From Belliella pelovolcani (lineage in GTDB: Bacteria > Bacteroidota > Bacteroidia > Cytophagales > Cyclobacteriaceae): a stretch of 64,000 bases of DNA. Location of the stretch: the NCBI RefSeq assembly GCF_900156785.1, contig NZ_FTOP01000009.1:62001-126000 (forward strand). Reading direction: 5' to 3'. The translations under genes were made by a program, and so were the position numbers. Positions 1 to 64,000 of this stretch are shown here, piece by piece. The notes beneath the pieces are model-generated. The model worked only from the letters and a program-made list of their open reading frames with translations. It did not search any database and was not told where the DNA came from. Within the stretch, counting starts at the first letter, position 1, and the number at the start of each line of letters is the position of its first letter.

Positions 1-1
1 T

Positions 2-571
2 ATTAGTCTGACAGCAGTGACATCATTTCTGACAGTAGCTACCATTCCTTTGATTGTGAATTTTGCCATTGCTTATTTTGGGGAGGAAGGAAGTGTGACT
101 TTACCCTTAGGGGAGACGATCATACAGATCATGGGAGTAACAATTATTCCGGTCTCCATTGGGATGTTTTTGAAGAAAAAATCCCCTAAACTATCATTAA
201 AAGCAGATAGGCCGGTGAGAATAGCATCCGCGGTTTTCTTCGTATTGATAATTCTGGCAGCTATTTTAAAGGAAAGAGCTTCTTTGGTGGAATTCTTTAT
301 TGCAGCAGGTCCAGTGACCCTGCTCTTGAATTTGGGAACTTTGCTCATAGGATATATGCTTGCGAAAATAAGTCTATTACCAAAAAATCAACAAATGACC
401 ATTGCCATAGAATCAGGAATTCAAAATGGAACTTTGGGTATTATGATTGCCGCTACTTTGTTGAGGAACTCTGAAATGACCGTTCCCATTGCGATTTATA
501 GTTTGATTATGTTTTTTACTGCTGGCTTTATTATTTTTATGGCCAATAAAAAGCAAAAAGCAGATACCTGA
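2..571 (+). CDS. Bile acid:sodium symporter (BASS) family protein, C-terminal part
   Basis: The reading frame is open to the left edge, so this is the 3' part of a larger gene (about 190 codons visible; the family is usually near 300). The protein is very hydrophobic with about five or six membrane helices. The first visible stretch (SLTAVTSFLTVATIPLIV) resembles the core helix of bile acid:Na+ symporters/arsenite-type carriers. These are inner-membrane sodium-coupled carriers of organic anions; the substrate cannot be read here. An in-frame GTG at 17 is only an internal codon. The gene converges on the M28 peptidase gene across a hairpin-forming repeat. The family call is by motif memory, fairly confident. 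Confidence 0.75.
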   Translation: MSLTAVTSFLTVATIPLIVNFAIAYFGEEGSVTLPLGETIIQIMGVTIIPVSIGMFLKKKSPKLSLKADRPVRIASAVFFVLIILAAILKERASLVEFFIAAGPVTLLLNLGTLLIGYMLAKISLLPKNQQMTIAIESGIQNGTLGIMIAATLLRNSEMTVPIAIYSLIMFFTAGFIIFMANKKQKADT

Positions 572-619
572 GCTGTGGTTTATTCCTAAGCTAAAAAGGT
601 CTTTTTTTAAGTTAAAATT

Positions 620-687
620 CTTTGTGCCCTAGTGTCTTTGTGAGGATCAATAAATTGTCAATACCACAAAGGCGCTAAGGCACAAAG
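620..687. repeat. Imperfect inverted repeat (23-bp arms), likely dispersed repeat/bidirectional terminator
   Basis: Arms at 620-642 and 665-687 (beginning CTTTGTGCC) are reverse complements apart from three mismatches, which could still be G-U pairs in RNA. The loop is 22 nt. It lies between two convergent genes. Similar CTTTGTGNCTTAGTG-type hairpins are, from memory, common as dispersed intergenic repeats in Bacteroidota; that part is recollection, while the hairpin itself is seen directly. Confidence 0.7.
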
Positions 688-738
688 TTTAATCTATTTG
701 AATACCAGCTGATTTAAAAAGAAATCAATGGGTATTGC

Positions 739-2220
739 TTAATTGCCATATAAAGCCTTAGCAGCTTCTTCATATTTGTCACCAGCTTGCCATACAGGAC
801 GAGCAGGATTGTTGGCAATCTTTTCGGCTGTCAAGATGTAGGACTTCCAATATTTGACTGCATAGTCTAAATCGAAGTTGTCTACTTGATCACCAGGTTG
901 ATGGTAGTATTTATTGATCTCGTCATCAAATGCTCTGAATCCCAATGAAAAGGTAGGAGAGGGGATGCCTTTTCTAGCGAAGTTGACATTGTCAGATCGA
1001 TCATAGAGACCTTGCTCTGGTGAAGGATCAGCGATAGTTTCCAAGCCAAACTGAGCAGTGGCTTCCGCAATCAGCGGATCAACAGAAGTTCTTCCAAATC
1101 CAATCACAGTAATGATCGAGGTGTCATTGTAACCTCCATTGTCTATATTGAGATTATAAATGATTTGATCTAATGGTATCAAGGGATTGTCTGCGAAATA
1201 CCTACTTCCCAATAAACCTTTTTCTTCTGCAGTCCATGCACACAGCAAAATGGATCTTTTGGGTGGATTCTCCGCAAAATATCTTGCGGCATTGATAACT
1301 GCCACAGTTCCTACCGCATTGTCTCTAGCACCATTGTAGATAGAGTCACCATTGGCATCTGGTCTACCTACACCAATGTGATCATAGTGGGCTGACAACA
1401 TGATGAATTCATTTTTCAATTTCGGATCTGTTCCTTCGATTACAGCAACGACATTTTTGCCGACGATATCTCTATTGATTTTGCCGATCACTTCTACGTT
1501 GGCAGATTTTATCTCGCCTTTTCCTATTGCATTGATGGATTCATTTTTTGTATCACTCAGCCAGATATATGGTATGCTAGCTTTTCCTCCAGTATTGTCT
1601 ACTGTAAGCTGCGTCCTATTTAATGTTCTGGCTGCAAAATTCCATGGCGAAGGAATATTATACATTTCTATCAATGCCACAGCACCATTGGATTGCGCTA
1701 GACTCAATTTTTCCCTACCAGCTGCAAAAAGATCACTTGGAGTTAATCTGTCAGGTGCGCCTACATTTGTCACTACGATTTTACCTTTGACGTCTTTTCC
1801 TACATAATCTGCTTCTAGGCCATATCCCATTACGATCAATTCATATTCTCCATTAATCGAAGGGCCATCTAAGACTAACAAGTTGTCTCCTTGGGAAAAC
1901 TTGTTGCCACCCAACCTAACTTCGCCTTTGGTAGGAGGGACAGATAGCCTGAATGGGATATTTTGATAATAGCCATTGGCTCCTAATATTTCTTGAGCGC
2001 CATATTTCCAAAATTGTTCGGCTATGTATCTGGCAGCTGCGTCAATTTCTGGTCTGATAGGATCTCTTCCCATCAATTCATCAGATGCCAAATAGCGGAA
2101 ATGTGATATGGATTCCCTTTCGTGGAAATTTGCTTCTATGGCAGACTTTCCACCTTGGGCAAATAAGCTACTTGATGACAAAATCAAGCCTAAGCTAAGT
2201 GCTAAATATGTTCTCTTCAT
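739..2220 (-). CDS. M28-family zinc metallopeptidase (exported)
   Basis: 493 aa with an N-terminal signal peptide ending near FAQGG. Residues about 120-240 look like a PA-type insert. The peptidase domain follows, with the M28 metal/catalytic signatures AHYDHIG (His278), NGARDNAVGT (Asp300) and AEEKGLLGS (Glu332/Glu333), then NLNIDNGG and a late YHQPGDQ histidine. Family members are di-zinc aminopeptidases, or in some cases carboxypeptidases, in the periplasm or outside the cell. ATG at 2220 gives a clean signal peptide. It appears to be a single-gene unit; exact peptide specificity is unknown. Confidence 0.88.
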   Translation of the reverse strand: MKRTYLALSLGLILSSSSLFAQGGKSAIEANFHERESISHFRYLASDELMGRDPIRPEIDAAARYIAEQFWKYGAQEILGANGYYQNIPFRLSVPPTKGEVRLGGNKFSQGDNLLVLDGPSINGEYELIVMGYGLEADYVGKDVKGKIVVTNVGAPDRLTPSDLFAAGREKLSLAQSNGAVALIEMYNIPSPWNFAARTLNRTQLTVDNTGGKASIPYIWLSDTKNESINAIGKGEIKSANVEVIGKINRDIVGKNVVAVIEGTDPKLKNEFIMLSAHYDHIGVGRPDANGDSIYNGARDNAVGTVAVINAARYFAENPPKRSILLCAWTAEEKGLLGSRYFADNPLIPLDQIIYNLNIDNGGYNDTSIITVIGFGRTSVDPLIAEATAQFGLETIADPSPEQGLYDRSDNVNFARKGIPSPTFSLGFRAFDDEINKYYHQPGDQVDNFDLDYAVKYWKSYILTAEKIANNPARPVWQAGDKYEEAAKALYGN

Positions 2221-2349
2221 AAGTATTATTGTTTCTGCTTTGAAGATAGAAATTTAGCCTAGGGACACCAAGAACTTTTACTTGATCTACTAAAATTGTA
2301 CGAATTCGGATAAATTTTTATTGATAACTTTAAAGAAAAAATAAATTCA

Positions 2350-3060
2350 ATGTTCAAGTTATATCCACTTTTGTTTTTTTTATTGGTTTTAAGTTCATGC
2401 CTTTCTTCAAAACAGTCGATCAAGTTTGAATTGGAAGATGGTTTCTATCAATCAAAAATTTCGGGAGAAAAAGAGACCATTTATTTAGATAATGAATTAG
2501 ACTATTTATATGTGTTTCCATTGAAGAAAGTTGGGGATTTATATGAAGTAGATACATTGAGAAGAGAAACATTTGTATTTCCTCAACAGCTTTCATACTA
2601 CCCTTTAGACCCAGTGACTTTTACCACGCATGGTTTTGATGTTGATGTAATTACAATTCCATTTAAGTACAGATTCCCAGTGTTTGGACAACCGCAACAA
2701 CTTTCTACTAACCTCAACGCATCCTTGTATACTGGTTACAGGACTGATTTTTATAGTCTCAAATACAAAAGGAATAAACTTGGACAATACATTAGACAAT
2801 CTAAACATTATGGACTTTCTTTTGGGGCATTTTCAGGTTTTGGATCTTCACCTGTGACGCCATGGTTTACAAATGATCAAATTACCGAGGAGTATGACGG
2901 ATTGGTCTGGTCAAATGGTTTAGCTGTAAGTTTGGGCATAGATTACCTCAACCTTGGCCTTGCTGTAGGATGGGATAGACTACTTGATAAAAATTCTAGT
3001 GTTTGGATTTACCAAAGAAAACCTTGGCTAGGTTTAGTGATTGGGATCAATATCAATTAA
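2350..3060 (+). CDS. Hypothetical lipoprotein
   Basis: 236 aa starting with a lipoprotein signal whose lipobox ends at Cys17 (LVLSSCLSS). The mature part is rich in aromatic and alternating polar/hydrophobic segments (for example YTGYRTDFYSLKYKR and SFGAFSGFG) and ends GLVIGININ, which resembles small outer-membrane beta-barrel proteins, but I recognise no named family. Its 3' end overlaps the convergent pseudouridine synthase gene by 8 bp. A possible -7 box (TAACTTTA, about 2327) precedes it. Function unknown. Confidence 0.7.
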   Translation: MFKLYPLLFFLLVLSSCLSSKQSIKFELEDGFYQSKISGEKETIYLDNELDYLYVFPLKKVGDLYEVDTLRRETFVFPQQLSYYPLDPVTFTTHGFDVDVITIPFKYRFPVFGQPQQLSTNLNASLYTGYRTDFYSLKYKRNKLGQYIRQSKHYGLSFGAFSGFGSSPVTPWFTNDQITEEYDGLVWSNGLAVSLGIDYLNLGLAVGWDRLLDKNSSVWIYQRKPWLGLVIGININ

Positions 3061-3757
3061 AATAATCTAACTTCAGATATTCAATAATTTTCTTAAAATG
3101 TTCTGGCAATTCTGCTTTGATAGTAACCACTTCGTTGGTAATTGGATGATCAAACTCTAAACTTGCTGCATGAAGTAGCAGATTGTATGACCCGAAAGTT
3201 TCTCTAAAAAATCTGTTCTGCTTATTTTCTCCATGCGTGCTGTCTCCAATGATGTAGTGTCTAGCATGTGCTAGGTGTCGCCTGATCTGATGCATCCGAC
3301 CAGTATGTGGGTAGGCTTTGAGCAAAGCATAGCGACTTGTAGGATAGCGTGGCGTAGATGCAAATGGGATTTCAGTTTCCGACAATTTCCAAAACTCAGT
3401 CTTACACTCCTGCAACTCACCATCCAATTCCTTTTTTAATGGATGATCAATTAGAAAATGATCTTCTTTAGGAATACCACGTACTATGGTCAGGTATGCC
3501 TTCCTGATTTCAGTTGTTGCGAATTTGGGTTGTAAAAGTGCCGCTGCTTCTGGCGATTTGGCAAAAAGTAAGACGCCTGAAGTGGGTCTATCTATTCTAT
3601 GTAATGGATAGACCCATTGACCAATCTGATCACGCAAAAGCTGCATGGCAAAGATTGGTTCTTCATCTTTTGCTAGCTTGGTTTTATGAACCAAGAGACC
3701 TGCAGGTTTATTGATAGCTATGTAGTCAGCATCTTCAAAGATTATTTCTAATAGCAT
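3053..3757 (-). CDS. truC: RluA-family tRNA pseudouridine synthase, TruC-like
   Basis: 234 aa. It carries the RluA-family catalytic motif HRIDRPTSGVLLFAKS with the nucleophilic Asp (about residue 56), an N-terminal INKPAGLLVHK segment and the later TGRMHQIRRHLAH motif. The form HR(I/L)DRPTSG and the short length without an S4 domain fit TruC, which makes pseudouridine 65 in some tRNAs. It starts 1 bp after the stop of mnmA, so the two tRNA-modification genes are probably cotranscribed. RluA versus TruC specificity is inferred. Confidence 0.85.
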   Translation of the reverse strand: MLLEIIFEDADYIAINKPAGLLVHKTKLAKDEEPIFAMQLLRDQIGQWVYPLHRIDRPTSGVLLFAKSPEAAALLQPKFATTEIRKAYLTIVRGIPKEDHFLIDHPLKKELDGELQECKTEFWKLSETEIPFASTPRYPTSRYALLKAYPHTGRMHQIRRHLAHARHYIIGDSTHGENKQNRFFRETFGSYNLLLHAASLEFDHPITNEVVTIKAELPEHFKKIIEYLKLDYFN

Positions 3758-3758
3758 A

Positions 3759-4970
3759 TCAGAAAATTGTTCCTGAGCCTATGCTTTCATTTCCATCATA
3801 CCAGGCTACAAATTGACCCGATGCAACGCCTTTTTGAGGGGTGTCAAATATGACATAGAGTCCATGTGCTTTCATGATCAAAGTAGCAGGACTCAATGCT
3901 TGTCTGTACCTGATTCTAGCTAGATACCTGGCAGACTCTCCCTTATTTAGCATAAGATCTTCTCGAATCCAATGGATGTCTTTCTTAGGTACGAAAAGCC
4001 CATTTCTCAATAATCCTGGATGGGTCTCGCCTAGTCCTGTATAAATAATGTTTTCCTTTGTATCTGTAGCAATGACAAAAAGCGGTTTGCCTGTGCCACC
4101 AACCTGTAAACCTTTTCTTTGTCCCACAGTAAAATAATGGGCGCCATTGTGCTCGCCTAGTTTTTGTCCTTGAGTAGCAACATACTGCTCAGGTAGACAA
4201 ATTCCATCCAAAACGTTTTCTTCTAAATCTTCCAAAGGTATTCCTGCTGGAATTTTCTTTTTATCATAAATTGCCAAATCATCAGGAATTACTAGAATAT
4301 CACCTTTTTTGGGTTTTAGCTGTTGCTGGAGGAAATCAGGCAGGCGTACTTTACCTATGAAACAAAGTCCTTGGCTATCTTTTTTATCTGCGGTGATCAG
4401 ATCCTGTTCTTTGGCTATTTTTCTTACTTCTGGCTTTTGAAGGTGCCCGATCGGGAACAAGGCTTTTGATAACTGATCCTGATTCAACTGACATAGAAAG
4501 TAACTTTGATCTTTGTTTGGATCAGCCCCTGCTAATAGTTGGTAAACTGGCTTGCCATCGATTTCAACCTCAGCCTTCTGACAATAATGTCCAGTTGCAA
4601 CATAATCTGCTTTTAGCTTCTGAGCTGCTTTAAGAAATATGTCAAACTTAATTTCTCTATTGCAAAGAATATCTGGATTTGGTGTTCTTCCAGCTTCATA
4701 TTCTGCAAACATGTAGTCTACAATTCGTTCTCTATATTCTTCACTTAAGTCAATAGCTTGAAAAGGGATGCCCAATTTTTCTGCAACCAGCATGGCATCG
4801 GTACTGTCTTCCATCCAGGGGCACTCGTTGGAGATGGTTACAGATTCATCATGCCAGTTTTTCATAAACATGCCGATCACTTCGTAACCTTGCTCTTTGA
4901 GTAAATAAGCCGCTACTGAGCTATCTACTCCGCCGGATAGACCGACTACTACTCTTTTTCTTTGGTTCAT
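3759..4970 (-). CDS. mnmA: tRNA-specific 2-thiouridylase MnmA
   Basis: 403 aa, slightly longer than typical (about 360-390). The PP-loop ATP-pyrophosphatase motif GLSGGVDSS lies at residues 10-18. The two catalytic cysteines are visible: Cys103 in NPDILCN and Cys203 in SQGLCFIG. MnmA thiolates U34 of tRNA-Lys/Glu/Gln at the wobble base, taking sulfur from a persulfide relay. It is first in a two-gene operon with the truC-like gene. A TAACTTTG -7 promoter box lies upstream on the minus strand. Confidence 0.95.
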
Positions 4971-5049
4971 TTTTCTAAATTTTCATGGGTTCAAGGTCCA
5001 TGAGGATTTATTTGCATGCACAACATGACCCATGTTGCGAATGGTTCAG

Positions 5050-5057
5050 CAAAGTTA
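5050..5057 (-). promoter_or_regulatory. Bacteroidota -7 promoter box for mnmA
   Basis: The minus strand reads TAACTTTG, an exact match to the TAnnTTTG consensus of the Bacteroidota housekeeping sigma factor. The -33 TTTG element about 20 nt upstream is not clear. It would place the transcript start near 5044, about 75 nt before the mnmA ATG. Confidence 0.5.
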
Positions 5058-5194
5058 AGGGATTTTAGTAGGAAAGATTCTTTTGAGGTATTAAAGCTTA
5101 GAGGTTTTGTTTGATGATTTTTTTTCTTTCCCTATAAAACCAATCCCTTTTTCTACTTCGTAAATGCTGCCATTAAACCAACTTATATCGTATC

Positions 5195-6718
5195 ATGAAC
5201 AAAAACAGTTTTACCTATGGGTTACGGACCCTGATGATTTTGACAGCAGCCTTATTTGTATTTAGCTGTAATGATGAGGAGCAATTACCAGGTGTAGATC
5301 TACCAGGTCTTGCCCCTGAGGTTTCCTTTACTGCTTTGATTGAAGGAAATAGGATTGCCCAATTTGAAGCTAGAGAATTGAATGCGGGAATGGAAATCAA
5401 GGACATCACAGGCCTTGTTTCTGGTGATAATTTGATCAGTATAGACTACAGACCAGCAACAGGTCAATTGTATGCCTTGGGTACTAGTAGTAGACTTTAC
5501 ATCATCAATGAAAATACAGGAGAAGCTACAGCACTTGGCGAAGCATCCTTCTCGCCAGCAATTTCAGGTGCCAATGCTTCTATAGATTTCAACCCTACAG
5601 TGGATAGAATTAGGCTGGTTACAGAATCAGGACAGAACTTGAGGTTACATCCTGAATTAGGTACAGTGGTGGCAACTGATGGAAATATATCTGGAGGTAT
5701 GAATCCTAGAATTGGTGCTATAGCTTATACCAATAGTAGGGCTGGAGCCAGCACTACGGAGCTTTTTGATGTTGATTTTGAAGCAAATAAACTGTATGTA
5801 CAAGATCCACCAAATGATGGAGGATTGAGAGAAATAGGTGACTTAGGTGTGGATTTCATGGGTATGGGTAATTTCGACATTACACCAGACAATAGTATTG
5901 CATTGGCAGTGACCAGAAGCGAAAATGAATCTAGACTTTTCACGATAAACCTTACTAACGGACGTGCCCAATGGGTAGGCACTTTCAACTTACCAGTGAT
6001 TGGCATTTCTTTCAAGACAGAGGCAGTTGCTTATGCTGCATCAGAGGATAATATGCTATACAGATTCAATCCTATGAACCCCGAAATGAATGGCGTTGCA
6101 TTCCAAGGTTTGTTGGCTACAGAGACTGTAGTTGGTTTGGATTTTAGACCTGCTAATGGTCAGCTGTATGCTATTACAAACTTGAGTAGAATTATGAGAG
6201 TAAATACTGCAAATGGTCAATTGACAGTGGTAGGTTCTCCTTTGAATCCCCTTTTGCTTGGCGGTAGTTTTGGTTTTGATTTTAATCCTACTGTGGATAG
6301 AATTAGGCTGGTAAGTAATCTAGGTCAAAATCTAAGGCTTCATCCAGATCTTGGAACAGTAGTGGCAGTAGATGGTGAATTGAATCCAGGTACTCCTTTC
6401 ATCAATGGAGCTGCCTATACTAATAATACCGCAACAGCCACGAGTACTGTGCTTTTTGTAATAGATAGCGAAACAAACATGCTTTACAGACAGGATCCGC
6501 CAAATGATGGAGGTCTGGTAGCGATCGGAAGTTTAGGAGTGGATTTCACTTCTGATAATGGCTTTGATATTGGAGGAAAATCCAATATGGCATTTGCACT
6601 ACTAGAAGTAGCAGGAATGACTGGTGTGTATAGTATCAATCTTGAGAGTGGTGCTGCCACCAAAGTTGCAGATTTTAATATTAATGCTACTGCAATGGCA
6701 GTTGGGTTAGGGTTCTAA
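5195..6718 (+). CDS. DUF4394 domain lipoprotein, two-repeat propeller-like
   Basis: 507 aa with a lipoprotein signal (lipobox ending FSCND, Cys25). The mature protein is an internal duplication: two blocks of about 220 residues share LDFRPA(N/T)GQLYA, FNPTVDRIRLV, GQNLRLHP(E/D)LGTVVA and QDPPNDGGL. This is the DUF4394 pattern, expected to fold as a beta-propeller. Function is not established; surface or periplasmic location follows from the signal. Followed by a strong terminator. Nothing nearby explains its role. Confidence 0.82.
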   Translation: MNKNSFTYGLRTLMILTAALFVFSCNDEEQLPGVDLPGLAPEVSFTALIEGNRIAQFEARELNAGMEIKDITGLVSGDNLISIDYRPATGQLYALGTSSRLYIINENTGEATALGEASFSPAISGANASIDFNPTVDRIRLVTESGQNLRLHPELGTVVATDGNISGGMNPRIGAIAYTNSRAGASTTELFDVDFEANKLYVQDPPNDGGLREIGDLGVDFMGMGNFDITPDNSIALAVTRSENESRLFTINLTNGRAQWVGTFNLPVIGISFKTEAVAYAASEDNMLYRFNPMNPEMNGVAFQGLLATETVVGLDFRPANGQLYAITNLSRIMRVNTANGQLTVVGSPLNPLLLGGSFGFDFNPTVDRIRLVSNLGQNLRLHPDLGTVVAVDGELNPGTPFINGAAYTNNTATATSTVLFVIDSETNMLYRQDPPNDGGLVAIGSLGVDFTSDNGFDIGGKSNMAFALLEVAGMTGVYSINLESGAATKVADFNINATAMAVGLGF

Positions 6719-6740
6719 TATTTCTTGGGATTAATTTTTG

Positions 6741-6774
6741 AAAAGACCAGTCAATTTTGGCTGGTCTTTTTTTT
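6741..6774 (+). terminator. Rho-independent terminator after the DUF4394 gene
   Basis: Perfect 10-bp stem AAAAGACCAG/CTGGTCTTTT (6741-6750, 6761-6770) with a 10-nt loop and a run of eight T. Confidence 0.9.
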
Positions 6775-6889
6775 ATAAAAAAGCTCTTTCAATAAAGAAT
6801 TAACTCTAAAATTGAGGTGTGATGATATGAAACGCTCTATTCAAAAAGTGGTCTAAAACCTTTCAATTCTATCTCGCGGGCTACAAAAC

Positions 6890-6919
6890 AAAAAAAGCTT
6901 CTTCAATAAAGAAGAAGCT
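6890..6919 (-). terminator. Terminator of the tRNA transcription unit
   Basis: 9-bp perfect stem AGCTTCTTC/GAAGAAGCT with a 6-nt loop. On the minus strand it is followed by a T run, immediately downstream of tRNA-Pro. Confidence 0.8.
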
Positions 6920-6925
6920 CTAAAG

Positions 6926-6999
6926 TCGGGGTGGCAGGATTCGAACCTACGACCTCCACATCCCAAATGTGGCGCGATACCGGGCTACGCTACACCCCG
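6926..6999 (-). tRNA. tRNA-Pro (anticodon UGG)
   Basis: On the minus strand the acceptor stem CGGGGTG pairs with CACCCCG, with A as discriminator at 6926. The T arm contains GGTTCGAATCC, and the anticodon loop TTTGGGA gives anticodon TGG at 6963-6965. CCA is not encoded. It is downstream of tRNA-Ser in the same orientation, about 11 bp away, with a terminator after it. Confidence 0.95.
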
Positions 7000-7010
7000 A
7001 ACAATTTTTG

Positions 7011-7099
7011 CAGAGAGTGGGGGATTCGAACCCCCGGTACGGAATTACCCGTACGACAGTTTAGCAAACTGCTGGTTTAAGCCACTCACCCAACTCTCT
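7011..7099 (-). tRNA. tRNA-Ser (anticodon GCU)
   Basis: On the minus strand the acceptor stem AGAGAGT pairs with ACTCTCT, discriminator G at 7011. The long variable arm typical of serine tRNAs is present (CGTACGGG...CCGTACCG), the T arm carries GGTTCGAATCC, and the anticodon loop TTGCTAA gives GCT at 7063-7065. CCA is not encoded. Two truncated copies of its 5' part sit directly upstream. Confidence 0.95.
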
Positions 7100-7241
7100 A
7101 TATTTATTCTCTGCCCGTACGACAGTTTATTCGCCGCGGCGAATGGTTTAAGCCACTCACCCAACTCTCTATATTTATTCTCTGCCCGTACGACAGTTTA
7201 TTCGCCGCGGCGAATGGTTTAAGCCACTCACCCAACTCTCT
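7100..7241 (-). repeat. Two 71-bp tandem copies of a truncated, palindrome-bearing tRNA-Ser 5' part
   Basis: Units 7100-7170 and 7171-7241 are identical. Read on the minus strand each holds the tRNA-Ser acceptor 5' strand, the D arm and the start of the anticodon arm, then the perfect palindrome TTCGCCGCGGCGAA (7130-7143, 7201-7214) in place of GCAGTTTGC, then the 3' strand of the anticodon arm and the first strand of the variable arm (to CGTACGGG). The T arm and acceptor 3' strand are missing, so neither can be a working tRNA. They lie between the promoter and the intact tRNA-Ser and should be transcribed with it. Confidence 0.9.
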
Positions 7242-7275
7242 AGAAGCTTCGGAAAACTTGATTTCTAAAGCGATG

Positions 7276-7308
7276 CAAATATAAAAGAATAATATCCATA
7301 TAAGCAAA
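7276..7308 (-). promoter_or_regulatory. Promoter of the tRNA-Ser/tRNA-Pro unit
   Basis: On the minus strand TTTG (7308-7305) is followed after 21 nt by TATATTTG (7283-7276), matching the Bacteroidota TTTG-N19-21-TAnnTTTG promoter. The predicted transcript start, near 7270, lies just before the two truncated tRNA-Ser copies. Confidence 0.65.
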
Positions 7309-7650
7309 ATCAAAGAGGGATTAAAACAATTCAAAAATCTAAATTTTAAAGGTTAAGGAGTAATTGACTGTTTATCAAAGGAAAAAAAAATGAATATTTT
7401 TAAAATTTTTGATTTTGTTATGAACCTCTCTGACTATGTGACGAGTTACAATTTTCTAAATTTATCCTTCCCAATTATCGAAATTTCGGGTCATTAAAAC
7501 CTTAAAATAGTATTAATTACTGATGAAATATTTTTTTAATAAGCTGGTTTTTAATAAGATGTTTTTATATTTGATTCCTTTTGAGTCATTACGGCAGGTA
7601 GTTTTTAAGATTTATATTTATCTAAAAATACCCTGAACAGGGTATTTCAT
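7309..7650. other. AT-rich intergenic region with inverted repeat
   Basis: No convincing gene. The right end holds a possible -7 box TATATTTG (7566-7573, plus strand) and a perfect 10-bp inverted repeat AAATACCCTG/CAGGGTATTT (7626-7635 and 7638-7647, 2-nt spacer) close to the next coding sequences. The repeat could be a transcription-factor operator or an RNA hairpin in the leader. Confidence 0.5.
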
Positions 7651-7752
7651 ATGGATAATATGCTTCTTACTTTTACCACAAGTAATGCAGGTTATAGGGT
7701 GCACATGGGAGTTGCTAGTCGTCAAAGGCTGTTCCCAAGTGAAAGAAAGTAA
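7651..7752 (+). CDS. Possible 33-aa leader ORF
   Basis: ATG at 7651, directly after the 10-bp inverted repeat, opens a 33-codon frame (starts MDNMLLTFTTSNAG, ends LFPSERK) with TAA at 7750-7752. The downstream 92-aa gene is in the -1 frame relative to it, and that frame is open from 7743. It could be a small protein or leader peptide, or chance. I do not recognise it. Confidence 0.25.
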   Translation: MDNMLLTFTTSNAGYRVHMGVASRQRLFPSERK

Positions 7753-7805
7753 AGACAATTGACAACAAAAAAACTAGGGAATCTGACTGGAACAACTTTA
7801 CACTT

Positions 7806-8084
7806 ATGGTAATCACTTCACTCCACGGTATTTTTTCTATCGTGACCAATGAAAAAGACCAAGATCAACTCTTGGTCAGAGCAAAGAAAAAAGAAGAGCT
7901 CATGCGAATTTTCGATGAAAAGAGAATTCTCAAAAGCAGTGCTGATGGATTTGAGTTTCATGTTAAAATGTGTAAGCAAGAGTTTGCTCACACCATGATC
8001 ATGCTAATCAAAGAAATCAATTATGCTGATTTCGATAAATATCTCTCAGAGATAGATTTATCATCAGATAGAATTTTCGCTTAA
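7806..8084 (+). CDS. Small conserved hypothetical protein (92 aa)
   Basis: 92 aa. The pattern HGIFSIV..., LLVRAKKKEEL and INYADFDKYL recalls a family of about 90-residue proteins with GFYSVV...LLVRAR...DYxNFK seen in several phyla (memory only; function unknown to me). ATG 7806 gives the usual family length. The frame is open upstream to 7743 (it would add VKTIDNKKTRESDWNNFTL), but no ATG/GTG/TTG is available there. Followed by a strong terminator, so it is a separate unit from the next operon. Confidence 0.65.
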   Translation: MVITSLHGIFSIVTNEKDQDQLLVRAKKKEELMRIFDEKRILKSSADGFEFHVKMCKQEFAHTMIMLIKEINYADFDKYLSEIDLSSDRIFA

Positions 8085-8107
8085 GCGCTACCCTCATATT
8101 TTAATTC

Positions 8108-8140
8108 AAAAGACCATGTTTCTATTCATGGTCTTTTTTT
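8108..8140 (+). terminator. Rho-independent terminator
   Basis: 11-bp perfect stem AAAAGACCATG/CATGGTCTTTT with an 8-nt loop and T run, after the 92-aa gene. Confidence 0.9.
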
Positions 8141-8193
8141 ATTTTTAATCACCAAATATTTAGCATATTCACATTTCAAATAGATTTTAACTC

Positions 8194-8715
8194 ATGGATT
8201 TTATTGCTGATATCTTAAAGATAACCCTACCTGCTGGTTTAGTCATATATGGTATGTACTTGACTGTTGTTTCCTTTCTCAATAAAGAAAGGGAAAAATT
8301 ATTGGTGGAAATTAAAACTCAAAACAATCAGACGATCTTACCTATTAGGTTACAAGCTGGGGAGCGACTTTGTCTTCTATTGGAGAGAATCACACCAAAC
8401 AATCTAGTAAGAAGAGTCAATCAACCGGAGTATTCTGCCAAAGATCTTCATGCTCAGCTTCTTTACGAAGTAAGAGAAGAGTTCAATCATAACCTTTCAC
8501 AGCAAGTCTACTTCTCAGATGAAACTTGGGAGGCCGTCAAAAGAGCCGTAGAAGCTGTAGTGACCATGGTCAATTCTGCACTACAGGACATGAATGAAGA
8601 AGCTAGAGGGATAGATTTAGCTAAGCGGATCTTTCAGAAATCTCTAGATCAAAAAAACGATAGCATTCAGCATGCGTTAACACAAGTAAAGTCTGAAATC
8701 AGAATTTATTTCTAA
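8194..8715 (+). CDS. Membrane-anchored conserved hypothetical protein
   Basis: 173 aa with one N-terminal membrane helix (about residues 8-28, ITLPAGLVIYGMYLTVV), then a soluble, mostly helical and charged domain containing the distinctive RLQAGERLCLLLERITPNNLV. I believe this is a conserved Bacteroidota protein of unknown function. It starts a tightly packed run of six genes (gaps 3, 11, 10, -4 and 39 bp), which suggests an operon with the DUF1232 gene next door. No function proposed. Confidence 0.7.
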   Translation: MDFIADILKITLPAGLVIYGMYLTVVSFLNKEREKLLVEIKTQNNQTILPIRLQAGERLCLLLERITPNNLVRRVNQPEYSAKDLHAQLLYEVREEFNHNLSQQVYFSDETWEAVKRAVEAVVTMVNSALQDMNEEARGIDLAKRIFQKSLDQKNDSIQHALTQVKSEIRIYF

Positions 8716-8718
8716 AAT

Positions 8719-9141
8719 ATGGGAGTTTTGCTAGATAGGTCAAAATTTTATTTTGAAAGAGCCAAGCAGCTTTATTTAGAAAAAGCTACTACTATAGCTG
8801 GAGATAATGGAAGTATCAAAAAATTGCTACACAAAGCAAATGAAAGAATCCAAAATTTCAAATCACATCCAAGAGTCAAGCATGCGATAGAACCTATCAT
8901 GATTTTCAAAAGGATGATATATGCCCATAAGTCTGGAGCACATAAATTATCCATGAAAACGCTTGGGTTACTGGTATTAGGGATTCTTTATTTTGTTACC
9001 CCCTTAGATATAATTCCAGATTTTCTTCCAATAATAGGGTTTGCTGACGATATCTCCGTTGTCATTGCGATATATAAAACACTCAAAATGGAAATTGAAG
9101 TGTTTTTAGCTTGGGAAAATTCCCAGAAGGGATCAATTTGA
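8719..9141 (+). CDS. DUF1232 (YkvA-type) membrane protein
   Basis: 140 aa. The C-terminal half has the DUF1232 signature YFVTPLDIIPDFLPIIGFAD followed by a short hydrophobic helix. The N-terminal half is basic and helical. YkvA-type proteins are small membrane proteins of unknown function. Begins 3 bp after the previous stop. Confidence 0.85.
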   Translation: MGVLLDRSKFYFERAKQLYLEKATTIAGDNGSIKKLLHKANERIQNFKSHPRVKHAIEPIMIFKRMIYAHKSGAHKLSMKTLGLLVLGILYFVTPLDIIPDFLPIIGFADDISVVIAIYKTLKMEIEVFLAWENSQKGSI

Positions 9142-9152
9142 ATTGAGAATAA

Positions 9153-9869
9153 ATGAAAAAAATAGCTTTTATTTCAGGTACATCAGGCTTGATAGGGATG
9201 CAGCTTTTGCATCAATTGATCAAAGGGAATGAATATGATAGTATAATTTCAGTGGGTAGGCGAAAGCTTGCTTTGAAGCATGATAAGCTAGTTCAAATCA
9301 CTGGAGATCTTGCTGGCTTGAAAAGTTGGAACCTTGAAGAAAAATTAAGATCAGAAGATATAGGAGGGATCTATTTTCCTTTGGTTCAAGCGATCAAAGA
9401 TCAAATGGTAGTAATACACGCCTATTGTTCTTTGGGAACCACTATCAAAGCTGCGGGTTCTAAAGAGAAGTTCTATCAAGTAGACCATGATTTGGTGATC
9501 AATTTTGCTTCTTGGGTCAAAAAGCAAGGAGCTACAAAATTGATGTATGTCAGTTCAATGGGTGCAGATCCAATGTCTAGTGTTTTTTATAGCAAGGTCA
9601 AAGGAGAGACAGAGGAGGATTTGAAAGTATTTTCATTCGACTATTTGGGTATTATGCAGCCCTCTATACTCTTAGGTTCAAGGAATGAATTTAGGCTAGG
9701 TGAAGAGGTGGCAAAAATACTAATGAAGCCATTGGTTTGGTTTAAGTTACTCAAGAAGTATCGTCCCATACATGATTATCAAGTAGCCAAAGCGATGATT
9801 CATCATGCTAATGAACCAAAACAGGTCAAGGTAGAAGTGATTTCATCTGCAATGATCCAAGACTTTTAA
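9153..9869 (+). CDS. NAD(P)-binding Rossmann protein (HIM1/TIP30-like oxidoreductase)
   Basis: 238 aa. An N-terminal dinucleotide-binding motif (GTSGLIGMQLL, residues 9-19) and YSKVKGETE (an SDR-like Tyr-x-x-x-Lys) support an atypical short-chain dehydrogenase/NAD(P)H-binding protein of the HIM1/HTATIP2 type. The substrate is unknown. It lies in the same operon as DUF1232 and dtd. Confidence 0.78.
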   Translation: MKKIAFISGTSGLIGMQLLHQLIKGNEYDSIISVGRRKLALKHDKLVQITGDLAGLKSWNLEEKLRSEDIGGIYFPLVQAIKDQMVVIHAYCSLGTTIKAAGSKEKFYQVDHDLVINFASWVKKQGATKLMYVSSMGADPMSSVFYSKVKGETEEDLKVFSFDYLGIMQPSILLGSRNEFRLGEEVAKILMKPLVWFKLLKKYRPIHDYQVAKAMIHHANEPKQVKVEVISSAMIQDF

Positions 9870-9879
9870 GATTTAGCAT

Positions 9880-10332
9880 ATGATTGCAGTCATACAAAGG
9901 GTATCTGAATCATCAGTAAAGGTTGATGGTCAGGTAAAGGGTCAAATAGAGCTAGGCCTGATGGTTTTGTTGGGAATAGAAGACGCTGATGGACAAGAGG
10001 ACGTCGAATGGTTGAGTAATAAAATTGTCAATCTCAGAATCTTTCCAGATGAAGGTGGGGTGATGAATAAAAGTCTTCTAGATTGTGAGGGAGATATTTT
10101 ATTGATTTCTCAATTTACACTTCATGCGAGTACAAAAAAGGGGAATAGACCTTCCTATATCAAAGCAGCAAAGCCTGATATTGCAATCCCGCTATATGAA
10201 AAGGTAATAGCAACTTTGGAGTCTCTATTGGGAAGGCCTATTCAGACTGGAGAATTTGGAGCAGATATGAAAGTGTCATTGACCAATGATGGACCTGTGA
10301 CCATACATATAGATACGAAAAACAGAGTATGA
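9880..10332 (+). CDS. dtd: D-aminoacyl-tRNA deacylase
   Basis: 150 aa, the standard length. It has the N-terminal MIAVIQRVSESSVKV, the catalytic SQFTLHAS motif (about residue 79) followed by KKGNRPSY, and GPVTIHIDT at the C terminus with the Gly-Pro pair of the cross-subunit selectivity filter. It removes D-amino acids (and glycine mischarged on tRNA-Ala). Its stop overlaps the MazG-like start by 4 bp (translational coupling). Confidence 0.95.
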   Translation: MIAVIQRVSESSVKVDGQVKGQIELGLMVLLGIEDADGQEDVEWLSNKIVNLRIFPDEGGVMNKSLLDCEGDILLISQFTLHASTKKGNRPSYIKAAKPDIAIPLYEKVIATLESLLGRPIQTGEFGADMKVSLTNDGPVTIHIDTKNRV

Positions 10333-10670
10333 TGGAAAAACAAATGACTATTTCTGAGGCCCAAGCAGCTGTGGATCAGTGGATCAAAACTGTTGGCGTA
10401 AGATATTTCAATGAACTGACTAATACTGCCATATTGATGGAAGAAGTGGGGGAGTTAGCAAGGATAATGGCTAGAAAATATGGAGAACAATCATTTAAAG
10501 TCTCTGATGAAGGAAAGGATTTGGCTGATGAGATGGCTGATGTGCTTTGGGTTTTGATCTGTTTAGCTAATCAGACAGGGGTAGATTTGACCAAGGCTTT
10601 GGAAAAGAACTTTGAAAAAAAGAATATTAGAGATAAAGATCGACACAAAAATAACGAGAAACTTAAGTAA
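10329..10670 (+). CDS. MazG-like nucleotide pyrophosphohydrolase
   Basis: 113 aa single-domain protein with the MazG-type metal site EEVGEL (near residue 38) and DEMADVLW (near residue 71). It is likely a house-cleaning NTP pyrophosphatase. Start at 10329 overlaps dtd by 4 bp; a second ATG at 10332 is equally possible. The dtd-MazG pairing is a known arrangement in Bacteroidota from memory. Confidence 0.88.
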   Translation: MMEKQMTISEAQAAVDQWIKTVGVRYFNELTNTAILMEEVGELARIMARKYGEQSFKVSDEGKDLADEMADVLWVLICLANQTGVDLTKALEKNFEKKNIRDKDRHKNNEKLK

Positions 10671-10709
10671 ATACACATAACTCTTTTTCATTAGCAGGGT
10701 TAGGATCAC

Positions 10710-10850
10710 ATGAAAAAAAGTCATTTACCTACTAAAGTCTGTCCAGTCTGTCAAAGACCATTTACTTGGAGGAAAAAGTGGGAAAAGAATTGGGAAGAAG
10801 TCAAGTATTGTTCAAAGCGCTGTCAAGGAAATAAGTCAAAAATTAGTTAA
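10710..10850 (+). CDS. DUF2256 small zinc-ribbon protein
   Basis: 46 aa. Four cysteines form CPVC...CSKRC, with [19 protein letters not shown] between them, the DUF2256 signature. Family members are tiny putative zinc-binding proteins often near photolyase-related genes; their role is unknown. It begins 39 bp after the MazG-like stop and may be the last gene of this operon. Confidence 0.8.
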
Positions 10851-10926
10851 TTTATCTTGCGTTTTTTTGTTTAGAAAGGCTTTTTTGAGTCATTTTCTGA
10901 CAATAAGGAATAAGAAAGGAAACAGC

Positions 10927-10958
10927 TTTTTAACTTATGGTATTAAATCTTAACTTTG
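10927..10958 (+). promoter_or_regulatory. Promoter of the fumarylacetoacetase gene
   Basis: TTTT (10927-10930, near the TTTG consensus) is followed after 20 nt by TAACTTTG (10951-10958), an exact Bacteroidota -7 box. The transcript start is expected near 10965, 15 nt before the ATG at 10980. This rules out the TTG at 10956, which lies inside the box, as the start codon. Confidence 0.6.
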
Positions 10959-10979
10959 CGCATCAATAAACTTTTGAAG

Positions 10980-12251
10980 ATGAGTAATCAGAATCATAAA
11001 CCCATGACTAGCTGGGTTCAAGTGCCCAAAAATTCAGATTTTACAATTTATAACCTTCCTTTTGGAGTTTTTGAAACCAAAAGAATTTCGGCTAGAGCTG
11101 GTATTGCAATTGGCGATAAGATCGTGGATCTTTCAGTTTTGCATGATGAAGGTTTTTTCTCTGATATCACCCAATTGCCAAATGATATCTTTCTTAGAAA
11201 TTCTTTGAATGATTTCATTGCATTGGGAAAGCCAGTTACCAGAAAAGTCAGAGAGCGTGTACAAGAGTTGTTGCTAGAGGAAAGAGAAGATTTGCGAGAG
11301 CATCAATGTCGAGGTAAGGCCATGGTCAGCAGAAAAGAGGCTATCATGCTACTTCCAGTTAAAATTGGTGATTATACAGATTTCTATAGTAGCATGGAGC
11401 ATGCAACCAATGTAGGTACCATGTTTAGAGATCCAAATAATGCGCTGCTTCCAAACTGGAAACATTTGCCTGTAGGCTATCATGGGAGAGCTTCTTCGAT
11501 CATTCCATCTGGAATCCCTATTACTAGACCCAAAGGTCAATTCAAAGATCCTGATATGGAAAGTCCAGCATTTGGTCCATCAAGGAGACTAGACTTTGAA
11601 TTGGAATTGGCCTTCATCACAGGTAAGCCAACCAAAATGGGAGAAAGTATCAGTACAGAAGACGCCGAAGACTATATTTTTGGATTTGTTTTATTCAATG
11701 ATTGGTCAGCCCGCGATATTCAAGCTTGGGAATACGTCCCTTTGGGGCCATTTTTGGGCAAAAACTTTGCGTCCAGTATCTCTCCATGGATTGTAACGTT
11801 GGAGGCTTTGGAGTTTGTAAGACTAGCAGGTCCAACGCAAGATCCTGAAGTGCTACCTTACCTAAAATGTGAAAAGGAGCATGCTTTTGATATCAACTTG
11901 GAGGTATATATACAGCCGGAAGAAAAAGAGGCCACGAAGGTATGTACTTCCAATTACAAACACATGTATTGGAATATTGCTCAGCAATTGGCACATCATA
12001 CAGTGAATGGATGTAATATCAATGTGGGCGATATGTATGCTTCTGGAACTATCTCAGGTCCTACAGAAGATAGCTATGGCTCTATGTTGGAACTTGCCTG
12101 GAAAGGTACCAAACCTGTTCAGCTTGCAGGCGGAGAGGAGCGGAAGTTTATCGAAGACGGCGATACTGTCATCATGAAGGGTTACAGTGAGAAAGATGGT
12201 ATTCGTGTAGGATTTGGTGAGGTCAGTTCGAAAGTATTGCCAGCAAATTGA
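10980..12251 (+). CDS. fahA: Fumarylacetoacetase
   Basis: 423 aa. Motifs of fumarylacetoacetate hydrolase are clear: DFYSSMEHATNVG (metal and catalytic His), LPVGYHGRASSI, RLDFELELAF, FNDWSARDIQAWEYVPLGPF and SGTISGP. It catalyses the last step of tyrosine/homogentisate degradation, splitting fumarylacetoacetate to fumarate and acetoacetate. ATG 10980 is chosen over the in-frame TTG 10956 because the latter overlaps the promoter. No other tyrosine-catabolic gene is nearby. Confidence 0.95.
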   Translation: MSNQNHKPMTSWVQVPKNSDFTIYNLPFGVFETKRISARAGIAIGDKIVDLSVLHDEGFFSDITQLPNDIFLRNSLNDFIALGKPVTRKVRERVQELLLEEREDLREHQCRGKAMVSRKEAIMLLPVKIGDYTDFYSSMEHATNVGTMFRDPNNALLPNWKHLPVGYHGRASSIIPSGIPITRPKGQFKDPDMESPAFGPSRRLDFELELAFITGKPTKMGESISTEDAEDYIFGFVLFNDWSARDIQAWEYVPLGPFLGKNFASSISPWIVTLEALEFVRLAGPTQDPEVLPYLKCEKEHAFDINLEVYIQPEEKEATKVCTSNYKHMYWNIAQQLAHHTVNGCNINVGDMYASGTISGPTEDSYGSMLELAWKGTKPVQLAGGEERKFIEDGDTVIMKGYSEKDGIRVGFGEVSSKVLPAN

Positions 12252-12394
12252 ATCTGATAATTTTCAAGCTTAGCCTGTGAATATTAGGATATCAATGAAT
12301 AATTTGCCTCGGTTTATCGTGATTGGCTTGAAATCATAGGCTTATAACACTTTATAGGTTCTACTGGTAAGAAAGTGGATATACATATAATATA

Positions 12395-12424
12395 AAAAGC
12401 TAGATGACTTTTCATCTAGCTTTT
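12395..12424. terminator. Bidirectional terminator between fahA and DUF302
   Basis: 13-bp perfect stem (12395-12407 with 12412-12424, AAAAGCTAGATGA arm), A/T rich on both sides, between convergent genes. Confidence 0.85.
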
Positions 12425-12455
12425 ATTTTTTTACCTCAGCAATTTATGCTTTACC

Positions 12456-12845
12456 CTAGAGATTATTCAAGACATTTTCTAATTTCTGCTTAACCTCGGT
12501 TGCCAATGGTTCGATGGCTGCATTTTCAACAGCTGCCATAGCAGCAGCAGGGTCCATGGCTGATACTTCGAATTTTTGATTGCCAATTTCCCGAATGATT
12601 ACATTGCATGGTAACAAAACCCCAATATGTGGCTCAGCTTGAAGAACTTTGTCTGCAAAAACATGGTTGCAGGCGCCAAGAATTAAATAAGGAGGATAGG
12701 CTTTATCTAGCTTTTTCTTCATGGTGGCTTGAATGTCAATTTCGGTAAGAATACCGAAACCTTCCTCTTTTAAAGCAGCCTCCACTTGAGATCTTACATC
12801 TAAAATATTGGTTGCATTGACTGATTTTTAATTATAATATTTCAT
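12456..12845 (-). pseudogene. DUF302 protein gene with in-frame stop at codon 6
   Basis: The frame encodes a DUF302 domain (EEGFGILTEIDI..., YLILGACNH, IGVLLPCNVI). Family proteins usually begin MxYY..K.V..., and here ATG at 12845 would give MKYYN-stop-KSVNATNILDVRSQV, with TAA at 12830-12828 in frame and the rest of the domain intact. Translation could only restart from GTG 12785 (109 aa), losing the first strand. A single CAA-to-TAA change would explain it. Either a recent nonsense mutation, a sequencing error, or a gene using an internal start. Confidence 0.6.
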
Positions 12846-12925
12846 AGTTTCATGGTTTATTTCAATACCATTAATTTACATAATCATCAGTCAATAGCAT
12901 GTGAGAAAAGTTACATAAAACCGCT

Positions 12926-14248
12926 TTAATTTGCTATGGCTATGCGAACTTTAGCTTTTTTGAGCTTTTCTTGGCTTATTTTAGCTAGTAAGGATTTGAT
13001 GCAGGGTCTTTTGACGGCCACATAGGAGGCTTTGTCGAGTACGAATATTTGACCGATGTCCTCACCTTTAATTCCACCTTTTTTGGTCAAGAGCCCTACG
13101 ATATCCCCCTTGCTGATTTTCTCTCTTTTCCCTGCACTGATGAAAAGGCATTCATAAATAGGGTGAACAGGAGGCATAGCTTCCAATGGGGGAATGACCT
13201 CTTCTACCTTTTCAGAGATGTATTTTGGGAGGTATTCATCTTCCGTCAGCATCAGGTAGCTTGCTCCAGCAGCATTCATTCGAGCTGTTCTACCATTTCT
13301 ATGAATGAAGGCATCCTCTTGTTGGGGCAATTGGTAATGGATGACATGTTTGATCTCAGGTATGTCTAGTCCTCTTGAAGCGAGATCTGTGGCAAGTAGA
13401 ATATTAGCAGAACCTGTTCTGAATTTGATCAGATTGATCTCTCTGTCGATTTGCTCTAAGCCGCCATGAAGGATGGCATGTGGGAAATCATAATCATTGA
13501 AAAAAATGCTTAGCCTATTGACAGCCTCTCGGTGATTACAAAAAACAATACAAGGCTCCCCTTCAAATGTAGACACCAACCTTAGAAGTGTTTCTGTTTT
13601 TTCTTTAGTGGTTGTTTTGACTACCTTTTGTTTTAGGAGGTTCTTTTCAGTTTCGCCTATATAATTTAACGATATGGGCTTCTCAAAAGGGAGAAAGTCA
13701 GGAAGTCTATCCAAATTAGTTGCAGAGGTCAAGATATGTCTTTGACGCTTGGATAAGGCATAGAAAACTTCCCTGATTTGATCTTCGAACCCAAGCTCTA
13801 GGGATTTATCAAACTCGTCTAAAATGACTAATTCACATCCACTCAAATCCATATTTCCCTGTGCGATATGATCTATCAATCTTCCAGGTGTCCCAATCAC
13901 CAAGCTAGGCGTAGTTTTGAAGGAATTACGTTCGATGCGCATTTCGTGGCCGCCGTAGCAAGTAGTCACTTTGAATGTACTCTTGAGAGACTTGAAGACT
14001 TGCTCGATTTGCAAGGCTAGTTCTCTAGTTGGGACGATGATAAGACCTTGAATTCCTTCCTTTTTTGAGTCGAGTACCTGAAGTAATGGGATCAAAAATG
14101 CGAGTGTTTTGCCCGAACCTGTAGGGGCGAGTAGCAAGAGGTCTTTGTGTTTTTGAAAAGTGTGGATGGTTTGCTCCTGGATTTCCTTGAGAGATTCAAA
14201 TCCCAATGTATCTAAAACAGTTTTGATGATTTTTTTGCTGTCGTTCAT
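12926..14248 (-). CDS. DEAD-box RNA helicase, DbpA-like
   Basis: 440 aa. Helicase motifs in order: APTGSGKT (41-48), PTRELALQ (73-80), TPGRLIDH, motif II as DEFD (144-147) instead of DEAD, SAT (175-177), then RGLDIP and HRNGRTAR. The C-terminal about 75 residues (KGDIVGLLTKKGGIKGEDIG) match the DbpA RNA-binding domain, which binds 23S rRNA helix 92 during large-subunit assembly. The DEFD variant keeps the two catalytic acids. A TAACTTTG box lies only 5 bp before the ATG. Confidence 0.9.
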   Translation of the reverse strand: MNDSKKIIKTVLDTLGFESLKEIQEQTIHTFQKHKDLLLLAPTGSGKTLAFLIPLLQVLDSKKEGIQGLIIVPTRELALQIEQVFKSLKSTFKVTTCYGGHEMRIERNSFKTTPSLVIGTPGRLIDHIAQGNMDLSGCELVILDEFDKSLELGFEDQIREVFYALSKRQRHILTSATNLDRLPDFLPFEKPISLNYIGETEKNLLKQKVVKTTTKEKTETLLRLVSTFEGEPCIVFCNHREAVNRLSIFFNDYDFPHAILHGGLEQIDREINLIKFRTGSANILLATDLASRGLDIPEIKHVIHYQLPQQEDAFIHRNGRTARMNAAGASYLMLTEDEYLPKYISEKVEEVIPPLEAMPPVHPIYECLFISAGKREKISKGDIVGLLTKKGGIKGEDIGQIFVLDKASYVAVKRPCIKSLLAKISQEKLKKAKVRIAIAN

Positions 14249-14252
14249 CCTA

Positions 14253-14260
14253 CAAAGTTA
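14253..14260 (-). promoter_or_regulatory. -7 promoter box immediately before the helicase start codon
   Basis: The minus strand reads TAACTTTG, exact consensus. It lies 5 bp upstream of the ATG at 14248, so the transcript would start at or next to the first codon (leaderless). No clear -33 element. Confidence 0.4.
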
Positions 14261-14276
14261 ATGGATTCTTTCAGCT

Positions 14277-14633
14277 TTATTTTTTGTATTTGATTTTCAC
14301 ATCTGTGACTCCTGCATCCATCATATCTATCCTTCTAGCGGCCTTTTTGGATAGGTCGATGATTCTTCCTCCCACGAATGGTCCTCGATCATTGATTCTA
14401 ACCTTTACCCTTTTTCCATTAGTTTGATTGATCACTTTTACTTTGGTGCCAAATGGCAGTGTTCTATGTGCTGCTGTCAGTTTGCCTTTTCTGTAAGTTT
14501 CCCCATTTGCTGTAGTCCTGCCATGAAATTTGTCATGGTAGTAGGAGGCTTTGCCAGTCTGGGTGACTTTTGGGCTACAGCTCACGGTGAAAATTGTTAA
14601 GGCAAAAAGCGTTGAAATGAAAAATTTCTGCAT
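14277..14633 (-). CDS. rlpA: RlpA-like septal-ring protein (lipoprotein)
   Basis: 118 aa. Lipoprotein signal with lipobox ending VSC (Cys19). The rest is a double-psi beta-barrel: [49 protein letters not shown]. RlpA proteins act on peptidoglycan glycan strands. There is no C-terminal SPOR domain, as is common for short Bacteroidota forms. Whether it is enzymatically active is unknown. Confidence 0.9.
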
Positions 14634-15045
14634 GGTAGTTTTTTAGATGATTTACTCAAAGACAGTGCCGATTGAGTGATTATGGTTTTAGAAAACGTGA
14701 AAGAATAAATTTAATAAGATTAGGTGCTAGTGAGACTTTATACCAATTTGACAAAATAAATATTGCAAAAATTCTAATCTTAGTTGGGGTAAATAAAAGT
14801 CAATGTGCCATAGTGCAAATTAGATCTTGAATCGAAGAAGGGTTAATTTCTAAAAGCTACTTGAAGTAAACCGGTTAAATAGCTAAAAGAGATATATTTT
14901 CATTATTACGGATGATTTTACCCCTTTTTATGGACTATAAACTACCGTAAATCATGATTTATTGGGGAAGTTTACAAAAAATTGGGCTAAGGGATAATTG
15001 ATTTATAAATTAAGCTCAAATTATAAATCTCGAACTTGAGAAATT
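14634..15045 (+). promoter_or_regulatory. 412-bp promoter region with possible HTCS operator
   Basis: No gene seen. It contains TTACGG at 14906-14911 within a 22-nt element (14906-14927) that matches 18 of 22 positions with 44528-44549 upstream of the sialic-acid susC. About 33 nt on is an opposed CCGTAA (14945-14950). This region drives the FGE-like/oxidoreductase/isomerase/GH20 operon. Confidence 0.5.
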
Positions 15046-16035
15046 ATGGAATTATCGAATAAATATAAGATTGCATTAACCGTACTTGTTCTTTTTTTGA
15101 TCATTCAAATTGATTCAAAAACTCAAAATCAATCTTTTGAACCCTATAAACAAGAAATACCGCACACAAGCTTGTCTTTTGAAATGGTGACGATTCCTGC
15201 GGGAGAATTTTTGATGGGGACATCAGCAGATGAATTTGGTCATGAAGCAGATGAATCTCCACAAAGATTGGTTTCAATAGATGCTTTTTGGATGGGTGCG
15301 CATGAAGTGACCTGGGATCTTTTTGAGCTTTTTTTAGATAAGGATTATGAAAAAGCTGTCAGTACCAAAGCCATTGCTCAACAGGTAGATGGACTCAGTA
15401 GACCAAGTATGCCATACTTGGACATGACATTTGGGATGGGAAAAGAAAATAAGCCTGCTTTGGCTATGACCCAATATGGAGCGATTCAGTTTTGTAAATG
15501 GCTATATCTGAAAACAGGGATTTTCTACAGACTTCCTACTGAAGCAGAGTGGGAATATGCGGCACGTGCTGGCTCGCAAAGTGCTTACTTTTTCGGAAAT
15601 GACCCAGAAGAGCTTACCGAGTATGCAGTGTATGAATCAAATAGCCAAGAAGAAACAAAGCCAGTTGGCTCAAAAAAACCAAACCCATGGGGTCTTTATG
15701 ACATGCTTGGAAATGTCATGGAGTGGACATATGATCATTATGCCCCCTATAAGGAATCTCAAAGAATATTAAAAAATCCAGTTGAAAGGTCGCAGGAACT
15801 ATACCCACAAGTATTGAGGGGTGGTCATTATGAAAGTGATGCCAGTGAATTGAGATCAGGAAAGCGTTTTGCTTCAGATCCTGTATGGAAGCAATTAGAT
15901 CCTCAAATTCCTAAAAGTCAATGGTGGTTTCCAGAAGCTCCATTTGTAGGGATGCGAGTAGTAAGACCGCTAATATCTCCCACCGAAGAAGAAATACATG
16001 CTTATTACAACCAAGAGCCAATTGCAGATTATTAA
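15046..16035 (+). CDS. FGE-sulfatase/SUMF1-domain protein, apparently without FGE cysteines
   Basis: 329 aa. N-terminal signal anchor (about 10-24), then a SUMF1/C-type-lectin-like fold: FEMVTIPAGEFLMGTS, LPTEAEWEYAARAG, WGLYDMLGNVMEWT, LRGGHYESDASELRSGKRF. In true formylglycine-generating enzymes the last motif carries catalytic cysteines; here they are replaced, so it is unlikely to mature sulfatases. Such proteins also act as cofactor-independent adaptors or PvdO/EgtB relatives. First gene of the operon that leads to a GH20; function open. Confidence 0.8.
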   Translation: MELSNKYKIALTVLVLFLIIQIDSKTQNQSFEPYKQEIPHTSLSFEMVTIPAGEFLMGTSADEFGHEADESPQRLVSIDAFWMGAHEVTWDLFELFLDKDYEKAVSTKAIAQQVDGLSRPSMPYLDMTFGMGKENKPALAMTQYGAIQFCKWLYLKTGIFYRLPTEAEWEYAARAGSQSAYFFGNDPEELTEYAVYESNSQEETKPVGSKKPNPWGLYDMLGNVMEWTYDHYAPYKESQRILKNPVERSQELYPQVLRGGHYESDASELRSGKRFASDPVWKQLDPQIPKSQWWFPEAPFVGMRVVRPLISPTEEEIHAYYNQEPIADY

Positions 16036-16066
16036 AAAATATTTAAAAGCCAATAATACACTAACA

Positions 16067-17371
16067 ATGAACCATAGAAGAAACTTTATCAAGACCTCAG
16101 CATTGATTGCAGGAGGCGCCATGATTAGTCCTTTTGCCTTACCAAAAGCTTTTGCAACAGGAGATGATGCGATTAAAATAGCATTGATAGGTTGCGGGGG
16201 CAGGGGAACAGGAGCTGTTTTTCAAGCATTCGAGACTGGCTACAATATCAAATTAGTAGCAATGGCAGATGCTTTTCGTGACAGGTTGGAAGGAAGCTAC
16301 AAACCTATATTTGATAAATATGGGAAGGAAAAAGTTGAGGTTTCTGAGGAAAAAAAATTCGTAGGCTTCGATGCTTACAAGGATGCCATCAAAGAAGCAG
16401 ATGTGGTCATCTTGGCAGCGCCTCCAGGATTTAGACCTGATCATTTTCAGGAAGCTATTCGGCAAAACAAGCAAGTATTCATGGAAAAGCCTGTGGCCAC
16501 TGATGCAGTGGGAATCAGGAAAGTCCTAGATGCAGCAAAAGAAGCAAGTGAGAAAAAGCTGAATGTAGTCGTAGGGTTCCAAAGAAGATATCAAGATAGC
16601 TATGTAGAAACCATCAAGCGAATTCACGATGGAGCCATTGGTGATATCGTATCAGGGCAAGTTTATTGGAATGATGCTGGTGTTTGGGTCAAGCAAAGAG
16701 AAGCTGGGATGACAGAAATGGAGTACCAAATGAGAAATTGGTACTATTTCAATTGGCTTTGTGGAGATCATATTGTAGAGCAACATGTCCATAATCTGGA
16801 TGTGGTCAACTGGATAAAAGGTGCTTATCCCATCAAAGCTGAAGGGACTGGAGGTCGATTTATTAGGAATGGGAAGGAGCATGGGGAAATATTTGATCAC
16901 CATTCAGTGACTTATACTTACGAGGACGGAACCGTGATTTTGGGTGAGTGCAGGCATTTTCCAGGTGCCCACAATAGAGTAGACGAAACTTTTCAAGGAA
17001 CTAATGGTAGGGCTTATTTAAATGCTGGAAATAAGGGTCAGCTATGGGATAGAAATGGAAATGTGCTTTACAATCATGACGGGAAAGGTAATAAAAATCC
17101 TTACCAAAAAGAGCATGATATGTTATTCAAAGCCATTGTGGATGGGGAGTTTAAATACCAAGATGCGGAACATGCAGCTAAGAGTACTATGACAGCAATA
17201 TTGGGGAGGAATGCTACATATTCTGGTAAGGTAGTACAATGGGATGAGGCTTTGCAGTCAGAGATAAGCCTTATGCCAGCAAGGCTTGATTGGAATTCCA
17301 ATCCTCAAGTTCTGCCAGATGATGCAGGATATTATCCAATTGCTTTACCAGGGAAAACCAAAGTGATATAA
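16067..17371 (+). CDS. Exported Gfo/Idh/MocA-family oxidoreductase (Tat signal)
   Basis: 434 aa. Tat-type leader HRRNFIKTSALIAGGAM. Rossmann NAD(P) motif IGCGGRGTGAV, the conserved EKP motif (MEKPVATD) and a C-terminal GFO_IDH substrate domain with DHIVEQHVHNLDVVNW. The intact EKP distinguishes it from the GH109 protein at 27.2 kb. It probably oxidises or epimerises a sugar using tightly bound NAD in the periplasm. ATG 16067 gives the Tat leader at the N terminus. Lies 31 bp after the FGE-like gene. Confidence 0.85.
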   Translation: MNHRRNFIKTSALIAGGAMISPFALPKAFATGDDAIKIALIGCGGRGTGAVFQAFETGYNIKLVAMADAFRDRLEGSYKPIFDKYGKEKVEVSEEKKFVGFDAYKDAIKEADVVILAAPPGFRPDHFQEAIRQNKQVFMEKPVATDAVGIRKVLDAAKEASEKKLNVVVGFQRRYQDSYVETIKRIHDGAIGDIVSGQVYWNDAGVWVKQREAGMTEMEYQMRNWYYFNWLCGDHIVEQHVHNLDVVNWIKGAYPIKAEGTGGRFIRNGKEHGEIFDHHSVTYTYEDGTVILGECRHFPGAHNRVDETFQGTNGRAYLNAGNKGQLWDRNGNVLYNHDGKGNKNPYQKEHDMLFKAIVDGEFKYQDAEHAAKSTMTAILGRNATYSGKVVQWDEALQSEISLMPARLDWNSNPQVLPDDAGYYPIALPGKTKVI

Positions 17372-17374
17372 ACT

Positions 17375-18283
17375 ATGGAAAGAAGAAAGTTTATTGAAAG
17401 GGCGAGTTTAGCGACTGCTCTCACAGCCATATATCCTTTTGGAAGCAATGTGTATGGAGCTAATTCAAAGCATAAATTTAATCATATTTATGCGCCACAT
17501 TTTGGGATGTTCCGTCATACTGCGGGCGGTGATCTGATAGCTCAGATTGATTTCATGGCTGAGCATGGTTTTAGGGCTCTAGAAGATAATGGCATGATGG
17601 GAAGATCAATAGAAGATCAAAACAAAATTGCCAAAGCCTTAGAGCGACGAGATATGAAGATGGGGGTTTTTGTGATCGATGGAGGGGACAATTGGAAGAA
17701 ATCATTGACAACAGGGAAGCAGGAGTTTTCGGATAATTTTTTAGATACTTGTAAAAAAGCTGTAGAGGTAGCCAAAAGAACTGGAGCTAAATGGATGACG
17801 GTGGTTCCTGGGTTTTACGAAAGGAATCTTCCAATTGGAATTCAAACTGCCCATGTGATCGAAGTTCTCAAAAAGGCTTCTGACATATTTGAGCCCCATG
17901 GTCTTACTATGGTATTAGAACCATTGAGTGATACACCAGAATTGTTTTTAAGATATTCGGATCAGACGTATTCGATATGTAAGGCAGTAGGAAGTCCTGC
18001 TTGTAAAATCCTTTATGATGCCTATCACATGCAAAGAAATGAGGGTGATTTATTGGCAAACATAGATAAATGCTGGTCTGAAATTGCTTATATACAAGTA
18101 GGTGATAACCCGGGCAGAAAAGAGCCAGGCACTGGAGAAATCAATTACCTAAATTTGTTCAAACATCTATATAATAAAGACTACCGAGGAATTATCGGTA
18201 TGGAGCATGGACTTTCAGAAGGAGGAGAAGCAGGAGAGAAAAAGCTTATTCAAGCGTATCTTAACTCTGATAAATTTAATTAA
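17375..18283 (+). CDS. Exported sugar-phosphate isomerase/epimerase-like TIM barrel
   Basis: 302 aa. Tat-type leader (ERRKFIERASLATALT). The body is an AP-endonuclease-2/hydroxypyruvate-isomerase-like barrel with metal-ligand positions EPL, DAYHMQ, QVGDNPGRKEPG and GMEHG. Starts 3 bp after the oxidoreductase stop. An export signal on an isomerase fold together with a Tat oxidoreductase points to periplasmic processing of a free sugar; the substrate is unknown. Confidence 0.8.
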   Translation: MERRKFIERASLATALTAIYPFGSNVYGANSKHKFNHIYAPHFGMFRHTAGGDLIAQIDFMAEHGFRALEDNGMMGRSIEDQNKIAKALERRDMKMGVFVIDGGDNWKKSLTTGKQEFSDNFLDTCKKAVEVAKRTGAKWMTVVPGFYERNLPIGIQTAHVIEVLKKASDIFEPHGLTMVLEPLSDTPELFLRYSDQTYSICKAVGSPACKILYDAYHMQRNEGDLLANIDKCWSEIAYIQVGDNPGRKEPGTGEINYLNLFKHLYNKDYRGIIGMEHGLSEGGEAGEKKLIQAYLNSDKFN

Positions 18284-18298
18284 TAATCCCAAAAAACT

Positions 18299-20206
18299 AT
18301 GAATCTAATAAACCTTAAAAAACTATATATTCTTACTATTAGTCTTATTATCAGTCAATTGATATATGCTCAAGGTAAGTATGAACTTGCTTTGGTTCCT
18401 TATCCTTCGGAGGTATCCATTGGAGAAGGGACATTTGTATTAAAAGACAAAACTCAATTGTATGCCGAGAATGATGCTCAGCGAGGTTCAGCGATGCTAT
18501 TCAATACTTATATCAATAAAAGATTTGGGGTAAGTACGAGTATATCTTCTCAAGCACAGGTTCACACTAAAATCAAAGTGAGTCATGATTCAAACATGGA
18601 GAATGAAGCTTACAGCCTCTCTGTTAATGCTAATGAGATAGAGGTTAAAGGAGGTGATGCTGGTATTTTTTATGCATTTCAAACGCTCATTCAATTGATC
18701 GAACAAAGAGGCAATGAATTACATATTCCAGTAGTCCAGATCAAGGATCAGCCGGAGTTTGGTTATAGGGGATTGATGATCGATGTGAGTCGTCATTTTA
18801 GAACCCTAGATGAGATGAAACAAATTGTGGATTTGATGGCTCATTTTAAATTGAATAGACTGCATTGGCACTTGACAGATGATCAAGGCTGGAGGTTGGA
18901 AATCAAAAAATATCCTAAGCTTACTGAGGTAGCCGCATGGAGAGACTCAACGATTATTGGGCAATACGGCAATTTCAAGCCATTTATATATGATGGGGTA
19001 AGACATGGTGGCTTTTATACCCAAGATGAAGCAAGAGAATTGGTACGCTATGCTGCTGAAAGAAAAATAACTGTGATTCCTGAGATCGAACTTCCAGGAC
19101 ATAGTTCTGCTGTACTTGCTGCTTACCCTGAATTTGGAAGTTTTGATGTGGTCAATGGTGTAGTTTCAAAAGGGAGTATTGCTGCTAAACGAGAGAATGG
19201 TCAGTCTTATAACAATGAAATTTTACCCTATGTGCCAGGATATTGGGGGATTCATTATAATATATTCGGTCCAAAAGAAGAGACCTTTAAGTTCCTAGAA
19301 GATGTCTTGACAGAGGTGATGGCTATTTTTCCAAGTGAATATATCCATATAGGAGGTGATGAGGTGCCTAAGGATCATTGGAAAACTTCTGAGATTGCTC
19401 AAAAGGTTATCAAAAAAAATAAACTCAAAGATGAACATGAACTTCAAAGTTATTTCATCAAGAGGATCGAGAAGTTCCTCAATAAAAACGGTAGAAACTT
19501 GATTGGTTGGGATGAAATCCTCGAAGGAGGCTTGGCTCCCAATGCTACAGTGATGAGTTGGAGAGGTGAGGCTGGAGGAATTGCAGCTGCCAAGATGGGA
19601 CATGATGTCATCATGACACCAAATAGTCATATGTACATTGACCATGGTCAGGGAAAGCAAGCCGATGAACCTTTGTTTATTTGTTGCTATTTGCCATTGG
19701 AAAAGGTCTATAGCTATCATCCAAGACCAATGGATCTGACTCAAGATCAGCAAAAGCATATTTTAGGAGTACAAGCAAATATGTGGACAGAGTATGTTCC
19801 ATCATTTGAAAAGATGCAATATATGGTGTTTCCGAGACTGCTGGCTTTGTCAGAAGTGGCTTGGATGGCGAAAGATAAAAAGGATTATAACTCTTTTGCC
19901 AAGGTTCGAATGCCTAAACACCTGGCTGAACTTGATCAACAAAACATCAATTTCAGAATTCCAGAAGCGATAGTAGAAGTTAATCTAAAAGATGGTAAAA
20001 AGGAAGTGAAATTGACGAGTAGTGTAGCTGGTAGCAAAATATATTACTCGTTTGATGGTCACAAGGCAGATAGAACAGCTCATCTATATAGAGGGCCTTT
20101 CTTGATGCCTGTTCATGGGGAAGGGCAGGAGCCATTGAAATTGAAATATATCATTGTAACACCATCTAACAGAGAAAGTGGTATATACACTGTAGAGATT
20201 GAGTAG
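18299..20206 (+). CDS. Beta-N-acetylhexosaminidase, GH20
   Basis: 635 aa with signal peptide (ends near YAQGK). N-terminal GH20b domain, catalytic barrel from about residue 155 (YRGLMIDVSRHFR, LHWHLTDDQGWRL) and the catalytic Asp-Glu pair in HIGGDEVPK (Asp354-Glu355) for substrate-assisted cleavage. The C terminus (about 560-635) is a small beta domain. It removes terminal beta-GlcNAc or GalNAc. Last gene of the operon, 15 bp after the isomerase, followed by a terminator. Confidence 0.93.
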   Translation: MNLINLKKLYILTISLIISQLIYAQGKYELALVPYPSEVSIGEGTFVLKDKTQLYAENDAQRGSAMLFNTYINKRFGVSTSISSQAQVHTKIKVSHDSNMENEAYSLSVNANEIEVKGGDAGIFYAFQTLIQLIEQRGNELHIPVVQIKDQPEFGYRGLMIDVSRHFRTLDEMKQIVDLMAHFKLNRLHWHLTDDQGWRLEIKKYPKLTEVAAWRDSTIIGQYGNFKPFIYDGVRHGGFYTQDEARELVRYAAERKITVIPEIELPGHSSAVLAAYPEFGSFDVVNGVVSKGSIAAKRENGQSYNNEILPYVPGYWGIHYNIFGPKEETFKFLEDVLTEVMAIFPSEYIHIGGDEVPKDHWKTSEIAQKVIKKNKLKDEHELQSYFIKRIEKFLNKNGRNLIGWDEILEGGLAPNATVMSWRGEAGGIAAAKMGHDVIMTPNSHMYIDHGQGKQADEPLFICCYLPLEKVYSYHPRPMDLTQDQQKHILGVQANMWTEYVPSFEKMQYMVFPRLLALSEVAWMAKDKKDYNSFAKVRMPKHLAELDQQNINFRIPEAIVEVNLKDGKKEVKLTSSVAGSKIYYSFDGHKADRTAHLYRGPFLMPVHGEGQEPLKLKYIIVTPSNRESGIYTVEIE

Positions 20207-20227
20207 TATGAATAGGTATTGACTATG

Positions 20228-20266
20228 AATACCATGGAAGACCAATGTTTTTCATGGTATTTTTTT
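20228..20266 (+). terminator. Rho-independent terminator after GH20
   Basis: 9-bp perfect stem AATACCATG/CATGGTATT with a 16-nt loop, then a T run. Confidence 0.85.
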
Positions 20267-20528
20267 ATCTGGTAACTCGAAAGATAACATTTTGATTTCA
20301 TTTGAAATGTGAAAATAAAATGAAAATTAATTTATTTTCGTTTTATATAATAATGAAAGTTTTTATATTTCGAAATATTCCGATAGCTTATTAATTTAAG
20401 ATTTGGATTAAGGTGATTTAAGATAGTGATTAGGAAGTCAAGAAAACGAAAAATTAGATTTTAATGATCTATCAATTGAGTTTGAGAAATTATGAAAAAA
20501 GTATTTGAAGTAAAATTTTCTATATAGC
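20267..20528 (+). promoter_or_regulatory. Promoter region of the GalNAc operon with two palindromes
   Basis: AT-rich, no gene. It holds a 13-bp inverted repeat with one mismatch (20315-20327 and 20334-20346, ATAAAATGAAAAT arm, 6-bp spacer) and a perfect 14-bp palindrome ATATTTCGAAATAT (20365-20378). Both look like dimeric repressor or activator sites. A 13-mer here (20353-20365) recurs upstream of the minus-strand susC. Confidence 0.5.
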
Positions 20529-22307
20529 ATGCTGTTACAAGGGATTGACTGGATCATTCTTATTGGCTTTTTTGCAGTATCACTCGGGATAGGGTTATAT
20601 ACAGCCAAAAAGGCATCTAAAAGTCAAGAAGAATATTTTAATGCTGGAGGTAACATGTCCTGGTGGTTACTTGGGATATCCATGGTCGCTACGACTTTCT
20701 CGACAGATACACCCAACTTAGTGACAGATATTGTCAGGACAAATGGAGCGGCTGGTAATTGGGTATGGTGGAGTTTTTTACTTACTGGTATGCTGACTGT
20801 CTTTTTCTTTGCGAAGCTTTGGAAGCGATCGGGAGTATTGACAGATATAGAATTCTATGAATTGAGGTATAGCGGTAAGCTTGCCGCATTTTTGAGAGGG
20901 TTTAGGGCCATTTATTTAGGTGTTTTTTTTAATGTGGTAATTATAGCCTCCGTCTCACTTGCAGCTATCAAAATTGGAGGGATTTTGCTAGGGATTAGTC
21001 CGTTGCAGACATTGTTGATAGCTGGCATCGTCACCGTGATCTATAGTTCCCTTGGAGGATTGCGAGGTGTGGTCTTGACAGATTTCTTGCAATTTGGGCT
21101 CTCTTTAGGCGGAGCAATAGCTGCTGCTTACATTGCAGTTTCCCATCCAGCGGTAGGTGGTATGGATAATTTGATCAATCACCCAGATGTAAGTAGTAAG
21201 CTTCATATACTTCCTGATTTTGGAAATATGGAAATTGCGGTTGTGATATTTTTTATTCCACTTTTTGTCCAATGGTGGTCTGTATGGTACCCAGGTGCAG
21301 AGCCTGGAGGAGGGGGCTACGTTGTCCAAAGGATGCTAGCCGCCAAAAATGAAAAGCATGCCTTTTCCTCTGTTTTGCTTTTCAATATTGTTCATTACGC
21401 TATTAGACCTTGGCCATGGATCATTGTGGCATTAGCTTCCATCATCGTTTTCCCTTCTTTGGATGATATTCAGACGGCATTTCCAAACGCTTCTGCTCAA
21501 ATCATCAAAGACGATATCGCTTATCCAGCCATGTTATCCTTTTTGCCTGTGGGTTTGATGGGTTTGGTAGTTACTTCATTGGTAGCTGCATACATGTCTA
21601 CACTTTCTACGCATCTGAATTGGGGAGCTTCCTATGTGGTAAATGATTTCTACAAAAGGTTTATTAATCCTAAAAGTTCGCAAAAGGCATTGGTTAATGT
21701 AGGAAGAGTTGCAACAGTTTTGATCATGTTATTTGGAGGGTATATGGCTTTGCAGTTGGAGAATGCACTTCAAAGCTTCAGTATTCTCCTGCAGATCGGA
21801 GCAGGGACGGGATTGCTATATATTCTAAGGTGGTATTGGTGGAGAATCAACGCTGCTAGTGAGCTGACAGCTATGGTAGTGTCATTTATGGTAGCTTTAT
21901 ATTTTGCATTTGTTCATAAGCAGTATTTTGAGCCCGTAGAAACCCATATTGAGTTGATAGTTGGGGTGGCAATTACGACATTTTCATGGGTAACGGTGGC
22001 TTACTTGAGTTCTCCTACGAATAAGTCTGTATTGATTAATTTTTTGAAAATCACTAAAGTGCCTGGCAGGGGGTGGGCGAAGATTAGGTCTCAAATGACC
22101 TCACAGGAAGCCGCTGATGCTGATCCAACTTTATTTGGATTTCAAAAAGCCCTGTTCTCCTTTGCAGTCGGAGTAATTGCTATTTATGCATTACTCTTAG
22201 CCATTGGGAAAGTAGTATTGAAAAGTTATACGTCTGGCGCAGGTCTATTTATGGTAGCTATTGTTGCGTTTGCACTTGTATATAGATTGATAGATAAAAA
22301 AGGATAA
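20529..22307 (+). CDS. SSS-family sodium:solute symporter, candidate GalNAc importer
   Basis: 592 aa, about 14 hydrophobic helices, with SSF signatures (AGGNMSWWLLGISMVATTFS, YSSLGGLRGVVLTDF, SLVAAYMSTLSTHLNWGASY). The inner-membrane Na+ symporter family takes up sugars and sialic acid. First gene of a seven-gene operon for amino-sugar catabolism and only 5 bp from agaS, so the substrate is probably GalNAc; that assignment is inference. Confidence 0.85.
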   Translation: MLLQGIDWIILIGFFAVSLGIGLYTAKKASKSQEEYFNAGGNMSWWLLGISMVATTFSTDTPNLVTDIVRTNGAAGNWVWWSFLLTGMLTVFFFAKLWKRSGVLTDIEFYELRYSGKLAAFLRGFRAIYLGVFFNVVIIASVSLAAIKIGGILLGISPLQTLLIAGIVTVIYSSLGGLRGVVLTDFLQFGLSLGGAIAAAYIAVSHPAVGGMDNLINHPDVSSKLHILPDFGNMEIAVVIFFIPLFVQWWSVWYPGAEPGGGGYVVQRMLAAKNEKHAFSSVLLFNIVHYAIRPWPWIIVALASIIVFPSLDDIQTAFPNASAQIIKDDIAYPAMLSFLPVGLMGLVVTSLVAAYMSTLSTHLNWGASYVVNDFYKRFINPKSSQKALVNVGRVATVLIMLFGGYMALQLENALQSFSILLQIGAGTGLLYILRWYWWRINAASELTAMVVSFMVALYFAFVHKQYFEPVETHIELIVGVAITTFSWVTVAYLSSPTNKSVLINFLKITKVPGRGWAKIRSQMTSQEAADADPTLFGFQKALFSFAVGVIAIYALLLAIGKVVLKSYTSGAGLFMVAIVAFALVYRLIDKKG

Positions 22308-22312
22308 ATAAT

Positions 22313-23491
22313 ATGATATCAACAACCTATTTGAACCTAGAGAAGCAGTCTGCTGTCAATGTCGGCGCAGAGCATACTGCTAGAGAAATCATGCAGCAAC
22401 CTCAGTTGTGGCTGGATGTATTGGCACTGATTGCTTCTCAAAAAATCGAATTAGAATCGTTTTTGAATCCACTTTACAGCCTTCCTAATTTGAGGATCAT
22501 ACTTACTGGTGCCGGATCTTCAGCTTTCATTGGAGAGGCAGCGGCTGGTTTGGTTCAATCCAGTACAGGAGTGATTACTCAAGCTATACCGACTACAGAT
22601 ATTGTCACGCACCCCGAATTGGCATTTAACAAGGCAATACCAACACTTTTGGTTTCTTTTGCTCGATCTGGTAATAGTCCAGAAAGTGTTGAGACAGTAC
22701 ATTTGGCAGACGAATATGTGGATGATATTTATCATTTAGTAATCACCTGTAATCGTGATGGTGAGCTGGCTGAATATGTCAAGAACCATAAGGGCAATAG
22801 TTATTGCTTATTACTTCCTGAGGAAGCTAATGATAAAAGTTTAGCAATGACAGGTAGCTTTACATCTATGTTGCTGTCAATCTTGGTGATTGCACAATTA
22901 AAAAATCTAGGCAATGTCGGTGAAAAAGTGATAGCTGTATCTGAGCATGCGGATGAATTTTTTGCAAAACATTTAGGGGACTTTATGGAAATCGCCGGCA
23001 GTCAATTTGACAGAGTGATATTTTTAGGGTCTGGCCCAATGTTGGGAGTGGCAAGAGAGTGTCATTTGAAACTTCAAGAATTGACAGACGGTCAGGTGGT
23101 ATGTAAGCATGATTCATTCCTTGGGTTTAGACATGGCCCTAGGGCTGTTGTCAATGAAAAATCCTTGCTTGTTTTTCTTTTTTCAAATGATCCACATGTT
23201 TATCAATACGAAAGAGACCTGGCGGCTAGTTTAGCTCAAGACTCAAGAAGCCTACCAATCATCACCTATGGTGCTTGGTATTCAGATGACTTCAGGTCAA
23301 TCATAAATTTAGCGCCAAGGACAAGTAGTTGCTCAGCAGGAGAGTTTAGGATTCTATCAGCTACGCTCATCGGACAGTTGTTAGGTTTTTATAAATGTCT
23401 CAATTTGGGATTGAAACCTGACAATCCTTCTATAAGTGGTGCAATATCTAGGGTTGTACAAGGTGTAAATATTTATCGCAAAGAAAAATGA
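22313..23491 (+). CDS. agaS: AgaS: galactosamine-6-phosphate deaminase/isomerase
   Basis: 392 aa with two SIS domains. GAGSSAF and SFARSGNSPES mark the phosphosugar loops and KHDSFLGFRHGPRAVV the AgaS-type C-terminal signature. AgaS converts galactosamine-6-P to tagatose-6-P plus ammonia. Neighbouring kinase and aldolase genes fit the tagatose-6-P route exactly. Overlaps the next start by 4 bp. Confidence 0.9.
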   Translation: MISTTYLNLEKQSAVNVGAEHTAREIMQQPQLWLDVLALIASQKIELESFLNPLYSLPNLRIILTGAGSSAFIGEAAAGLVQSSTGVITQAIPTTDIVTHPELAFNKAIPTLLVSFARSGNSPESVETVHLADEYVDDIYHLVITCNRDGELAEYVKNHKGNSYCLLLPEEANDKSLAMTGSFTSMLLSILVIAQLKNLGNVGEKVIAVSEHADEFFAKHLGDFMEIAGSQFDRVIFLGSGPMLGVARECHLKLQELTDGQVVCKHDSFLGFRHGPRAVVNEKSLLVFLFSNDPHVYQYERDLAASLAQDSRSLPIITYGAWYSDDFRSIINLAPRTSSCSAGEFRILSATLIGQLLGFYKCLNLGLKPDNPSISGAISRVVQGVNIYRKEK

Positions 23492-24396
23492 TACTTGTAG
23501 TCTGTCCCAACCCTTCTATCGATACTTATGCTCAAATGGAGTGTATGAAATTTGGTGAGCCTAATAGATTTATCAATATCCAAGAGTTTCCAGGTGGCAA
23601 AGGCGTTCATGTGGCATTGGCCCTACAAGAGATGGGCTCTAAGGTGTCTTTATTAGGCTTTTGGGCAGGACCAAATGGGGAGTGGGTCAAATCTCAGTGT
23701 AAGAATCATGGGATAGATGTTGGAGGAATCAGCTTATCAGGAAATACTAGGAAATGCTATACTATTCGATCAACTGATAAGCAATTGGATCATACTGAAT
23801 TTTTAGAGCCAGGTCCAAAGATGGATATTCAAAGTTTTGAGGCCTTTAAGGAGCTATTTGCTGAAAAAATTAAGCAGGCACAGCTTGTGATCATCTCAGG
23901 TTCTTGGCCTCTGGAAAGTGCAGAGAATTCCTGCCAAGAGTTGGTCAAGCTATGTAATCAAAATCAAATTGATGTAATCTTGGACTGTACTGGAGTTCAG
24001 CTCCAGAAAGCTATACAAGAGAACATCACAGCATTGCATCTTAATGAAAATGAATATAATGAGACAAATAATATGATGCCTAATGAACTGAAGTCTGTGT
24101 CAATGCTAGCCTTGACCAAGGGCAAAGATGGTTTGGAGTTGATTTCCAGCGAAGGTATAATAGAGGGTAGAGTTACACTAAGCAAAGTAATCAGTACAGT
24201 GGGAAGTGGGGACTGTCTGACAGCAGGGTTAGGATTTAGTCTAATCAATAATAAAGACATACAAGATCATGCAAGATTTGCGGTTGCTTTTGGAGCTGCA
24301 AATTGCCTTAGAGCAGAGCTTGGGATGCTCTACAAGGAGGATGTAAAAAAATTGCTTCATATTATCGAAATCAAAGAGAAGAAGTATGCACGATAA
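23488..24396 (+). CDS. PfkB kinase of the LacC/FruK type, likely tagatose-6-phosphate kinase
   Basis: 302 aa. Starts with the 1-PFK/LacC pattern VVCPNPSIDTYAQ, with PGGKGVHVALALQ and the anion-hole/catalytic motif VGSGDCLTAG. LacC/AgaK-type enzymes phosphorylate tagatose-6-P to tagatose-1,6-bisphosphate. Positioned right after agaS. Fructose-1-P kinase activity is the alternative, less likely here. Overlaps the next gene by 11 bp. Confidence 0.85.
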   Translation: MILVVCPNPSIDTYAQMECMKFGEPNRFINIQEFPGGKGVHVALALQEMGSKVSLLGFWAGPNGEWVKSQCKNHGIDVGGISLSGNTRKCYTIRSTDKQLDHTEFLEPGPKMDIQSFEAFKELFAEKIKQAQLVIISGSWPLESAENSCQELVKLCNQNQIDVILDCTGVQLQKAIQENITALHLNENEYNETNNMMPNELKSVSMLALTKGKDGLELISSEGIIEGRVTLSKVISTVGSGDCLTAGLGFSLINNKDIQDHARFAVAFGAANCLRAELGMLYKEDVKKLLHIIEIKEKKYAR

Positions 24397-25339
24397 AAAA
24401 TTGCTTGTAGTTGGGGAGTTGAATGTAGACTTGATTCTAAACGGTATCAAAGGATTTCCAAAGGTTGGTACTGAAATCATAGCTTCTCAGATGAACCTCA
24501 CGTTAGGTAGTAGTTCTGCGATCTTTGCTTGTAATATAGCAGCATTGGGAGTGCCCACAAGTTTCTGTGGTAGAATTGGGAAGGATGATTTTGGTGATTT
24601 CGTTAAGGAGAAGTTTAAGGAGAGGGGTGTGTTCTCTGATTTTTTGATTCAAGATGAGAGCTACCAAACAGGATTGACCATTGTGCTCAATTACGATCAA
24701 GATAGAGCAAATGTGACCTATTGTGGTGCGATGGAGCATCTTGGAATAGAAGATATCCCATGGGAAAATTTAGATCAGTTTGATCATCTACATTTTTCCA
24801 ACCTATTTCTTCAGCCAAAAATCAGAAAAGAAATTAAGCAACTATTCCAAAAATCTAAAGCAGCAGGTCTGACGACTTCATTGGATTTGCAAACAGATCC
24901 TGATAGTGATTTTGACTTTGATTATCGTGCCTGCCTGCCTTATGTTGATGTTTTTTTGCCAAATGAAGCAGAAATTAAAGGGCTTACAGGAAAGAGCAGT
25001 GTGGAGGATGCGCTAGAGGAATTGAGACCTTTTGCTAATGTAGTCGCAGTAAAGATGGGGCAAAAAGGAAGTATGCTATTCCATCAAGGAACAATAATTC
25101 AAGAGGAAGGATTTGTTCATGATCATTTTGTAGATGCCATTGGTGCTGGTGATAGTTTCAATGCAGGTTTTATTCACCATTTCCTTGCAGGCAAACCTTG
25201 GAGCACTTGTTTACGATTTGCAAACCTTACAGGTGCTGTCAATACTACAGCAGCTGGAGGGACGACAGCATTTGAAAGTCTAGCGGCTTTTCAGGAAACA
25301 ACAAAAAAGCTATTCAATGTAAATACAGCCAACTTATGA
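24386..25339 (+). CDS. PfkB/ribokinase-family sugar kinase, candidate GalNAc kinase
   Basis: 317 aa. Ribokinase-like: N-terminal VVGELNVDLILNG, GRIGKDDFGDFV, and the catalytic GAGDSFNAG (about residue 252). A second PfkB kinase in the operon is needed for the first pathway step (GalNAc to GalNAc-6-P), since an SSS carrier does not phosphorylate its cargo. That role is inferred from the gap it fills. Overlaps both neighbours (11 bp before, 4 bp after). Confidence 0.82.
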   Translation: MHDKKLLVVGELNVDLILNGIKGFPKVGTEIIASQMNLTLGSSSAIFACNIAALGVPTSFCGRIGKDDFGDFVKEKFKERGVFSDFLIQDESYQTGLTIVLNYDQDRANVTYCGAMEHLGIEDIPWENLDQFDHLHFSNLFLQPKIRKEIKQLFQKSKAAGLTTSLDLQTDPDSDFDFDYRACLPYVDVFLPNEAEIKGLTGKSSVEDALEELRPFANVVAVKMGQKGSMLFHQGTIIQEEGFVHDHFVDAIGAGDSFNAGFIHHFLAGKPWSTCLRFANLTGAVNTTAAGGTTAFESLAAFQETTKKLFNVNTANL

Positions 25340-26160
25340 AGTTAAAAGAAAAATTAAGCAGCCTTACAGATAAGAAAGTCGGATTATTGGCTACGAATTA
25401 CTATAACTTAGAAACCCTACATGGTGTGCTTGGTGCGGCGCAGCAAACGGGAGATTCAATTATTTTGCAATTGACACAAAGCTCAATTGACTATATGGGG
25501 TTGGATTCTGCTGTTGCATTGGGTAGGGAAGGGCTCAAGCAATTTGGTGTGGAAGGATGGATACATTTAGATCATGGAGGCTCGGTAGAATTAGCTCAAC
25601 GCTGTTTAGATGCTGGCTTTGATTCTGTGATGATAGATGGCTCTGAGTTACCATTTGGGGAGAATGTGAAACTCACTCAAGAAGTAGTCAAAAGGGCAGC
25701 ATCTTATGGTGCGCATGTAGAGGCGGAGCTAGGTTTTGTTGCGAAATTGGGTCAATCTCATGCACATAGTGGATTTACCCAGCCCCATGAAGCTAGACAG
25801 TTTGTAGAGGAGACAGGAGTAGATGCATTGGCCATATCCATTGGTACTGCACATGGGTTTTACAAAGAAGAACCAAAATTACAGATAGATTTACTTCAAT
25901 CGATTGTAGCAGAGGTACAGGATGCCACATTTGTATTGCATGGCAGTTCGGGTGTGCCTGAATCTCAGCTTCGTGCTGCAATTCAAAATGGAATCTGCAA
26001 AGTCAATTTGGCTACGGAGATTAAGAATATCTTTATGAAGACCCTTCAGGATATATTGACCCAAAACGAGGAAATAGATTTAAGAAAAGTATTTCCCAAA
26101 GCTACGAATGCAGTCACTGAGCTGGTCAAAGGAAAGTTAGATATTGTAAACAATAGATAG
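25336..26160 (+). CDS. Class II aldolase, tagatose-1,6-bisphosphate type (GatY/KbaY-like)
   Basis: 274 aa. Zinc-dependent class II aldolase motifs: HLDHGGS, VEAELGFVA, GTAHGFYK, LHGSSGVPE and KVNLATEIK. The short length and GTAHG form fit the GatY/KbaY/AgaY group that splits tagatose-1,6-bisphosphate to DHAP and glyceraldehyde-3-P. Last enzyme of the predicted route. No GatZ/KbaZ-type partner is seen nearby. Confidence 0.88.
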   Translation: MKLKEKLSSLTDKKVGLLATNYYNLETLHGVLGAAQQTGDSIILQLTQSSIDYMGLDSAVALGREGLKQFGVEGWIHLDHGGSVELAQRCLDAGFDSVMIDGSELPFGENVKLTQEVVKRAASYGAHVEAELGFVAKLGQSHAHSGFTQPHEARQFVEETGVDALAISIGTAHGFYKEEPKLQIDLLQSIVAEVQDATFVLHGSSGVPESQLRAAIQNGICKVNLATEIKNIFMKTLQDILTQNEEIDLRKVFPKATNAVTELVKGKLDIVNNR

Positions 26161-26161
26161 T

Positions 26162-27142
26162 ATGAATTTGATCGATGCTCATTGCCATTTAAATACCCGT
26201 TCCAAAGCAAAGATGATACTTGCTTTGGAGCGTGGTGCTTCATTTTTGTCAATCAATACAGATATTCCATTTTTTGACCCTATTGGAGAACAAGAGGCAG
26301 TGGTTTTAGACTTGAAGCGGGATTTTCCAGAACAGGTAAGGTATATGGGGACATTTTCATCAGCAGGTTTTGGAAACAACTCTTGGTTAGCCAACACTAT
26401 TGATCAAATCAAAAAGACCGTAGATAATGGTGCTACTGGGATCAAGATTTGGAAAAATTTCGGAATGGAATTACGAGATAAGTCGGGGCAATTTGTAATG
26501 GTCAGTGACGAAAGGTTGGATCCTGTATTTGACTTTCTTTCTATGAACAAAATTCCATTGATAGCGCATATTGGTGAACCTAGGAATTGTTGGCTTCCAT
26601 TGGAGCAAATGACAGTAGATTCAGATAGAAACTACTTTACCAAACATCCAGAATATCACATGTATTTGCATAAGGAGTTTCCAGATTATTTGGCTCAAAT
26701 AGGAGCAAGAGACCAAGTGCTTGAGAAGCATCCAGATTTAGTATTTATTGGGGCGCATTTTGGGAGTATGGAATGGGATCTTACAGAAGTTGGGAAGCGT
26801 CTTGAACTTTATCCTAATTTCTATGTGGATATGGCAGAGAGAATCTGTCATGTTCAATTGCAAGGGATGGAGCATAGGGAAATGGTACGAGACTTTTTTA
26901 TCAGATATCAAGATCGGATCATTTATGGCTCTGATGTGATCGATTCATTTTTTGATCATGAGGATCAAGCAGCGGCTAGATTTGATGCGTTGTGGTCCTA
27001 TCATTGGCAGTATTTTTCATCAGAAGATATCATGGAAGCTGAGGAGTTTGAGGGAGAGTTTCAAGGTCTAGGACTTCCAACTGAAGTATTAGAAAAGCTA
27101 TTTGTGATTAATGCAGCAAAGATTTACGGATTTAAAAATTAA
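26162..27142 (+). CDS. Amidohydrolase_2-family hydrolase, candidate GalNAc-6-P deacetylase
   Basis: 326 aa TIM-barrel metal hydrolase: HxH at the N terminus (DAHCHLN, His7/His9), KIWKNFG, IAHIGEP, FIGAHFGS and YGSDVID supply the metal ligands. It is not a NagA/AgaA-type sequence. The operon otherwise has every step of GalNAc breakdown except deacetylation, so I infer this protein removes acetate from GalNAc-6-P. A lactonase-like or other sugar hydrolase is the alternative. Starts 1 bp after the aldolase. Confidence 0.75.
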   Translation: MNLIDAHCHLNTRSKAKMILALERGASFLSINTDIPFFDPIGEQEAVVLDLKRDFPEQVRYMGTFSSAGFGNNSWLANTIDQIKKTVDNGATGIKIWKNFGMELRDKSGQFVMVSDERLDPVFDFLSMNKIPLIAHIGEPRNCWLPLEQMTVDSDRNYFTKHPEYHMYLHKEFPDYLAQIGARDQVLEKHPDLVFIGAHFGSMEWDLTEVGKRLELYPNFYVDMAERICHVQLQGMEHREMVRDFFIRYQDRIIYGSDVIDSFFDHEDQAAARFDALWSYHWQYFSSEDIMEAEEFEGEFQGLGLPTEVLEKLFVINAAKIYGFKN

Positions 27143-27159
27143 TAATTAACATAATAACC

Positions 27160-28569
27160 ATGAGCAACAAAAGAAGAGAATTTCTAAAGATTTCGGGTCT
27201 GGCAGGACTTGGCCTATTTGGTACAGGTATGAGTAATTTTAGTTCTGCTGAAGAGATGGAACGTTTACCTGAATTGATTAAGAGGAAAAGAGTTCAACAT
27301 TTTAACATGTCTGGTTTTGCTGCCCCAAAGTTAGATAAGGTAAGAGTTGGCTTTATAGGGTTGGGTATGAGGGGGCCAGGTGCTGTGAGTAGAATGAGTA
27401 AAATAGAAGGGGTAGAGATTGTGGCACTATGTGACCTAATCCCGGAGAAAGTTGATAAAGTCACCAAATCTCTAGAAAAGACAAAGCATAAACCTGCAAA
27501 ATATTCTGGCAACGCTTATGCATGGAAAAAGATGGTGGAAAGAGACGACATTGACCTGATCTATATTGCTACTCCATGGGATTGGCATGTGCCGATGGCT
27601 GTATATGCTATGGAAGCAGGAAAACATGCAGCGGTAGAGGTACCAGCGGCCAAAACCCTTGAAGAGTGCTGGCAACTAGTAGAGACCTCTGAGCGTACTC
27701 AGAAGCATTGCATGATGCTTGAGAACTGTTGTTATGACTTTTTTGAATTGATGACGCTCAATATGGCAAGAGATGGTTTTTTTGGAGATATTCTACATGC
27801 CGAAGGGGCTTATATTCATGATCTTTTGGATCTTAATTTTGCCAAGAATGCCTATGAAGATATGTGGAGACTGAAAGAAAACTACCGAGATGGCAACCTT
27901 TACGCCACACATGGATTAGGGCCTATTGCCCAGTTGATGGATATCAATAGGGGAGATCAGATGGATTACTTGACTTCTTTATCTTCTGCAGATTTCCATA
28001 TGGCGGACAAGGCTAGAGAATTGGCAGAGCAGGATAATTTTTACGCATCATTTGTGGAAAAGCAGTACGGAGGTAATATGAACACAACGATTATCAGGAC
28101 TAAGCGTGGCAAGTCGATGATGGTTCAGCATGACGTGACATCTCCAAGACCGTATTCTAGGCTACATGCCCTGAGTGGAACTAAAGCATTTGCTCAAAAG
28201 TATCCAGTGCAGCGTGTATCTAGTGGTCATGGATGGATCAAGGATGATGAAATGAAAGTTCTTCAGGAAAAATACACGCCAGAAATCGTGAAAAAAGTAG
28301 GTGAATTGGCCAAGACAATTGGAGGTCATGGCGGAATGGATTTTATGATGGAGTGGAGATTGGTAGATTGCCTAAGAAATGGTCTTCCTTTGGATCAGGA
28401 CGTCTATGATGCGGCACTTTGGTCGGCTATTTCACCACTTAGTGAATGGTCGGTAGCTCATAGGTCTAACTCTATTGATGTGCCTGACTTCACTGGTGGC
28501 TCTTGGAAAACCAATAAGCCAGTAGACATCTCTTTAAATGGTGGTGGAACAACAAAAGTAATTGTATAA
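27160..28569 (+). CDS. GH109-like alpha-N-acetylgalactosaminidase (Tat signal)
   Basis: 469 aa. Tat-type leader KRREFLKISGLAGLGLFG. Gfo/Idh/MocA fold with NAD motif VGFIGLGMRGPGAV. The usual EKP motif is replaced by EVPAAKTLEECW, and ATHGLGPIAQLMDINRG, GGHGGMDFMM, PLDQDVYDAALWS and VPDFTGGSWK match GH109 enzymes as I remember the Elizabethkingia A-zyme. These release alpha-GalNAc by an NAD-dependent elimination mechanism. It would supply GalNAc to the pathway upstream in the operon. Confidence 0.9.
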   Translation: MSNKRREFLKISGLAGLGLFGTGMSNFSSAEEMERLPELIKRKRVQHFNMSGFAAPKLDKVRVGFIGLGMRGPGAVSRMSKIEGVEIVALCDLIPEKVDKVTKSLEKTKHKPAKYSGNAYAWKKMVERDDIDLIYIATPWDWHVPMAVYAMEAGKHAAVEVPAAKTLEECWQLVETSERTQKHCMMLENCCYDFFELMTLNMARDGFFGDILHAEGAYIHDLLDLNFAKNAYEDMWRLKENYRDGNLYATHGLGPIAQLMDINRGDQMDYLTSLSSADFHMADKARELAEQDNFYASFVEKQYGGNMNTTIIRTKRGKSMMVQHDVTSPRPYSRLHALSGTKAFAQKYPVQRVSSGHGWIKDDEMKVLQEKYTPEIVKKVGELAKTIGGHGGMDFMMEWRLVDCLRNGLPLDQDVYDAALWSAISPLSEWSVAHRSNSIDVPDFTGGSWKTNKPVDISLNGGGTTKVIV

Positions 28570-28607
28570 ATTTTGCATAGGGATAATTTAGTTTAAAAGT
28601 GTAAAGG

Positions 28608-28634
28608 CACCAGGGGTATCTCTGGTGTTTTTTT
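28608..28634 (+). terminator. Probable terminator after GH109
   Basis: Stem CACCAG/CTGGTG (28608-28613, 28622-28627) followed by seven or more T. Confidence 0.65.
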
Positions 28635-28639
28635 ATTAT

Positions 28640-29175
28640 TGAGTTCGCGACTATAAGGAGGAAGAATGAGGGGAAGGGAAAATGATTAAAGGGAAAGATT
28701 TATCGTAGAACTTGCCCCGATTCTCGCAGTGAGCGCTGAGGGCAAAGGTCCCAGTATCCCTTACTTTGGTATTACTTTGGTGGAGCTTTAATGTTACTTT
28801 GGTATGGCTTTGATAGTTGCATGGCTTAGAGAAAATACCAAAGAATTTAGCATTTGTATTATTTTAAGAATTCATATAAACAGGAGCCTCTTTTTTGTTA
28901 TGGGGTCAGCTTACGGGGTCAGACTATCCCCAGCTTTGATACTACTTTGATACTACTTTGATGTAGCTTTGGTGGTAAGGGATGTGGAGGGAAGATATAG
29001 GATGAAAGTAATAAGGTTAAAGAGGAAAGGAAATCCGGATTCTCGCTAAGATCGGCAAAGGTGCATATGAAAGATGAGAGAGGAATTCCTGCCTGGAGAA
29101 TTGACAGTTTCTTCATTGAGTCATTCGAAGTATAAGCGTGCATCTTCATGCCCCCGTTTTGAATTTGCCTACCGA
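28640..29175. repeat. Gene-poor region with 11-bp tandem arrays and repeat remnants
   Basis: No credible gene. Array 1 (28764-28818) has five 11-bp units starting CTTTGGT/CTTTGAT/CTTTAAT; array 2 (28934-28977) has four (two identical CTTTGATACTA units, then variants). Each array is preceded or followed by a related segment (GATTCTCGC...GGCAAAGG at 28720 and 29037). Between them is a GGGGTCAG repeat followed by TATCCCC (28899-28930), like ends of REP/RAYT-type elements. The whole block lies between two convergent operons. Confidence 0.7.
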
Positions 29176-29180
29176 TAGGA

Positions 29181-29214
29181 AGGGCTAGCATACTTGAGAT
29201 TTTTCAGCTAGCCC
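29181..29214. repeat. Inverted repeat downstream of the minus-strand operon
   Basis: 9-bp arms AGGGCTAGC/GCTAGCCCT with a 16-nt loop. No T run on either side, so terminator function is uncertain. Confidence 0.5.
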
Positions 29215-29282
29215 TATTTAAAATGGGTTGTCGAGTTTTACTTAACAGCCCTTTATGAAAGCAAAGTCAAGTTTTTAAAGTT

Positions 29283-31052
29283 CTAAAAAGCTCCAAATTC
29301 TGCAAGAGCTGCAAACTGATCACTATCATGGGAGTTTAGACCTTCGAATTTTATATACCTTGCTTCAATTTTATTGCTCAATTTGATATTTTGCTGGCTA
29401 GCATTATTGAGGAGTATACCTGAGCTCACCAAGCTCCAATTTTGATTGTCAACGCTGGTATAGATTTTATAATCTTTGATTTTACGCATTCCATTTCTTT
29501 GGAAAAGGATAAAGCTAGTGATTTCAGTGTTAGCTTTCGTGTCAATTACAAAGTAATGAGGGTAGCTTGCACTGGTACCTGTCCATTGGCTATGCCAATA
29601 GGTATTCACATCACCATCAATCACATCTTTTGCACGTCCAGTAGCGCCTTCACCAGAAGTCTCTTCTGAACTGAAAGCAATGATTTCCCAATCAGATTTA
29701 TCCATTTCTTGAATTTGTTCAGGTGCAGTGAGTGCTATTCCTAATGTTTCTAAATGTTCGAAATCAATCACAGGAGTCATATTGTTTGGGCTTCTATGAT
29801 GCATACTGTTGAGTTCGGTGTGTGGGGTGAAAAAACCACAGTTTTGTAAATAAAATTTACCATCGCGACTACCTCCGGCATAATCCATTCTAAAACCAGC
29901 ATTGGCTATCGCATCGCCTGTAAATCTAGCTGTTGTAAGTTCTGTCCAGGTACCATTAGTAGAACGTACCCATTGATTGTCATAAAAAACATGCCTTCCA
30001 ATGTGCCCTGTTCTTGTGTTGAAATTTTCTAGAAAGGAATGTGGTCTTTTGTACCAAGTATCTGTTTTTGGCCTTTTAAATTGAGCTATGATTTGCCATT
30101 CCCCTATCTCAGGTGCAAAAAAGTATCCAGTATAAATGGTATTTCCATTTCCATCAGGTTCTACAGCGTTAAGGAATCTATAGGTAGTGCCAGCTTTCCA
30201 ATTATAGACAAGGTAGCTTTGACCTCCTGAACCTTCATTTCCAAACTCACCTGTATAGACATTTTCACCTTTTTTCAATACTACAATCTTTTCGTCATCA
30301 GGTATATCGTTGGGATTGTCTGTGACAAATGGACTCCATACCGAAAAGAGTACTCTTCTTTCGTTGGTAGAATTAACTTGGATTCCAAAGTAACCTTCTG
30401 CAAATCCATTGGCCATGAAATATGAACCAATTGGGTCTTGCCCTTCAGGGATGGTCATTTCATTATAAAACCATTTGTAATCGCTGTCATCAGGGACCTG
30501 ATATCCTAAATGAACAGAAGGCCCTCGTCTTCCCCAGTAAAAATTATTGTCTTGATTATCTTTTACATAGGAAGGGGAGAGCTCGTTATTATGCTCAATT
30601 TTGATTGTTTTAATTTTTGAGAAGTTACTTCCGCCTTTTGAAATACCTTGGATTTCAATCTTAGTGTATCCAGCTTCCAATTTGAATTCACCAACTTGAA
30701 CTATACCCGTTATGCCTTTTTGAAGGGTTATTTTTTTTGAAGTCTCATTGATTTTGAATTCAATCTCTGAATCATCCTCTTGTGCTTCTATGTCAATATT
30801 GAGTTTTACTTTAGGAGCGCCAGATGATTTGAAAAACACACCAAATACAGTAGCAGGGGAGGACCAAGACTTAATTCCATCTTGAGTTATTTCTGTATTC
30901 TCTTCCCCAGCTAATTGATAAGTGTTTCCACCCAGTGGAATTGTGAAAGCGTCAGCATAAGATGTTTGATCATTATCAATAGGTGTCTCTGGTTCAGCGC
31001 ACCCAATAAAGGATAGTAATCCTAAAATCAATAGTTTTAGCATTTGTTTCAT
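29283..31052 (-). CDS. DUF5077/DUF3472 lipoprotein with C-terminal F5/8-type C domain
   Basis: 589 aa. Lipoprotein signal with lipobox ending SFIGC (Cys18). Residues about 30-155 look like a DUF5077-type carbohydrate-binding-like domain, about 160-430 like DUF3472 (WGRRGPSVHLGYQVP, GYFGIQVNS, RTGHIGRHVFYDNQWV), and about 455-589 like a discoidin/F5-8C domain (DVIDGDVNTYWHSQW, FILFQRNGMRKIKDYKIY). It occupies the surface glycan-binding-protein slot after susCD. Likely binds glycans at the cell surface; enzymatic activity is not excluded. Confidence 0.8.
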   Translation of the reverse strand: MKQMLKLLILGLLSFIGCAEPETPIDNDQTSYADAFTIPLGGNTYQLAGEENTEITQDGIKSWSSPATVFGVFFKSSGAPKVKLNIDIEAQEDDSEIEFKINETSKKITLQKGITGIVQVGEFKLEAGYTKIEIQGISKGGSNFSKIKTIKIEHNNELSPSYVKDNQDNNFYWGRRGPSVHLGYQVPDDSDYKWFYNEMTIPEGQDPIGSYFMANGFAEGYFGIQVNSTNERRVLFSVWSPFVTDNPNDIPDDEKIVVLKKGENVYTGEFGNEGSGGQSYLVYNWKAGTTYRFLNAVEPDGNGNTIYTGYFFAPEIGEWQIIAQFKRPKTDTWYKRPHSFLENFNTRTGHIGRHVFYDNQWVRSTNGTWTELTTARFTGDAIANAGFRMDYAGGSRDGKFYLQNCGFFTPHTELNSMHHRSPNNMTPVIDFEHLETLGIALTAPEQIQEMDKSDWEIIAFSSEETSGEGATGRAKDVIDGDVNTYWHSQWTGTSASYPHYFVIDTKANTEITSFILFQRNGMRKIKDYKIYTSVDNQNWSLVSSGILLNNASQQNIKLSNKIEARYIKFEGLNSHDSDQFAALAEFGAF

Positions 31053-31073
31053 TTGATGGATTATTTAAAGATT

Positions 31074-31108
31074 AAAAAAACAATGCCTGAAGTTATCAGG
31101 CATTGTTT
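31074..31108 (-). terminator. Terminator between susD and the DUF3472 gene
   Basis: 13-bp perfect stem (31078-31090 with 31096-31108) followed on the minus strand by seven T. It sits within the susC-susD-DUF3472 unit and may reduce expression of the third gene. Confidence 0.85.
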
Positions 31109-31118
31109 TGATAATGAG

Positions 31119-32756
31119 TTACCCAGGATTTTGAGTCAATCCTTCATGGACAAGGAGTTGATCTTCTGGTATAAACTCTATGATAGCATTCTCATTGGCA
31201 AGAATAGTTTGTCGTGGGTTGTTTCCAGCCAAATGGGTTCCAGGATATCGTCTATCCATCATTCTGCCATTTCTGAACACATCCATTTTTCTATGCCCTT
31301 CCCAAGAAAGCTCTAGTTGTCTTTCTTCCAATACGACGTCAAGAACTGTTTTGCCACCTAGATTACCCAGGTTGTAAAGACCAGTTTGAGGAATACCTGC
31401 TCTAGTTCTAATCACATTGACGAGTTCTAGCGCTTCTGCATTTTGTCCTTGTTTAGCAAGTGCTTCTGCTTTGTTAAGGTACATTTCTGCTAGCCTCGAT
31501 ACCACAGGAGACCATAAGTGAGCTTGATCTTCCTGTCCAGAACATTTCAAAATGAAGTATTTAGGGAAGTTGTTTCTCAAATCAAGTCTCTTATCGATTA
31601 AGATTTGCTTTTTACCTTCGTCTGTGTCTATATGGTAACTTATACCACCTCTTTCATTAAATTCCTTTTCTACCAATTTTGTGGTTCCACCGTGAGTATA
31701 TACAAAGTCTTCTCCTTGAGGCGTCAATTCAGTCCAACCATAAGTTAGGTTATTTCTTACGAATAAACCCCAAGTCACATTTTGGTCAACAACTACAGGT
31801 TGAATGAATTTATTTCTTTGATCTTCGGGGAACTCTCTAACTAGTTCCAGATATGGCCTAGAGGCATACATTTCTCCCCAACCTGCGCCTTGGACATTAG
31901 CATATAAGGATCCAATGGTAAACCAACCATTTGATTCATAGTCTACATCTTTTACAAATTTGACAGCAAAAATAGTCTCTGAATTACTTTCTGGAGCCAA
32001 TTTAGGATAATCAGCAAGTCTATTTGTCTGTAAAAGCGAGAATCTTCCTGAATTGATCACAAGGTCAGCATATTCAGCTGCCTTTTGATTATCTACTTTG
32101 TACAAGTAGAGTCTCGAAAGCAATGCCCAAGCTGCTTCTTTAGAAGCATATACATTCGTCTTATTTTCAGAGAACAATGAAACAGCTTTCAATAGATCTG
32201 CTTCAACTTGATCGTATACATCTCCTACAGAAGATCTTATTGGATGGTTGAGTGGCTCGGCATCTAGTTTAAGCGGAACACCAGGGTTATTAACACCTTG
32301 GTTGTAAGGCTTGCCAAAAATGTTAACAAGACTGAAGTGCATCAAGGCTCTGATGTAGTAGTTTTCTGCTAAAATTTGGTTGTTGCTTGGAGAGCTTCCT
32401 TCAGGAACATTTCCAATCACTTGATTGGTAGCTACTACAATTTGGTAACTACTTCTCCAGAACCCTGCTGTTCTACTTGAATTCGGAATTCGGTTGAAAT
32501 TGTAAGAGAAGAATAAAGGGTCAGAAGTAGTACCACTTAAAGCGACATTATCACCAGGATATTCAAATAGTCTATGCCAATTTTCAGTCCAAGCACGCAT
32601 TCTGCTATATGTTCCAAGTGTCACATTGAAAGCACTTGTTTCGGAATTTGCTAAATCCTCTGATGTAATAGAATCAAAAGGAGTCCTGTCTATATCACAG
32701 GAGTAGAATGTCAAAACTCCCAATGATAGCGTAAATATGAATATTAGTTTTTTCAT
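31119..32756 (-). CDS. SusD/RagB-family glycan-binding lipoprotein
   Basis: 545 aa. Lipobox ends FYSC (Cys20). SusD features: N-terminal DIDRTPFDSI, tetratricopeptide-like middle (AWALLSRLYLYK), and C-terminal VVLEERQLELSWEGHRKMD. It lids the SusC transporter and captures glycan at the cell surface. Starts 12 bp after susC. The ligand is not known; context suggests an amino-sugar-containing glycan. Confidence 0.93.
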   Translation of the reverse strand: MKKLIFIFTLSLGVLTFYSCDIDRTPFDSITSEDLANSETSAFNVTLGTYSRMRAWTENWHRLFEYPGDNVALSGTTSDPLFFSYNFNRIPNSSRTAGFWRSSYQIVVATNQVIGNVPEGSSPSNNQILAENYYIRALMHFSLVNIFGKPYNQGVNNPGVPLKLDAEPLNHPIRSSVGDVYDQVEADLLKAVSLFSENKTNVYASKEAAWALLSRLYLYKVDNQKAAEYADLVINSGRFSLLQTNRLADYPKLAPESNSETIFAVKFVKDVDYESNGWFTIGSLYANVQGAGWGEMYASRPYLELVREFPEDQRNKFIQPVVVDQNVTWGLFVRNNLTYGWTELTPQGEDFVYTHGGTTKLVEKEFNERGGISYHIDTDEGKKQILIDKRLDLRNNFPKYFILKCSGQEDQAHLWSPVVSRLAEMYLNKAEALAKQGQNAEALELVNVIRTRAGIPQTGLYNLGNLGGKTVLDVVLEERQLELSWEGHRKMDVFRNGRMMDRRYPGTHLAGNNPRQTILANENAIIEFIPEDQLLVHEGLTQNPG

Positions 32757-32768
32757 GATAGAGTCAAG

Positions 32769-35693
32769 TTAGAAGTTCACATTTAGACCAAAGCTAATTC
32801 TTTTAGGAAGTGGGTACTGGGATCCGGTATCTCCGAAAATAGCAGCTTCTGGATCAAGTCCTGAAAATGAAGTGAAAGTGATCAAATTATCTGCTGATAC
32901 GAAAACGTCAAGGCCAGTTAGCTTTAGTTTTTGTATAAAAGTTACCGGTAGTCTATATCCAGCTGTAATGTTTCTTATTCTAAGGAAGCTTACATCTTCA
33001 AGGAATCTTGAGGAAGGTCTATGCGCATCATTATTTCCTCCAAAGAATGGTTGCGGATGTGTTGCATTTGGGTTTTCTGGACTCCATCTAGACCATTCAG
33101 GTCTCAGCCTCATGTAGTTATAAGTAGGATAAGCGCCATCACTATCAAAAGTTTCTCTTGCGCTATGGTAGACCAAAGCACCTTTAGAAAATGCCATATT
33201 TGCATTTAAGTAAAACCCTTTGAAATCAAAGGAAGAAGTAAGACCTCCAAAGAATTGAGGTGTAGAAGTACCAACTTTTTGTAAGGTTGCTTGAGCATAA
33301 CTTCCTGTTAGTGTTATTTCACCTGTATTTGGATCTACTCTTTCCCAGAGGGGAGTTCCATCTTCCGGATTTACACCTGCCCATTTACGCATGAACCAAG
33401 TATCAATATCTTCACCTACTTCAACAATTCTGTTACCAGAGATTTGTCTTCTATTTTCGTATAGCTCAGTGATTTCATTTCTGTTCAATCCAATATTAAA
33501 GTCCAATCTCCAGTTTAAGTCATTGGTTTTTAACACATCTAAGCCTAATGTTACTTCTACCCCTTTGTTCAATACACTTCCTATATTATCAAAATATCCA
33601 TCAAAACCTGAGATATTTGGTAATGGAACAAAGTGCAGTAAATCGGTCGTGTTTTTAATATAAAACTCAGCGGCTAAGTCAATTCGATTGAAAAGACCGA
33701 TTTCTATTCCAAAGTTGCTTGCGGCCGTTTTTTCCCAAGTAAGGTTAGGGTTGCCTAGAGAGGCTGCGACTGCGGCAGGATTACCATCGTATTGCGCATT
33801 TAGCGAAAACAATTCAAGATGTGGATATAAGCTTGAAGGTGTATTTCCTACTTGTCCGTAAGCTACTTTTGTTCTTAAGTAATCAATAGAGGATACGTTA
33901 AAGAAAGATTCATTGTGAATGTTCCATGCACCACTTAAAGAGAAGAAGTTTCCATACTTATTGTTTGCACCGAATCTTGACGCACCATCTCTTCTAAAAG
34001 AAGCTTGGGCACTATATCTGTTTTCATAACTGTAATTAGCATTCAACAGGTAAGATTGAAATGCATAGTCATTTTTGGTACCGCCTATAGCTTGTGGCTC
34101 GGAGGCATTGCTGATCACCTGAGCTCCTGCAGGTATACCCTTTCCTTGTGCTGATACATTGCTAAATACATAATCATTGAATTCGTAGCCAGCTAAGATG
34201 TTGACAAAATGCTTGTCAAATGTTCTTGTATAAGAAAGCATTTGATTGGTAAATCTTGTAATCCGCTTGTTTTGTCCAGCAGAGATTCTTCCGTTGTCTG
34301 CCAAGCCAGAATTTGATCTTGGGTCAGTATAGTTAAATGAATCCCCAGTATAAAATGTCAAGCTATTAGTGGATATAAAAGACAAATACTCGTTAAAGTC
34401 ATATTGGAAATCAATATTACTTAGTACATTGAATACAGATGAATTTCCAAAATTCCACTGTAAATCATACAAGTAGTTTCTATTGTCACGACCTCTCCAA
34501 TTTGCTCCTGGAGTCAACGTGTTGATTGGCGATCCATCGGCAGCAAATGGATTGTCCCAAGGCAGATTTCTATACATGTCGTAAATGCTGTGTCTTGCAT
34601 TTTCATTCGATGTGTATGTAGCTGCTAATTTGGGCTTGAAAGTCAACTTAGAGTTGATGTCATAGTCATAATTTATTCTGGCGGATAGTCTTTCATAAGA
34701 ATCACCTCTAACAGTTCCTGTTTCATTGAAGTAGTTGAACGCAGTGAATACCCTAGCTCTTTCTGAAGTTCCTGTATATGATAAGTTGTAATCTCTTACT
34801 TGTCCTGTTTGGGTTCCTATATCTAGCCAATCTGTGTCTCTTTGCTTCAAAGATTCATCAAACCACCCAGGGATACTATTGGTATTTGGGAATTGCGTCC
34901 AAAGGTCATGTAATTCTTCTGAATTCATTACCTGGAAATCTCTTCGATTAAAGACACTGACGCCTGTTTTTACATTTAAAGAAAGTTTATTTACTCCCGC
35001 TTTTGCACCTTTGGTGGTCACTACTATCACCCCATTGGCACCTCTTGATCCATACAAAGCTGCTGCAGCAGCATCTTTCAGTACAGAAATAGATTCTACA
35101 TCATTTGGATTCAAAATTGGTGTGTCATGCCATATTACTCCATCTACCACCCAAATTGGTGTTACAGAAGATCTAATGGAGCTTCTTCCTCTAATTCTTA
35201 TGGTAGGCATAGCACCTGGTGCACCTGTAGATGCGATTACATCCACACCAGCTACTTTGCCTTGTAGCATATTTCCAATATTTGGTGAAGTGATATCAGT
35301 CAATTTATCTCCACTAACTGTAGCAATTGATCCTGTTAGATTCTCTCTTTTTTGGGTTCCATATCCTGTTACAATAACTTCTTGAAGGTCTTTTGTATCG
35401 GCATTCAAGGAGACCTCGAGTGAAGATTGTCCTGTATACACAATTTCTTGCGTAGTGAATCCAATAAAGGAAAATACTAATGTGTTGCCTCTTTCAACAG
35501 GAATTGTAAACTCACCATCAAAATCTGTAATAGTACCATTGCGTGTTCCCTTTACAAGAACATTGACTCCTGGGATTGTTTCAGATGTTTTCGAATCTTT
35601 TACAATTCCTTTCAAATCTTGTGTTTGTGCCATTACTCCCCAAGGAATGCTTGAGAGAATAAAAGCCATTAAACATAATAAACATTTTCTCAT
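32769..35693 (-). CDS. SusC/RagA-family TonB-dependent transporter
   Basis: 974 aa. Signal peptide ending near VMAQT, carboxypeptidase-D-like regulatory domain (GIVKDSKTSETIPGVNV), then the plug (EVIVTGYGTQKRENLTG, RGRSSIRS, PIWVVDGVI, VESISVLKDAAAAALYGS) and a 22-strand barrel ending ISFGLNVNF. There is no visible N-terminal STN domain, so no anti-sigma signalling is expected. Imports oligosaccharides across the outer membrane together with the adjacent SusD. Confidence 0.95.
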   Translation of the reverse strand: MRKCLLCLMAFILSSIPWGVMAQTQDLKGIVKDSKTSETIPGVNVLVKGTRNGTITDFDGEFTIPVERGNTLVFSFIGFTTQEIVYTGQSSLEVSLNADTKDLQEVIVTGYGTQKRENLTGSIATVSGDKLTDITSPNIGNMLQGKVAGVDVIASTGAPGAMPTIRIRGRSSIRSSVTPIWVVDGVIWHDTPILNPNDVESISVLKDAAAAALYGSRGANGVIVVTTKGAKAGVNKLSLNVKTGVSVFNRRDFQVMNSEELHDLWTQFPNTNSIPGWFDESLKQRDTDWLDIGTQTGQVRDYNLSYTGTSERARVFTAFNYFNETGTVRGDSYERLSARINYDYDINSKLTFKPKLAATYTSNENARHSIYDMYRNLPWDNPFAADGSPINTLTPGANWRGRDNRNYLYDLQWNFGNSSVFNVLSNIDFQYDFNEYLSFISTNSLTFYTGDSFNYTDPRSNSGLADNGRISAGQNKRITRFTNQMLSYTRTFDKHFVNILAGYEFNDYVFSNVSAQGKGIPAGAQVISNASEPQAIGGTKNDYAFQSYLLNANYSYENRYSAQASFRRDGASRFGANNKYGNFFSLSGAWNIHNESFFNVSSIDYLRTKVAYGQVGNTPSSLYPHLELFSLNAQYDGNPAAVAASLGNPNLTWEKTAASNFGIEIGLFNRIDLAAEFYIKNTTDLLHFVPLPNISGFDGYFDNIGSVLNKGVEVTLGLDVLKTNDLNWRLDFNIGLNRNEITELYENRRQISGNRIVEVGEDIDTWFMRKWAGVNPEDGTPLWERVDPNTGEITLTGSYAQATLQKVGTSTPQFFGGLTSSFDFKGFYLNANMAFSKGALVYHSARETFDSDGAYPTYNYMRLRPEWSRWSPENPNATHPQPFFGGNNDAHRPSSRFLEDVSFLRIRNITAGYRLPVTFIQKLKLTGLDVFVSADNLITFTSFSGLDPEAAIFGDTGSQYPLPKRISFGLNVNF

Positions 35694-35923
35694 AGTTATT
35701 AAGGTTTTGTTTTAAAATTGACCATTCTATAAATGCATGAAATATAAGGAAGTGGAAATAATTTTTTAAATATATTAATTTGAATCAGAAAACAAAAATA
35801 AAATAAAAAGAATATGAAAGTTTTTAAGAAAAAATTGAGATAGGATATTATATTGCTATAAGTTATATTTCGCAGGAATTAATTCTATTTGGAAAAAGAA
35901 TAATACGAAACATTAAATGTGAG

Positions 35924-35956
35924 CAAATGTATTTTTAATATAAGTTATCGTTCAAT
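35924..35956 (-). promoter_or_regulatory. Possible susC promoter
   Basis: On the minus strand ATTG (35956-35953), 21 nt, TACATTTG (35931-35924) fits TTG-N21-TAnnTTTG. It predicts a 5' leader of about 220 nt. The rest of 35694-36099 is AT-rich and gene-free apart from the ROK terminator. Confidence 0.4.
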
Positions 35957-35991
35957 AAAAAAACCGAGAGGAATAATTCCAATCGGTTTTT
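35957..35991 (-). terminator. Terminator of the HTCS-creatininase-nagB-ROK operon
   Basis: Stem AAAAACCGA/TCGGTTTTT (35959-35967, 35983-35991). On the minus strand it is followed by a T run, about 110 bp after the ROK stop. Confidence 0.75.
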
Positions 35992-36099
35992 CGAATCAAT
36001 AACCCAATAATCAAATTATGAGGACGTAAACATTTATTTACAAAACAAATATAATGAAAATAAAAATCTTATTAAAAGAAAGTAAATGAAAATAAATAT

Positions 36100-36948
36100 T
36101 TATTTTTCAAAATGTAATGCTGCTGCTCCTAGTATACCTGGCTCTTGAACATCTGATATATTTATTTTTAATTTTTCCATTAAAGATGGATATTGACTGA
36201 TTTTAAGCTGGTCAATCAAGCTTCCCATGAATAGCTGATGAGACTGGCTAATAGATCCTCCTAGAATAATTCCTTCTGGCGAAAGTGTATACGAAACGTA
36301 TTTGATCAATTCCGCTAAATGAACACCAAACTGTTGAAATGCTTCTAATGCATGTTTTTCTCCATTAATAGCCAAAGTAGCTAGGTAATCCGCAGATTGC
36401 CTATATTCTCTGACGAAAAATTTACTGCTACAATAATCTTCAAAAGTTTTCCCATTGTAGGGAATCGCACTCCATTCGCCAGCAGCTGCATTGACACCCT
36501 GATACAGGGTTTTGTTGATGATGATTCCTGATCCTAATCCTGTTCCTAAAGAGATTCCTACTATGTGCTTCATGTCGCAAAAGGCACCAAACTTATAGGC
36601 TCCTAAAACAAAACAATTGGCATCATTATCAATTTTAACTGATAACTTGGTGTGTGTTTCTAGGTAATTTTTTAAGTTGGAATTTTCTAGCATTGGAATA
36701 TTATTGATGCTTAGAATAGTGCCAGTTGATAATTCGATTAATCCAGGGACGCCAATTCCTATCCCATGAAACTCCTCGTGATTATAACTTGAGATTAAAT
36801 CTAAAATACTTTGAAAGATAATCTCTTTACTTTGAAATGCTGGGGTTGGAAAGCTTTTTATGTCCTTTAGTTTGTTTTCTGTAAGGATTCCAGATTTGAT
36901 ATTTGTACCACCGATATCGATACCTAATATGCCTTGGTTTTTTTTCAT
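36100..36948 (-). CDS. ROK-family sugar kinase
   Basis: 282 aa from the chosen ATG 36948 (MKKNQGILGIDIGGTN); upstream in-frame ATGs would add a lysine-rich tail. ATP motif DIGGTNIKSG, catalytic IDNDANCFVLG, and GISLGTGLGSGI. The CxCGxxGCxE zinc motif of many ROK proteins is absent, replaced by TFEDYCSSKFF, as in Bacteroidota ROK kinases from memory. No DNA-binding domain. Likely phosphorylates GlcNAc, ManNAc or glucose; next to nagB, GlcNAc kinase is my preferred role. Confidence 0.85.
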   Translation of the reverse strand: MKKNQGILGIDIGGTNIKSGILTENKLKDIKSFPTPAFQSKEIIFQSILDLISSYNHEEFHGIGIGVPGLIELSTGTILSINNIPMLENSNLKNYLETHTKLSVKIDNDANCFVLGAYKFGAFCDMKHIVGISLGTGLGSGIIINKTLYQGVNAAAGEWSAIPYNGKTFEDYCSSKFFVREYRQSADYLATLAINGEKHALEAFQQFGVHLAELIKYVSYTLSPEGIILGGSISQSHQLFMGSLIDQLKISQYPSLMEKLKINISDVQEPGILGAAALHFEK

Positions 36949-37028
36949 TTTAAATTTCAATTTCATTTTGACTTTTACGAATGAAGTCCGCTTTCTCAAT
37001 TTCTTTTGAAAAAGCGGACATATAGGGT

Positions 37029-39356
37029 TTAGATAAATCCTTCAATAGATTTCTCTAATTCCCTAGCATGTGAAAGAAACTCTTGCACATTCATGTCTTT
37101 CGTGAAAATCAAACCATGACTTGACCTAACTTTGGCTGTTTCGTGTAGATAAAAATAGTTTTTACCTAAAAGCAACTGAATATCTTGGAGTTGATTTACC
37201 CAGATTCTTTTAGCCACTGTGCTAAATTTCCCATTATGAGAGTAACTTGGAAAGGATGCATTTACTTGACTCAAGTAGCAATTGGCAAAAGAATCTTCCA
37301 TTACTGACATATCTCCAAGAGAAACAGGTGTGATTACATTGGCTTCAAATGGTTCAAACTTAAACCAGACATTCCTGTAGCCTACTATTCTGAAGTTTTC
37401 TAAGTCTTCTTCTTCACTCCATTGTCTTACAGCCTCTGCTGTGGCCTGAAGCACTTTATAATGCGTATCTGGACCGGAACCCTCGGGATCTAAAGTGAGG
37501 CTAAGTACGGTAGGTTTAATCTTCCTTAAGAGATTTAAAATTGGCTCTACATCCCTCTTTTTGTCTGGTTGTTCTGTGAATATATCTCCGGTATAGAAGC
37601 CAAGTCTCAAGTGGTGAACATTTTTGACTTGAACACCGAAATGTGCCCAAACCAATTCTTCCTCAAACTCCCTTATCATTCCTTTAAGTTTTTGGATTTT
37701 GGATGGATTTTTTTCGCCATCATAGGAGTTTCTAAGGATGCTGATTAGGTCATTGATGGTTTCCCTTAGTTCGATTTCATCTTTTATTTCATAAATGCCT
37801 ACGATAGCCCTTACAAGCCTATGGCAAAGTCCTCTAACTCTTTGGTATTCATTTTCTGAAGCCACATTCGTAAGGAAGTGGTAAACATCTTTATCTGTCT
37901 TGAGCTTATATCCTACCTCAAAAAAATCCTCGTATTTTACCATTTGAATCTCTCTGTTGTCAAGTAATTTTTTAGCCTGAAGGAGCGTATCTATAATAAA
38001 GGTATTGGTGACAGCAGTAAAGCCTGATGTGAGTACAGAGAAATGAACTTCATTACTATTTTCCTGAAGCTGTGTAGTGATCTGTGGCAAAATACCTAAT
38101 GAGATGTCATCATGATGGGGGCCTGTATGCAGAATGACTTCATTTTTTTGCTTGATAGATCCTCTTTTTAGTTTTTGAATTGTACTCTCTATTACTTTTT
38201 CTACTGTGTCTTCTGCTAAATCAGGAATAAGTGATGTGTATTTGTCATTTTTTAAATCTTCTAGCTTTAGCCGATCCCCATATTTTCCTAACTTTTTACA
38301 TAGCTCAATCACTGCCCTTTCGGTTTTTTCCCAAGTCCAATCTCCCTCTTTGAAATAAGCATCTATGGTATCAGTCAATTTGATGGCAGCTCCTTTTGTA
38401 AGGTAAAATCTTCCATTTATTAACTTTTGAAGGCTTGATGCAGGGTAAACATTACTTATAGGGTTTTCCAATGAGTCTTTGATGATTTGCGCTTTGGCTT
38501 CACCTGCTGCAATGATAATAGCTACGGCGTCCTTTTTGTATGTGATTGTGTCCAAACCTATTGTGATAACCAATCTATTGGAGGAAACTTCTATTCCTCC
38601 AAGGTCACCAGCAGCTACAGCTTGGGTTTCAAAGTTGGTCTCAGTGAGCCGAGTTGAGGAAAAGAGATGCGTACCACGAGTATTGAAAGCAATGTGACCA
38701 TCTGGGCCGATTCCTCCAAGAAAGAATCCAATCCCGCCTTTATCTCTTATTTTTTGTTCGTATTGGCCACACCATTCATCTATTAGATAAATGGACTCTT
38801 GTTGAATTTTCTCTAATTCGTTGATAGGATCTCTAAATCTCAAAGAAAGATCTACCTTTAAGTTTGGAAAAACATCTTTGAAATGTTTTCCGCCCGATAG
38901 TGGTATTTCATCAGAATTGATTAAAATGGCATTTTCGGAACTCAAACCAAAGCCTTCTATATAGAATTTCTGGACGTAATGGTAGAAGCTGTTTGCTTGT
39001 TTGGATGAAATAGGGTAAAATTCGTCAATCTGTACAAATGTGAGGTTACTCAAGTCAGGCTTATTACATTTTTCAAGTCCATATTTCTGTCTGACCTCTT
39101 TTCCTTTCTTGTTATCCCAGTTATCCAATAAAAATTTCGTCCACTTGATGAAATACTCTGGTGTTTTTCCTGTTGGAAGGCTGATTACTCCATTTGGGTT
39201 TTCAGATACCCATTCTAGAAATCTACAAGCTGTAATCAAACCCAATTTCGGAAAATTGTCAACAGTGATATAAGGTATCAAAGTGTTTGTTTGAATTTGA
39301 TTTGACTCCTTATGAAAAGCCATTTCTACAGGAGAAAATGTTTGATTGTGATTCAT
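37029..39356 (-). CDS. nagB: Glucosamine-6-phosphate deaminase fused to PIG-L/LmbE-like deacetylase domain
   Basis: 775 aa, about three times a normal NagB. Residues about 30-320 are NagB-like (PTGKTPE, FVQIDEFYPI at 107-116, GIGPDGHIAFN at 215-225 with the catalytic Asp/His). From about 400 there is a second domain with the PIG-L zinc motif form HTGPHHDDISLG (Asp416/Asp417) and a long C-terminal extension. NagB turns GlcN-6-P into fructose-6-P and ammonia. The second domain could deacetylate GlcNAc-6-P, joining two consecutive steps. Such fusions exist in Bacteroidota from memory; the activity is inference. Confidence 0.88.
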   Translation of the reverse strand: MNHNQTFSPVEMAFHKESNQIQTNTLIPYITVDNFPKLGLITACRFLEWVSENPNGVISLPTGKTPEYFIKWTKFLLDNWDNKKGKEVRQKYGLEKCNKPDLSNLTFVQIDEFYPISSKQANSFYHYVQKFYIEGFGLSSENAILINSDEIPLSGGKHFKDVFPNLKVDLSLRFRDPINELEKIQQESIYLIDEWCGQYEQKIRDKGGIGFFLGGIGPDGHIAFNTRGTHLFSSTRLTETNFETQAVAAGDLGGIEVSSNRLVITIGLDTITYKKDAVAIIIAAGEAKAQIIKDSLENPISNVYPASSLQKLINGRFYLTKGAAIKLTDTIDAYFKEGDWTWEKTERAVIELCKKLGKYGDRLKLEDLKNDKYTSLIPDLAEDTVEKVIESTIQKLKRGSIKQKNEVILHTGPHHDDISLGILPQITTQLQENSNEVHFSVLTSGFTAVTNTFIIDTLLQAKKLLDNREIQMVKYEDFFEVGYKLKTDKDVYHFLTNVASENEYQRVRGLCHRLVRAIVGIYEIKDEIELRETINDLISILRNSYDGEKNPSKIQKLKGMIREFEEELVWAHFGVQVKNVHHLRLGFYTGDIFTEQPDKKRDVEPILNLLRKIKPTVLSLTLDPEGSGPDTHYKVLQATAEAVRQWSEEEDLENFRIVGYRNVWFKFEPFEANVITPVSLGDMSVMEDSFANCYLSQVNASFPSYSHNGKFSTVAKRIWVNQLQDIQLLLGKNYFYLHETAKVRSSHGLIFTKDMNVQEFLSHARELEKSIEGFI

Positions 39357-39411
39357 TATAGGTTTTATTTTTGGTTTGTGATATTTTTTTAGGAAGGCTG
39401 TATTTCCTCAT

Positions 39412-40176
39412 TTATTTCTCATAATGATCTATCCCCTCTACCTTGCAAATATCAAGATAGAGATGGGCGACTTTATTGGTGATTTCTTCAAAATAGTTAT
39501 GACCTTTTTCAACTGTGGCTTTTGTTGGGTCACCTATACCAGTGTCCTCTGTGACTTTAGACCATTTCCTTTCGGACCATGCCCATCCTTCTCTAATTCC
39601 TTTTATTTTGGAAAATTTTTCTTTTCCTTGTCCAGCTTTGTCCAATGGCAATACAAGGTCAGGCTTGAGATGCATTATCAGGCTAGTTTCAAGCTCATCG
39701 GCATGATCTCCAGCATGCTCAAAATACTTTGATTTGGGGATTGCCTTGAACCAATCGCAGCACATCAAAAGCATATCTGGAAACTCTAGTCCCAGTTCTC
39801 TTAAAATAGTTTTGAAATCATTACCTCCATGACTGTTAAGGATTAGGAATTTTTTAATTCCTTGGCGGTTAAGCACTGTCAGTAGGTCTCTTATGATACA
39901 AAGTTGTGTACTTGGATTGATGTTCATATCCAAATAGATATCGGATTGTCCAGTGTTGACTCCATAAGGTACTGTGGGAAGAATTACCACTTTAGCACCA
40001 TTATCCCATGCAATGGCTCCTGATCTTTCAGCAATAGCGCTTGCCTCATAATTATCCGTTCCATAAGGTAAATGGAAATTATGAGCTTCTGTTGCTCCCC
40101 AAGGTAATATGGCTAATTCATAGCGAAAATCCTTGAGCATTAGCCAGTTTACTTCATTTAATAGATAAGGTTTCAT
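39412..40176 (-). CDS. Creatininase-family amidohydrolase
   Basis: 254 aa from ATG 40176, 13 bp after the HTCS stop; an earlier in-frame ATG (40236) would overlap the HTCS gene. Motifs: LPWGATEAHNFHLPYGTD (metal-binding Glu/His/Asp), NSHGGND, and DHADELETSL. The family hydrolyses cyclic or linear amides (creatininase, MftE, ArfB). Position between the regulator and nagB suggests an amide hydrolase acting on an N-acyl sugar or a by-product; the substrate is unknown. Confidence 0.82.
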   Translation of the reverse strand: MKPYLLNEVNWLMLKDFRYELAILPWGATEAHNFHLPYGTDNYEASAIAERSGAIAWDNGAKVVILPTVPYGVNTGQSDIYLDMNINPSTQLCIIRDLLTVLNRQGIKKFLILNSHGGNDFKTILRELGLEFPDMLLMCCDWFKAIPKSKYFEHAGDHADELETSLIMHLKPDLVLPLDKAGQGKEKFSKIKGIREGWAWSERKWSKVTEDTGIGDPTKATVEKGHNYFEEITNKVAHLYLDICKVEGIDHYEK

Positions 40177-40189
40177 TTGATATTTCTGA

Positions 40190-43100
40190 TTAGGTTTGAT
40201 TTCGAGTAGATCGGTATTTAGAGGGAGAATCTCCAAAATGTTTTAGAAAACATTTGCTGAAGTATTTGGGATTATTAAAGCCTACCATGTAACCGATTTC
40301 TGAAATTTTATAATCTGTTTCTAGGAGTAATTGAGCAGCTCTTTTTAAGCGAATGGTTTGAATGAAATCATTTGGTGTTTGCCCTATTAGAGCTTTGAAT
40401 TTTTCAAAAACTAGGGTCCTACTCATCCCTAGATCTCTAACCAAATCATGGACTTGGAAATCGGGATTATCAATGTATTGCTCAACACTAGAAATAGCTA
40501 GGTTTAAGAATTTCTCGTCTTCGGATGTAATCTTGATTTTTGAAGAATCGAGATTTGGAATCAGCTGGAATTGTTTTTGGAATCTTTCTCTACCATCAAG
40601 AATATTCTTGATTTTCAAAACCAAGAGATCAATTGGGAAAGGTTTGGTGATGTAATCATCAGCACCAGACTCGTATCCATCTAATTGATTAATATGGGAG
40701 CTTTTGGCTGTTAATAAAATGACAGGAATATGACTGGTTTCAATATTCTCTTTTAACATTTTACAGAGTGTAATCCCATCGATCTTCGGCATCATGACAT
40801 CTGATATTATAAAATCAGGCTTATATTCAATTGCTAACTTGTGCCCTTCTTCACCATCTTTAGCTTCTATGATTTCAAAGTGAGCTCGTAGAGTTCTTTT
40901 GAGAAGTATAAGCAAATCTATATTGTCTTCAACTACGAGAAGTTTTTTGCCAGTAGTTGGGATCTTATTTTCTTCACTTTCTGAAAAAACTGGGAAATCT
41001 TCGATATATATATCCTTTGAATCGGTTAAAGTTGGGAGGTAATTTTCTTCACTGAATGTGATTCCTTGAGCAAGCTGAGATTTATCATAATGCTCAAAGC
41101 CTGTTCTCAATAAAATAGTAAAGATTGTTTCTACACCAGGTTTACTTTTCACCTCAATTTTTCCTTTATGGATTTCCATTATATTTTTGGAAAGAGCCAA
41201 GCCAATTCCAGTACCTGCCTGATGGATATCTGCTTTGTGATGAACTTGGAAAAACCTATCAAATATCAAATCGATGTTTTCTGCTTCTATGCCTCTTCCA
41301 TTATCAATCACTTGAAAACTCACTGATTCAAGGCTACTTTCATTTTGAATTTCTATGCTTATTTGCCCTCCATTGGGTGTAAATTTGATGGCATTGTAAA
41401 TCAAATTAAAGAATACTTTCTCCATTTGCTCAGGGTCAAACCATAAGGCATATGGGATGTTGTCCTCAATTTTTAGCTTAAAATCTATTTCTTTTTGTTC
41501 GGCTAAAATGTGAAATGAATCAAATATTTCTTTGATAAAAGTTCTGATAGGGATCTGTCTTACTGTTAAGTGTAAATTACCTGTCTCTTGTTTCCTGAAG
41601 TCTAAGAGTTGGTTTATCAGTCTCAATAGTCGATTGGTATTTGAATGAATGGATTCGAGTTGCTTTGAGACTATAGGGGAGAGGTACTTTTCTTTTTCAA
41701 GTTCCTCTAGAGGTGCTTTGATAAGCATCAGTGGCGTTCGGAGTTCATGGGAGATATTTGTGAAAAATCTCAGTTTTAATTGGTTGATCTCTTCCTGTTT
41801 TTCTTTTTCTAATCGCTCAAAACGCAAGTCGTTTTTAAGTTTGATTCTCCAAGTGATTATTTTTTTGATACCAAAAGCAAGAAATAACACTAAAATTCCA
41901 TAAATCATATAAGCCACTGAGCTTTTATACCAAGGTGGTGAAACATGGATTGTGATGGTTCTAGTTTGGCTTGTGGTCTGATCATTAGCTATAAAAGCCC
42001 GTACATGAAAAAGATATTTACCAGGTCTCAGGTTAGCATAAGTTGCAAACCTTCTTTGATTATCCGTATTTATCCAGTTTTGATCATAGCCTTCGAGATA
42101 GTATTGATATTGGGTTTTGCTTTGCATATTGAAATCCAATGAAGCAAATTCTAACTCAAAACTATTATGTAGATAAGAAAGGGAAATTTGATCTTTGAAA
42201 CTGATCTGTTTTTTTAGGATTATTTTTCCTAGGATTGCTGCTCCAACACTTACTTCTTCGTTGAGAACTTTTAGTTTTGTTAAGATTGGTGTTGTTGGTA
42301 TAGGGTATTCACTGATAAGTTCTGGTAAAAAGGAATTGAAACCATTTGTACCACCAAAGTATAAGCGGCCAAGTCTGTCTTTAAAAGCGGTTCCAAGGTT
42401 GAATTCATCGGATTGAAGCCCGTCTGCTTCTTTGTAATTATTAAAAACACCAGATTTTTGATCAAATGCGGATAAGCCATTCAAGGTACTGATCCATAAT
42501 TGGCCAGCATCGTCTTCCAATATAGCTTTTATTACATCACTAGGAAGTCCATCTTTCTCTCTGTAAATGATGATCTCGTTAGATAATGGGTTGATTTTAT
42601 TCAATCCGCCTCCAAACGTTCCGACCCAAATGAAGCCGTTTCTATCTTCTAAAATTGATGTAATGATATCATGGCTAATGGTATTTTGTTCTTTTTGACT
42701 TTGAAAATATTCAAAACTGCCTGTGGATAAGTTCAGCTTATTTAAGCCACCTCCATAGGTTCCTATCCATAGATTATTTTTGCTATCCACTAAAAGTGAT
42801 CTAATATCGTTGAAGCTTGGAGTTTTATACGTTTCATTTCCAGCAATGAACGTTTCAAAATGTCCAGTATGAGGGTTGTATTTATTCAGGCCGCCACCGT
42901 TGGCTGTTCCAATCCAAAAAATCCCATCATTGTCTTCTGTAATGGCCCAGACTTCATTTTTGCTCAAACTATTTTTTTGACCTGAAATGTGTTTGAGGTA
43001 TTTGGATTTCTTCGATTTTTGATTGTATACTGTGATTCCTCCACCATCAGTTCCAATCCAAATTTCTCCATTTTTTGATTGGTAGATTACTTGAACGTTA

Positions 43101-44419
43101 TCATGTGCTAGAAAACTGTTTTTGGAATTAAAATAAAGAAATGTTTTTTCATTAGCAGGCAAAACATTAAGTCCACCATTGAATAACCCGACCCATAGGT
43201 TATCTTCTTGATCCATAAAAATTGACTTGACCATTCTTCCTGAGAGTCCACGGTTTTCTCTTGGATCAAATTTGTAATGAGTGAAAGATTGCTGGTTGGA
43301 GTTGATTTTATTGAGTCCTTCTCCTGAATACATGCCAAGCCATATCTGCTGATTATTATCTTTGAATATTGTGTATACAGAGTTTCCTTTCAAACTTTTG
43401 GACTCCATAGGGTCATCCTGATAGTGAGTGAGTGCCCCTTTTTGTTGATTATAGCTAACTAAGCCATGTCCTAGTGTGCCAATAAGTATGTTGCCTAAAT
43501 TATCTTCTTCGATTGAAGTGATGTTAAGATCTTGGCTTCTTGAGATACTTGGCAACGTAGAAAAATCAAATGCTTTGAATTGAGATTGACCTGCTGGCTT
43601 TCTCCAGACCCCATTTTTTTCAGTCCCAACCCAGAAGTCCCCGTTAGAGCATTCAAAAAACACTTTAACAGCATTCAAATTTTGATCTTTGAAAAAGGGT
43701 AGTTGCTCAATTTTTTCTGTACTATTTGGGATTAAGAATGCTCCCTCTTCTAGAGTGCCAATGTAAATATGTCCATTTTTGTCTTCGGCTATGCTCCATA
43801 TTTTGTTATCCAGAAGTGAAGAATTTCCCTTGTTAAAGAACCTTATATTTAATTTTGAGATATAAAGGTTCAAGTCAATTTCATAGCCAGTTTCAAATCC
43901 AGAAACCATGATTACTCCATCACTTTGAGTGCCAATCCAAAGTCTATTCTGGGTATCTAAGTAGGAGGAAGAAATTTTGTTGGCAAATCTTCTTGAACTC
44001 TCGTTTGCTTGTAAGGAAAACTCAACAAAATGCTCGGTCTTTGGGTCAAACACATTGATGCCTCCTCCTTCTGTACCTATCCAGAGATATCCATTGGTAT
44101 CTTTGGAGATTGCTCTAATTACATTATTGCTGATACTATAAGGATTGTCTGAAGAATGTTTAAAGGTTTTAAAATTATAGCCGTCAAATCTACTTAAGCC
44201 ATCATCTGTTCCCATCCATAGAAAACCCAAATCATCCTGAGCTATGGCAAGGACTGAATTTTGAGGTAAGCCATCAATTGAGCTGTAATGATCAAAATTA
44301 AAAACTATCTCCTCGTTGATTTCTTGGGCATAGGTATGATATTGAGTACTTATGTACGCAACTATACATATCAAACTGAAAATTGTTGGGTTAAATAGTG
44401 TTTTGAGTTTGTGAATCAT
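40190..44419 (-). CDS. Hybrid two-component system regulator (HTCS)
   Basis: 1409 aa from ATG 44419 (signal peptide MIHKLKTLFNPTIF...YAQ); the frame runs upstream but a TAATTTTG promoter box at 44460-44453 argues for this start. Periplasmic sensor: about 14 Reg_prop propeller repeats (LWIGT..GG(L/I)N), Y_Y_Y domain, one membrane helix (VAYMIYGILVLFLAFGI), HisKA (NISHELRTPL), ATPase, receiver (DVMMPKIDG) and AraC-type DNA-binding domain (GFNNPKYFSKCF). It senses a glycan directly and activates nearby glycan loci. Divergent from the sialic-acid susC. Confidence 0.95.
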   Translation of the reverse strand: MIHKLKTLFNPTIFSLICIVAYISTQYHTYAQEINEEIVFNFDHYSSIDGLPQNSVLAIAQDDLGFLWMGTDDGLSRFDGYNFKTFKHSSDNPYSISNNVIRAISKDTNGYLWIGTEGGGINVFDPKTEHFVEFSLQANESSRRFANKISSSYLDTQNRLWIGTQSDGVIMVSGFETGYEIDLNLYISKLNIRFFNKGNSSLLDNKIWSIAEDKNGHIYIGTLEEGAFLIPNSTEKIEQLPFFKDQNLNAVKVFFECSNGDFWVGTEKNGVWRKPAGQSQFKAFDFSTLPSISRSQDLNITSIEEDNLGNILIGTLGHGLVSYNQQKGALTHYQDDPMESKSLKGNSVYTIFKDNNQQIWLGMYSGEGLNKINSNQQSFTHYKFDPRENRGLSGRMVKSIFMDQEDNLWVGLFNGGLNVLPANEKTFLYFNSKNSFLAHDNVQVIYQSKNGEIWIGTDGGGITVYNQKSKKSKYLKHISGQKNSLSKNEVWAITEDNDGIFWIGTANGGGLNKYNPHTGHFETFIAGNETYKTPSFNDIRSLLVDSKNNLWIGTYGGGLNKLNLSTGSFEYFQSQKEQNTISHDIITSILEDRNGFIWVGTFGGGLNKINPLSNEIIIYREKDGLPSDVIKAILEDDAGQLWISTLNGLSAFDQKSGVFNNYKEADGLQSDEFNLGTAFKDRLGRLYFGGTNGFNSFLPELISEYPIPTTPILTKLKVLNEEVSVGAAILGKIILKKQISFKDQISLSYLHNSFELEFASLDFNMQSKTQYQYYLEGYDQNWINTDNQRRFATYANLRPGKYLFHVRAFIANDQTTSQTRTITIHVSPPWYKSSVAYMIYGILVLFLAFGIKKIITWRIKLKNDLRFERLEKEKQEEINQLKLRFFTNISHELRTPLMLIKAPLEELEKEKYLSPIVSKQLESIHSNTNRLLRLINQLLDFRKQETGNLHLTVRQIPIRTFIKEIFDSFHILAEQKEIDFKLKIEDNIPYALWFDPEQMEKVFFNLIYNAIKFTPNGGQISIEIQNESSLESVSFQVIDNGRGIEAENIDLIFDRFFQVHHKADIHQAGTGIGLALSKNIMEIHKGKIEVKSKPGVETIFTILLRTGFEHYDKSQLAQGITFSEENYLPTLTDSKDIYIEDFPVFSESEENKIPTTGKKLLVVEDNIDLLILLKRTLRAHFEIIEAKDGEEGHKLAIEYKPDFIISDVMMPKIDGITLCKMLKENIETSHIPVILLTAKSSHINQLDGYESGADDYITKPFPIDLLVLKIKNILDGRERFQKQFQLIPNLDSSKIKITSEDEKFLNLAISSVEQYIDNPDFQVHDLVRDLGMSRTLVFEKFKALIGQTPNDFIQTIRLKRAAQLLLETDYKISEIGYMVGFNNPKYFSKCFLKHFGDSPSKYRSTRNQT

Positions 44420-44452
44420 TTCAAATTTTTTCGCTACCGATTTCCAAGTGTT

Positions 44453-44460
44453 CAAAATTA
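44453..44460 (-). promoter_or_regulatory. -7 promoter box for the HTCS operon
   Basis: The minus strand reads TAATTTTG, exact TAnnTTTG. Predicted start near 44446, about 27 nt before ATG 44419. The -33 element is weak. Confidence 0.45.
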
Positions 44461-44503
44461 ACATATCCTCATCATTGGCATAAATAAAATATCGTCCAAA
44501 CAA

Positions 44504-44677
44504 AAATTTGGATGTATTTAGCCCAATTTACGGACTATCTTACACCTTTCGGATAATTGTATACCTCTATTTGGATTTTTGATTACCGTCCGTTAAAGCT
44601 GTTTTGGAGAATTTTGACCTATCGACATGGAGCTGTTTTTCAGGATAAGATTCTGAATGGGCTTCTAGTAGGTAAAA
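44504..44677 (+). promoter_or_regulatory. Divergent regulatory region, putative HTCS operator
   Basis: Contains the 22-nt element at 44528-44549 shared (18/22) with 14906-14927, and opposed half-sites ACGGAC (44530-44535) and GTCCGT (44588-44593). Placed upstream of the sialic-acid susC and next to the HTCS gene. Confidence 0.55.
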
Positions 44678-44707
44678 ATGAATCAATTAACAAAAACCAA
44701 AAAAAAC

Positions 44708-47700
44708 ATGAAGAAATTCGACCTTAAAGCCTGGTTGATCTTTTCCTTGCTCATGGGCATCACCTATCTGGGGTTCGCACAAGAATCAAGGCAGATCACA
44801 GGAAGAGTTACAGATGAGAATACAGGAGAAACAATCCCTGGTGTAAATGTGCTCGTGATGGGGACTACCAATGGAACTGCGACAGACATTGATGGTAACT
44901 ACACACTCACTGTCAAGCAAGGAGACAGGATGAGGTTTACCTTTATCGGATATGCTGCATCAGAGGTCGTGATTGGTAATCAGTCACAATTGGATGTTGC
45001 ACTTAAACTTGAATCTCAAAGTTTGGATGAAGTTGTTGTCATTGGATTTGGGGAGCAGTCTAGAGAAACCTTAACCTCAGCAGTGTCCAAGGTAGATCAA
45101 AGAGTACTTGAAAATATTCCATTTGCAAATGCAGCTTCTGCTTTACAAGGAACTGTTTCAGGCGTAAGAGTACAGACGACAACAGGTCAGCCTGGTGCAG
45201 CACCAAGAGTAATTGTTCGTGGTGGTACATCTATTAATAATCCTGACGGTGCACAGCCATTATATATTATAGACGGTGTAATCAGAAATAATATGAATGA
45301 CCTGAATCCAGATGATATTGAGACATTTCAAGTGCTGAAGGATGCTGCAGCTACAGCTATTTATGGTGCAAGGGGTTCCAATGGGGTAGTCATCATTACT
45401 ACCAAAACTGGAAAAGCGGGCAAGACATCTGTTCAATACAGGTATACTTTGGGTATGTCTGAGCAATGGAATCAGTATGAGATGGCCTCTGCAAGAGATT
45501 ACATATATTTCAACAGAATGGGAATTCTTCGTCTTGCCGAGAAGAGTCCGGGTCAATTATTTAGATTGAATCAAGCAAATGGTTTTGGAATAGGAAATAA
45601 CTTATCGAATAATACAGCATTTACTCCACAATATCTAACTCCTGAAAATGAGCATAAACTGAATGAGGGTTGGCAGTCTATGATTGATCCAGCAGATCCG
45701 ACAAAGACGATTATTTTTGATGAAGTTGATTGGCAATCCATCTTATTTAGACAAGCTATTACTCATAATCATAATGTACAAGTTTCTGGTGGCTCAGAAA
45801 AGGCAAGATTCGATATGGGAATAGGTTATTTGCATAACGAAGGTGTTGCTATCAATACAGACTTCAAACGATTTACCGTAAGGATGAATGGGGATGTTGA
45901 AGTCAATAAAAAACTATCTGTGTATGGAAGGTTAAACTTTACAAATTCTTCAAATACTCAGGTATTCAGTGAAAATGAAATCTTTCAAAGAGCACTTGGA
46001 TTGCCACCAACTGCAAAGTTTAGATATGAGGATGGTACATTAGCTCCTGGTCAAAATAGATCAATGGGTAATCCAGTGTATCATTTGGGTAGGACTGATG
46101 CATTGAATGCGACAAATAGACTGACCCTCTCAGCGGGAGCAAATTATGAAATATTGCCAGGATTGACATTTGAACCGATTGGTTCATTGTATATGGTACA
46201 ATCAACTAGTAATTCATTTCAAAAATCATTTTTTAATACACCTACCCAATTTGTTGATAACAGATCAGCCTCAGCTTTCAATTCATTGTTTTGGCAAAAG
46301 CAGTTTGATGGAGTATTTACTTATAAAAAGTCATTGGGCTTCCATAATTTTCAAGGGAAAGTAGGTGGTTCATACTTTGACAGAATCAGCTATAGTGCTT
46401 CTGCTTCTGGAAGGGGAGCTGCTTCAGACCTGATACCTACACTCAATGCTTCTGCAGAGCCTACTGCTGTATCTTCCTCACATACGCAATTGAGGATACT
46501 TGGATATTTTGGTCGATTTAATTATGATTTCAATCAAAAATATTTGTTCTCAGCTTCTGCAAGAGTGGATGGAGCATCAAACCTAGGTAGAAATAATTAT
46601 TGGGGGGTATTCCCTGGCGTTTCGGCAGGCTGGAATATGCACAAGGAAGATTTCTGGGTAAATGCACCAACTCAAATTTCATCATTTAAGCTTAGAGCAA
46701 GTTATGGTGTCAATGGTAATATTGGGAACCTTTCAGATTTCCATGCTCAGGGTCTTTACTCCGTGGGATCGAGATACAACGATATGGCGGCAATTCTAAA
46801 TAATAGAATGGCTAATCAAGATTTGAGATGGGAGAGATCAAAAACAGTCAATTTAGGTGTTGACATGGGTTTATTTCAAAATAGAATCAATCTAACCGCT
46901 GAATACTACAATAGAGTTACAGATGACCTTTTGACTGATCTCCAATTGCCTCAGTCTACTGGCTTTTCTTCAATTCTCACCAATCTTGGTGCTCTAAGAA
47001 ATGAAGGATTTGAAGTCGAAGTAGGTGCGACGATGATGCAAAAAAATAATTTTACATGGAATGCAAGTGTTAATGCAGCTTACAATATGAATACTATTGT
47101 AAGGCTTCCAGAGAATGATAATGAAAATAATAGAATAGGTGGTGTTTTTGTCTTTAATCCAAGAACTGGCCAATATGAATGGATGGGCGGTCTTCAAGAA
47201 GGAGGTCGACTAGGTGAAATGTTTGCTTACCAACACTTAGGTGTTTATCCAACTGACGAAGCTGCAGCAAATGGGCCTTTGGATTTGTTAGTTCCTGGCG
47301 CTGATAAAACCAAATTTGGTGGAGATGTGATGTGGGCTGATTTGGATCAGAATGATACCATTGATAGTAGAGATAGGGTGAGAGTTGGGAATATTTTTCC
47401 AAAGTGGACTGGTGGATTTACCAATACCTTCAATTATAAAAGGTTGACCTTAACTGTAAGGACCGATTTTGCCTTGGGTCATACAATTTACCATGAAACA
47501 AGAGCTAGGTTCAATGGTCAATATCAAGGAGATATAGGGATTCTACAAGAGACTACTAGATCTTGGCAAAACCAAGGAGATATCACAGATTTCCCAAGAT
47601 TTATGTGGGCAGATCAATTGGCTCAAAATAACTCATTTAGAGGGAGTTCTTTCTTCCACGAAAGAGGAGATTATCTAGCACTTCGTGAAGTTACGCTAAG

Positions 47701-47884
47701 CTATAACTTACCGCAAAGTCTACTTAGACCACTGAAAATACCAGCCGTGAGGATGTATTTTACAGGATCTAACCTTCATTATTTCACACAATACACTGGC
47801 CTTAATCCAGAAGTTGGTGGAACAGATGCAGGTAGTTATCCAATACCAAGAAGCTTTTTGCTAGGTGTAAATGTTTCTTTCTAA
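44708..47884 (+). CDS. SusC/RagA-family TonB-dependent transporter (sialic-acid locus)
   Basis: 1058 aa from ATG 44708 (KKFDLKAWLIFSLLMG signal peptide); ATG 44678 is an alternative that adds ten polar residues. Regulatory domain (GRVTDENTGETIPGVNV), plug (EVVVIGFGEQSRETLT, PLYIIDGVI, FQVLKDAAATAIYGARG), barrel ending FLLGVNVSF. First gene of the sialic-acid operon. Probably imports sialylated or free sialic-acid-containing glycans. Confidence 0.93.
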   Translation: MKKFDLKAWLIFSLLMGITYLGFAQESRQITGRVTDENTGETIPGVNVLVMGTTNGTATDIDGNYTLTVKQGDRMRFTFIGYAASEVVIGNQSQLDVALKLESQSLDEVVVIGFGEQSRETLTSAVSKVDQRVLENIPFANAASALQGTVSGVRVQTTTGQPGAAPRVIVRGGTSINNPDGAQPLYIIDGVIRNNMNDLNPDDIETFQVLKDAAATAIYGARGSNGVVIITTKTGKAGKTSVQYRYTLGMSEQWNQYEMASARDYIYFNRMGILRLAEKSPGQLFRLNQANGFGIGNNLSNNTAFTPQYLTPENEHKLNEGWQSMIDPADPTKTIIFDEVDWQSILFRQAITHNHNVQVSGGSEKARFDMGIGYLHNEGVAINTDFKRFTVRMNGDVEVNKKLSVYGRLNFTNSSNTQVFSENEIFQRALGLPPTAKFRYEDGTLAPGQNRSMGNPVYHLGRTDALNATNRLTLSAGANYEILPGLTFEPIGSLYMVQSTSNSFQKSFFNTPTQFVDNRSASAFNSLFWQKQFDGVFTYKKSLGFHNFQGKVGGSYFDRISYSASASGRGAASDLIPTLNASAEPTAVSSSHTQLRILGYFGRFNYDFNQKYLFSASARVDGASNLGRNNYWGVFPGVSAGWNMHKEDFWVNAPTQISSFKLRASYGVNGNIGNLSDFHAQGLYSVGSRYNDMAAILNNRMANQDLRWERSKTVNLGVDMGLFQNRINLTAEYYNRVTDDLLTDLQLPQSTGFSSILTNLGALRNEGFEVEVGATMMQKNNFTWNASVNAAYNMNTIVRLPENDNENNRIGGVFVFNPRTGQYEWMGGLQEGGRLGEMFAYQHLGVYPTDEAAANGPLDLLVPGADKTKFGGDVMWADLDQNDTIDSRDRVRVGNIFPKWTGGFTNTFNYKRLTLTVRTDFALGHTIYHETRARFNGQYQGDIGILQETTRSWQNQGDITDFPRFMWADQLAQNNSFRGSSFFHERGDYLALREVTLSYNLPQSLLRPLKIPAVRMYFTGSNLHYFTQYTGLNPEVGGTDAGSYPIPRSFLLGVNVSF

Positions 47885-47903
47885 ACTATTAAAGGACTTA
47901 ATT

Positions 47904-49397
47904 ATGAATAAGATAAAACTCAATATCATCAATCTGATTCTAGGGATAGCATTAATGACAAGCTATTCCTGTACAGATATGCTAGAAGTAGGGCCCATCA
48001 GTACGATCACAGCTGCTGGATTCTGGGTCAATGAAGACAATGCAAACGGAGCATTAAGTGGCATGTATGTAAGATTTAGAGATCAAGCCTCTAGTAACCT
48101 ATTTATTTGGGGAGAAGGAAGAAGTGAAACTTTGAGTTATGGGCTTCAAGCATCAGAGGGACTTGAGCGTTATTTCCTAAACGATGTAGATCCAAATTTT
48201 TCTGGCCCAAATTGGCTGAGGATGTACACTGTAGTTCATGATGCTAATTTGATCATCAAGTATGTCCCTGGTATTACTTTTAATAATGTGGCAAATAAAA
48301 ATAGAATGCTTGCTGAAGCTTATACTATGAGAGCATTCTTGTATTTTACAATGGCTAAAACCTGGGGAGGTGTTCCATTAGTTGTAGACCCTACAGAAGG
48401 TTATGATGCAGAAATGACTTTTAGACCAAGAGCATCAGTTGAGGAGATTTTTACACAAATCAAAGCTGATTTAGATAGGGCATTGGAATTATATCCAAAT
48501 AATAACGTAGGGACAGGAAGGGCATATTGGTCAAAACCATCCGCCAATGTCTTGAAAGCAGAGGTATTCTTGTGGACAGGGAAGGTCTTGAATGGGGGAC
48601 AAGCGGATTTTACAACTGCATTGAGTGCATTAAATGATGCTCAAGGCGCAGGTGGACTTGGCTTATTGCCTAACTTTGATAATATCTTTAGATATAGTAA
48701 TAAAGGGAATTCTGAAGTTTTATTTGGTGTGAGATACTTAGACCTTGAAGCCGGGGCTAACTATAATGCCAATATGTATATTAGAGATGATGAAATTCCA
48801 CCATCTGCATCAGATGAGGTTAAAGCCAAACTTGGTCAAGGTGGTGGACTGAATAGATGGGCTCCATCGCAGGCAATTAGAGCTCAATTTGATGAAAGAG
48901 ACAGTAGAAGAGATGCTTCTTTTGTAGAGATTTTTGTTCCAAATAATGAAGGAGGGCAAAATTACTATGGATCTGCTGTAATGAAATACAGAGGTTACGT
49001 GGATCCTTCTGGAAGAAGATTTATTGATGATATCATCATTTACAGGTATGCAGATATTTTGCTTTTGAAAGCAGAAGCAAAGAATGCATTAGGTCAGGAT
49101 CCAAGCCCTGAAATGAATGAAATCAGACAAAGAGCTTATGGGGCTAATTTTGATGATTTTAGGTTTGTCAATGGATCACGTGAAGCTAATGATGAAGCAA
49201 TCCTTCAGGAAAGGTTATTTGAATTTGCATTTGAAGGAAAAAGATGGTGGGACTTAGTAAGGTTTGATAAAGCATTTGATAAAGTGCCTTCTCTTCAGGC
49301 AAGAGCTACACAAAGACATTTATTACTTTGGCCAATATCCTTAGGAACAATAAGCCTTAATTCAAGAATAGTTCAGAATCCTGGCTACGGAAATTAA
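47904..49397 (+). CDS. SusD/RagB-family lipoprotein (sialic-acid locus)
   Basis: 497 aa from ATG 47904, 19 bp after susC, giving a lipoprotein signal with lipobox SYSC (Cys22). SusD features include AEAYTMRAFLYFTMAKTWGG and the C-terminal LQERLFEFAFEGKRWWDLVR. Partner of the upstream SusC. An in-frame extension overlapping susC lacks a signal peptide and is rejected. Confidence 0.92.
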   Translation: MNKIKLNIINLILGIALMTSYSCTDMLEVGPISTITAAGFWVNEDNANGALSGMYVRFRDQASSNLFIWGEGRSETLSYGLQASEGLERYFLNDVDPNFSGPNWLRMYTVVHDANLIIKYVPGITFNNVANKNRMLAEAYTMRAFLYFTMAKTWGGVPLVVDPTEGYDAEMTFRPRASVEEIFTQIKADLDRALELYPNNNVGTGRAYWSKPSANVLKAEVFLWTGKVLNGGQADFTTALSALNDAQGAGGLGLLPNFDNIFRYSNKGNSEVLFGVRYLDLEAGANYNANMYIRDDEIPPSASDEVKAKLGQGGGLNRWAPSQAIRAQFDERDSRRDASFVEIFVPNNEGGQNYYGSAVMKYRGYVDPSGRRFIDDIIIYRYADILLLKAEAKNALGQDPSPEMNEIRQRAYGANFDDFRFVNGSREANDEAILQERLFEFAFEGKRWWDLVRFDKAFDKVPSLQARATQRHLLLWPISLGTISLNSRIVQNPGYGN

Positions 49398-49484
49398 ACT
49401 CATAGGGTTATTAAGTTTGGGAAAAGGGATGGAGATTTCCATCCCCCTTTCTCTTTATCCTCTCAACCTTTAACTTTCGATTAA

Positions 49485-50411
49485 ATGAAATTTAAAAAAA
49501 TCACAGGGCTAATTGCCGCTACTTTTACTCCTTTCGATTCTAATAATCAAGTTGATTTGAAGATCATTCCTCAGTATAAAAATCTGTTGGCCCATAATAA
49601 TATAAAAGGTGCTTTTATTTGTGGAACTACTGGCGAAAGCTCCTCGACAAGTTTCGAAGAAAAAAAGCAAGTCATTGATGCCTGGGCTAAATGTCAAGAA
49701 GATAATTTTAAGGTTATCGCTATGGTGTCTGGTACCAATCAGAAAGAAGGGATAGCACTTGCAAAAGCTAGTGCTGAGGCTAAAATTTATGGGATTTCTC
49801 TCAATGCTCCCTATTACTTTAAGACAGCTACCGTTAGGCAGTTAGTTGATTTTATCAAACCAATAGCTGCTGCTGCTCCAGATCAAGCCGTTTACTTCTA
49901 TCATATTCCAGTCCTGACTCATGTCCATCTGAATATGTTAGAGTTTTTAGATATAGCAGGCAAGGAAATAGAAAATTTTGCTGGAATTAAATACACTCAC
50001 AATGACCTGATGGAATTCAATCGTTGCTTGAGAGTTGAACATGGAAAATATGATATTTTATGGGGTTGGGATGAAACGTGTTTAGCTGGATTAGCTATGG
50101 GCGCTAAAGGGGCAGTAGGTAGTACTTATAATTTTGCAGCTCCATTATACAACGATATATTAGCCGCTTTTCAATCTGGAGATATGGAAAAGGCAAAGAA
50201 ACTTCAGGAATTATCCATCGATTTCATCAGTCTCTATGCAAAGTATGGTGGCGCTGCTGCCGGTAAGGCTATTATGAGCATGGTAGGATTGGATTGTGGA
50301 TCATTTAGGGCACCAATAAAGACATTAGACAGCATAGAAACTCAAGCTTTACACACTGCTCTTGAAGCATTAGGCTTTTTTGACTTTGCCTCAAGCCTTC
50401 CTCAAATTTAA
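49485..50411 (+). CDS. nanA: N-acetylneuraminate lyase
   Basis: 308 aa DHDPS/NAL-superfamily TIM barrel. GTTGES (48-53) binds the substrate carboxylate, Tyr139 (VYFYHIP) and the Schiff-base Lys169 (FAGIKYTHND) are in place. It cleaves Neu5Ac to ManNAc and pyruvate. The sialidase and 2-epimerase genes downstream support NAL over dihydrodipicolinate synthase. 87 bp after susD. Confidence 0.93.
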   Translation: MKFKKITGLIAATFTPFDSNNQVDLKIIPQYKNLLAHNNIKGAFICGTTGESSSTSFEEKKQVIDAWAKCQEDNFKVIAMVSGTNQKEGIALAKASAEAKIYGISLNAPYYFKTATVRQLVDFIKPIAAAAPDQAVYFYHIPVLTHVHLNMLEFLDIAGKEIENFAGIKYTHNDLMEFNRCLRVEHGKYDILWGWDETCLAGLAMGAKGAVGSTYNFAAPLYNDILAAFQSGDMEKAKKLQELSIDFISLYAKYGGAAAGKAIMSMVGLDCGSFRAPIKTLDSIETQALHTALEALGFFDFASSLPQI

Positions 50412-50421
50412 TTAAAAGGAT

Positions 50422-53133
50422 ATGAGAAGATTATTCATCCTTTTATTGATTTTCCAGTGTTGGGTAAGGTTGGAAGCCTCTCAAGACGAAATTACACAGC
50501 TCAATTGGTCCTCAATCGCCAATTTGGAAGATGTAGATTCCGAAGTTGGTAAATTAGGATATGCGGGAATGTTTGTAGGGGAGCACCGCGGAGCCATAAT
50601 CATGGCAGGCGGAGCTAATTTCCCAGAACAAATGCCTTGGGATGGGGGGAAGAAATTTTGGTGGAATTCTATTTTTTTCTTAGATGTCACTCCAAATGGC
50701 TTTACTTGGGTTAAAAATTTGGATGTTAAACTAAGTAAGAATCTGGCCTATGGAGCAGCTGTCTCGACTCCCCAAGGAGTGGTTTTGATTGGAGGGGAAA
50801 ATGAATCTGGTCCCCAAAATGATGTGACCATGTTAAGTTGGATTCCGGAAAGGAAAGAGTTAAAAGTATCCCATCTTCCCAAGCTTCCCATCCATTTATC
50901 ATATACAACAGCAACCTACAGTCATGGAAAGGTCTATGTAGCAGGTGGGGAAGAGCAAGACAAAACATCGGATGCTTTTTTGGTTTTAGACATTGCTGCT
51001 GAAAATCCTCAGTGGAAAAGCCTTGCAACATGGCCTGGCGCTCCTAGGTCAAATGCCGTTTTGGTTAACCAAATGTCGGGAGACTACGAAAAGCTCTATT
51101 TGTTTGGTGGAAGAAGGAAAGTGCCAAATGCTATCAGTGAGCTTTATGCAGATGTTTTTGAGTATGATCCCAGATTGAATAAATGGAATCAATTAGATCC
51201 AATTAAAGATAATGATGGAGCTGTCGTTCCAATTTCTGCGATGGCAGGCGCACCTTATGGATCTGGTCACATACTTTTATTTGGGGGAGTTACAGGTAGG
51301 TATTTTTCTAAACTGGAAGCGCTAGCTTTAAAAATCAGTAATACTGAAAATGATGAAGAAAAAGAATATTTTGAAGAAGAGAGGAAAAAACTTATAGCAG
51401 AACACCCCGGATTCAGTAATCAAATATTTTCATTTCATGCTATCACGAAGACTTGGACTGTATTAGATGATATGCCATTCACAAGTTCTGTTAACACGAT
51501 TGCAGTAACAAGTGGAAACCATATTATTATTCCATCAGGGGAAACTTCTCCAGGTTTACGAACATCAGAAATCAAAAGCTTGACTATAAAAAACAAGCAA
51601 CAATTTGGAACGCTTAATTACATCGTTTTGGGAGGATATCTGGGTATTTTGGTGGTCATGGGCTTCTTTATTTCCAAAAAACAACACAATGTAGCAGACT
51701 TTTTCAAAGCTGGAGGCAGGGTGCCTTGGTGGGCAGCTGGAATAAGTGTATTTGGGACGCAGCTGAGTGCCATTACCTTTATGGCCATACCTGCCAAAAC
51801 CTTCTCTACGGATTGGACGCTGTTTTTCTTGCTGATGACTATCATCATGATCTCTCCGGTCATCATCGCCTTGTTTTTGCCCTTCTTCCGCAGGCTTAAC
51901 CTGACTACAGCCTACGAATACCTTGAACTGCGCTTCAACCGAACTGTTCGCAACTTGGGGAGCTTGATTTATGTCACACTTCAATTTGGGAGGTTGGGGA
52001 TAGTACTGCTTTTGCCTTCCTTGGCACTCTCTGTCGTTACAGGAATGAGTGTGGAGCTGTGCATTTTGATCATGGGAGTATTGAGTATTCTCTACACCGT
52101 TCTGGGAGGAATAGAAGCTGTGATCTGGACGGATGTGATCCAGGTTTTGGTACTTTTGGGAGGGGCATTGGTTTCGCTTGTCCTAATGGTTTACCATATG
52201 GATATGGAATGGAGTTCCATCAAAGAACTGGCATTGGATTCCGGAAAAATGAGGATTTTTGATACTTCTTTTGATTTTACAGGAACAGCGATATGGGTGG
52301 TGCTAATAGGTGGACTGGCTTCCAACCTGGTGCAATATGGAAGTGATCAGACCGTCATACAACGGTACCTCACAACCAAAGATGAAAAAACCGCAGCCAG
52401 AGGCATCATGACTGGGGCCTGGATGGCTTTGCCATCTGCTTTGATCTTTTTTGCCATAGGGACTGCTTTGTATCTTTTCTATCTGCAACATCCACAAGAC
52501 CTTTCACCGGTCATTCAAAATACCGACAGTATTTTTCCTTGGTATATTGTCACCCAACTTCCGCAAGGAGTTTCGGGGCTCTTGATCGCCGCTGTTTTTG
52601 CTGCCGCTATGTCTAGCTTGGACAGCAGTATGAATTCAGTCGCCACCGTGATCACCACTGATTTTTATAAACGTTGGTTTCCTTCCCAAAAAGAAGAAGG
52701 CAAACAGCTAACTTTTGCCAGATGGGTTACTGTAGCCATTGGTGTTGGCGGTACCTTGTTGGCCTTGATGATGGCGAGCATGGGTATACCTTCCTTATGG
52801 GATCAGTTCAATATGCTGATCGGATTATTTGCTGGTGGTTTGGGAGGGATATTCCTGATTGGCATACTTTCCCGCTCAGTCAACGGCCAAGGTGCAGTTC
52901 TTGGTTTAGCGGCAAGTGCCCTGGTGCAGATCTTAGTCAAATACCAAACGGACCTTAGCATTCACCTCTATGCCTTTACCGGCCTAGTAAGTGCAATGCT
53001 CTTTACTTATCTCTTTAGCCTTCTTTTCCAAAAGCCCAGCCCGAAAAGTATAGAAGGGTTGACCATACATTCTTTGAAGAAAGAAAAGGAAGAAATGCAG
53101 TATGAAGGGGTAATGGCTTATAGAGGTAAATGA
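50422..53133 (+). CDS. Kelch (NanM-like mutarotase) - SSS sialic-acid transporter fusion
   Basis: 903 aa. Signal peptide (residues 1-20), then about 370 residues of kelch repeats (MAGGANFPEQMPWDGGKKFW, GVVLIGGENESG, YLFGGRR, LLFGGVTGRYF), the pattern of NanM sialic-acid mutarotase. From about residue 395 come some 13 membrane helices of an SSS symporter (FKAGGRVPWWAAGISVFGTQ, VLGGIEAVIWTDVIQ, FAAAMSSLDSSMNSVAT). A periplasmic mutarotase tethered to its Na+ importer would deliver the correct anomer directly. GC content jumps at the domain junction (about 51.65-51.72 kb). 10 bp after nanA. Confidence 0.92.
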   Translation: MRRLFILLLIFQCWVRLEASQDEITQLNWSSIANLEDVDSEVGKLGYAGMFVGEHRGAIIMAGGANFPEQMPWDGGKKFWWNSIFFLDVTPNGFTWVKNLDVKLSKNLAYGAAVSTPQGVVLIGGENESGPQNDVTMLSWIPERKELKVSHLPKLPIHLSYTTATYSHGKVYVAGGEEQDKTSDAFLVLDIAAENPQWKSLATWPGAPRSNAVLVNQMSGDYEKLYLFGGRRKVPNAISELYADVFEYDPRLNKWNQLDPIKDNDGAVVPISAMAGAPYGSGHILLFGGVTGRYFSKLEALALKISNTENDEEKEYFEEERKKLIAEHPGFSNQIFSFHAITKTWTVLDDMPFTSSVNTIAVTSGNHIIIPSGETSPGLRTSEIKSLTIKNKQQFGTLNYIVLGGYLGILVVMGFFISKKQHNVADFFKAGGRVPWWAAGISVFGTQLSAITFMAIPAKTFSTDWTLFFLLMTIIMISPVIIALFLPFFRRLNLTTAYEYLELRFNRTVRNLGSLIYVTLQFGRLGIVLLLPSLALSVVTGMSVELCILIMGVLSILYTVLGGIEAVIWTDVIQVLVLLGGALVSLVLMVYHMDMEWSSIKELALDSGKMRIFDTSFDFTGTAIWVVLIGGLASNLVQYGSDQTVIQRYLTTKDEKTAARGIMTGAWMALPSALIFFAIGTALYLFYLQHPQDLSPVIQNTDSIFPWYIVTQLPQGVSGLLIAAVFAAAMSSLDSSMNSVATVITTDFYKRWFPSQKEEGKQLTFARWVTVAIGVGGTLLALMMASMGIPSLWDQFNMLIGLFAGGLGGIFLIGILSRSVNGQGAVLGLAASALVQILVKYQTDLSIHLYAFTGLVSAMLFTYLFSLLFQKPSPKSIEGLTIHSLKKEKEEMQYEGVMAYRGK

Positions 53134-53333
53134 TAAATAATGTGTGAATCACGATAAGACCACTAACCAACTTAAAAATGATCAAAGTTAATTTGATATT
53201 AATTGATATTGGATATTGATAGATATTGACTTGAATTTATAAGTCTATTCTAATATGAAATTGCCAATTGTAATAAAGAGTGTAACAATGATGAATGAAA
53301 ATGAAATTTGTATAAAATAGAAATAGAGAAAAT
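53134..53333. other. 200-bp intergenic stretch with GATATT repeats
   Basis: AT-rich, with five GATATT motifs at 53193-53228. A similar cluster lies at 56097-56119. It may carry an internal promoter for the sialidase gene; none is convincing. Confidence 0.4.
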
Positions 53334-54875
53334 ATGAAAAAGTATAAGGTATTTGGATTGTTGACGATGATCATAGGCATGATGCTCTGTATCTCTTGTC
53401 AGTCTCAGAAACTGGAAAGTGGAAAGGCTCTCTCTTACGAACCCCGCTTCGTACCACTCCCTCAGGGAGGTTTTAGTCATGTGGGAAGTATTCTTTTGGA
53501 TGGGAATACCCAAGCTGAAAATGGCCAGTTGACTTTGATAATCAATGGGAATCAGGCGATGGACAGCGTAAAGCTTGTAGCGAGAATTGGAGAAAAAGAA
53601 ACCCAAGTGCTGGCCAAAACGGCTAAGGTCAAAGGCAAGACTACTTTAGAGCTTGCCGCTTTACCTTCTGGGGTACAATCCTTGGAAGTTCATGTCATGG
53701 CCAATGATGCCCATGATTTGAAAGACAAGGTCAATATTTCGGTAGGAAATATAATGCTGGATAAAAAGAAGATTGCTATAAACAGCACCAAAGAAGTTCC
53801 TGCCTACAGACTTGCTACAGCCTTAAGAAGTTATGGTTTTGAAGGCGTACATTCTTACAGGATACCTGGACTGATTACTACCCCAAAGGGAACAGTGCTG
53901 GCAGTATATGATATCAGGAGAAATAGCTCTGTGGACTTGCAGGGTGATATAGATGTAGGCCTGAGTAGAAGTACGGATGGCGGAAGAACCTGGGAACCCA
54001 TGAAAGTGATCATGGATATGGGCGAATGGGGAGGCCTTCCTGAAGATCAGAATGGTATCGGTGATCCGGCGATTTTAGTAGACCATGAAACGGGTCATGT
54101 CTGGGTTGCTGCCCTATGGCAGCATGGCAAGCCTGGAAAAATGGCCTGGAATTCTTCCGAACAGGGTATGAAGCCTGAGGAAACCGGACAGTTTATGTTG
54201 GTCAAGTCTGAAGATGATGGTCTTACATGGTCTGAACCCATCAATATCACCCAACAGATGAAAGACCCCAAGTGGCACCTTTTCTTCAACGGTCCTGGTA
54301 AAGGTATTACGATGCAGGATGGTACCTTGGTTTTTCCTGCACAATACAAAGATGAAAACCAAATGCCTCACAGCACCATAATTTACAGCAAAGACAAAGG
54401 AAAAACCTGGTCTGTAGGTTCGGGAGCTAGATCCAATACTACGGAAGCCCAGGTGGTCGAGCTTGCTGACGGTACTTTAATGCTCAATATGCGGGACAAC
54501 CGTGGAGGTTCACGGGCTGTTGCAGTTACCAATGATTTTGGAAAAACCTGGACAGAACATTCGACTTCCAGAAAAGATTTGATTGAGCCTGTATGTATGG
54601 CCAGCATCATTGATAATCCATACATAGACCAAATGCTGCTATTCTCCAATCCGGCACATGAAAAAAGAAGGGTCAATATGACCATCAAAGCAAGCAAGGA
54701 TGACGGCAATACCTGGCCGGAAGGCAGGCAACTGCTTTTGGATGAAGGGCAGGGCTGGGGCTATTCCTGCCTGACCATGATCAATGAACAAGAAGTAGGG
54801 ATACTTTACGAAAGCAGTGTGGCCAATATTACTTTTCAGATAGTGGATTTGAAGGATATTTTGAAGCAAAAATGA
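53334..54875 (+). CDS. nanH: Sialidase (GH33), lipoprotein
   Basis: 513 aa. Lipobox ends ISC (Cys22). Residues about 40-150 form a beta-sandwich N-terminal domain. Catalytic propeller: YRIPGL (FRIP-type motif, Arg176), acid region AVYDIRRN, and Asp-boxes [32 protein letters not shown] and SKDDGNTW. Releases terminal sialic acid at the cell surface or periplasm. Overlaps the epimerase start by 4 bp. Confidence 0.95.
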
Positions 54876-56026
54876 ACCAATACGCAAGAATATACAGAGA
54901 TGCCCTTTTGAATGATGTGGTGCCTTTTTGGGAAAAGCATTCGCTTGACAGGGAATATGGAGGCTATTTTACCTGTTTGGATAGGGAAGGGAAAGTCTTC
55001 GATACGGATAAGTTTGTGTGGTTGCAGGGCAGACAGGCCTGGACTTTTGCCATGTTGCACAACAAAGTGGAGAAGAATCCTGCCTGGTTGGAAACGTCCC
55101 GATTGGGGATAGATTTTCTGAAAAAGCATGGGATGGATGCGGAGGGGAATTTCTATTTCACTTTGGATAGAAAAGGATCCCCTCTAGTAAAGCCTTATAA
55201 TATTTTCTCGGATTGCTTTGCGGCTATGGCATTCAGCCAATATGGTCAAGCTTCCGGAGATCAGGAAAGTTTGGATTTGGCAGTAAGCACATTCAACAAT
55301 ATCCTCGAAAGGCAGCATAACCCTAAGGGTAAGTATTCCAAAATCATTCCCGATAACCGTCCTTTGAAAGGCTTTAGCCTTCCGATGATATTGAGCAATC
55401 TTTGTCTGGAACTCGAGCCCCTGCTGGATAAAATCTTGGTGGAAGAAACCATAAATGCCTGTGTCAGGGAAGTAATGGAGGTGTTTTTGGACAAAGAAAG
55501 CCTGATGGTCTATGAAAACTTACTTGAAGACGGCAGCCTGAGTGACAGTTTCGAAGGCAGGCTGATCAATCCCGGACATGGGATTGAAGCCATGTGGTTT
55601 ATGATGGATATTGCCAAGAGGCGTGATGACAAAGCTTTAGCTACTTTGGCTAAGGACGTTACCCTGAATTTATTGGATTACGGATGGGACAAAGAGTTTG
55701 GGGGGATTTTCTATTTCCTTGATAGGAAAGGCCATCCGCCGCAACAGTTGGAATGGGATCAGAAACTCTGGTGGGTGCATTTGGAAACCCTAGTTGCTTT
55801 AGCCAAAGCGTATCAGATGACGGGGGATACGGACTGTATGGGTTGGTTTGAAAAAGTTCACAATTATAGCTGGAAGCATTTTGCTGATCCAGAATTTGGG
55901 GAGTGGTTTGGCTACCTGAATAGGAGAGGAGAGGCCCTGCTTCCGCTCAAAGGAGGGAAGTGGAAAGGATGTTTTCATGTGCCAAGAGGGATGTATCAGG
56001 TGTGGAAGACATTAGAAAATGAATAA
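54872..56026 (+). CDS. N-acylglucosamine 2-epimerase (AGE family)
   Basis: 384 aa (alpha/alpha)6-barrel with AGE signatures: [48 protein letters not shown], and a C-terminal [13 protein letters not shown]. Converts ManNAc from NanA to GlcNAc, the alternative to the ManNAc-6-P (NanK/NanE) route. Directly coupled to the sialidase. No nanE is seen in the window. Confidence 0.92.
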
Positions 56027-56182
56027 ACTTCACTATGGATTCCGAATCTCCACTAGTATCAATTAGAAATGAAGTTTATAGATTCGGATACTTATTGATA
56101 TTTGATATTCGTGGATATTAGTTCCAGTATTCAAATTGTTGCTGTAAAATCAAGTAAGTGTTTTCGTCCATTAATTACAATC

Positions 56183-57292
56183 ATGATAACTTCAATAACA
56201 AGGATAATGCTTTTCTTTTTCACCATGTTGCTGCTCAATAACCCGGCTTCTGGGCAAACGGATTGGTATGATCCCCTAAGAGTTGATTTCCCTGTCATTG
56301 AAGGTAGATTCATGGATAAAAAGGATTATTTCAGGTTGCCTTCAGAATTGCAGCTTGTAGTGAGGAAGGAGGTTTGGGAACTTTCAAAAAATTCAGCTGG
56401 GCTTTCATTGGGATTTCTTACAGATGCTACTGAAATACAGGTCAAATACACCGTCAAAGGCAATCACCAAATGCCGCACATGGCTGCTACAGGAGTAAGC
56501 GGTGTGGATCTTTTTGTCAGGGAATCAAAAGAGGAGTGGAATTGGGCCCGTGGGGTGTACAATTTTGGAGATACCATTCAATACATTTTCAGAATAGATC
56601 CAAATCCTACTATTGAAAAAGAATTCAAACTTTATTTACCCCTTTACAATGAAGTAGAATACCTGAGCATGGGTGTGAGGAAAGGACATACGTTTGAGTT
56701 TATTGAAAAAAACAGCAAAGCCCCTATTGTGGTCTATGGAACATCTATCGCACAGGGAGCCTGTGCTTCAAGGCCAGCCATGGCCTGGACGACTATTTTA
56801 CAGCAAGCTGTGGGTATGCCTTTGGTTAATCTTGGATTTTCGGGCAATGGATTGTTGGAAAAGGAACTGATTGATTGGATCAGTAAAAAGGAATCTTCTT
56901 TAATCATTTTAGACTGCTTGCCCAATTTTGTGCCTGGTAAAGGAATTTCAGATGATGAAGTCAGGGCAAGGATTCAATACGCCGCAAGGAAACTCCGAAC
57001 AGGTAATCCCAAAGTGCCGGTGCTGTTTACGGCCCATGCAGGATATTCAGACCAATATGTGGATCAAAGCAGGAGGGACTTGGTAACCAAACTGAACACT
57101 ATTCTTCTCGAAGAATTGGACAAACTATGGGAACAAGGAGTACATGGAATCCATCATTTATCTTCGCAAGCTATCGGATTGGATCAGTTTGATTTTGTTG
57201 ATGGAACTCACCCTACTGATGGGGGTATGCTTAAATATGCCAAAGCGAATCAGAATAAAATTTTGGAAGTGTATAAAGAGAAGAGAAAATGA
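56183..57292 (+). CDS. SGNH-family esterase (GxDLY/SGNH_hydro_3 type)
   Basis: 369 aa from ATG 56183, giving a signal peptide (RIMLFFFTMLLLNNPASGQ); an earlier in-frame ATG at 56102 gives no proper leader. N-terminal GVDLFVRE segment corresponds to the GxDLY domain; catalytic block I VYGTSIAQGACASRP with Ser, NLGFSGNG, and the C-terminal DGTHPTDGG Asp/His. Likely a carbohydrate O-acetylesterase of the nan locus. Overlaps the next start by 4 bp. Confidence 0.85.
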   Translation: MITSITRIMLFFFTMLLLNNPASGQTDWYDPLRVDFPVIEGRFMDKKDYFRLPSELQLVVRKEVWELSKNSAGLSLGFLTDATEIQVKYTVKGNHQMPHMAATGVSGVDLFVRESKEEWNWARGVYNFGDTIQYIFRIDPNPTIEKEFKLYLPLYNEVEYLSMGVRKGHTFEFIEKNSKAPIVVYGTSIAQGACASRPAMAWTTILQQAVGMPLVNLGFSGNGLLEKELIDWISKKESSLIILDCLPNFVPGKGISDDEVRARIQYAARKLRTGNPKVPVLFTAHAGYSDQYVDQSRRDLVTKLNTILLEELDKLWEQGVHGIHHLSSQAIGLDQFDFVDGTHPTDGGMLKYAKANQNKILEVYKEKRK

Positions 57293-59370
57293 AGTTTCAA
57301 TATTTTTTGATTTTGTCCCTGGCAGTTATTTCATTAAAAATGAATCCTGCTTTTGCCCAAAAAACGAAAGTTGCCTGTATCGGTGATTCGGTTACTTTTG
57401 GATATGGGATTTCAGAGAGGGACAGCCTAAGCTACCCAAGTCAATTGCAAAGAATGTTAGGGGATGCTTATGAAGTTGGTAATTTCGGGCACAATGGAGC
57501 AACTTTACTTCAGAATGGCCATAATCCTTATATCCAAACAGCTGCTTTTAAAAATGCATTGGCATTCAGGCCTGATATTGCGATCATTCATTTAGGACTT
57601 AATGACACTGACCCAAGAAACTGGCCCTATTATAAAGGTGAGTTTGAAACTGATTATGCATCTTTGATTGCTGATTTGAAGCAGGCAAATCCCGATGTCC
57701 GGATTCTGATTGCGGAATTAAGCCCGATTTTTAGTGGACATCCAAGGTTTAAAAGCGGTACACGTGATTGGCATCGGGAAATCAGGAATAAAACCCAAAA
57801 GGTTGCCATAGACAATGAAGTGGAGTTAATAGATTTTTTCAAGCCCTTGCATCAGCATCCAGATTTGTTTCCCGATAATCTGCACCCTATTGCTAAAGGA
57901 GCAGGGATTTTTGCTAAATTGGTTTATTCCAGATTAAGTAATGAAGCCCATGTTTTTCAACTTGGCAAAATCTTCCAAAATGGATCCGTCCTTCAAAGAG
58001 GGGAAATGGTTAATGTTTTTGGCAGGGGAATTCCTGGAGAAGAGGTTGTAGTCAGGCTGGGAAATTCAATTGGGAAAGACCAGGTTGATTTAGATGGAAA
58101 TTGGCTTATTGAGTTGGGGCAGGTACCAACAGGAGGGCCATTTAATTTGGAAGCCAATCATATAAATGAAACTCTTAGATTAGATTCCATCTGGGTCGGA
58201 GACCTTTGGCTAGCGATGGGGCAATCCAATATGGACTGGCCGCTTTCACTAAGTAACGGGGGTAAGTCCTTGGAGGAAATTAGTCAGGAGAACCTGTTTC
58301 CTAGAATCTATAAATATGATCCTGTTGGTACAATGAACGATCAGGCCTGGGACAAAATGACCTTAGAAGCAGTTCAGGATTTAAGATTTTTTGAGGGACA
58401 ATGGTTGTCAGGGCAGAAGCTGAAGGATGCTTCCGGGTTGGCATATTATTTTGCAAAGCAGTTGGGTTCCCATTTGGAAATTCCCATAGGAATTGTACAA
58501 CTAAGTTTGGGTGGGGCACCTATCGAATCCTTTGTGTCTAGAGAAAGTCTTGAAGAAGACAATCTATTAGTCGATATACTATCAGGCTGGAAGCAATCGG
58601 ATTTTATGATGCCATGGGTTAGGCAGCGGATTAAGGAAAATTTAGGGAATTCCTATGAAACACTTCAAAGACATCCTTTCGAGCCTGCCTATTTGTATGA
58701 AGCAGGTGTCAAGCATTTGGAAGGACTAACATTCAAAGGCTTGATTTGGTATCAGGGAGAAAGTAATACACTTAATCCAGTACTTTATGGCAGGTTGTTC
58801 AGACTTTTTGCTGAAGATATGCGGGCAGCATTTGGAGAAAGTTTACCGATTTATACAGTACAATTACCAGGTATGTCTAGGGTAGAATGGCCCTATTTCA
58901 GGGAGATTCAGGTACAACTGGCCCAAGAGATTCCTAGCGTTTATCTGGCTACTACAATTGACTTGGGAGACAGTCTTGATGTTCACCCAAGAGACAAAGA
59001 AAGTATAGGCAAAAGGTTGGCAGCGTTGGCATTGAACTATTCCTATGACATGCCATTTGAAGACCCAAGTAAGATTAAGGTGAAAGAAGTGTATTTTGAG
59101 AAAGATATCTTGAATTTGGTTTTTAACGTGAATGATGCACTTAAAGTGAAAAGTGGTCCTTTGGTTCATGGTTTTGAATTGATTGGTCCAAAAGGACTTC
59201 GAAAGAAAGTGAGAGCTGAGATATCTAAGAATACTGTATTGATTGAAGTACCTAAGAGCTTTAAACCGGAAGCTGTATGGTATGGATTTGAACCTTTTCC
59301 ACAAACCAATTTATTAAGTCCCGCTGGTAATCCGATAGGGCCTTTCCGTTTACCTTTAAATTTCAATTGA
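57289..59370 (+). CDS. GDSL esterase - sialate O-acetylesterase two-domain protein
   Basis: 693 aa with signal peptide. Residues about 25-220: SGNH hydrolase (IGDSVTFGYGI, GHNGATL, HLGLNDTD, NLHPIAKGA). Residues about 225-693: sialate O-acetylesterase (SASA) with LAMGQSNMDWP, SLGGAPIESF and IWYQGESNT. Two esterase modules in one chain suit removal of several acetyl groups from O-acetylated sialic acids so that sialidase and lyase can act. 3 bp before the sulfatase. Confidence 0.9.
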   Translation: MKFQYFLILSLAVISLKMNPAFAQKTKVACIGDSVTFGYGISERDSLSYPSQLQRMLGDAYEVGNFGHNGATLLQNGHNPYIQTAAFKNALAFRPDIAIIHLGLNDTDPRNWPYYKGEFETDYASLIADLKQANPDVRILIAELSPIFSGHPRFKSGTRDWHREIRNKTQKVAIDNEVELIDFFKPLHQHPDLFPDNLHPIAKGAGIFAKLVYSRLSNEAHVFQLGKIFQNGSVLQRGEMVNVFGRGIPGEEVVVRLGNSIGKDQVDLDGNWLIELGQVPTGGPFNLEANHINETLRLDSIWVGDLWLAMGQSNMDWPLSLSNGGKSLEEISQENLFPRIYKYDPVGTMNDQAWDKMTLEAVQDLRFFEGQWLSGQKLKDASGLAYYFAKQLGSHLEIPIGIVQLSLGGAPIESFVSRESLEEDNLLVDILSGWKQSDFMMPWVRQRIKENLGNSYETLQRHPFEPAYLYEAGVKHLEGLTFKGLIWYQGESNTLNPVLYGRLFRLFAEDMRAAFGESLPIYTVQLPGMSRVEWPYFREIQVQLAQEIPSVYLATTIDLGDSLDVHPRDKESIGKRLAALALNYSYDMPFEDPSKIKVKEVYFEKDILNLVFNVNDALKVKSGPLVHGFELIGPKGLRKKVRAEISKNTVLIEVPKSFKPEAVWYGFEPFPQTNLLSPAGNPIGPFRLPLNFN

Positions 59371-59373
59371 AAT

Positions 59374-60942
59374 ATGATGAATATTGATATGAGAAATTCT
59401 TGGATGTTATTGCTATTGGTTTTAGGGCTTGTTTCTTGTCAAAATGAAAGGCAGGAAATTGCTAAGCCCAATATCATCATCATCATTTCTGATGACCATA
59501 CCCAGCAGGCTATCTCGGCGTATGGAAGTAAACTGACCCAAACTCCGAATATTGACAGGATTGCAAATGAAGGAGTATTGTTCAACAAGGCCTATGTCAA
59601 CAATTCCATTTGTGGACCGAGTAGGGCTGCTTTATTGACAGGTAAATACAGCCATAAAAACGGCTACCGTGACAATGAGAACTCCTCCTATGACTCTTCG
59701 CAGGATCAGTTTGTCAATCATTTGCAAAAAGCCGGATATCAGACTGCTTGGATTGGGAAATATCATTTGGGGGAAGACCCTAAAGGATTTGATTATTGGG
59801 AGATTTTGCCCGGACAGGGACATTATTACAACCCGGATTTTATACAGATGGATGGTTCTAGGGTCAGGAAAGAAGGGTATGTCAGTAATCTGATAGAAGA
59901 TGCAGCAGAAAGTTGGTTGGATTCACGTGACCAGGATCAACCTTTCCTTCTGATTTTGGGGCATAAGGCCACACACCGGACATGGATGCCGGATTTGGAT
60001 GATCTGGATATGTTTGACGAGGTGGAGTTTCCCCTTCCTGACAATTTTTATGACGATTACCAAAACCGGGAAGCAGCCCGTGTCCAGGATATGAGTATTG
60101 CGCACTCTATGCAAATGGCCTATGACCTCAAAATGTATCCTGAAGATACCAAAGATGGTAATGTCACCAGAATGACAGCTGACCAAAGAAAAAGATTTGA
60201 TGGGTATTATAAGCCCATTCAGAAAGCACTTAATGAAGCAGGACTGGAAGGTGATGCTTTGACAGAGTGGAAATTTCAGCGCTACATGAGGGACTATTTA
60301 GCTACAGCTGCTTCCATGGACCGGAATATCGGTCGTTTATTGGATTATTTGGATAATCACGCTTTGAGTGAAAACACCATCGTCATTTACTTGTCTGACC
60401 AGGGCTTTTACTTAGGCGAACATGGTTGGTTTGACAAGCGCTTTATGTATGAGGAGTCTTTTAGAACACCCATGATGATGCGTTATCCCGGGCTTATTGC
60501 TCCAGGGACTGTTTCTGAGGATTTTGTCATGAATCTGGATATAGGCCCTACCATGTTGCAAGCAGCTGGTCTGGAGATTCCAAAGGATATGGATGGGAAG
60601 TCATTTTTGCCGGTTCTGACTGACCCAGAAGCAGAAGGAAGGGAAGCAGCCTATTACCACTTTTATGAAAATGGCGAACATGCCGTGTCCCCGCATTTTG
60701 GTGTCCGGACTGATCGCTATAAACTTATCCGCTTTTATAAGCGGGTAGAAGAGTGGGAATTGTATGATCTTGAAAATGACCCACAAGAGCACAATAATCT
60801 ATTTGGAAATGAAGAATATGCAGAGGTTCACAAAGAAATGTATGCCAAATTGATGAGAGTGATTGAAAAATATGGAGATGAGGAGGCAAATGCAATTGTT
60901 GAACAGCCTATGAATGGAGATCTCAATCTAAGAAAAAAGTAA
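59374..60942 (+). CDS. Type I sulfatase, Cys type, lipoprotein
   Basis: 522 aa. Lipobox SC at residue 22. Metal-binding Asp40/Asp41 (SDDHTQQAI), and the formylglycine motif CGPSRAALLTG with Cys80; GKYHLGE, LSDQGFYLGEHGW follow. Cleaves sulfate esters, probably from GlcNAc/Gal of mucin-like glycans, after Cys80 is oxidised to formylglycine. No maturase (anSME or FGE with cysteines) is seen in the window. Confidence 0.93.
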   Translation: MMNIDMRNSWMLLLLVLGLVSCQNERQEIAKPNIIIIISDDHTQQAISAYGSKLTQTPNIDRIANEGVLFNKAYVNNSICGPSRAALLTGKYSHKNGYRDNENSSYDSSQDQFVNHLQKAGYQTAWIGKYHLGEDPKGFDYWEILPGQGHYYNPDFIQMDGSRVRKEGYVSNLIEDAAESWLDSRDQDQPFLLILGHKATHRTWMPDLDDLDMFDEVEFPLPDNFYDDYQNREAARVQDMSIAHSMQMAYDLKMYPEDTKDGNVTRMTADQRKRFDGYYKPIQKALNEAGLEGDALTEWKFQRYMRDYLATAASMDRNIGRLLDYLDNHALSENTIVIYLSDQGFYLGEHGWFDKRFMYEESFRTPMMMRYPGLIAPGTVSEDFVMNLDIGPTMLQAAGLEIPKDMDGKSFLPVLTDPEAEGREAAYYHFYENGEHAVSPHFGVRTDRYKLIRFYKRVEEWELYDLENDPQEHNNLFGNEEYAEVHKEMYAKLMRVIEKYGDEEANAIVEQPMNGDLNLRKK

Positions 60943-60975
60943 AATGAATAGGTTCTAAAATTGAAAAATAAAAAA

Positions 60976-62988
60976 ATGGATAGCATAAAATCTCCGATAT
61001 GGGCATTTCTGATTTTACTTTTAATTGCTCACTTTAAGGCGTTTGGTCAATCAGAAAAACTCCTTCCTCAACCATATCAAGCATCATTCGGAAATGCTGA
61101 ATTGATAATCAAAGGGGACAAAGAGGATTTTAAAAGTAAGTTGACTGAATGGATTTCGGTGCCGCGAGATGGGTCTTATAATTTTGAAGATGTTCAGGTC
61201 AGCGTCCAATGGGTGGAGAAACTTAACGGCATTGATTTCAACAAAGATGAATCGTATCTTTTAGAAGTGACTGCTGAACAGATTGCCATTCAAGCAGTAA
61301 AAGAACAAGGGGCTTTTTATGCCCTTCAGACCCTGCTTCAATTGGCAGATGAAAAAGAAGGTAACCTGGTAATCCCTGAGTCCAGGATACTTGACCGTCC
61401 TGCTTTCCGTATAAGGGGATTTATGCATGACGTGGGAAGGAGTTTTATCCCTGTGGAAGAATTGATGAAGCAGATTGAAATCCTTTCCTCCTATAAGATC
61501 AATGTTTTTCATTGGCATTTTACAGAAGACCTTGCCTGGCGATTGGAATCCAGGCTTTTTCCTGAATTGACTGCCGATGAAAATTTCGAAAGATTTCCTG
61601 GAGAATATTATACCCAGGAGGATGTCAGAAAACTGTTGGATTTTGCCAAAAGACACCATGTCACTGTCATTCCGGAAATCGATTTGCCTGGGCACAGCGC
61701 GGCTTTCCAAAGGGCTTTCGGCTATGATATGCAATCCAAAGAGGGTAAGGAGGTTCTGAAAGCACTACTGACAGAGGCTGGGGATTTGTTTGCAGGCCTC
61801 CCATATTTCCATATTGGAACTGATGAAGTGAGATTTACAGACCCGGACTTTGTCCCTGAAATGGTAGCTTTTGTAAGAGCTATGGGTTTTAAGGTTGTAT
61901 CCTGGAACCCTGGCTGGGATTACAAAGCTGGGGAAATAGATATGCTTCAACTTTGGTCATACCGTGGAAAAGCTCCCGAAGGAATTCCTTTTGTCGACAG
62001 CAGATTTCATTATATCAATCATTTTGATGCTTTTGCCGATTTGGTAAGCTTATTTAGAAGCAATGTGGCGGGCTATGACATAGGGTCGGAAGCAGTTGCG
62101 GGCTCGATTTTGGCCATTTGGAATGATCGAAAATTGAATGACTGGAAGCTGATCATCAGAGAAAATAACTTTTATCCTGCCATGCTGACTTTTGCCGAAA
62201 GACTTTGGCAAGGCGGAGGAGAGGGCTATTTTGATGAAATAGGTGTTTTATTACCTCAACCGAGCACACCTGCTTGGGAGAGTTTCGCAGACTTTGAGGA
62301 TAGGCTATTGTGGCAAAGAGATCATCAATTTGAAAACTCTGATTTCCCATACTATAAACAAAGAGACATGGAGTGGCTGGTCTTACCCCCATTGGCCAAC
62401 CAAGGAAATTTGGACTTGGAATTTGACTTTGAAGCTGATCTTAAAAAAGGTCAGGTACCAACTGAGATGCTTGCGGAAGCAATTCATGTAAAAGGCGGAG
62501 GAACATACTTGAGGCACGTTTGGGGTAACCTGGTCCCTGCTGCCATCAAAGACCCCAAGCCCAATCATACCGCTTTTGTAATTGGAAAAGTTTATGCTAC
62601 TGAAGACAAGGAAGTCAAAGCAGTGATTGTCTTTCAGGATTATAGCCGATCAGAAAAGGATCTTCCGCCCCCTCAGGGCGCATGGGATTGGAAAGGAAGT
62701 AAAGCTTGGATCAACGGTGAACCGATCCTGGCGCCAATTTGGGAAAATAGCCATACAGACAAAACTAATGAAATCCCCCTTCAAAATGAAAACTGGCAAA
62801 GTAGACCAGCACAAAGGTTGACCTTGAAAAAAGGATGGAACATGATTTTACTTAAATTGCCAGTAGGCCAATTTCAAACCAAGGAATTACGCTTGGTCAA
62901 GTGGATGTGGAATTTTGTGATACTAGATAAGGACGGTCAAGAGGCGGAAAGTTTGAAGTGGGATAACTCAAAAATTGAATCCAAATAG
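60976..62988 (+). CDS. Beta-N-acetylhexosaminidase-like GH20 (second copy)
   Basis: 670 aa from ATG 60976; TTG 60961 is the only earlier alternative. Signal peptide ending FGQS. GH20b domain, barrel with FRIRGFMHDVGRSF, FHWHFTEDLAWRLE, IPEIDLPGHSA and catalytic Asp283-Glu284 in HIGTDEV (TDE instead of the usual GDE). The C-terminal about 230 residues look like a beta-sandwich. Different from the GH20 at 18.3 kb, so specificity probably differs. 33 bp after the sulfatase, last gene of the nan operon. Confidence 0.9.
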   Translation: MDSIKSPIWAFLILLLIAHFKAFGQSEKLLPQPYQASFGNAELIIKGDKEDFKSKLTEWISVPRDGSYNFEDVQVSVQWVEKLNGIDFNKDESYLLEVTAEQIAIQAVKEQGAFYALQTLLQLADEKEGNLVIPESRILDRPAFRIRGFMHDVGRSFIPVEELMKQIEILSSYKINVFHWHFTEDLAWRLESRLFPELTADENFERFPGEYYTQEDVRKLLDFAKRHHVTVIPEIDLPGHSAAFQRAFGYDMQSKEGKEVLKALLTEAGDLFAGLPYFHIGTDEVRFTDPDFVPEMVAFVRAMGFKVVSWNPGWDYKAGEIDMLQLWSYRGKAPEGIPFVDSRFHYINHFDAFADLVSLFRSNVAGYDIGSEAVAGSILAIWNDRKLNDWKLIIRENNFYPAMLTFAERLWQGGGEGYFDEIGVLLPQPSTPAWESFADFEDRLLWQRDHQFENSDFPYYKQRDMEWLVLPPLANQGNLDLEFDFEADLKKGQVPTEMLAEAIHVKGGGTYLRHVWGNLVPAAIKDPKPNHTAFVIGKVYATEDKEVKAVIVFQDYSRSEKDLPPPQGAWDWKGSKAWINGEPILAPIWENSHTDKTNEIPLQNENWQSRPAQRLTLKKGWNMILLKLPVGQFQTKELRLVKWMWNFVILDKDGQEAESLKWDNSKIESK

Positions 62989-63100
62989 ATAGTTGAGCTG
63001 TTTGGGATTTGTATTCCCGAACCCTGATTATAAGGATTTGCTATCTATTTACCCAATCTAGGTTTAGCGTTGGAATTGGAAATTCTTTCTATCTGACCCG

Positions 63101-63117
63101 CGGAATTTCAAATTCCG
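63101..63117. repeat. Short palindromic repeat downstream of the nan operon
   Basis: Perfect 8-bp arms CGGAATTT/AAATTCCG around one base, within a GC-richer flank; may be part of a dispersed repeat. Confidence 0.4.
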
Positions 63118-63174
63118 AGGAGCGAGTATAACACAAAAATTGAACCCAAATAATTGCGCAGGCATTCTGCCAAC

Positions 63175-63212
63175 AAAAAATCCTTCCCCTACATCAAGGG
63201 GAAGGATTTTTT
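63175..63212. terminator. Strong bidirectional terminator
   Basis: 16-bp stem (63175-63190 with 63197-63212; TCCTTCCCCT core), A run and T run on the two sides. It ends the minus-strand GreA/Rnk-type gene, overlapping its stop codon, and could stop read-through from the nan operon. Confidence 0.9.
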
Positions 63213-63603
63213 ATGCTGACAGGATACTTTCTGATTGAGATACTTTTTCAATTTTGAATTTACGTGTTCCGGCAGGCAAGTTCCATTCTATTACCTTACC
63301 TTCTTGAAATCCTATCAGGGCTACTCCTAATGGAGAAAGGATAGAAAGCTTCTGCTCTGCTAAATTGGCATTTTTGGGAAAGGTAAGCGTAAACTGTAGT
63401 CTTCTCCCACTTGCGATGTCGATAATTTCAAAGCTGGAACCAAGCTGTATGACTTTCTCGGAAATTTTATTGTCAGCCACTATTTTGGCTCTTCTGAGTT
63501 CCAATTGTAAAATTCCCAGTTCTTTGGTTCTTCCGCTTGAAGGGATACTTTCCATAAGTTCGGAAAGCGCTTTTTCGTCTGATTTTTTAATGATAGGTAC
63601 CAT
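63211..63603 (-). CDS. GreA/GreB C-terminal-domain protein (Rnk-like)
   Basis: 130 aa. N-terminal short helical hairpin-like region (about 1-50), then the FKBP-like GreA/B C-terminal domain (VIQLGSSFEIIDI, SILSPLGVALIGFQEGKVIEWNLP). The short N terminus resembles Rnk rather than full GreA, so it probably binds RNA polymerase and modulates transcription without cleavage stimulation. Marks the right boundary of the glycan island. Confidence 0.85.
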   Translation of the reverse strand: MVPIIKKSDEKALSELMESIPSSGRTKELGILQLELRRAKIVADNKISEKVIQLGSSFEIIDIASGRRLQFTLTFPKNANLAEQKLSILSPLGVALIGFQEGKVIEWNLPAGTRKFKIEKVSQSESILSA

Positions 63604-63959
63604 AATTGATTACGTTTGATTTTTGTGAAATATAGATAGCCGAACAAATACAGCAGACCTGAGAGGTGCTTGGCTATATCAGTCGGAAATTGATAGAATT
63701 TACCCTAGAAGTGAAAGGGAAGGGTTCCCCTGCTAAAGCACTGTTTAAAGAGATAGCAGGGGCTTAGTTACAAAGGCCTTGCTTTGTGCGGATTTCAAAA
63801 ATTGCATAGAATTCCCCTGAAAGAAAAAGTTGCTGTTGGGCTTTATGTTAAGAGGAAATTGCACAGTGCAAGATACGATTTTTGTCAGATAATCCGGATA
63901 GTTTATAAAGAAAAACAAGGTGTATTTAATATCTTGGCTATTTGCTAAATTTATGCTCA
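63604..63959. other. Intergenic region with hairpin
   Basis: No gene found. A perfect 9-bp inverted repeat CCCCTGCTA/TAGCAGGGG (63727-63735, 63754-63762) with an 18-nt loop has no T run. Confidence 0.4.
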
Positions 63960-64000
63960 ATGGCTTTATACGATTTCTATTTTCAACAATTCAATGAGAA
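63960..64000 (+). CDS. Possible start of a gene cut by the window edge
   Basis: ATG 63960 opens a frame (MALYDFYFQQFNE) that runs off the right end. A near-consensus -7 box TAAATTTA lies at 63946-63953. Too short to identify. Confidence 0.35.
   Translation, partial: MALYDFYFQQFNE

Follow-up and report, generated by a model that had tools for sequence, protein, structure and literature searches.

A putative N-acetylgalactosamine catabolic operon of Belliella pelovolcani with a PF04909 amidohydrolase as candidate deacetylase

Gene organization of the locus

In a 64,000-nucleotide stretch of the Belliella pelovolcani genome (the window), the genes of a symporter, AgaS, two PfkB kinases, an aldolase, an amidohydrolase and a GH109 enzyme are tightly packed into a single unit at 20529-28569. 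Re-reading the open reading frames of the window placed all seven on the plus strand at the positions given in the original prediction. The first gene (20529..22307) encodes a sodium:solute symporter (SSS; PF00474 (SSF), 106 bits), which is presumed from its context to import N-acetylgalactosamine (GalNAc). Its stop at 22307 is followed by the ATG of agaS at 22313. The AgaS-type protein (22313..23491), a putative galactosamine-6-phosphate deaminase/isomerase of the SIS/AgaS family, matched TIGR02815 over its full length with 369 bits, below the cut-off of 529, and its top PDB match was 3odp, a putative AgaS (295 bits). The next gene (23488..24396), which overlaps agaS at 23488-23491, encodes a PfkB kinase of the LacC/1-PFK type (TIGR03168, 190 bits; lacC model, 130 bits; both below cut-off), presumably a tagatose-6-phosphate kinase (TagK). 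It overlaps in turn, at 24386-24396, with the gene of a second PfkB kinase, PfkB2 (24386..25339; PF00294, 180 bits). This protein is a candidate galactosamine or GalNAc kinase, and in the profile search no NCBIfam model reached its own cut-off with it.

The gene of a class II aldolase (25336..26160; PF01116, 272 bits) overlaps that of PfkB2 at 25336-25339. The aldolase is presumed to act on tagatose-1,6-bisphosphate, and it scored 200-225 bits, below cut-off, against the NCBIfam models of tagatose-bisphosphate aldolases. Its stop at 26160 is directly followed, at 26162, by the ATG of a PF04909 amidohydrolase (AH, 26162..27142), the candidate GalNAc de-N-acetylase. The AH stop at 27142 lies close to the ATG at 27160 of the last gene, which encodes a GH109 alpha-N-acetylgalactosaminidase (27160..28569). 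The GH109 protein combines a Gfo/Idh-type NAD domain with the GH109 C-terminal domain (Glyco_hydro_109_C, PF21252, 133 bits), and it matched the solved structures 6t2b (GH109, 335 bits) and 2ixa (240 bits). Its N-terminus carries a leader that was judged by eye to be Tat-like (RREFLKISG). No PTS gene was present among the gene families of the operon, as originally predicted.

A GH20 hexosaminidase gene of the preceding unit, on the same strand (18299..20206; PF00728, 394 bits), encodes a possible second source of HexNAc and adjoins the seven-gene unit in other Belliella loci too. Terminator-like hairpins on the plus strand, each followed by a T run, flank the unit between the GH20 and SSS genes (20227..20262, 16-pair stem) and 3' of the GH109 gene (28603..28632, 13-pair stem). 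These have the longest stems among the five such hairpins in 20100-29400, a number not above chance (6.2 expected).

Deacetylase candidates in the Belliella genome

AH belongs to Amidohydro_2 (PF04909; 65.0 bits, gathering cut-off 26.4), a family that includes lactonases (sugar lactonases among them), decarboxylases and hydratases. It matched no NCBIfam model at 1e-3 and is thus not a member of the NagA/AgaA family (TIGR00221, CE9). The AH of the window is cytoplasmic, since its ATG directly follows the aldolase stop and leaves no room for a signal peptide. In alignment A2, which comprised 40 AH sequences hand-picked from the loci, D5, H7, H9, K95, H136, H199 and D258 were invariant in all 40; in a copy outside this alignment (L155), the HxH motif is without its first His. 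A two-metal (subtype I) site lies in a TIM barrel whose strand 1 carries HxH, strand 4 Lys, strands 5 and 6 each a His, and strand 8 Asp. In the predicted structure of AH (pLDDT 93), the DSSP line placed H7/H9, K95 (strand 4), H136, H199 and D258 on or beside the expected strands. We take this ligand set to match a two-metal hydrolase, not a decarboxylase, and AH would accordingly be predicted from alignment and model to bind metals in a hydrolase-type site. Searches of solved structures by sequence, whether queried with the single AH protein or with the alignment of 40 sequences, returned chance matches only (E >= 0.15). The top Foldseek matches were remote amidohydrolase-type folds only, the nearest being decarboxylases, LigY and LigJ (TM ~0.5).

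The absence of NagA/AgaA, which had been predicted for the operon, extended to the whole genome (4.1 Mb, 100% complete), where the best match scored 31 bits (cut-off 225.65) and none of the 12 PF01979 proteins came up to the NagA cut-off. AH is the single PF04909 match of this genome. Another possible deacetylase is a NagB-like/PIG-L fusion encoded on the minus strand (37029..39356; TIGR00502, 94.5 bits at residues 191-335; PRK02122, 204 bits; PIG-L, 24 bits; all below cut-off). It lies 8.5 kb past the operon end and 9.9 kb from AH, beside a ROK kinase gene, and the genome has two PIG-L matches at other places. The fusion was overlooked in the original prediction, though it lies within the same window.

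Linkage of AH to agaS in Bacteroidota

Two samples of Bacteroidota genomes contained 45 AgaS places, and 33 of these had AH in the agaS operon; the others were cut by a contig end (3), had AH nearby (3) or had no AH (6). The raw counts of AH in the operon were 18/27 in the family sample, the window included, and 15/18 in the phylum sample. Among 148 genomes, AH was present in 21 of 26 with AgaS and 30 of 122 without it (Fisher p 1e-7, relatedness being ignored). The neighbourhoods were scored by tblastn; ORF-based tables missed genes, such as AH in L151, L162 and L166. The place of PfkB2 in the operon was kept across the compared loci. An open reading frame of 631 aa in L095 joins aldolase and AH and contains an embedded signal-peptide-like stretch, so that two genes in one frame are as likely as a fusion.

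The co-occurrence of AH with agaS in genomes without NagA, proposed as a check with the original prediction, was found in the family sample: all 14 AgaS-bearing genomes without NagA carried AH, 12 of them within the operon and 2 elsewhere, "without NagA" here meaning no match at 1e-30 among at most 12 candidates scored per genome. Moreover, tblastn with two NagA queries found NagA in none of 80 AH-centred loci. Among AgaS-bearing genomes, NagA was unmatched in 14 of 26 in the family sample and in 16 of 20 in the phylum sample, so the GalNAc deacetylation step there has no named gene. Reconstructions such as that in PMC5583593 take AgaA as a signature of GalNAc use and would label these genomes galactosamine-only. 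AH is not a simple replacement of NagA, since 6 of the 12 family-sample AgaS genomes with NagA still had AH in the operon. Three of the six AH-less AgaS places (L097, L106, L124) belong to genomes without a NagA match. Among 32 searched genomes with cytoplasmic AHs, 10 matched NagA at 1e-30, 4 of them above the cut-off, and AgaS was unmatched in 4 (L163, L172, L176, L177).

By a home-made N-terminus rule, 72 of 148 AH rows were classed as secreted and 64 as cytoplasmic, while 1 was unclear and 11 had no motif or start; L199 was assigned as cytoplasmic by eye, and the starts taken for L138 and L139 are uncertain. The AH tree and residue counts omit the 11 rows, L155 among them, so HxH is held there by selection. 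No agaS was nearby in 27 of 32 secreted-AH loci, and the AH family as a whole therefore need not concern GalNAc. Cytoplasmic and nearer secreted AHs share, with few or no exceptions, the pocket residues E139, W144, Y158, H166, R183 and R227. Eleven positions are specific to the cytoplasmic AHs; none of them was Lys or Arg, and the residues separating these two groups revealed no phosphate-site switch. In four NagA-less genomes, the only AH beside agaS was of a distant secreted type. The secreted AHs of NagA-less genomes are of this distant, GH36-linked kind, with mostly different pocket residues. NagA was found in 7/7 of the searched genomes with secreted AHs, and in 3/3 (L091, L194, L214) of those with nearer secreted AHs in agaS operons.

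Most PfkB2 kinases of cytoplasmic-AH operons formed clades separate from the kinases that accompany a secreted AH or no AH; the placement of L175 and L180 was ambiguous. At the motif positions which we take to contact the sugar, the residues were identical in all operon types, and the comparison by operon type revealed no sugar-site switch.

Proposed pathway and the order of its first steps

We propose, with a probability of about 0.64, that the unit is a GalNAc catabolic operon in which AH serves as deacetylase in place of NagA/AgaA. GH109 and the neighbouring GH20 would release GalNAc outside the cytoplasm, and the SSS symporter would import it. The acetyl group would be removed by AH through its two-metal hydrolase site, and PfkB2 would add the 6-phosphate before or after this step. 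AgaS would then convert galactosamine-6-P into tagatose-6-P, which the LacC-like PfkB and the class II aldolase would turn into triose phosphates. We infer all of these substrates. Points against the proposal are the other activities known in PF04909, the remote decarboxylase folds, the many secreted AHs without agaS, the cytoplasmic AHs in genomes that lack AgaS or have NagA, the six AH-less AgaS places, the altered motif of L155 and the other deacetylase candidates of this genome. The original statement that every step is accounted for holds as an assignment by family and context rather than as proof. For the deacetylation step, AH is the strongest candidate; it is probably an uncharacterised kind of sugar deacetylase that stands in, without orthology, for the usual enzyme of a known pathway. 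Should AH prove to be the missing enzyme, PF04909 would contain a new family of sugar de-N-acetylases, predictions would be corrected for taxa such as Cyclobacteriaceae and Flavobacteriaceae, and new deacetylases would become available for GalNAc-bearing glycans.

Among known deacetylases, AgaA-II of Shewanella reportedly belongs to the NagA group, OngB is to our knowledge not a PF04909 protein, and the deacetylase fold of Flavonifractor FpGalNAcDeAc is said to be unrelated to AH. The Belliella operon resembles E. coli aga/kba (PTS, AgaA/NagA, AgaS, KbaYZ), as described in PMC3668189, in its AgaS and class II aldolase steps and overall chemistry. However, it has a symporter and PfkB instead of the PTS, a PF04909 protein instead of AgaA/NagA, and a LacC-like kinase within the operon. 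The Shewanella route (AgaP, AgaK, AgaA-II, AgaS) likewise uses a non-PTS permease and a kinase, and its AgaA-II is listed as a separate type of deacetylase (PMC2996990). Within the same phylum, the Bacteroides thetaiotaomicron PUL BT4240-50 also combines GH109 with a GalNAc kinase, but BT4240 is of the APH family and is reported to phosphorylate O1; the terms AgaS and deacetylase do not occur in the main text of that paper (PMC11992087). OngB, a GlcNAc1A deacetylase, is another amidohydrolase-superfamily recruit for sugar de-N-acetylation, but it is of the D-aminoacylase type with a subtype V site (Cys/His/His) (PMC12017989). In Flavonifractor, FpGalNAcDeAc reportedly deacetylates GalNAc before the GH36 enzyme FpGalNase acts (PMC11762096), which may parallel the operons of other genomes that pair a secreted AH with GH36, but not the AH of the window. 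Among the titles and abstract openings surveyed, a scope outside which Leyn et al. 2012 fell, none tied a PF04909 protein to GalNAc deacetylation.

The claim that AH deacetylates GalNAc-6-P fared differently in its two parts. The deacetylase role is supported by the 33 of 45 AgaS places with AH in the operon, the genome without NagA and the hydrolase-type ligands. As to the kinase-first order, if AH is the deacetylase, free GalNAc and GalNAc-6-P are about equally likely as its substrate. The nearer secreted paralogues share the AH pocket, and distant secreted AHs occur in agaS operons of NagA-less genomes. These separate facts favor deacetylation before phosphorylation, though neither decides, and the argument from secreted paralogues is indecisive on the substrate since the genomes concerned have NagA and the NagA-less ones carry distant, pocket-divergent AHs. 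The original order, with PfkB2 as GalNAc 6-kinase and AH as a cytoplasmic deacetylase acting strictly on GalNAc-6-phosphate, is a sub-case of the proposed pathway that we hold tentatively, at well under even odds. This sub-case agrees with the E. coli route (PMC3668189) and the permease-plus-kinase route of Shewanella (PMC2996990), and it suits the cytoplasmic location of the window AH; the nearer secreted AHs in genomes with NagA may have another job. The split of the PfkB2 clades by AH type is what a change of kinase substrate predicts, but joint inheritance of neighbouring genes can explain this tree, and the shared pocket, the lack of a cytoplasmic-specific Lys or Arg and the uniform sugar-contact residues of the kinases argue against this order. 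The inverted order is somewhat unlikely in its full form, in which AH and its secreted relatives would make up a new class of GalNAc de-N-acetylases within PF04909 in Bacteroidota, acting on the unphosphorylated sugar, in the periplasm or cytoplasm depending on lineage, with PfkB2 as a galactosamine 6-kinase.

AH may instead not be a deacetylase, a reading we consider unlikely: the NagB/PIG-L fusion or another PIG-L protein would remove the acetyl group, and AH would, for example, hydrolyse a lactone or ester of a linked sugar. The fusion near the operon, the PIG-L matches and the sugar lactonases of PF04909 suit this, as does the GH109/Gfo-Idh-type match near 7 of 32 secreted-AH loci, which would fit a dehydrogenase and lactonase pair. 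However, a lactonase has no evident place between the kinase and AgaS, and it is AH that accompanies agaS. None of 138 loci contained the fusion, the ROK kinase or the creatininase gene; with its reach of ~9-10 kb from AH or AgaS, this search establishes no more than that the agaS operon does not include the fusion. It is very improbable that the operon serves free galactosamine, AH then having an auxiliary role on less common acylated substrates. Bacteria that use galactosamine only have been described among Firmicutes and Proteobacteria (PMC5583593), and the genomes G014, G044 and G156 have an AgaS locus without AH and no NagA match, G014 and G044 carrying AHs elsewhere. Against this, the unit ends with GH109, a GalNAc-releasing family, and GH20 lies just upstream.

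A predicted GalNAc operon without NagA

The seven ORFs of the predicted GalNAc operon were borne out at 20529-28569, all on the + strand and overlapping or separated by small gaps. The family names in the original prediction agreed with Pfam, NCBIfam and PDB matches, and the proteins scored under the curated cut-offs of specific NCBIfam models. Terminator-like hairpins were located just 5' of the symporter gene (16-pair stem) and just 3' of the GH109 gene (13-pair stem); the number of such hairpins in the region was no higher than chance, and their positions are the suggestive part. Since they flank the two outer genes, 20529-28569 is probably a single transcription unit. There was no regulator gene inside the operon. 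By this locus, the nearest named relative is Belliella buryatensis, whose PF04909 amidohydrolase is 95% identical to that of the window (AH, 26162-27142).

The operon had been described as lacking NagA/AgaA, and the whole-genome search extended this absence to the genome (4.1 Mb, 100% complete), where the top NagA score, 31 bits, fell below the cut-off of 225.65. The 14 PF01979 matches in the genome represented 12 proteins, and every one was scanned. Adenine deaminase, dihydroorotase and imidazolonepropionase exceeded their own cut-offs, while the remaining proteins were close to Xaa-Pro dipeptidase or nameless. None of the 12 reached the NagA cut-off, the top score being 46 bits (L007). AH was the only PF04909 match in the genome.

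Linkage of the amidohydrolase to agaS

The co-occurrence of AH with agaS, proposed earlier as a check, was determined in two samples. Among 148 Cyclobacteriaceae genomes (family sample), AH was found in 51 and NagA in 56 (both at 1e-30), and AgaS in 26. This sample gave 27 AgaS places including the window, and 395 Bacteroidota genomes (phylum sample) gave 20 at 1e-50, 18 of them new. The DNA around every AgaS place was searched by tblastn. AH lay within a same-strand agaS operon at 33 of the 45 places, and in 26 of these 33 it was the next labelled gene 3' of the aldolase gene. It was close by yet outside the operon at three places (L093, L094, L135) and was not found in the fetched DNA at six (L096, L097, L102, L106, L124, L137); the other three were interrupted by contig ends (L098, L108, L109). 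NagA was present in none of the 45 operons and occurred in the fetched stretch, off the operon, only at L102 and L130.

In the family sample, AgaS-positive genomes without a NagA match carried AH in the operon in 12 of 14 cases and elsewhere in the other two (G014, G044); where NagA was present, AH was in the operon in 6 of 12. In the phylum sample, NagA was not detected in 12 of 15 genomes with an operon AH, with at most four NagA candidates scored per genome. We therefore predict, with a probability of about 0.64 and largely on the strength of this co-occurrence, that AH is the deacetylase of the GalNAc pathway. The original proposal of a non-orthologous deacetylase was the right kind of answer drawn from a sound observation, and it stays a prediction. 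In the published accounts consulted, the deacetylase of GalNAc routes is AgaA/NagA (PMC3668189, PMC5583593, PMC4694137), the Shewanella route uses AgaA-II and AgaK (PMC2996990), and the B. theta route an O1 kinase (PMC11992087). No PF04909 GalNAc deacetylase was found in the literature searched; Leyn et al. (2012) lies outside that scope, and novelty is claimed accordingly.

Several features recurred beside agaS at the fetched loci. Regulators of the DeoR type and transporters of the EamA type were frequent neighbors; neither type was among the scanned window genes. An M42-peptidase-like gene stood directly 5' of agaS at L085, L086, L087, L144, L145 and L167 (Echinicola where named). Of 67 agaS loci with aldolase and the second PfkB kinase (PfkB2; 24386-25339 in the window), 44 had only the LacC-like kinase, 6 only a GatZ/KbaZ-type gene, 17 neither and none both; this mutual exclusion would be consistent with GatZ-like proteins having a replacement role.

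Cytoplasmic and secreted amidohydrolases

Among the best 80 of at least 468 AH relatives in species genomes, a home-made N-terminus rule labelled 42 as cytoplasmic and 32 as secreted and left 6 unassigned. The locus included AgaS for 33/42, 5/32 and 1/6, respectively, and NagA was in none of these 80 loci. Whole-genome searches covered 39 of the genomes, with the AH of L199 called cytoplasmic by eye. AgaS was found anywhere in 28 of the 32 cytoplasmic-AH genomes, and NagA in 10 at 1e-30 and in 4 over its cut-off; the seven secreted-AH genomes had AgaS in two and NagA in all seven. In a quick-method tree of 138 rows, 59 cytoplasmic AHs including that of the window grouped in one clade with SH-aLRT 99, itself nested within secreted AHs, and six further AHs labelled cytoplasmic fell outside it.

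Secreted AHs in agaS operons were of two kinds. Those of the nearer kind share about 43-48% identity with the AH of the window and occurred at L091, L194, L214, L215 and L218, with NagA present in all three genomes searched. The distant kind was followed by a GH36-like gene (L092, L095, L099, L100, L103, L104, L105). In G042, G068, G088 and G124 it was the sole AH near agaS, with neither an AH match at 1e-30 nor a NagA match, and any deacetylation by AH in these genomes could only occur outside the cytoplasm.

In Maribacter orientalis (L187), a single locus combined one cytoplasmic and three secreted AH genes, these four belonging to different subfamilies, with one GH36-like and two GH109/Gfo-Idh-type genes. 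At L095:1467-3359, aldolase and secreted AH formed one 631-aa open frame with a signal-peptide-like stretch mid-frame. The AH at L155:899-1870 (Gillisia sp. MAG) read DAQVH versus the DxHxH-type motif of other AHs with an assigned start, reflecting either decay or sequence error. A cytoplasmic AH was retained where AgaS was not found in the genome at L172, L176, L177 (Leeuwenhoekiella) and L163 (Anditalea); at L172 it was still followed by a DeoR-type regulator gene, as if left over from a lost operon. At ten loci, mostly Algoriphagus, the same group of large genes recurred near AH, their usual sizes being about 1154-1163, 234 and 660 aa, and agaS was absent from the vicinity (L183, L185, L188, L189, L202, L203, L206, L208, L210, L219); these AHs were secreted, except that those of L183 and L202 were unassigned. 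AHs from an archaeal MAG (L192, Natrialbaceae bin) and a betaproteobacterial MAG (L195, Oxalobacteraceae bin) stood among Bacteroidota rows in the tree, and their contigs are probably mis-binned, transfer being the other explanation.

Active site, alternatives and neighboring clusters

We interpret the AH model (pLDDT 93.3, pTM 0.90) as a TIM barrel. In all 40 hand-picked sequences, H7 and H9 (strand 1), K95 (strand 4), H136 (strand 5), H199 (strand 6) and D258 (strand 8) were invariant. In a wider set restricted to rows with the HxH motif, they were kept in 65/65 cytoplasmic and 55/55 nearer secreted AHs, a pattern that we take to be that of a two-metal site containing a carboxylated lysine. 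The GH36-linked AHs retained the His and Asp residues but carried Gly95 and Glu96 in 13/13, presumably resembling Glu sites as in NagA. Judged from the residues, both patterns would fit hydrolysis.

The order of deacetylation and phosphorylation was also considered. E139, W144, Y158, H166, R183 and R227 were conserved wholly or almost wholly across the cytoplasmic and nearer secreted AHs; of these six, the GH36-linked AHs retained just E139 and R227. None of the 11 positions distinguishing cytoplasmic AHs was Lys or Arg. Because of these shared pocket residues and the lack of Lys/Arg at the distinguishing positions, the sequences hint at an unphosphorylated substrate for the cytoplasmic and nearer secreted kinds. 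The PfkB2 proteins of cytoplasmic-AH operons fell mostly in clades separate from those of secreted-AH or AH-less operons, a separation that linkage alone may explain; the presumed sugar-contact motifs of these kinases did not differ between operon types. The odds are even that GalNAc is deacetylated first or phosphorylated first.

The best rival to AH as the deacetylase is a protein at 37029-39356 with a NagB-like and a weak PIG-L domain. Acetyl removal is possible without NagA, as two PIG-L matches are present in the genome and this protein lies inside the window. It is encoded on the - strand, opposite to the operon, and adjoins a ROK kinase; its NagB-like part was undetected by PF01182 and scored 94.5 bits with TIGR00502, under the cut-off. 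It is a natural candidate for a GlcNAc branch, and AH is retained as the predicted GalNAc enzyme.

The ROK kinase, this fusion and a creatininase-type gene lie in series at 36100-40236 (-), with a SusC/SusD pair downstream and a hybrid two-component regulator farther on; this row is possibly a GlcNAc branch likewise without NagA. A probable sialic acid utilization cluster occupies 44678-62988 (+). It comprises SusD (47871), a NanA-like lyase, a NanM-kelch/SSS fusion, a BNR sialidase-like protein, an N-acylglucosamine 2-epimerase (670 bits), two SGNH/sialate esterase-like proteins, a sulfatase and GH20.
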